From: a virus
Virus record (IMG/VR): IMGVR_UViG_3300001683_000067
Span: 1-21,509 of that record
Reading direction: 5' to 3' (one strand)
Length of the DNA: 21,509 nucleotides
Shown: piece by piece, positions 1-21,509 of the stretch
Layout: every line of letters starts with the position of its first letter
Numbering within the stretch: the first letter of the stretch is position 1
Position numbers and translations under genes: made by a program
Notes under the pieces: generated by a model
The model's database searches: none
The model's input: the letters and a program-made list of their open reading frames with translations, nothing else
Told to the model about the DNA's origin: nothing

Positions 1-364
1 CCGAGTTGATGGCCAGGTCAGTAGCGTAGTTGTGAATGATGTGAGGAGTCATCCGCCGTGAGGTGGTGTGCTCCAGAGCGAGGTGCATGGCTTCATGCTT
101 GAGAAGCCCCTTGACCTGCGCAGACGTCAGGCCGGCGAGGAACCGAGGATTCCACCACATGTGAATATCGCCGTCCTTGGCAAGGACGCCGGCAGTGGGA
201 ATATCCTCAGTCCGTGTGTAGTTGACGCCGCGAAGCACTCCCGCGAAGAAGGGCTCCTCCAACATCATCCTCACCCGGTGCGGCTCGAGGTCGAAGGCTG
301 CTGCCAACGCCTCATCCACCTGAGTGGTGGGGGCCAAATCTGTGCTAGTTCCTTTGTTCGCCAT
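1..364 (-). CDS. Putative metallopeptidase-domain protein (DUF2201-like), 3' end cut by window
   Basis: The reading frame opens at ATG (364-362) after a good ribosome site (GGAGACG, spacing 2-6) and runs off the left edge, so about 121 N-terminal residues are visible. It begins MANKGTSTDLAPTTQVDEAL. Near residue 95 it carries HEAMH, a zinc-metallopeptidase HExxH motif, in the context LLKHEAMHLALEH, followed about 20 residues later by NYATDLAINS. HExxH followed by an A-x-D-x-x-[IV]-N segment is typical of the putative metallopeptidase domain (DUF2201 N-terminal type) often linked to a VWA domain and partnered with a MoxR-type AAA+ ATPase, also in phages. Whether a VWA part follows cannot be seen. 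It is the last gene visible in the leftward minus-strand run. Two hairpins lie in its leader (375-409). Family assignment is fairly sure; its role in the phage is unknown. Confidence 0.7.
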   Translation of the reverse strand, partial: MANKGTSTDLAPTTQVDEALAAAFDLEPHRVRMMLEEPFFAGVLRGVNYTRTEDIPTAGVLAKDGDIHMWWNPRFLAGLTSAQVKGLLKHEAMHLALEHTTSRRMTPHIIHNYATDLAINS

Positions 365-374
365 CAACGTCTCC

Positions 375-409
375 TTATCTACATATAGATAATACCACGG
401 CCGGTGGTA
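375..409 (-). promoter_or_regulatory. Two tandem inverted repeats in the leader of the metallopeptidase gene
   Basis: Two adjacent inverted repeats fill the short space between the TM2 gene and the metallopeptidase gene. The first, 375-392, is TTATCTA-CATA-TAGATAA with a perfect 7-base stem. The second, 393-409, is TACCAC-GGCCG-GTGGTA with a 6-base stem. They touch without spacing, and the first ends 5 bases before the ribosome site. No T-run follows on the minus strand, so a classic terminator is not supported. They could be mRNA hairpins controlling translation, a processing site, or protein operators. Confidence 0.4.
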
Positions 410-433
410 CTTTGCACTCGCAGATCAACTTTA

Positions 434-625
434 TCAACTATTAGCCGCGCACACGTGGAAGGGCAAGGCGAAGAAGTCATAGACCACGCCTAGGCCGAAT
501 ATTCCGCAAGTGAGCAGGTAGAACAGACCTGAGAAGGGTTTACCCAGGTAGAACCTGTGGAGACCCCAGGTTCCAAAAAAGAGTAAAAAGCCGTACGCCC
601 AAAAAAGTGATTTCTTTTCGTTCAA
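434..625 (-). CDS. TM2-domain membrane protein
   Basis: This is a small (63 aa) integral membrane protein of the TM2 family. The segment GTWGLHRFYLGKPFSGLFYLLT followed by GIFGLGVVYDFFALP has the family layout: one membrane helix, a turn with the HRFYLGK signature, and a second helix ending in a conserved aspartate. The chosen start is TTG at 625, because GGAGGG lies 4 bases upstream; a TTG at 637 is in frame but would sit within that ribosome site. Bacterial TM2 proteins are mostly uncharacterised; some are linked to envelope stress or effector immunity, and phages sometimes carry them. The next gene downstream is the metallopeptidase. A perfect TATAAATA lies just upstream (638-645). The family call is strong and the function unknown. 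Confidence 0.8.
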   Translation of the reverse strand: MNEKKSLFWAYGFLLFFGTWGLHRFYLGKPFSGLFYLLTCGIFGLGVVYDFFALPFHVCAANS

Positions 626-637
626 TCTTCCCTCCAA

Positions 638-645
638 TATTTATA
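638..645 (-). promoter_or_regulatory. TATAAATA, match to the T4 late-promoter box
   Basis: On the minus strand the octamer TATAAATA, identical to the T4 late promoter -10 box, lies directly upstream of the TM2 gene (start 625). If it worked as in T4, transcription would begin about 6 bases after the octamer, near 632, leaving almost no leader and cutting into the GGAGGG ribosome site. That awkward geometry, and the lack of other perfect copies in the window, keep confidence low. Confidence 0.25.
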
Positions 646-683
646 TTCTACCACAGGAGGGAAATGATTACACAAGTAGTATC

Positions 684-938
684 TTATTTTAAGGTCTTCT
701 CACGCGCGGTATCTTCCAGCTTGCCTAAAAAGGATTTCTTGATATCAAGAAGCCTATTGAAGTTCGCCCGGCGTCGGACGTCTGTCAGCAAACCGCTCGG
801 CTTTTTGATCTCGCCGTCAATGAGCATGTCATCGAAGTTGTAGAACTTGACGCGGGGTGTCTTGCCCGATTTAGCACTCACATGAGGGGCAATCATAAGG
901 ATCATGAACGCCAACCCTAATGCGTGAAGATATCTCAT
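684..938 (-). CDS. Small exported protein, resembles myxobacterial gliding-motility (CglF-like) short proteins
   Basis: An 84-residue protein with a clear Sec signal peptide: MRYLHALGLAFMILMIAPHVSA, with an A-x-A-like signal peptidase I site (VSA|KSG). There is no lipobox cysteine. The mature part is about 62 residues and contains KFYNFDDMLIDGEIKKPSG and, later, FNRLLDIKKSFLGKL. The pattern F-x-x-DD-x-x-[IV]-[DE]-G-[ED]-[ILK]-K-[KR]-P, then an N/S-x-x-x-L-[IL]-x-[IR]-[KR]-x-x-F helix, reminds me of short exported proteins of Myxococcota and Bdellovibrionota in the adventurous-gliding (Glt/Cgl) neighbourhood. This is recollection, not a search result. The upstream gene ends 5 bases before its ATG and the ribosome site is weak (AAGA). 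Expected location is the periplasm or outer membrane. Real gene: likely. Family: tentative. Confidence 0.6.
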   Translation of the reverse strand: MRYLHALGLAFMILMIAPHVSAKSGKTPRVKFYNFDDMLIDGEIKKPSGLLTDVRRRANFNRLLDIKKSFLGKLEDTAREKTLK

Positions 939-943
939 GCATC

Positions 944-1186
944 TTAATTATGGGCCTCTGATAGAGCACTCACCACACATTTTGGACATAGCAGTCTCAA
1001 GCTGCTGCCGCTCTCGACAATCCAATCATCTGCATCCCGCACAAAATCAAATTTAGCATTACACTCAGAGCACTCCGTAGGCAATCCCGCCGTTACGTTG
1101 AGTGCCTGTTGCAAATCCTTTTGAGCACTCTTTCGGCGCTGCTTGTCCCGATTCCTCTTGATCTTTCGAGCGTGATTATTGGACAC
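944..1186 (-). CDS. Small basic zinc-ribbon protein
   Basis: An 80-residue protein with a strongly basic N-terminal third (MSNNHARKIKRNRDKQRRKS) followed by a probable zinc ribbon: CSEC near residues 39-42 and CPKC near residues 67-70, each CxxC, about 25 residues apart. The basic arm and zinc ribbon suggest nucleic-acid binding, but no specific family is recognised. Its ATG lies inside the last codons of the upstream deaminase gene (11-base overlap), so the two are probably translated together. It is followed closely by the exported protein gene. Confidence 0.65.
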   Translation of the reverse strand: MSNNHARKIKRNRDKQRRKSAQKDLQQALNVTAGLPTECSECNAKFDFVRDADDWIVESGSSLRLLCPKCVVSALSEAHN

Positions 1187-1547
1187 TCATCTCCTCCCAG
1201 GTACCCCCACGATTCGTGTACCGAATCTGACTGATACCGGCAGCACGGATATGCTCCATGCACCACCGACACGGTTTCGCAATCGTGAAACCATCATCTG
1301 ATTTCCTGCAACGCAGAACCTCTAGAGTATCACCCGGCTGCGAAAATCGAAGCACACTCATCTCAGCGTGCATATTCGATCGCTGTGTGCCGTCAGGATA
1401 ATTCCTCGTAAATCGAGGATGTGTCTTGCTAGTGTTGACCCCGATTTTCACCACCCTACCCTTGCGCCGCAAAATCGCGGCCAAGTGATAAGCTCTACCA
1501 TTTGCTAGCGCTTTCTCACGCGCCTCGTAATACACTCGACATATCAT
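1176..1547 (-). CDS. Cytidine/deoxycytidylate-type deaminase domain protein
   Basis: A 123-residue protein with the zinc-dependent deaminase signature: HAE (residues 60-62; His zinc ligand and Glu proton shuttle) and PCRWC (residues 92-96; two Cys zinc ligands), followed by MEHIRAAGISQIRYTN, which matches the helix and strand after the PCxxC motif. Length is typical of a single-domain CDA-fold deaminase. The substrate cannot be read from sequence: dCMP, cytidine, a modified nucleotide or a tRNA base are all possible. Phage deaminases usually serve nucleotide pools. The ATG at 1547 sits directly against AGGAG, an unusually short spacing, so a start slightly downstream (the GTG of residue 5) cannot be excluded. 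It overlaps the next gene by 11 bases. A DUF1599 gene lies about 640 bases upstream, which suggests a nucleotide-handling neighbourhood. Confidence 0.8.
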   Translation of the reverse strand: MICRVYYEAREKALANGRAYHLAAILRRKGRVVKIGVNTSKTHPRFTRNYPDGTQRSNMHAEMSVLRFSQPGDTLEVLRCRKSDDGFTIAKPCRWCMEHIRAAGISQIRYTNRGGTWEEMSVQ

Positions 1548-1587
1548 CTCCTAATGAAATCTTTCCGGAAAGGTAACCAGTACCTCA

Positions 1588-1896
1588 TCAATTTATAAAT
1601 TCAGGGTGAGGCTCAAGAAACTTGAAGTCGTGGCCACGCACCTTGGCAACTGTGCCGTCAACGAGCACCCGTCGAATCAATTGCCGCGAGGTCCAACCGG
1701 ATCTCACTTCAAAATCGTGACCTAGATAGATGATAGTGGCAGATGCTGGTAGGGCACTGTCTAACGTGAGCAGGACAATCGGGGCTTCCAGAAAAACGAG
1801 CCAATTCGTATCAGTGACCAGGCGGCCGCGCAGTACACCAACCCACGGCCAGGTCGGTTTCAAGGCCATCCCCTGCTTAAGCTCACCCACCTTCAT
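1588..1896 (-). CDS. Hypothetical small protein, possibly SH3-like
   Basis: The preferred start is the ATG at 1896, which gives 102 residues beginning MKVGELKQGMALKPTWPWVG. It lies 7 bases after the stop of the upstream gene and avoids the 68-base overlap that the longest open frame (ATG at 1971) would impose. The ribosome site is weak, so coupling to the upstream gene is likely. The MKVGELKQGMAL... opening followed by short beta-rich segments resembles small SH3-like or KOW-like phage proteins, but I recognise no family. No membrane segment or catalytic motif is visible. Confidence 0.55.
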   Translation of the reverse strand: MKVGELKQGMALKPTWPWVGVLRGRLVTDTNWLVFLEAPIVLLTLDSALPASATIIYLGHDFEVRSGWTSRQLIRRVLVDGTVAKVRGHDFKFLEPHPEFIN

Positions 1897-1903
1897 AGCA
1901 GGT

Positions 1904-2149
1904 TTACGATCCGAGACTGTTGTCAAACAGATCCAAGTAACGCCCTGTTTGCGCCGGGGCAGCGAGGTCAAAACTACTCATCCCCGCCGCATGATGGCCT
2001 GGAATCAACGCAATGAGTTCATAGCCCGTAAATTGGGACTCGATCTTATCCTTCGCCTTAGAGTGGGCCACATCAGCACTGACCTGCTCCACGCATGAGG
2101 ACCTCGTCTCTGAGTTAACTAGAACAGCTGTGTAGGGTCGTGTGTGCAC
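1904..2149 (-). CDS. Hypothetical protein, 81 aa
   Basis: The start is taken as GTG at 2149 because a strong GGAG site lies 8 bases upstream; a GTG at 2182 would add eleven residues and has no ribosome site. The protein contains YELIALIPGHHAAGMSSFD, which looks like a conserved core of a compact domain, and ends DLFDNSLGS. No known catalytic or binding motif is recognised. It sits between the DUF1599 gene and the SH3-like small gene in the same leftward run. Function unknown. Confidence 0.55.
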   Translation of the reverse strand: MHTRPYTAVLVNSETRSSCVEQVSADVAHSKAKDKIESQFTGYELIALIPGHHAAGMSSFDLAAPAQTGRYLDLFDNSLGS

Positions 2150-2185
2150 CTTCTCTTCTCCTTTGATTGTTTCTATTGGCACTGG

Positions 2186-2500
2186 TTAAACATCATCCTC
2201 GTAACTCCCTGTGGACTCCTGCGGAGCATCATTAGCGGCGCCTAGGATGGCGTAACCACAAATATCATGCCAGGGACTCTCCCCGAATGCATCCTTCTTG
2301 TTCGCCAGACGAAAGAGCTTATCAATGACCCGCGTGATCGCCAGTGCATCCCGATACTGACTGGGCTGGATGCCCTCGGGGTACAGCACCTCCAGAATTC
2401 GACAGGCCTGACCGAACGAGTCACCGTACGCGACGTTCTTCTCAGCGACGAGCTTCCCGATATCAGTGCCGATCTTCTCAAATGCAGATTTGTCCACCAT
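2186..2500 (-). CDS. DUF1599 / nucleotide modification-associated domain (Nmad1-like) protein
   Basis: A 104-residue, mostly helical protein. The segments KNVAYGDSFG, LYPEGI, ALAITRVIDKLFRLANKKDAFGESP and WHDICGYAIL follow the pattern of DUF1599 (nucleotide modification-associated domain 1): an early YGDSF, a ypeGi turn, an R-x-x-DKl-x-R helix and a terminal DixGYaiL. The fold is thought to be related to all-alpha NTP pyrophosphatases (MazG-like), and the family is frequent in phages with modified nucleotides. Its role here could be hydrolysis or sanitation of (d)NTPs; that is inference. The ATG at 2500 has GGAG 11 bases upstream, a longish spacing. Another ATG at 2508 is in a different frame and is rejected. 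This gene heads the left-end group; a possible -10 box (TACAAT, 2534-2539) lies upstream. Confidence 0.75.
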   Translation of the reverse strand: MVDKSAFEKIGTDIGKLVAEKNVAYGDSFGQACRILEVLYPEGIQPSQYRDALAITRVIDKLFRLANKKDAFGESPWHDICGYAILGAANDAPQESTGSYEDDV

Positions 2501-2581
2501 AGATACATGGTCTCCAGCGTTGTTTACTCTAGTATTGTATCATGTGGTGGAATGTTTTACACTAGCGAGGAAGTACTAGTT

Positions 2582-3082
2582 TTAGAATCTTCGACCCATG
2601 CCTGCTTGCTTCGGAAATTCTTGGCCGAGTTCAGGCACTTGCAGCTCTTCTTCTTCTTTCTTTTCTTGCTGACTTTGTTCCCACTTTTCACGGTGCTTTC
2701 GTTCACCAGGAGTTTCAGGAATGCCAAACTCAAAATCTGGATGCTGACGCCGGAGGCTTGCTCTCTCTTCATCCCTGCTTGCATAGAATTCTTGATATGC
2801 ATCAGCAACGATCATTGCGCCACGATCCCCTTGTTCCACACCGATGACGGTCTCTCCGTCTTTTCTTCTCCAGTGCGGATCGTGTAGTTCATGTCCCTCA
2901 GGATAGCGATAGTACGGATTTGCAACCACTGCCCAACCTGTCTCTAGGCCCGAGGCCTTTTGAGAAACTTGTATCTCTTCTCCATCTGTTGCGCGAAGAG
3001 TGACTACGTTCGAATCAAGTGCCTGCTCTCTCAGCAGAACTTCCTTGATGAGACTTCTTAGTTGTCTCTTTGTGATTTTCAT
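2582..3082 (-). CDS. Tagged hypothetical protein (MKITKRQLR-type N terminus)
   Basis: The start is ATG 3082: it overlaps the upstream stop as ATGA and has GGAG 9 bases upstream. The 166-residue product begins MKITKRQLRSLIKEVLLREQ, a basic amphipathic helix with I-K-E and L-R-E sites, as in the other tagged proteins of this window. A beta-rich middle follows (VVTLRATDGEEIQVSQ, GWAVVANPYYRYPEGHELHD), then a long, highly charged C-terminal region rich in Lys, Glu and Gln (about residues 105-150), probably coiled coil or disordered. No enzyme family is recognised. By analogy with T4 internal proteins it may be packaged in the head. It is the last gene of the left tag cluster. Confidence 0.7.
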   Translation of the reverse strand: MKITKRQLRSLIKEVLLREQALDSNVVTLRATDGEEIQVSQKASGLETGWAVVANPYYRYPEGHELHDPHWRRKDGETVIGVEQGDRGAMIVADAYQEFYASRDEERASLRRQHPDFEFGIPETPGERKHREKWEQSQQEKKEEEELQVPELGQEFPKQAGMGRRF

Positions 3083-3414
3083 TGGGTCCATCTCCATCCA
3101 GCAGGATACACACCATAAGTATCGTGGAGCCAACTAGTGATCACGGCGTCCGCCTGCTCGATGTCCTCAACAGACTGATCCCAGTACTTCTCCATGACAT
3201 CCATGGGGATCACTATCGACTCAAGCACGCCGGGCATGTCGGCCTGGTCGGCGGCGTCGTTGTACGAGGCGTTGGTCCAGGACTCATGCTCGAGATCCCA
3301 CTCCACATTGACAACCCCTGTCTCCTCTCCCGTGCCGCCTGGCGCTGGGCCTATGGTGTCACCACCGCCACGCTCCGGCATATCCGGGTGATATAGTGTC
3401 TCGTGTATCATCAT
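3079..3414 (-). CDS. Acidic hypothetical protein within the tag cluster
   Basis: A 111-residue acidic protein joined to both neighbours by ATGA overlaps (3411-3414 and 3079-3082), so it is translated as part of the tag cluster although it lacks the N-terminal tag. An N-terminal Gly/Pro-rich stretch (PERGGGDTIGPAPGGTGEE) is followed by a compact region with VNVEWDLEHESWTNASYNDAADQ and VEDIEQADAVITSWLHDTYG. No known family or catalytic motif is recognised. A second ATG three bases downstream could also serve as start. Confidence 0.65.
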   Translation of the reverse strand: MMIHETLYHPDMPERGGGDTIGPAPGGTGEETGVVNVEWDLEHESWTNASYNDAADQADMPGVLESIVIPMDVMEKYWDQSVEDIEQADAVITSWLHDTYGVYPAGWRWTQ

Positions 3415-3773
3415 TCCAGCTCCTCATCCTTCATCTCCCAGCCCATGCGATCGCGTGAGTAATCGGTACCGCCGCCGGACTTCGTTATCCGAGCGTCCCA
3501 ATCGAACTTGTCCAACAGCTGTATGCTGTGCCACTTGCCGGCACGAAGTTCTTCCATCGGCATGCCTTGGTTGAGGAACAGCTCCAGATCGTCGCGAGCC
3601 TGCTGCTCATCGTATGCCAACACGACGAAGTCCATCTCCTCTTCCTGTCGCACTCGAAGGGTGAACTCCTTCTCTCCTTTAGACCTGCGCCTTCCAGTGG
3701 ATCCAGGAGTGCGCTTCCAGCTGGCGACTGCCTCCCTGATGATCCGTTTGAGCTGGTGTTGGGTGATCCTCAT
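3411..3773 (-). CDS. Tagged hypothetical protein (MRITQHQLKR-type N terminus)
   Basis: The start is taken as ATG 3773, one base after the upstream stop (TAA 3775-3777), giving 120 residues that begin MRITQHQLKRIIREAVASWK. This keeps the conserved tag at the N terminus and drops a short unconserved extension. The tag holds an I-R-E site. A basic linker (about residues 20-38) leads to a small mixed alpha/beta domain: FTLRVRQEEEMDFVVLAYDE, then QARDDLELFLNQG, with the acidic end KDEELE. The pattern of a strand followed by EQQARDDLELFL resembles small ferredoxin-like or phage ssDNA-associated domains, but I cannot assign a family. Confidence 0.7.
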   Translation of the reverse strand: MRITQHQLKRIIREAVASWKRTPGSTGRRRSKGEKEFTLRVRQEEEMDFVVLAYDEQQARDDLELFLNQGMPMEELRAGKWHSIQLLDKFDWDARITKSGGGTDYSRDRMGWEMKDEELE

Positions 3774-3774
3774 C

Positions 3775-4647
3775 TTATTGATATAACCCCGTCGCAAATC
3801 CGTCTCGGTCGTAGTCGTAGTCCTCGGGCCCCGCGATCAGTTCTTCGGCGCTAGTGAACGTCTCCTGCCAATCGGCATATTTCGCTTCTAACGTCTGCCA
3901 ACTCGCGTAGACCATGATCTCATCGTTCTCATCGAGCTCAACGATGGCAGCTCTTCCGAATATCCGTTTAACCTGATCCACGACCCAACTGATCGGCTCG
4001 GGTGGATCCATGCCTAACGTGCCTGCTAGCTCTAGAGCGTGTGTGACATCATGCTTAAGCAGCCGGTCGATCTTATCCTGGTCTGGTGTGAGTGGAGGAA
4101 GGGGCTCTTCGAACTGCTCGCTGATGATCCGCCTGAGCTGGCGTTCGGTGATTTTTAGCTTCTTTCCCTCTTCGAATCCTGCCACAGTCCTCTGATTAAA
4201 TTCGCCTTTGAGGTACCTAGAAAGTAAATTTGTCATGTTTAGATCTTCAAGGGGTGTGTCATCAGACATGGCTTCGACTTCTTTAGCCAGAGCATTTAGA
4301 AATTTAGTCTCTATGGGATTATCCACAATTGCAGAAATATTATCATCGACATCTAGATAATCCAGTGCAGTTCCAGTTCTTGCTTCGTCGTCCATGGTGT
4401 ATGTTGATTTCAGAAGATCATGTATGGATTTTGCGGCTGCCACCGGCGGAAACAAGTCGGCTAAGAACCCCTTCCCAAAATCTTTAAGCGCTGCCTTTCC
4501 CTGCGCGTCCCTCTTCTTTCCGGATGCTGCAGCGATTGCGGCTTTTAGATCTCCGACACTTTCAATTTCCGGTGAAGCTTCACTCAGCAAGGCTCGGAAT
4601 CTTTCTTCACGAACGAGCCGTCTTAGCTGTCTCTTAGTAATTTTCAT
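3775..4647 (-). CDS. Two-domain tagged protein with one N-terminal and one internal tag
   Basis: 290 residues, start ATG 4647 with GGAG 9 bases upstream. The N terminus MKITKRQLRRLVREERFRAL is the class A tag; a second, near-identical copy lies inside the protein at residues 163-179 (KKLKITERQLRRIISEQ). Domain 1 (about 25-160) is helical: SVGDLKAAIAAASGKKR, then FLADLFPPVAAAKSIHDLLK, DYLDVDDNISAIVDNPIE and the end LLSRYLKGEFNQRTVAGF. I recall similar sequences as uncharacterised phage virion-associated proteins. Domain 2 (about 185-290) is acidic and includes LLKHDVTHALELAGTLG and ends EDYDYDRDGFATGLYQ. The arrangement tag-domain-tag-domain looks like a fusion of two cargo proteins. If a prohead protease cuts at the [IV]-x-E sites of each tag, two mature proteins would result. 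Confidence 0.75.
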   Translation of the reverse strand: MKITKRQLRRLVREERFRALLSEASPEIESVGDLKAAIAAASGKKRDAQGKAALKDFGKGFLADLFPPVAAAKSIHDLLKSTYTMDDEARTGTALDYLDVDDNISAIVDNPIETKFLNALAKEVEAMSDDTPLEDLNMTNLLSRYLKGEFNQRTVAGFEEGKKLKITERQLRRIISEQFEEPLPPLTPDQDKIDRLLKHDVTHALELAGTLGMDPPEPISWVVDQVKRIFGRAAIVELDENDEIMVYASWQTLEAKYADWQETFTSAEELIAGPEDYDYDRDGFATGLYQ

Positions 4648-4748
4648 CTACTCGCTCTCCAAAGGATACCCCAGAGATGTCACACTAGATTAAATATTAG
4701 TCTACGTCTGTTTTAATACGCTAAAGAAGGACAGCAAGGGGTTTCTGT
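4648..4748. other. Intergenic gap, weak hairpin after the hydrolase gene
   Basis: One of the longer intergenic spaces (101 bases). On the minus strand the hydrolase stop is followed by GACAG-N10-CTGTC and then CTTCTTT: a 5-base stem with a short T-rich tail, at best a weak terminator. AT-rich DNA follows (TAATATTTAAT) and may hold a promoter for the left tag cluster, but no convincing -35/-10 pair is seen. Confidence 0.25.
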
Positions 4749-5639
4749 CTAGGGCCGGCCCAACAGGATGCTTGAGATGAGAAGTGCCTGGTTGCCGATC
4801 CGACCATGTGTCCACTGTTCCCTATCAAAAATGCGGTAGGTGATCCGACCAGTGTGGGGGCCTTTGAGCAACTCTATGAATCTCTCCGCATTGTGGTGGG
4901 GCTCATCCCATTTTCTAACGAGAATGTGTAGATTAGTGGGTGATTGTCTCAAGCAGCCGTGCCATGCCTGATCCAGCCACTTGCTGTAACTAGCATCTGA
5001 CCAGACCACTGCGGCGGGATTCAGGCGACACAGACTGCCCTCTTGGGCAGCAGCAGAGAGTGCGCTCCCGCCGGCAGAGTGCCCAGCGAAGATGATCTTG
5101 ACCGCCCGGGGATCCTTTCCATGCTGCATCAGGCTCCAGATCTGCAAGTGATCCATCACGTCCTGGACAAAGTCCTCCAAGGCACGAGGACGCCGCCATA
5201 CCCGGCCTTGGCGACCACGCGAGGTCGTCGTGTTGATCGACCAGGGCATCTCCGGGATGGCCATGACGACTGCGTGACCCTCGGCGAGCAATTGTTCCAT
5301 CTGAGGGATTAGTCGTTTCTGAAAGGTTTTTTCTGAGAATCCACGCAGCCCGTGGAACCAGACAATTAGAACTATGCCATTGGGTGGTGTCGATTCGGGC
5401 ACCACGAGAATGGTGTCCCGACGGTGGTTGACATGTCGTTTGTCGCGGTGTCCGTTGGCCTTGGCGCCGAAGATCCAGGATGTTGACTCGAATGACGCAT
5501 TTCCCACCGCCCGGGTCCACCTCTCCACAGTTTTATCATAGACACCCCGTCCGGTGTGCACCCTAGCAGTGGGAGCCCCGCCGGCAGAAATGAGTAACGG
5601 TGTAAGGAAGAGTAGGACAGCTCTCTTAATTACTGTCAT
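4749..5639 (-). CDS. Exported alpha/beta hydrolase (esterase-like)
   Basis: 296 residues. The N terminus MTVIKRAVLLFLTPLLISAGG is a probable Sec signal peptide. The mature part has an alpha/beta-hydrolase layout: oxyanion-hole HG in VWFHGLRG (His96), the nucleophile elbow GHSAGG (Ser188), an acidic residue after a later strand (Asp215 in WSDASY or Asp245/Glu246) and a C-terminal histidine in WTHGRIG (His278). The start ATG 5639 overlaps the upstream M15 peptidase gene by 14 bases and has AAGGA 7 bases upstream. The substrate is unknown; polyester, lipid, peptide or envelope ester bonds are possible. Coupling to a peptidoglycan peptidase suggests a role in envelope attack at lysis, comparable in idea to LysB-type esterases, but no LysB-specific feature is seen. 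Confidence 0.75.
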   Translation of the reverse strand: MTVIKRAVLLFLTPLLISAGGAPTARVHTGRGVYDKTVERWTRAVGNASFESTSWIFGAKANGHRDKRHVNHRRDTILVVPESTPPNGIVLIVWFHGLRGFSEKTFQKRLIPQMEQLLAEGHAVVMAIPEMPWSINTTTSRGRQGRVWRRPRALEDFVQDVMDHLQIWSLMQHGKDPRAVKIIFAGHSAGGSALSAAAQEGSLCRLNPAAVVWSDASYSKWLDQAWHGCLRQSPTNLHILVRKWDEPHHNAERFIELLKGPHTGRITYRIFDREQWTHGRIGNQALLISSILLGRP

Positions 5640-6147
5640 CCTTCATTCCTTTACCGTGCCATCTGGCATTGCGGCCGCGGACATCATAGTGGGTGAATGT
5701 CTTATACAGGCCCACGCCACCCTTCATCATCTTGCTGTCCTTGATCAGAGCCTCGATGGCCTCCTTGATCTCGCCCGAGGATAAGCCAGTGATCTTGATG
5801 TCTGCTGCCTTAGCCTGCATGTGCTGGCTCCGAGCCGCGCCGCCGATCTTACGATTGTACTTGGGAGTGCGATAGCCACTAATGACCCGGATGGGACGGC
5901 CCAGATGCTCCCGAAGAACCTGCAGGTTATCAGCCAATAGCTGCACATGCTCCATCAGTTCCTCGGGCACATCAGTGCCGTCCTTGCACTTAAACTCCGA
6001 CAGACTAAAATTCTCTGTCAACTTATCCGACACTACATCACCTTCAGGCTGTGAGGGCATCTCTGACGGGGGAGCCTCAGTCGGCTGTGTCCCAAACGAC
6101 AGAAACAACTTTCGAATTTCTTGCAGAAATAATGTGTACCAACGCAC
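5626..6147 (-). CDS. Peptidase M15 family, probable endolysin
   Basis: 173 residues with the peptidase M15 (D-Ala-D-Ala carboxypeptidase / L,D-endopeptidase) signature. Zinc ligands are His109 and Asp116 in SQHMQAKAAD and His153 in THYDV; the family arginine/tyrosine turn SGYRTPKYN lies at 90-98. The N-terminal FSLSEFKCKDG and the following helices are the usual lead-in for this family. The first 45 residues are hydrophobic then Pro/Glu-rich (MRWYTLFLQEIRKLFLSF), possibly a signal-arrest anchor. The start is GTG 6147; the ribosome site is weak, and the gene begins 9 bases after the upstream stop. Role: cleavage of peptidoglycan cross-links at lysis or entry. It overlaps the exported hydrolase gene by 14 bases. 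Family call is strong. Confidence 0.88.
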   Translation of the reverse strand: MRWYTLFLQEIRKLFLSFGTQPTEAPPSEMPSQPEGDVVSDKLTENFSLSEFKCKDGTDVPEELMEHVQLLADNLQVLREHLGRPIRVISGYRTPKYNRKIGGAARSQHMQAKAADIKITGLSSGEIKEAIEALIKDSKMMKGGVGLYKTFTHYDVRGRNARWHGKGMKDDSN

Positions 6148-6156
6148 CAGGTATTA

Positions 6157-6342
6157 TTAACTCCGGATGGTCACGTATTCTTTAAGCACATCATCTAGGC
6201 TCTTAACTACAGAGGATAGTGTGTATCCCGCGTCCTGTGCTCTCATTTGAGCCATGGGGTTACCCTTACCTTCAATCTGGTCGTACGCTTGTCTCGCGAA
6301 CTCTCTTAATTGGATCAACATCTTCACTTCTTTATCAGTCAT
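6157..6342 (-). CDS. Small helical hypothetical protein
   Basis: 61 residues with a good ribosome site (AGGAG, 6 bases before ATG 6342). The sequence MTDKEVKMLIQLREFARQAY followed by DQIEGKG and VVKSLDDVLKEYVTIRS predicts two or three helices. There is no membrane segment, cysteine or known motif. It sits between the glyoxylate operon and the M15 peptidase gene. Function unknown. Confidence 0.6.
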   Translation of the reverse strand: MTDKEVKMLIQLREFARQAYDQIEGKGNPMAQMRAQDAGYTLSSVVKSLDDVLKEYVTIRS

Positions 6343-6395
6343 TTCTATCTCCTAGTCTTGGACGTCATCTCTGCGCCCATAAATATGTACCCTAT

Positions 6396-7658
6396 CTAAA
6401 ACTGTTCCGCCTCTGTGGAATCCTCCAACGCTAGCGTTGAGGAACCTCCAGACGATATAGTCTGTGCCACAAGATCAAAATATCCTGTGCCCACTTCTCG
6501 TTGATGCTTAGTTGCAGTATATCCATCAGCCTCTGATGCAAACTCAGCCTGTTGCAGTTCTGCATACGCCGTCATGTCGCGAGACTCATAATCCTGAGCT
6601 AGCTTAAACATGTGATAATTCAGGTTGTGAAAACCAGCCAAAGTGATGAACTGGAACTTGTAACCCATAGCACCGAGCTCTCTCTGGAACTTAGCTATTG
6701 TGGCATCGTCCAGTTTCTTCTTCCAATTAAAGCTGGGTGAACAGTTATACGCCAACAGCTTACCTGGAAACTTCTCATGAATTGCATCTGCGAATTTTTT
6801 TGCCTCATCCAGGTCTGGCTTACCCGTCTCACACCACAAGAGATCTGCATACGGTGCATAGCGTAGACCTCGACTAATTGCCATGTCCAGGCCACCGGTA
6901 ACCCTATGAAAACCCTCTGGTGTCCTCACGTCCTCACCCTCAGCACAGGTCAAGATGAACTGACGATCCTCCTCATCAATGTCAGATGTGAGAAGTCGAG
7001 CGCTGTTAGCATCAGTTCGAGCGATGAGTAATGTCTCCGTTCCCATCACGTCTGCTGCCAATCGCGCAGCAACCAGTTTTCGAATGAACTCGGATCCCGG
7101 CACCAGTACCTTACCACCAAGATGTCCACACTTCTTGGCTGAGCTCAGCTGGTCCTCGAAGTGCACCCCCGCGACCCCCGCTCTAATCATTGTCTTCATT
7201 AGCTCAAAAGCATTCAACGGACCACCGAAACCAGCTTCCGCGTCGGCAACAATGGGAGCGAACCAGTCCCTGATCTTCTGGCAATCGTTCTCTGACCATT
7301 CAACCTGATCTGCACGACGCAGCGCACTGTTGATCTTCTGTGCTAGCATGGGCACACTGTGTACAGCGTACAGACTCTGATCCGGATACATCTCGTGTGA
7401 ATCGTTGGCATCAGCTGCCACCTGCCAGCCCGAACAATAGATGGCCGGTACACCTGCCTTGACCATCTGCATAGCCTGATTGCCGGTCACAGCTCCCATG
7501 GCATGTGTGTAATCTCTCGTGGTCAAAAGGTGCCAGAGCCGCTTGGCAACGGCATCAGCAAAGGGCGCCTGTTCAGGTTGTGACCCTCTCAATTGAACAA
7601 CATCGTCGGGCCCATATGGGCGCTCGATGCCTGTCCATCTATCACTGTGATTAGCCAT
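6396..7658 (-). CDS. aceA: Isocitrate lyase
   Basis: A complete isocitrate lyase of 420 residues (E. coli AceA 434). It splits isocitrate to glyoxylate and succinate, the first step of the glyoxylate shunt. The signature KKCGHLGGK is at 175-183, with catalytic Cys177 and His179. Other family blocks are intact: [11 protein letters not shown] (59-69), [12 protein letters not shown] (74-85), YPDQSLY, the metal/substrate region [26 protein letters not shown] (212-217), WCETGKPD (275-282), [11 protein letters not shown] (304-314) and the closing TEAEQF. The start is ATG 7658: AGAGGA lies 6 bases upstream and it overlaps the malate synthase stop by 8 bases; an ATG five codons upstream is less likely. 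No frameshift or missing key residue is seen, so it is expected to be active. It is the last gene of the operon pmm-like, aceB, aceA. Confidence 0.96.
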
Positions 7659-9204
7659 GTTTGATCCTCTCATAGGCAGGTAGGGTTAAGAAATTCGTCA
7701 ACTCAGGACTTCGACAAAGTTCATCAAAGAGTGGGGCAGCAGAAATCAATTCTGGATTCTGCTCAACAATTTCCGATGAAATTTTATTTAGAAGATCAAC
7801 TGTGACAGGTGCGCCATCAGAGAGGCTCGCTCCATGTGTCAGCCACTGCCAAATTTGAGTTCGGGAGATCTCAGCAGTCGCAGTATCCTCCATCAAATTA
7901 TAGAGTGGCACACATCCCTGTCCTCTCAGCCACGCAGAAAGATATCTAAGGCCCACATCCACATTTTGACGTAGACCGGTGTGGGTAATCTCTCCAACAG
8001 GATGCTCAAGCAGACACGCTTGATCATCAGACACGTAGTCATCGTGTTCGTGGTCAATCTGATTTTCTGTTGGCATGTGTTGATCAAAGATATCCCGAGC
8101 CAGATTCACCAGTCCGGGATGGGCCACCCAAGTACCATCATGTCCTGCCAGTACTTCCCGTTTCTTATCCGCCCTGACCCTGCTTAGGGCAGTGGTATTC
8201 GCCTGTTCATCTCCCCGAATGGGAATCTGAGCGGCCATGCCGCCCATCGCGTGGGCCCCACGTCGGTGACAGACCTGAATTACTGCCTTAGAGTAAGCGT
8301 TCATGAAGGGGGTAGACATTCCAATCTGTGCTCTATCAGGAGTTACTCGATCGGAGTGATTTCGGAAGGTCTTGATGTAGCTGAAGATATAGTCCCACCG
8401 TCCACAGTTCAGACCAGCGGAGTGATCCCGGAGCTCCCATAAGATCTCATTCAACTGAAAAGCGGCAGGCAGTGTCTCTATGAGCACAGTTGCTCGAATA
8501 GTTCCATACGGAATATTCAGTTGCTCTTGAGTCCACCGAAACACATCATTCCACCATCGAGCCTCCAGATAGTGTTCAATCTTCGGAAGATAGAAATAGG
8601 GTGCCTTTCCATTATTGACCATGTAACGGGCGTTGTGCCACATGAACAGACCAAAATCAAAAAGTGACGCGGAACATCGCTGTCCATCAAACAGAAAGTG
8701 TGCCTCTGACAGGTGCAAACCGCGAGGTCGCACAAATAGTACTGCCGGATCCTCCCCCACTTCATAGAGGCCCTTGGTCTTATGATGATATGTAATATCA
8801 TCCCGCACTGCATCCTTCAGATTCTGCTGTCCCTCTAGGACATTCGACCAAGTTGGCGCTAGGCTGTCTTCAAAATCAGCCATGAACACATTAGCACCCG
8901 AATTAAGGGCATTGATAATCATCTTGCGATCAGGAGGACCCGTAATCTCCACACGCCTATCACGAATATCATCAGGAATGGGTGCAACACACCACTCGCT
9001 GTTCCTGATATCAGCTGTCTCTTTAGGAAAATCAGGTAAGATCCCAGCATCATACTGTTTCTGATATTGTTTCCGATTCAGAAGTAGCGTTTCTAAAGAT
9101 GGCGTGAACTCTCTAACAAGCATCCCCAGAAAAGCAGACGATGATACTGTTAAAATTTCCTTTTCTGCACTCACTGTTGAATACTCCTCAATCATGTGCG
9201 TCAT
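7651..9204 (-). CDS. aceB: Malate synthase (A type)
   Basis: A complete malate synthase A of 517 residues (E. coli AceB 533). It condenses glyoxylate with acetyl-CoA to malate, the second step of the glyoxylate shunt. Family blocks include [19 protein letters not shown] (101-119), [11 protein letters not shown] (157-167; the Arg that contacts glyoxylate), [17 protein letters not shown] (206-222), LIETLPAAF (241-249; Glu243 as Mg ligand), CGRWDYIFS (267-275; Asp271 as Mg ligand), [17 protein letters not shown] (331-347), [12 protein letters not shown] (354-365) and [12 protein letters not shown] (437-448; Asp440 as catalytic base). No key residue is missing. The start ATG 9204 follows the stop of the phosphomannomutase-like gene by 9 bases; the ribosome site is weak, and a second ATG at 9195 is possible. 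It overlaps aceA by 8 bases. Confidence 0.96.
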
Positions 9205-9213
9205 GAAAATATT

Positions 9214-10032
9214 TCAGTTTTGTGTCCCGTGTATACTGGGAAGTATCACATTTCTGATTATTTGTTTCGGCTGTGCCGGGCCTGTAGTCATAAGGCCCCT
9301 TCCCTTGGGCTCCAATTTTTGCCATAGGCTACGATCATTTCCGCCGGGGCAACACTTATCGCCCACAAACCAAACACGATGATCACCACAGTGTGTGAGA
9401 GCATGCGTCTTATCCCAACCGTTAGGGTAAATGTCAATTGATGTAGTCCCGCCGAGAGTTAGCTCGATATCAGAAAGGTCGCTAGCGACCAGTCTCACCT
9501 GTAGCGCACTACGAAGCCTCTGTCGCACAGCGTGCTTTTTGTCAAGTTCTTCAAATTTAGTTCGTTCAAAAGGTCCAGCATCTCGACCTGGAAGGGACCA
9601 ATTGACCATTGAGCTCCTGAACGACAAAAAGTTTCCAGTCAAATTATTGAACTTATATGACTTCATAAAGTGCAGCTGTGACACTAAAATCTGCTTTACA
9701 AGTTTACTGTACGCGGCACTTCCATGCTTTTCTATTAAATGGGTTCTAAAATCTAACTTGTACTCACACACAAATTCTTTTTTCTCCTTGTCCCACTTAA
9801 ATAATTGAGTGCCGTTACATGGCATAATGAGTAGATCCTCTGGAAATAGAGCACCAATAGACGTCCACGCGATAGAGGCCTGCTGTTCAATATAGTCAAG
9901 AGGACTGCCGCTCACAATGCCTATCGAGGCATATCGAGATAGCTCCCGTAAAATAGGCACCATTGCCCACTCCATAGATCTCCTCGGCGGAGTTAAGGTA
10001 CCATCTAAGTCAAATAGAACAAGATCACTCAT
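9214..10032 (-). CDS. HAD-family phosphomannomutase-like protein (eukaryotic PMM type)
   Basis: 272 residues from ATG 10032, which places the catalytic FDLDGTLTPPR at the N terminus (nucleophile Asp8 and Asp10); a start at 10104 would overlap the HNH gene and add unconserved residues. Motifs match the cap-bearing phosphomannomutase HAD family: VSGSPLDYIEQQ (40-51), CNGTQLF (72-78), the substrate-binding FRSSMVNWSLPGRDA (138-152, with Arg139 and Arg150), GGTTSIDIYPNGWDKTHAL (194-212) and FVGDKCCPGGND (222-233). The eukaryotic-type enzymes interconvert mannose-6-phosphate and mannose-1-phosphate toward GDP-mannose. Phosphatase activity alone is also possible. The gene stands first in an apparent operon with aceB and aceA. 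A sigma70-like box pair lies just upstream. Confidence 0.85.
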   Translation of the reverse strand: MSDLVLFDLDGTLTPPRRSMEWAMVPILRELSRYASIGIVSGSPLDYIEQQASIAWTSIGALFPEDLLIMPCNGTQLFKWDKEKKEFVCEYKLDFRTHLIEKHGSAAYSKLVKQILVSQLHFMKSYKFNNLTGNFLSFRSSMVNWSLPGRDAGPFERTKFEELDKKHAVRQRLRSALQVRLVASDLSDIELTLGGTTSIDIYPNGWDKTHALTHCGDHRVWFVGDKCCPGGNDRSLWQKLEPKGRGLMTTGPAQPKQIIRNVILPSIHGTQN

Positions 10033-10046
10033 ATCATGTGAGTGAC

Positions 10047-10074
10047 ATTGTAACAATAATTTTAACGGGGTTAA
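10047..10074 (-). promoter_or_regulatory. Possible sigma70-like promoter for the pmm-like/aceB/aceA operon
   Basis: On the minus strand, TTAACC (10074-10069; 4 of 6 to TTGACA) and TACAAT (10052-10047; 5 of 6 to TATAAT) are separated by 16 bases, in the AT-rich gap between the HNH gene and the pmm-like gene. Transcription would begin around 10040, only a few bases before ATG 10032, giving a very short leader. No clear ribosome site precedes that ATG, which fits a near-leaderless message, but the box match alone is weak evidence. Confidence 0.3.
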
Positions 10075-10087
10075 TGCTCTTTTGTTA

Positions 10088-10594
10088 CTAGTCGATCTGT
10101 GCACTCAAAATTTTATTTATCGTGGGAGGCATTGGTGTCTGCTTGAGACTCATACCTGCTTCCCTGGGTAGGTCGGACCCCTTAACTTGATTACATCGAA
10201 CACAGGCTAAAACTACATTCTCCCAAACGTGACCGCCTCCCCTAGACCGGGGGCGTACGTGATCAATTGTGCCTGCGTCAAAGGCAACACGAGTATGACA
10301 GTACTGACACTCACCCCCGTCCCGCAGGTATAGACTTCTTCTCGTCAGTCGTGCGTGTCTATTGATGTTCCTGATTCTCGACACGATCACACCCGTAGTG
10401 AACCTCACAATAGACGGGCATGGATAGCGACCCGAAACTGTCTCTATCGTCAGCCTTTCGTGTATCTCAATAATTTCTGCACGACCACCAATAACGGCAG
10501 AGATCGCCCTCTTCCACGTCGTCTGAAATAACGGCTCATATCCTGAACTCAACATCAACACTGGTACTGTCAGTAAGTGTGTTAGATCAGACAC
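10088..10594 (-). CDS. HNH endonuclease
   Basis: 168 residues. The C-terminal half is an HNH nuclease of the McrA-like, zinc-stabilised type: CQYC (96-99), DHVRPRSRGG (111-120; His112 general base), WENVVLAC (124-131; Asn126) and CVRCN (131-135), so four cysteines bind zinc. The N-terminal half (LMLSSGYEPLFQTTWKRAIS and GGRAEIIE) matches the usual lead-in of this widespread family, often annotated simply as HNH endonuclease in bacteria and phages. The first residues are uncertain: GTG 10594 has no clear ribosome site, and family members usually begin near the PVLMLSSGYEPL segment. Free-standing homing or host-DNA nicking are possible roles. It lies just upstream of the metabolic operon. Confidence 0.85.
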   Translation of the reverse strand: MSDLTHLLTVPVLMLSSGYEPLFQTTWKRAISAVIGGRAEIIEIHERLTIETVSGRYPCPSIVRFTTGVIVSRIRNINRHARLTRRSLYLRDGGECQYCHTRVAFDAGTIDHVRPRSRGGGHVWENVVLACVRCNQVKGSDLPREAGMSLKQTPMPPTINKILSAQID

Positions 10595-10625
10595 GTGTGT
10601 TCATACTAAACATTGCTGATTCTAA

Positions 10626-10970
10626 CTATTCAGATACAATGGTCTCGCGCAGGTATGCCCTAACAAGGTGTGCCCGAAAATTACGATGACCTCCAGATAG
10701 TGCACCGCGGTAGTCACCGAGGCCACAACGCTCTCTATCGGATTCCACGGATGCTTTATGGCGGATCGAACCTGGCAGTCCCTTAGCTCGGGCGCGCTGG
10801 TGTATCGCGCGCTTTAGAAGCTTTCTAAACTTCCTTGTCGTTTCACGTCTCTCCTGAAGACTTAGCGAATCCAGGGCATTTGTGAGATAATCCGGATCTG
10901 CCTCACAGAGTGGCACGATGCCCATGTCCAGGCAAGTCAGATTCATGATCAGACTATTTATGTGTATCAT
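10626..10970 (-). CDS. Basic hypothetical protein
   Basis: 114 residues if started at ATG 10970 (GAGG directly before it, an unusually short spacing); ATG 10946 is an alternative and would give 106 residues starting MNLTCLDMGIVPLCEADPDY. The middle is strongly basic (RRETTRKFRKLLKRAIHQRA), then GLPGSIRHK and GGHRNFRAHLVRAYLRE. This suggests nucleic-acid binding, but no family is recognised. Two boxes resembling T4 late promoters with one mismatch lie nearby (TGTAAATA upstream, CATAAATA within the first codons). It is followed by the HNH gene. Confidence 0.5.
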   Translation of the reverse strand: MIHINSLIMNLTCLDMGIVPLCEADPDYLTNALDSLSLQERRETTRKFRKLLKRAIHQRARAKGLPGSIRHKASVESDRERCGLGDYRGALSGGHRNFRAHLVRAYLRETIVSE

Positions 10971-11025
10971 ACCTCAGCCGTCTGTGTATATCTGTTATTT
11001 ACATCATAGTACAGAAAGCTTGTAT

Positions 11026-11190
11026 TTACACATAATCGTCATCAAAACTACCCGCTTCCTGCAGCTCTTCTTCAAACATTTCCTTGGCTGACTCAACGGT
11101 ACCGAGGACATCCGGGTCGAGGCCGGCTTCTTCTAACATCTCAATCAGATGATCAAATGCTCTTATAATACTTGCTGTATCTCTCACCAT
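11026..11190 (-). CDS. Short acidic helical protein
   Basis: A short minus-strand gene. The preferred start is ATG 11190, nine bases after a GGAG site, giving 54 residues from MVRDTASIIRAFDHLIEMLE; in-frame ATGs at 11196 and 11205 would give up to 59. The product is acidic and almost wholly helical, with the end LQEAGSFDDDYV. The good ribosome site, the position at the head of a leftward run, and the operator-like palindrome just upstream (11209-11224) support a real gene. No family is recognised. Confidence 0.6.
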   Translation of the reverse strand: MVRDTASIIRAFDHLIEMLEEAGLDPDVLGTVESAKEMFEEELQEAGSFDDDYV

Positions 11191-11208
11191 ACTCATATTC
11201 TCCATGTA

Positions 11209-11224
11209 CCAATTTTATAATTGG
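11209..11224. promoter_or_regulatory. Operator-like palindrome between divergent genes
   Basis: CCAATT-TTAT-AATTGG is a perfect 6+6 inverted repeat with a 4-base centre. It lies in the divergent space between the small minus-strand gene (start 11190) and the plus-strand island (start 11303), touches the likely -35 box of the plus promoter (11221-11226) and is close upstream of the minus gene ribosome site. The position suits a repressor site acting on both directions. No regulator gene is recognised in the window. Confidence 0.35.
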
Positions 11225-11249
11225 ATGTGTTTCGGCTCGTTTCTATAAT
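11221..11249 (+). promoter_or_regulatory. Sigma70-like promoter for the plus-strand island
   Basis: A perfect -10 box TATAAT (11244-11249) stands 17 bases after TTGGAT (11221-11226; 3 of 6 to TTGACA). Transcription would start near 11256, giving a leader of about 47 bases that contains a run of nine T and ends in the strong ribosome site GAGGAGG before ATG 11303. This is the only clear plus-strand promoter in the window, and it precedes the only plus-strand genes. Confidence 0.5.
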
Positions 11250-11302
11250 AATCATGTTCTATTTTTTTTTGACGAAATAGTTAAACTATAGAGGAGGCAC
11301 CC

Positions 11303-11533
11303 ATGAAATTAACAGAATCTCAGTTGAGAAGGGTCATTCGCCGTGCAGTGACAGAGTTGTTTGTTCGTCCCAAGCATCGAAAATCACTTTCCAAAAAGGC
11401 CCTGAGTGTAACGTATACAGGCGGCTATGGTGGGGAAGGAATGGATCTGGGGTTTGGAGAGTTTGATGAGGCTGACCTTGACGAGGAAACCGAGCTAGAT
11501 GAACAGGACGAAAGGGCTTCAAGACGAACTTAA
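11303..11533 (+). CDS. Small tagged protein (MKLTESQLRR-type) on the plus strand
   Basis: 76 residues with a very good ribosome site (GAGGAGG, 5 bases before ATG). The N terminus MKLTESQLRRVIRRAVTELF is the class A tag, although the usual Glu after I-x is Arg here. A basic stretch (RPKHRKSLSKKA) is followed by a Gly-rich segment (TGGYGGEGMDLGFGEF) and a strongly acidic tail (about residues 52-72). The length and layout suit a small packaged or scaffold-like protein. It is the only tagged gene on the plus strand and overlaps the following membrane-protein gene by 35 bases. Confidence 0.7.
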   Translation: MKLTESQLRRVIRRAVTELFVRPKHRKSLSKKALSVTYTGGYGGEGMDLGFGEFDEADLDEETELDEQDERASRRT

Positions 11534-11972
11534 TCGTCTTAAGCAAAAATTGTACCTCAGGCTTGTTGCCTGCTTAACAGTACTTAAAACCGGCGCGCTC
11601 CTACGTTTCATATTCATGGCCAACATCTTAGATGGGCTACTCACCTTACACTGGATGAACATGAAGGTTGCTGATGAAGCTAATCCTCTCATGGCCCACT
11701 TAATTGAAATCGATCCCAATCTTTTTCTTGGGGTAAAATTTGCTGCAGTCACAATATCCTGCCTGATCTTTTGGAGATATCATCGATTAATCTCTGCCAA
11801 GATCGTCATTATTCTCTCTGCACTGCTATATGCAAGTGTCCTAGGACTTCACGTCGGCGGTGCAATTCATGCTGACGTGCTCGTAATGCCCACAATGATA
11901 GAACTTAGAAATGCTGCATTTGAGTTATGGCATCGATGTGTGTCCTGGATCTCGACCCAGATACCTCAATAA
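11499..11972 (+). CDS. Membrane protein, DUF5658-like
   Basis: 157 residues with about four hydrophobic segments: roughly 34-53, 72-93, 98-122 and a weaker one after it. The segment MANILDGLLTLHWMN, followed by VADEANPLMAHLI and LFLGVKFAAVTIS, matches the DUF5658 pattern (N-x-x-D-x-x-x-T near helix 1, then [AE]-x-NP-[LM] and a later lysine in a helix). The family is uncharacterised. The start ATG 11499 lies inside the preceding gene in another frame; a later start at the MANILDG methionine (11616) cannot be excluded. The 3' end overlaps the convergent GIY-YIG gene by 48 bases. Confidence 0.65.
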   Translation: MNRTKGLQDELNRLKQKLYLRLVACLTVLKTGALLRFIFMANILDGLLTLHWMNMKVADEANPLMAHLIEIDPNLFLGVKFAAVTISCLIFWRYHRLISAKIVIILSALLYASVLGLHVGGAIHADVLVMPTMIELRNAAFELWHRCVSWISTQIPQ

Positions 11973-12221
11973 ATCGTTCTTTGACTGCAGTAATTCTCTC
12001 TTTTTACTTGGAGTAAGTCTCTTAAACCTAGCCTCTAATGTGGCCGACTCAGATCTATCCTTGCAGCGCAACGAAAAAAGCAGGTCCACGGGCCGGCGAG
12101 ATCTGGTGTACTTGGCACCTCGTTTGGTGCTATTGTGCTCATAGAGACGACGTCCTAGGTCCTTAGTGATGCCACAATACAGACTCTTATCGGCACACTT
12201 CACTACGTAGAGATACCACAT
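11925..12221 (-). CDS. GIY-YIG nuclease domain protein (UPF0213/YhbQ-like)
   Basis: 98 residues from ATG 12221, which overlaps the upstream stop as TGATG. GIY-YIG features: YLYVV in place of GIY (residues 3-7), LYCGIT in place of YIG (14-19), catalytic Arg near 24-25 (LGRRLYEH), His29, Tyr38 (RGAKYTR) and the metal-binding Glu63 in TLEARFKRLT. The compact length matches the stand-alone YhbQ/URI-like group, which acts as structure-specific or homing-like nuclease. The enzyme looks intact. In a phage it may be a free-standing homing nuclease or act in DNA processing. It is convergent with the plus-strand membrane protein gene and overlaps its end. Confidence 0.88.
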   Translation of the reverse strand: MWYLYVVKCADKSLYCGITKDLGRRLYEHNSTKRGAKYTRSRRPVDLLFSLRCKDRSESATLEARFKRLTPSKKRELLQSKNDLLRYLGRDPGHTSMP

Positions 12222-12421
12222 CAAACATCAGAATGATGCAATTCGCTCATTGGGTACTTAATTTGTTGACCACTGTTGAGCTTTAGAATACAGAACATCT
12301 CCTGCTGTGCAGTTCCCCCAACCATCCACGGTCCTGGTTTGCTTATTATCTCTACTACTATTCCCTTGATTCGAACATCAAGAAATGCCTGTACCTCATC
12401 ACCCACGCGTATCATTCTCAC
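12221..12421 (-). CDS. Small SH3-like hypothetical protein
   Basis: 66 residues from GTG 12421 (AAGGA 9 bases upstream); an ATG at 12415 is in frame but further from the ribosome site. The sequence MRMIRVGDEVQAFLDVRIKG followed by IVVEIISKPGPWMVGG and ILKLNSGQQIKYPMSELHH has the look of a small beta-barrel (SH3/KOW-like), a frequent type of short phage protein. It starts 31 bases after the tail sheath stop. A truncated relative of its first ten codons lies on the other side of the sheath gene (15625-15657). Confidence 0.6.
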   Translation of the reverse strand: MRMIRVGDEVQAFLDVRIKGIVVEIISKPGPWMVGGTAQQEMFCILKLNSGQQIKYPMSELHHSDV

Positions 12422-12451
12422 TGTGCTTCATCCTTTGTTGTACTCACAACA

Positions 12452-15400
12452 CTAAACATCACCAAACCCCGTTAAAAAATCAAGACTGACAAACTCTCCG
12501 GATCGAGCCGGCTGCAAGAGGATCTTTCCACGTATCGTGTAGTTTTCCACGTCAGCCTGTGTGGTTGTTGACGTATCAATCATGACCCTGAATCCCTGCA
12601 ATCCTCGGCGCTGCTGAATCTGAGAAAGCAATGGCGTCACTGCAGCAGAGAAATTCGCCAGAGTTTCGCTTAAACTGGTATCCGGAAATAGCGTATCTCG
12701 AGCGATAACACGGACCTGACGGCGGATATTAATCAACAAGCGCCGAACATTGATTCTATCAAGAGATCCCGCTGCAGCCTTCAACGTCTTCTGACCAAAG
12801 ATCACGACTCCGGGGCCGCCGTCGCGACTTATAAGCGAATTGATATCAGCGCTGTATAGATCATCCAGATTAGAATCTTTCAGTTTGACCTGGGTCTCCG
12901 TGACAGTTTCCAAATGCCCTCGAGAAAAACCGGCGGGAGCAAACCAGGGCGCGCCCAGAGCATCATTCAACGCGTAGGCACCGAGCACTGCCACTGAGGG
13001 TGGACATCGCACGTCAGTATTAGTCTCAAGATCCCTGATGAACACATCAGGAAAATAGGCTGCCGCAAATGAGGAATCAAGTGAACGGCCCTTGAATCGA
13101 CTGATCGTGTCCGAGAGGCCCACAATTTGTGCAGAGGACGTCACAAAGGTAGCAGTGTCATCTTTCTCCTCAATATCCATGATATATAGCGCGTCGAATC
13201 GCCGCTCAACTGCGTCGATCGCATAATCCGTAATGTTCTCGTGACGAAAACCAGGAGTGACGAGTAGTTGAATATCAACATCCGCTTTCTCTGCCATGAT
13301 ATCAATGGCCTTTCGAACAGATGCCACTGTCGCCGAATTAACACCAAACTCATTGGTGCGATCAGCCATCTCTCTACGTACGGCTGCATCAGTCATGTTA
13401 AATTTGTCCTCATCAAAAATATTGAGACCATCAAATCCGCCATAGACTGGGAACGTAAAATTAAGATGATCCTTATTGTTATCGTCCGCGAAATCCTTGT
13501 TAGGATCTAAAAATCTTATGCCCCAGCCCTTGGGGTCTGCGGCGTCGGATGCAGGGTCATCTAGATGACCCTCTGGACTTATGAACGAGGCGCTGGGGGC
13601 CAGCACTCCATTCCGACTATACTTCGCGGATGCCCATTTCGTCGAATCTACTACACCGTCAGTACCGGTTATGACTTGGACCCGTTCCAAGGTGAATAGA
13701 TTATTGTTGAACCTATCTGCATCCAGCACACTCCCAGCGATATCGAGGGTTCCTTCATTGGCATCAACAATCGGATTTTGGTTGGTAGTGTGAAAATTGG
13801 GAAAGTATTTCACAAAACTGGCAATCGACGCGTCTATTTTATGCTCACGATTAGGCTCTTCTAGCAATGTCTTCTGTTCAAACTGCACACCCCAGGTTAA
13901 GCCCTTCACTACCTCGTTCTCTTCGAATTGTTTACTTTTTTGATTAGCTATGTGTTCCCTGAAGGGTATCGGCAGCTGCACACAGCGTGATAGCTCATCA
14001 GTTGTAATACCGACAGTGCTAGCAATAGCAGAGGTGGGAAACGACCCTGTCAAAATACTGGCATGTGGTGTTGAAGTGCCTGACGTGACGAGGTGTGGCA
14101 TTCCCCTGAAGCCTACAGGAATAGTAGTAATATCTAAGCGACCTCGACGGAGATCGTCAGATTCTTCGATGCGGATGTACCGAGAGATATTAGCCTGGGT
14201 CCCTTCAACAACCACCTTCTGGGAGCCTGGTTTCTTATCAAAATCATAAAATATATTGGCGTCCCCGATCACCTTAGTGATGTATTTGTCTGATGAAGGA
14301 TTCAGATCAAGACCGGTGAACGTATCCAGGGGCGCCGCCGTTGTGCTTCGGTCTGCATCATTAAACTCGCGGACCACCAAGTCAAATGTTCCGAAGCGAG
14401 TAGTGGGAGTCTTCGCTCGAATGTTCTCAATAGTCACCTTGAATTCTGTGTTGCTCCCACTACCGGCGGAGATCGCGTGTACACGAAAGAGATTTTTATT
14501 CTGACCCCGGATCCGTTGTGATATCACAAAGGGGGATCTCGCAGTCGTGAATCTATCTGTGAATGACTCAAAATCAGACACACCGACATTAGAGGTGGTC
14601 GAAGCTGCAGAGGTTGCGCGCGGCATACTACCAGTGAGCAAAAAGCCCAGTGTGGATCTCTCATGTCCTTGACCTTCGTCGACGGCGTGGCCGGTCCGGA
14701 TGGGCATGCCATCAGTGTCGCCTATACCTGATCCCGTAATCACTGCATATGCCGGATGAATGTCATAATGAGTGTAAAGACAGTGCCCAGCAAGTTCAAT
14801 TGCGCGAGGGTCAGTATTGAATATACGGGCAAAATAGATATCACTCCAAGGGTCAAAAGAGCTGGTTATGACGTTGTCATAACCTGTGGTCTGTTTGTGC
14901 CCATTTAGAATCATCGTAAAAGAGTCGCTGCCTAAGGATCCAGTGATCACATCACCCAGATTGGCTCCACCCATATCACCGACACCAAACACTTTACCCG
15001 CAACAGTTGTCGACGGCAAGTTGTTGGGTACCAGTGAAGAGCTCAAGGAGGCCACGACTCCGGACGGAGTGAATAGGACCCCCCGAATAATTGGATGTGA
15101 TCCGGTAGTACCCAGCTCTGTAATGCCCGCGTCAGAGAAAATCGTCGATCCCGCTGACTGTGACATGAAGCACCCCAGGAAAAAAGTCCTTCCTAAAGTT
15201 CCGGCGCTAGGATCAGCAGTTGCTGCGTAAGCATTCGAACCGATAATGCCGTTCGCTTGCGGCAACTGTTGGCCGACAGTGAAGCCCGCGTTGGTCACTG
15301 CACCGTCAGTGGCACTTCTCTTTTTTCCGTCGCCGGCGCCCAAGATTCTAACATACACAACCGAGGCAGCATTCCTCATCCACTCATTAACAGCTATCGG

Positions 15401-15595
15401 GCCAAACTTCTTTCCGTCTGTGTTCCCAAAATTATCGATGAAGGTCTGGAAGCTTCCCAAGTCGAGGGGCACGAAGGCTGGGCCGCGAACAGCAGTGCCA
15501 ATGACACCGGCGGGGACTCCGCTAGGCGACGGAGCAACCGTCGATCTAGATAAATCAACTGTTCGTGTGGTTACCCCGGGTCTATTACCTGCCAT
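12452..15595 (-). CDS. Phage tail sheath protein (T4 gp18-like, enlarged)
   Basis: 1047 residues, start ATG 15595 with GGAG 8 bases upstream. This is the contractile outer tube of the tail. The N terminus (PGVTTRTVDLS, then GVPAGVIGTAVRGPAFVPLD and FQTFIDNFG) and the C terminus are typical: PSVAVLGAYALNDALG, WFAPAGFSRG, LYSADINSLISRDGGPGVVIFGQKT in pieces, DRINVRRLLINIRRQV, and a closing domain with FRVMIDTSTT and VENYTIRGKILLQP. T4 gp18 has 659 residues, so about 390 extra residues sit in the middle, probably as surface-exposed insertion domains. The assignment identifies the virus as a myovirus. The 66-aa gene and the GIY-YIG gene follow; the coiled-coil 111-aa gene precedes. Confidence 0.93.
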   Translation of the reverse strand: MAGNRPGVTTRTVDLSRSTVAPSPSGVPAGVIGTAVRGPAFVPLDLGSFQTFIDNFGNTDGKKFGPIAVNEWMRNAASVVYVRILGAGDGKKRSATDGAVTNAGFTVGQQLPQANGIIGSNAYAATADPSAGTLGRTFFLGCFMSQSAGSTIFSDAGITELGTTGSHPIIRGVLFTPSGVVASLSSSLVPNNLPSTTVAGKVFGVGDMGGANLGDVITGSLGSDSFTMILNGHKQTTGYDNVITSSFDPWSDIYFARIFNTDPRAIELAGHCLYTHYDIHPAYAVITGSGIGDTDGMPIRTGHAVDEGQGHERSTLGFLLTGSMPRATSAASTTSNVGVSDFESFTDRFTTARSPFVISQRIRGQNKNLFRVHAISAGSGSNTEFKVTIENIRAKTPTTRFGTFDLVVREFNDADRSTTAAPLDTFTGLDLNPSSDKYITKVIGDANIFYDFDKKPGSQKVVVEGTQANISRYIRIEESDDLRRGRLDITTIPVGFRGMPHLVTSGTSTPHASILTGSFPTSAIASTVGITTDELSRCVQLPIPFREHIANQKSKQFEENEVVKGLTWGVQFEQKTLLEEPNREHKIDASIASFVKYFPNFHTTNQNPIVDANEGTLDIAGSVLDADRFNNNLFTLERVQVITGTDGVVDSTKWASAKYSRNGVLAPSASFISPEGHLDDPASDAADPKGWGIRFLDPNKDFADDNNKDHLNFTFPVYGGFDGLNIFDEDKFNMTDAAVRREMADRTNEFGVNSATVASVRKAIDIMAEKADVDIQLLVTPGFRHENITDYAIDAVERRFDALYIMDIEEKDDTATFVTSSAQIVGLSDTISRFKGRSLDSSFAAAYFPDVFIRDLETNTDVRCPPSVAVLGAYALNDALGAPWFAPAGFSRGHLETVTETQVKLKDSNLDDLYSADINSLISRDGGPGVVIFGQKTLKAAAGSLDRINVRRLLINIRRQVRVIARDTLFPDTSLSETLANFSAAVTPLLSQIQQRRGLQGFRVMIDTSTTTQADVENYTIRGKILLQPARSGEFVSLDFLTGFGDV

Positions 15596-15624
15596 TAGAG
15601 AATCTCCTGAATTATAGCGCTCTT

Positions 15625-15657
15625 TTAATACTTATCACCCACACGCATGATTCTCAC
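15625..15657 (-). pseudogene. Ten-codon remnant resembling the start of the 66-aa SH3-like gene
   Basis: GTG 15657 shares its G with the upstream stop (TAGTG) and opens a ten-codon frame, MRIMRVGDKY, ended by TAA. It matches the opening of the 66-aa gene at 12421 (MRMIRVGDEV) in protein and DNA: about 22 of 27 bases agree (GTGAGAAT-C/G-ATxCGxGTGGGTGATxAG). The likeness suggests a duplicated gene that lost all but its start, or a conserved leader peptide, in the gap before the sheath gene. Confidence 0.35.
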
Positions 15658-15992
15658 TATGCGTCGCCCTTCATTTTATTGTGCCATTTGAGCTTTTTGA
15701 CATGATCCTCCAGATGCTCTTGCAGCATCCCCTCGTTATCTTTTGCCCAGGACTCCATTTCGCTCTCCTTCAGCTCATCAAGCATCCTCCACAAGGATTC
15801 ATTTTCGTCCTTGATCTCCTCAATTAGATCCAAACAGTAATTTAGTGAAGTGTCTATCCATTCAACGTGAGAGGCTGCGGGGGGACGGAGGCGTGTCCGT
15901 AACCAATCACGAATGTCTTCTAGTCGTTCATCATCGGACTTTTCTGGTGATTCTGTTTGCAGCAATTGTTTATCTCGTGCTTTAAGCGTCAT
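15657..15992 (-). CDS. Coiled-coil hypothetical protein upstream of the tail sheath
   Basis: 111 residues, charged and helical. An N-terminal Lys/Asp/Glu-rich part (LKARDKQLLQTESPEKSDDE) precedes DIRDWLRTRLRPPAASHVEW and long heptad-like helices (LDLIEEIKDENESLWRMLDE, then EMESWAKDNEGMLQEHLEDH). The ATG 15992 lies inside the end of the GAPDH-like gene (11-base overlap), so translation is probably coupled. The position just before the tail sheath may mean a structural or assembly role, but no family is recognised. Confidence 0.65.
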   Translation of the reverse strand: MTLKARDKQLLQTESPEKSDDERLEDIRDWLRTRLRPPAASHVEWIDTSLNYCLDLIEEIKDENESLWRMLDELKESEMESWAKDNEGMLQEHLEDHVKKLKWHNKMKGDA

Positions 15993-17055
15993 CTATAAGG
16001 TACCTCTCTACTGGCTCTAGTTTTGTCAAGTAATCATTGCCATATAATCCATACATTGCAGCAGATACACTCGAGAGCAAAGAGTTGCCATCTTGAGGTG
16101 TCATCGCAAATCCGACCACTTTAGTGACACCTGACGACTGAGTCACCGATAAGCTCGGCAGACATACCACTGCTTGATTGTATATTCGTCCATAGAAGCC
16201 GTGATCACGCCCAAAACTGAATACTTTGTTTGTTGTCTCATGCTGTGTCGTAGTCACAAACATGTCATTTCGAAATCTTTCGACGATATCCTCCTGCGTC
16301 AATTTTTCACTTAACAAAAGAGAAAATCTCACCATGTGCATATACTGTGAGTTGATTTTCATTGCGCTCGAGAATATAGGAAAACTCCCACCCGTCTTGG
16401 TGTGTAATAGATCGTTGACATCCCTTGCATGGTGTGTACCGAATCTCGTGTCCGAGTGTTTTTCGGCGGTGGGCGCCGGCACGAAACCCTCATTCTGGCT
16501 CGCATCATTCGCCCGCCTGATGCAGACAAAATCGCCGGCGACCAACTTAGTCAAATCACCCGACGTCAATGATAAAATGAGTCTACTGATAGCATGCGTA
16601 TTACAACTCACTACCTGCACAAATGACGGCGCTGCCTTGTTCATCTCGACATCATTGATGCCCCAGGCATAGGGAAAACCAAACCCTTTCTCGCTTCCTT
16701 GAGCGATGAATATCGTATTAGAATTGTCTGCATGCGCTTGATAAAACAAGACTTTATTGTTGTTTCCTGCGGGGGTACAGTCAATCACCACATCCGAAAT
16801 TTCCAAGGATTGCTCTAGAGTATGAGTTACCTCATGACCAAGATCTATGAAATTTTTCACCTGATCTTCGTTGACAACTAGACCCGCGCCTTGTCCAATG
16901 AGGCTATTGACTTTAGCAGTCTCATAGTCTAACGGTGTGCGCTTATGGAAGATGACTCGATCAATTCCGATCTCTCCCTTGAGACGAGCGAGGAGGCCGA
17001 TCAGTGGTTCTCCAATCGTTCCCGTCCCAATGACTAAGACAGTCTTTTGACCCAT
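15982..17055 (-). CDS. Type II (archaeal-type) glyceraldehyde-3-phosphate dehydrogenase homologue
   Basis: 357 residues, start ATG 17055 with GGGAG 6 bases upstream. The N terminus VLVIGTGTIGEPLIGLL is a Rossmann nucleotide-binding loop. Later blocks follow archaeal-type phosphorylating GAPDH: VVIDCTPAGNNNK (89-101), FIAQGSEK (116-123), VVSCNTHAISRL (148-159; catalytic Cys151), CIRRANDASQNEG (178-190), and SQYMHMVRFSLLL (236-248; His240 at the place of the general base in the family MH-V motif). Length is close to the usual 340. If active it would oxidise glyceraldehyde-3-phosphate or a related phosphorylated aldehyde with NAD(P). The family TTGLCR after the Cys is THAISR here, so substrate may differ. 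It overlaps the coiled-coil gene before the tail sheath. Confidence 0.7.
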   Translation of the reverse strand: MGQKTVLVIGTGTIGEPLIGLLARLKGEIGIDRVIFHKRTPLDYETAKVNSLIGQGAGLVVNEDQVKNFIDLGHEVTHTLEQSLEISDVVIDCTPAGNNNKVLFYQAHADNSNTIFIAQGSEKGFGFPYAWGINDVEMNKAAPSFVQVVSCNTHAISRLILSLTSGDLTKLVAGDFVCIRRANDASQNEGFVPAPTAEKHSDTRFGTHHARDVNDLLHTKTGGSFPIFSSAMKINSQYMHMVRFSLLLSEKLTQEDIVERFRNDMFVTTTQHETTNKVFSFGRDHGFYGRIYNQAVVCLPSLSVTQSSGVTKVVGFAMTPQDGNSLLSSVSAAMYGLYGNDYLTKLEPVERYLIDDA

Positions 17056-17123
17056 AAATTACTCCCGGCGCTGCCTTCCGGATAAGTGTAATCCTATCTC
17101 AACATTTGTATTCGAGTTGGGGC

Positions 17124-17591
17124 CTAGCCCTCTTGAAGCCACGCATCTCGATCTTGCATCTGGGCATAGAGGTCATCATCCCATGGACCCTCGCCACCCT
17201 TCATTGCACAATTGAGTATAGCCTCTTCGGCGGTGAACTCCTTGAAGACCTCGGGCTGGTACATGTCATAGTAGATCTCTTTATCGATTCCGTCCGGCCT
17301 GGTGGCGCTTGTCTGGGAGTCAAAGACCAGATCACCCATCTCAACCCAGCCGTGGACAATAGGCTTTGGTGGATTCTTCCACTTATCTGTCACAGTGCCA
17401 TGGACAACTTTGAACTTAGACTTATCATTTAGATCAGGATGTTTCTTTGCCGATCGGCCTGGTCTTCCCTTGGTGTAGTATTCCTCGAACCATTCCTCGG
17501 CTTTCTGATATGCGAAGGGAAAGCACATGCCCTGAGCAAGAACATTCTGCTCTACTAACAGTTCTCTTATGTACTCGCGGAGGAGACTCAT
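17124..17591 (-). CDS. Tagged papain-like Cys-His-Asp protein A
   Basis: 155 residues, start ATG 17591 (ATGA overlap with the upstream gene). The tag MSLLREYIRELLVEQ is class B, with I-R-E at residues 8-10 and L-V-E at 12-14. The cargo has a possible catalytic triad: Cys23 (AQGMCFPFAY), His80 (IVHGWVE) and Asp91 (LVFDSQT). The layout Cys on a helix, then strand VVHGTV, then H-[GA]-WV and a following VxD, matches its neighbour at 19727-20164, with identical His-Asp spacing. It resembles papain-like or transglutaminase-like folds of small phage proteins; substrate unknown. The end GGEGPWD also matches the neighbour (HWGPWD). It is the last gene of the right tag cluster. Confidence 0.75.
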   Translation of the reverse strand: MSLLREYIRELLVEQNVLAQGMCFPFAYQKAEEWFEEYYTKGRPGRSAKKHPDLNDKSKFKVVHGTVTDKWKNPPKPIVHGWVEMGDLVFDSQTSATRPDGIDKEIYYDMYQPEVFKEFTAEEAILNCAMKGGEGPWDDDLYAQMQDRDAWLQEG

Positions 17592-18055
17592 CTCACAGAG
17601 TCTCCAGGGTTGCCGGTCAAATTGGCAATGGAGACATGAAAGCGACGAGATGGTTCTGGATCTCCGGGAGAACCGCCCACTAGCTGGATCACATCCTGCA
17701 CATATGTCTTGAGCTCATCCTGGTTGCTTACCCACACCACCCACGACTTCCTATCCAGCGCTTCATCGGATCGCTCTTCCACAGTGCCTTCCAAAGTGAC
17801 CGCCGGCGGAGGGGGAAGCATTCCGTCTTTTGACAATTGCTTGAGCTGTTTTTTGTACGGTTTCAGGACACTCTGATGTGCCAATGTCACGTGAAACTTA
17901 TCTTCGGGTAGAGGAACGGCTTCCGGTGGTAGCTGTTGTAAAAGAGATGAGACACTGCTCACTATCGCCGGGGAGGGCATTAGCTTGAGAATTCCGGTGA
18001 ACTTTACTTCTTGTTCCGTTAATAATTCTCGTATATATTCGCGGAGGAGACTCAT
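17588..18055 (-). CDS. Tagged 2H phosphoesterase (LigT/Acb1-like fold)
   Basis: 155 residues, start ATG 18055 with GGAGG 5 bases upstream, ATGA overlaps on both sides. The class B tag MSLLREYIRELLTEQ is followed by a 2H phosphoesterase: first motif FHVTLAH (His55-x-Thr57) and second motif FHVSIAN (His140-x-Ser142), 85 residues apart, with strands before each. Enzymes of this superfamily cleave 2',3'-cyclic phosphates, 2'-5' linked oligonucleotides or, in phage Acb1 (T4 gp57B), cyclic oligonucleotide second messengers of CBASS immunity. The combination of a capsid-targeting-like tag with this fold suggests a protein delivered with the DNA. Which substrate it uses cannot be read from sequence; an RNA repair or tRNA-processing role is the main alternative. 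Fold call is fairly strong. Confidence 0.8.
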   Translation of the reverse strand: MSLLREYIRELLTEQEVKFTGILKLMPSPAIVSSVSSLLQQLPPEAVPLPEDKFHVTLAHQSVLKPYKKQLKQLSKDGMLPPPPAVTLEGTVEERSDEALDRKSWVVWVSNQDELKTYVQDVIQLVGGSPGDPEPSRRFHVSIANLTGNPGDSVR

Positions 18056-18261
18056 TTGCGCCTCCTTTTCAATGCGTACTCATCCCAGCGTTCTACTTTA
18101 TCGCGCATCCCCTCGATGTTGAAACGCGCAGGAATCTGGATGAAGGGCAGCACTGCGTGGACCAGAAACATCACTCCGGCCACAGTGAAATGGATGCCGG
18201 CAGTGCCAGCGAACAAGAGGTGGCTGAGATACGTCTCGTTGTTGTCGCTTACGTGGCTCAT
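18052..18261 (-). CDS. Small membrane protein, DUF6356-like
   Basis: 69 residues; both ends overlap neighbours as ATGA. The sequence NETYLSHLLFAGTAGIHF followed by TVAGVMFLVHAVLPFIQ gives one or two membrane helices with the family pattern E-TY-x-x-H-x-x-x-A and a second segment ending [LV]VH-x-x-[LI]P. The C-terminal tail is basic (ALKRRRK). DUF6356 proteins are uncharacterised small membrane proteins of proteobacteria and phages. It is the only member of the right cluster without a tag, and it lies between the fusion protein and the 2H phosphoesterase. Confidence 0.65.
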   Translation of the reverse strand: MSHVSDNNETYLSHLLFAGTAGIHFTVAGVMFLVHAVLPFIQIPARFNIEGMRDKVERWDEYALKRRRK

Positions 18262-19730
18262 CGGTAGTTCACCGCCCCGATCACCGTGTTCTCCGGATAC
18301 TTCTCAGCCATCTTGTCTTTCAGGTGACCGATGCTAGGGTGCATCATCTTACCGAAGTGCACGTATGAGCCGGGCTCAGATGCATGCCTTCTAAAGAACT
18401 CATCCACCAATCGGCTGGCAACTTTCTGCCCACCAAACTCGTCTCGAGTCTTCATGTAATCGATGTACCACATGGGCGCGCCATCGTCGGCAGTGCCTTG
18501 CGAGTGATAGTCCAGAAATCCGATGACGCAGTCATCATCGACACCCGGAACGAGCTGGCCCTTCCTAGGTTTCTTTAGTGGTCGACCGGTCTTGCCGCGG
18601 CGTTCCCACTCCTGCACATCTGCGAAGTAGTAATCGCTTTCGTGGGGCGGATCGGTGACCGAAGTGTCGCAGAGAGCCAGGCGCTTGACATGGCCACCTC
18701 TGTTGTACGATAGAGGTGAATCGACCTCTCGGAACTCTACACTTTCGGTGAGGAGTCCCCTTATGTACTCACGAACCGCTGACTCATCCAATTCCTCTGC
18801 TGGATCGTATCCCGGGTATGCCTCCTTCGGTTTGCCCATCGCGCGGGTGATGTCCTCTATCCTCTGCTTCTCGTCCTCTTCGAGCTCCCTGATCGGATTG
18901 AGCACCATGCGAGGCACGATGTAATCTCTGTCCAATCGACCGGTCATCTCACCGTACCACCTGATGAAGTCCCACGACAGGCGGACTTGCATGCCCTTCT
19001 TCAGCTGACCGACGTACACCATCCAAAGCTCCGAGCGGTGCCACGCCTCTTGGGTTGTCTGCTGATCTGGTACACAACTTATTACGCCCTCTTCTCGATG
19101 AAGGTCGTCGTCTGGATCAACACCGGAATGTCGGGCATATTTCTCCCAATTAAAGTCCTTTCCGTACTCATTGTTGGGCGAGCTTGGACAATGAGAGCCG
19201 TACGGCACTCGAGTCTCTATCTCGTCACCGCTCTTATCCTTGATGTCGACTGCGTATATGTGTCCGGTAGCAGCGCTCCCTAAAGCCTCGAGAGCCTTGT
19301 CGATGGTGGGGGCCAGTGAGATTCGGGGATCGAACTCATCCTCAATTACCCGGCCATCTTCGTCCTCGTACGGATGCCTGGGAACTCGGGGCTCCATGAC
19401 CGTGCCCACGTCATCACCGATCCAGCTGCTCGAAATGTGGTACCACTCGAACAGTCGATCGAGATCTCGCGCGGATATGGTGTACGGTGAATCTCCGTAG
19501 AGGCTATCAACAACCCTCTCTAGTGGTTGCTCCCACCAGTGTGCATTAATGTACCACATCTTCCGGCCGTCGGGGGCATCGGGGCTGGAGTATTCACTCA
19601 GCATCCCTCTGACATACGTGCGCACCATGGACTCAGTCATCTCCTCCTGTTCCAGCACGTCGAGCACAGCATTGCTGACCGGCACGTCCTGCGCCTGGAG
19701 GGTGTTGAATATCTGGGGTTCTTTTTTCAC
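18258..19730 (-). CDS. Fusion protein: tag, ADP-ribosyltransferase-like (?) domain, tag, GNAT acetyltransferase domain
   Basis: 490 residues from GTG 19730, which overlaps the upstream stop as GTGA with GGAG 8 bases upstream. Two class B tags lie inside: residues 31-47 (MTESMVRTYVRGMLSEY) and 315-330 (ESAVREYIRGLLTES). Between them is a domain with KMWYINAHWWEQP, YHISSSWIG (about 97-105), MEPRVPRHPYEDEDG, RISLAPTIDKALEAL (136-150) and HIYAVDI. The order YHxS, then RISLAPT, then a YAVD strand recalls ADP-ribosyltransferase-like folds, but I am not sure. After the second tag comes a GNAT domain: VIGFLDYHSQG, MWYIDYMKTRDEFGGQKVAS (acetyl-CoA loop) and LVDEFFRRH. An ATG at 19640 directly after AGGAGGAG would make the first tag N-terminal and is a real alternative start. 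Confidence 0.75.
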   Translation of the reverse strand: MKKEPQIFNTLQAQDVPVSNAVLDVLEQEEMTESMVRTYVRGMLSEYSSPDAPDGRKMWYINAHWWEQPLERVVDSLYGDSPYTISARDLDRLFEWYHISSSWIGDDVGTVMEPRVPRHPYEDEDGRVIEDEFDPRISLAPTIDKALEALGSAATGHIYAVDIKDKSGDEIETRVPYGSHCPSSPNNEYGKDFNWEKYARHSGVDPDDDLHREEGVISCVPDQQTTQEAWHRSELWMVYVGQLKKGMQVRLSWDFIRWYGEMTGRLDRDYIVPRMVLNPIRELEEDEKQRIEDITRAMGKPKEAYPGYDPAEELDESAVREYIRGLLTESVEFREVDSPLSYNRGGHVKRLALCDTSVTDPPHESDYYFADVQEWERRGKTGRPLKKPRKGQLVPGVDDDCVIGFLDYHSQGTADDGAPMWYIDYMKTRDEFGGQKVASRLVDEFFRRHASEPGSYVHFGKMMHPSIGHLKDKMAEKYPENTVIGAVNYR

Positions 19731-20164
19731 AGTCCGCTCTCCGTCTCTAGATCCCACGGCCCCCAGTGCCCATACTCTAGGATCTTCTTGCGAGCTTCTT
19801 CCCACGTGTACTCGATGGTGTTGCCGATGTAGTTGATCTGGCCGATAGCATAATAGAGCGGTTGAGGTATCTCGAGGTCCCTGCCATTGGCCTTATCGAT
19901 CACCATGCCGTTGCCCAGCACCCAGGCGTGTCCGTACGTCATGCCTTCTAGTGCGCCTTGACCGGCAACCTCCCCGTGCACCAAGATCAGGTCGTCGCAG
20001 CGATCAGCAGCTAGACACTCGTCCATCATGTATCTGCCGGCAGCTTGGTAGCAGTCTCCGCCGGTATTTTGCTGCGAGACTCCGTGCTGTTCGGCCGCGG
20101 CATCCTGCGACGCCTGGAGCTCCTCGACAGAAATCTCGTTGATGTACTCGCGGAGGAGGCTCAT
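19727..20164 (-). CDS. Tagged papain-like Cys-His-Asp protein B
   Basis: 145 residues, start ATG 20164 with GGAGG-rich upstream sequence and ATGA overlap. The tag is MSLLREYINEISVEEL, with I-N-E at residues 8-10. After a short linker the domain runs GGDCYQAAGRYMMD (Cys38), LILVHGEVAGQG, YGHAWVLGNGMVIDKANGRD (His79, Asp90), PLYYAIGQI and a C-terminal TWEEARKKILEYGHWGPWDL. Cys-His-Asp order and spacing match protein A (17124-17591), so the two are paralogues. The layout suggests a papain-like hydrolase or transferase. I recall this domain as an uncharacterised but common phage protein. It shares the GTGA junction with the fusion protein. Confidence 0.78.
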   Translation of the reverse strand: MSLLREYINEISVEELQASQDAAAEQHGVSQQNTGGDCYQAAGRYMMDECLAADRCDDLILVHGEVAGQGALEGMTYGHAWVLGNGMVIDKANGRDLEIPQPLYYAIGQINYIGNTIEYTWEEARKKILEYGHWGPWDLETESGL

Positions 20165-20649
20165 TGCGGCTGCCTCACTAGAACCTCACCGTAGTCCGCA
20201 TCCGTCTGCTCGAAGCCGGCTCGCTTGTACCAGCTGATCAGATCCTCATCGGACACCGACTGCTGACCGAAGGGTGCAGCCAGCAGCCTGAGGCTCACAC
20301 CGTGTTTATCAGCCAGCCCGGTGACCTTGTTCATCACCTTGGAGGCAAAACCCTGCCGCTCACAGACGTCCGGCGGCACGGTCTGGATGCTGCTGAAGTA
20401 TATGCCACCGCGATGATTATCGATCCGGATGTTGGTTGTTACGATACAGTGCTTGCTGTCGATCTCCCCCATGTACCAGTAGCGATCACCGCGACTCCCC
20501 ATGGGGTTAACCTTGGAGAGAGACTCGTACTCCTTCATGAAAGCAAAATCCTCGGCCGTGGGCTCAGGCCGGCCGTACTTGTCCCAGGTGACCTCCAGAG
20601 CCTGAGTCTGCTCGATCAGGAGTCGGACGTATCGGCGGAGGATCTTCAT
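20161..20649 (-). CDS. Tagged GNAT acetyltransferase
   Basis: 162 residues, start ATG 20649 (ATGA overlap, GGAGGATC just upstream). The tag MKILRRYVRLLIEQ mixes features of both classes and holds L-I-E at residues 11-13. The GNAT fold is visible: GGIYFSSIQTVPPDVCERQG then FASKVMNKVTGLADKHG (acetyl-CoA pyrophosphate loop with R/Q-x-x-G-x-A), SLRLLAAPFG, and LISWYKRAGFEQ, the typical C-terminal strand-helix of N-acetyltransferases. The acceptor is unknown: proteins, aminoglycoside-like small molecules or toxins are all possible. It lies between two other tagged genes, and translation is coupled throughout. Confidence 0.82.
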   Translation of the reverse strand: MKILRRYVRLLIEQTQALEVTWDKYGRPEPTAEDFAFMKEYESLSKVNPMGSRGDRYWYMGEIDSKHCIVTTNIRIDNHRGGIYFSSIQTVPPDVCERQGFASKVMNKVTGLADKHGVSLRLLAAPFGQQSVSDEDLISWYKRAGFEQTDADYGEVLVRQPQ

Positions 20650-21227
20650 CGCGGTTCCTCAAATTCAATCTTGCCCAGAGCCTTCAGTCTATCAATTGTA
20701 GGCGTGCCATAGACACCGTACAGTTTGGACAGAGGAGACCGGGTGAATTCGTCGCCCGCTTCGTCATCATGACCGACGTCCCCCCATGCCACCTGCTGCA
20801 AGCAGTTATCGTACTCATCCGGTGTCAGGGTGTTGTATAGATCGTCCAGTTGTGCGACCTCGACGTCTGGTCTGTTATCCTGGTAGAACTGCCAGACCTT
20901 CTGGGCCTCGTCCGAAACATCGTTGCGATCTGCTATGAGACCGCTAGCGACCATCGAGGCGATCTCCATGGCGATGTCATAAAGCATCGGGCCCCACCCC
21001 TGTTCGGCTTGCGAGGTATGGACTTGGTACGACCCTAAGCAGGGATCGGTATCAGTACCGGCAGGGCCGATCGTTATCGATCCTACCGTCCGGTTATCGC
21101 CAGTAAGTTCGATGCGGTACTCGTCCCTCATGTTGTCAACGTATACCATCCAATCGGCAGGCAGGTCCTCGGGACGTTTGGCTGCCTCAGTGAGCAGACC
21201 CCTGACATACTCGCGTAACAGGTTCAT
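20646..21227 (-). CDS. Tagged GNAT-like protein of marine-phage type
   Basis: 193 residues from ATG 21227, which overlaps the upstream stop as ATGA; an upstream start at 21248 would add seven residues and hide the tag. The tag is MNLLREYVRGLLTEA, with L-T-E at residues 12-14. The domain includes WMVYVDNMRDEYRIELTG, SYQVHTSQAEQGWGPMLYD then IAMEIASM (acetyl-CoA loop equivalent, G-W-G-P), GLIADRNDVSDEAQKVWQFY, and a C-terminal part with TLTPDEYDNCLQQ, SPLSKLYG and GTPTIDRLKALGKIEF. I recall this domain as frequent in marine phage genomes and annotated as GNAT-like. The substrate is unknown. Confidence 0.78.
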   Translation of the reverse strand: MNLLREYVRGLLTEAAKRPEDLPADWMVYVDNMRDEYRIELTGDNRTVGSITIGPAGTDTDPCLGSYQVHTSQAEQGWGPMLYDIAMEIASMVASGLIADRNDVSDEAQKVWQFYQDNRPDVEVAQLDDLYNTLTPDEYDNCLQQVAWGDVGHDDEAGDEFTRSPLSKLYGVYGTPTIDRLKALGKIEFEEPR

Positions 21228-21509
21228 GGTGTGGACTCTCCGGTCCACTCTGCTATTGCGGCCTCGAGGGGTAACTTATTCTCTGGCGCATGCAGTCCCC
21301 ACTTAGCTATCTTTTCTGGAGAAAAGACGTGGTCTAGGGGGAATGCATTCCTCTGCCTAGGCCAACGTCCTGGGTGATCTTCCAGGTACTTCTTGATTTC
21401 TTCTGGCGTGTAGGGCAGCCCGAGGTCTCTTGATGTTATAGGAGATAAAAGAAACTCAGCTCTCAATCGATCTAAGATGGGCGTGCCGGTAGATCTTTTA
21501 TGATACGTC
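21224..21509 (-). CDS. Hypothetical protein, 5' end beyond the window
   Basis: The frame is open to the right edge, so the start is outside; a TTG at 21466 exists in frame but no ribosome site supports it. About 94 C-terminal residues are visible. The first visible part, KRSTGTPILDRLRAEF, resembles the end of the neighbouring GNAT-like protein (GVYGTPTIDRLKALGKIEF), which suggests that it may be another member of that family with an extra C-terminal part (LPYTPEEIKKYLEDHPGRWP, then HVFSPEKIAKWGLHAPENK). Its stop overlaps the next start as ATGA. Confidence 0.6.
   Translation of the reverse strand, partial: TYHKRSTGTPILDRLRAEFLLSPITSRDLGLPYTPEEIKKYLEDHPGRWPRQRNAFPLDHVFSPEKIAKWGLHAPENKLPLEAAIAEWTGESTP

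Follow-up and report, generated by a model that had tools for sequence, protein, structure and literature searches.

The window analysed here, the whole of a 21.5-kb IMG/VR virus record (21,509 nucleotides) from a phage known only from metagenomes, carries a GAPDH-like gene on its minus strand (15982..17055; 357 codons, ATG to TAA). The motifs that a first-pass annotation had read in this open reading frame, a Rossmann loop, an SCNT catalytic motif and an MH-V histidine, were all located: GTGTIG forms the NAD(P) loop (G10-G15), SCNT contains the catalytic Cys151 and MHMV contains His240, the second catalytic residue. The protein also has K38/R39, R180/R181 and H208/H209. The stop end of the gene shares 11 bp with the gene preceding the sheath, as had been noted; this neighbour (15657..15992, minus) encodes a 111-aa protein of unknown function, and the pairing of the two genes is kept only in the nearest relative, the phage contig G001 (70% identity). 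Further along the same strand lie genes for a 1047-aa tail sheath protein (12452..15595), a HAD-type eukaryotic-like phosphomannomutase homologue (9214..10104) and the two enzymes of the glyoxylate shunt, malate synthase (aceB, 7651..9204, about 6.8 kb downstream of the GAPDH-like gene) and isocitrate lyase (aceA, 6396..7673). The aceBA pair (58% for aceB and 82% for aceA) and the pmm-like gene are also kept in G001. A functional tie between the pmm-like gene and the GAPDH-like gene was looked for and not found.

Profile searches and the predicted fold agree on homology to type II GAPDH with a Cys151/His240 pair. The NCBIfam type II GAPDH model NF003251 matched residues 5-287 at E=3e-25, TIGR01546 matched at E=2e-19, and type II GAPDHs in the PDB matched at 2e-13 to 1.5e-10; type II GAPDH models were likewise matched by all 44 of 44 aligned viral members. 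Both curated cut-offs were missed (89 bits against 185 for NF003251, 69.8 against 232.9 for TIGR01546). A Pfam search of the protein returned no family at E 0.001 and a PHROG search none at E 1. A closer match to another Rossmann oxidoreductase family is absent, the best matches to non-GAPDH profiles being insignificant. In a HMMER alignment to the M. fervidus enzyme (1cf2), Cys151 falls on Cys140 and His240 on His219, as counted from the alignment. An AlphaFold model built from 44 sequences (pLDDT 91.9) has the type II GAPDH fold: the top six PDB matches found with Foldseek are all archaeal type II GAPDHs (TM 0.76-0.79 by query, 0.80-0.83 by target), and among the 50 structural matches listed nearly all are GAPDHs, archaeal type II foremost. 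Among the viral structures of BFVD, no protein convincingly sharing this fold was found. The open reading frame is confirmed by these sequence comparisons as genuine and more than a chance match, and its product is apparently a full-length, functional type II GAPDH homologue. The gene is also under purifying selection, with a dN/dS of about 0.12 against the nearest phage relative (a value from an experimental Biopython module, at nearly saturated dS).

An alignment-based scan for viral relatives yielded 55 viral contigs. With the window these comprise 46 distinct viral proteins, the others being 48-70% identical to the window protein. Neither a clear relative among the annotated records nor a cultured phage-host pair with this gene was found in the phage collection searched, and a literature search found no phage type II GAPDH. 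A record titled as a phage, MT839732.1 (L012, a 4-kb 'Bacteriophage sp.'), encodes a true type II enzyme and looks like a bacterial mobile element; it also carries a MerR-like regulator (by eye), and is probably such an element rather than a phage. The nearest cellular proteins are 44-50% identical over their full length and mostly bacterial, coming from Acidobacteriota (including cultured Geothrix), Eisenbacteria, Krumholzibacteria, Binatia, Neomarinimicrobiota, Bdellovibrionota, Planctomycetota and Acidimicrobiia, with a few from archaea. Identity to archaeal type II enzymes is 25-31%. In a tree, 33 viral rows form a single clade (SH-aLRT 100) nested among the cellular subfamily, and the true type II GAPDHs stand in a separate clade, with SH-aLRT 100 on the dividing branch (a quick method, and the branch between them is long). 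The viral clade (97) was retained when a second tree was built with additional Acidimicrobiia. Its sister group was Krumholzibacteria/Planctomycetota in one tree and AT-rich Acidimicrobiia in the other, possibly through long-branch attraction. The first-pass label 'archaeal-type' and the expected grouping with type II are therefore not upheld, given the scores below cut-off, the mostly bacterial relatives and a position outside the true type II clade. These comparisons place the protein in a sister subfamily of type II GAPDH that is mainly bacterial and has no name; a single capture of the subfamily gene by large phages is the best reading of the trees.

The active site is strictly conserved. 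Cys151, Asn152, His154, Arg180, Arg181, His208, His209, Asp212 and His240 are invariant in 46 of 46 viral proteins, and Cys151, Asn152, Arg180/181, His208, Asp212 and His240 are invariant across the 46 viral, 81 cellular-subfamily and 11 type II sequences; a loss of Cys151 in homologues, which would have spoken against the assignment, was thus not seen. Dozens of positions are conserved in the subfamily only, several of them at the active site. T11, E16, P17, S121, Q147, H154, G206, S230, Q237 and D322-G-N324 are invariant or nearly so in the viral and the 81 cellular members, and beside the active site the subfamily has S121 for Gly, H154 for Thr, Q237 for Thr/Ser and G206 for Pro of true type II enzymes. 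Since these residues are common to viral and bacterial members yet unlike those of true type II, the subfamily is distinct. Viral and cellular members probably have one function in common. K38, at the end of the second strand, is invariant in the subfamily and is K or D in type II (Asp in some); by the general rule for Rossmann enzymes, this suggests the use of NADP. Compared with archaeal type II GAPDH (NF003251, TIGR01546; PDB 2yyy, 1cf2, 1b7g, 2czc), the protein is alike in fold, length, NAD(P) loop, catalytic Cys and His, and the RR and His residues of the phosphate site; it differs in its low identity, the two missed cut-offs, the subfamily-only positions and its separate clade.

We examined whether the surroundings of the gene in the window recur in other phages. 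The sheath adjoins the gene in the window only: near the GAPDH-like gene of other loci the window sheath has no homologue, and in G001 the same small flanking genes are present without a sheath among them. The tail-sheath neighbour is incidental, and a meaning in the place among structural genes that had been remarked on is not supported. Its neighbours in other phages are PhoH-like, ClpP-like, peptide-deformylase-like or replication genes (names partly by eye); in three loci (L016, L019, L026) an 829-aa ribonucleotide-reductase-like ORF (by eye) stands shortly before it, with a ClpP-like gene between. Among 46 other virus records searched, many of them fragments, aceA accompanies the GAPDH-like gene only in G001 (G002 being the same phage). 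Conversely, no GAPDH-like gene turned up in a search of 25 other virus contigs with aceA, of which nine exceed 170 kb and many are fragments; the alignment used had no positive control in that run, and the same alignment found members in other searches. The GAPDH-like gene and aceA are unlinked among phages generally, and the phage module with aceA and aceB that had been envisaged is not a general one. At syntenic loci, found through a marker gene common in these phages, the gene is locally present in 7 of 50, and it is therefore accessory at that site; a core gene of the phage group is ruled out by the same count. It lies on phage contigs with sheath, PhoH-like, ClpP-like and further phage genes, nests in a cellular clade and has a dN/dS of about 0.1. 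These sequence features are best explained if a large, myovirus-like phage carries it as an auxiliary metabolic gene.

The cellular members offer a second view of the function. A subfamily member was found in 33 of 149 Acidobacteriota genomes (438-486 bits against the viral profile). Type I GAPDH is also present in 33 of these 33 (compared by hand), so that the subfamily protein is an additional enzyme there, and type I occurs in 18 of 24 mixed genomes with a subfamily member; a Hodarchaeota genome with a member also has a true type II GAPDH. By a hand count that ignores kinship, two or more type I GAPDH copies, some in tandem, occur in 26 of 33 Acidobacteriota genomes with a subfamily member versus 14 of 116 without. 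In one Acidimicrobiia MAG the genes follow one another on the same strand in the order aceB-aceA-glpX(FBPase)-GAPDH-like, separated by about 0, 64 and 9 bases; this order is found in the Acidimicrobiia loci L079 and L338. Across the class, 24 of 60 loci have aceA inside the flank that was fetched, versus 0.3 expected for one randomly placed aceA per genome. The 60 loci are mutually related; they form 13 clusters at 80% identity, of which 5 have the aceA link versus 0.06 expected. Of the 24 linked loci, 19 have aceB-aceA upstream (2 with glpX between) and 5 have aceA-aceB downstream. In small-genome Acidimicrobiia (L329, L351), PPDK is divergent from the GAPDH-like gene, followed by aceA-aceB. 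A PPDK-like gene is divergently upstream in 13 AT-rich small-genome loci of the class, its domains being confirmed by Pfam in the two checked. In the locus L109 an archaeal-type FBPase gene begins about 20 bases downstream of the GAPDH-like gene.

It is only in Acidimicrobiia that the gluconeogenic setting is strong; Neomarinimicrobiota and Acidobacteriota have other neighbours. Many Neomarinimicrobiota loci have a metallo-beta-lactamase-fold gene directly downstream. In a number of loci of this phylum (L118, L122, L137, L140, L148 and others) the GAPDH-like gene is overlapped or directly adjoined at its end by such a hydrolase gene, which suggests translational coupling. In Acidobacteriota, PTS-regulator genes are found nearby (by eye); a neighbour labelled 'ppsA' was considered as PEP synthase and rejected, as by eye it resembles PtsI instead. 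The PLP-synthase genes pdxS-pdxT (by eye) precede the GAPDH-like gene in two loci.

On balance, and with moderate confidence, we take the protein to be a gluconeogenic, probably NADPH-linked phosphorylating GAPDH of the bacterial sister subfamily, accessory in a large phage. The gluconeogenic role is proposed because of the bacterial gene neighbours and the precedent of Haloferax, which has both types of enzyme and uses GapII in gluconeogenesis and GapI in glycolysis (PMC10817205). Haloarchaeal GapII is alike in superfamily type, in coexistence with type I and in the role proposed here; unlike it, with its genetic evidence and true archaeal type II sequence, the present subfamily is mainly bacterial and known from sequence. 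The direction suggested in the first-pass annotation thus gained independent support from the bacterial clusters with aceBA, FBPase and PPDK; the direction itself, like the substrate, the cofactor and the benefit to the phage, is something we infer. Bacillus subtilis GapB, an NADP-linked gluconeogenic GAPDH, would be a parallel in its division of labour with a glycolytic GAPDH, and differs in belonging to the type I sequence family. In the proposed reaction, Cys151 would be acylated by 1,3-bisphosphoglycerate to give an enzyme-bound thioester, which NADPH would reduce to glyceraldehyde 3-phosphate; His240 would act as general acid/base, and the phosphates would be held by Arg180/181 and His208/209. 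During infection, the glyoxylate shunt, which this phage carries too, and PEP would be the way in for carbon from acetate, fatty acids or C3/C4 acids, and that carbon would pass upward into the triose and pentose phosphates from which nucleotides are made.

Several of the observations above can be read differently. The systematic subfamily-only residues beside the catalytic Cys and His suggest that the substrate may differ from glyceraldehyde 3-phosphate. The same thioester chemistry could then act on erythrose 4-phosphate, for example, or on another small phosphorylated aldehyde or acyl phosphate, and the coexisting type I GAPDH, the scores under the curated GAPDH cut-offs and the pdxS-pdxT genes (assigned by eye) before the gene in two loci are consistent with this. 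We regard such a substrate as unlikely, though deserving real weight: the aceBA, FBPase and PPDK neighbours in Acidimicrobiia suit GAPDH itself, and Arg180/181, His208 and Asp212 are kept. Those neighbours also argue against an enzyme working in the oxidative direction, glycolytic or NADPH-producing, that would provide ribonucleotide reductase with reductant in the infected cell, as does the gluconeogenic role that type II has in haloarchaea possessing both types. The invariant K38, with its suggestion of NADP, and the ribonucleotide-reductase-like ORF (by eye) shortly before the gene in three loci would fit that direction, which we nevertheless hold to be improbable.

Two further readings start from the window. 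One, which goes back to the first-pass annotation, is that the phage acquired an archaeal type II GAPDH and combines it in a phage-encoded module with aceA, aceB and the pmm-like gene. The resemblance to archaeal enzymes in profile and fold and the retention of aceBA and the pmm-like gene in G001 agree with this, but the tree, with true type II GAPDH in a clade of its own, contradicts the archaeal part. An archaeal origin is ruled out by that tree together with the mostly bacterial nearest relatives, and the gene and aceA are seldom together in phages; the reading as a whole is very unlikely. Equally little credence can be given to a non-catalytic or structural (moonlighting) virion protein, to which the position before the sheath might point: the catalytic residues are invariant in 46 viral sequences, and homologues of the window sheath are missing near the gene in other loci.

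If the protein is a gluconeogenic GAPDH of the bacterial sister subfamily, a gene with at least 46 distinct viral versions would gain a function that can be assayed directly. This would also mean that the textbook enzyme GAPDH has a distinct bacterial lineage, without a family name in the libraries searched, that adjoins glyoxylate-shunt genes in one bacterial class and could account for the way in which certain bacteria keep glycolysis and gluconeogenesis apart. Short of an even chance in our estimate, and put forward tentatively, is the broader proposal that this third, mainly bacterial GAPDH lineage was not recognised before and is the dedicated gluconeogenic partner of the glyoxylate shunt, captured once by large phages, where it would run the central carbon metabolism of infected cells backwards, together with aceBA in at least one lineage. 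Widely discussed phage carbon genes, talC, zwf and gnd among them, direct carbon into the pentose phosphate pathway to yield NADPH and ribose; unlike them, the GAPDH-like gene would push carbon upward from small acids. An aceBA operon in a large T4-like marine phage, TARA_ERS478052_N000008, is already known from a published passage (PMC5332604), and that phage resembles the present one as a large phage with glyoxylate-shunt genes. The passage itself does not mention GAPDH (PMC5332604), and the 25 other IMG/VR contigs with aceA are without the GAPDH-like gene.

Some minor features of these contigs were also recorded. The window sheath (12452-15595, minus) is unusually long at 1047 aa, strong matches to known sheaths lying in its C-terminal third, and the related contigs available gave no homologue of it. 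An HNH endonuclease gene (10088-10594, minus) and a GIY-YIG-like endonuclease ORF (by eye; 11925-12224, minus) are situated between this sheath gene and the aceBA genes, the GIY-YIG-like one being located elsewhere in G001. A tubulin/FtsZ-like protein (by eye, with a GGGGGTGSA loop) is encoded in L067 at 5396-6520, and 12 similar ORFs were seen; in several relatives this ORF usually precedes the GAPDH-like gene by two to four genes, and it could be a phage tubulin. Finally, many otherwise unrelated small ORFs, in G001 too, start with either of two similar leaders (MKITKRQLRRLIREE..., MSLLREYIRELLTEQ...). In the window these are at 2582-3133, 3411-3797, 3775-4647, 11303-11533 (plus strand), 17124-17591, 17588-18055, 19727-20164, 20161-20649 and 20646-21248, and the shared leaders are possibly a targeting or processing signal.
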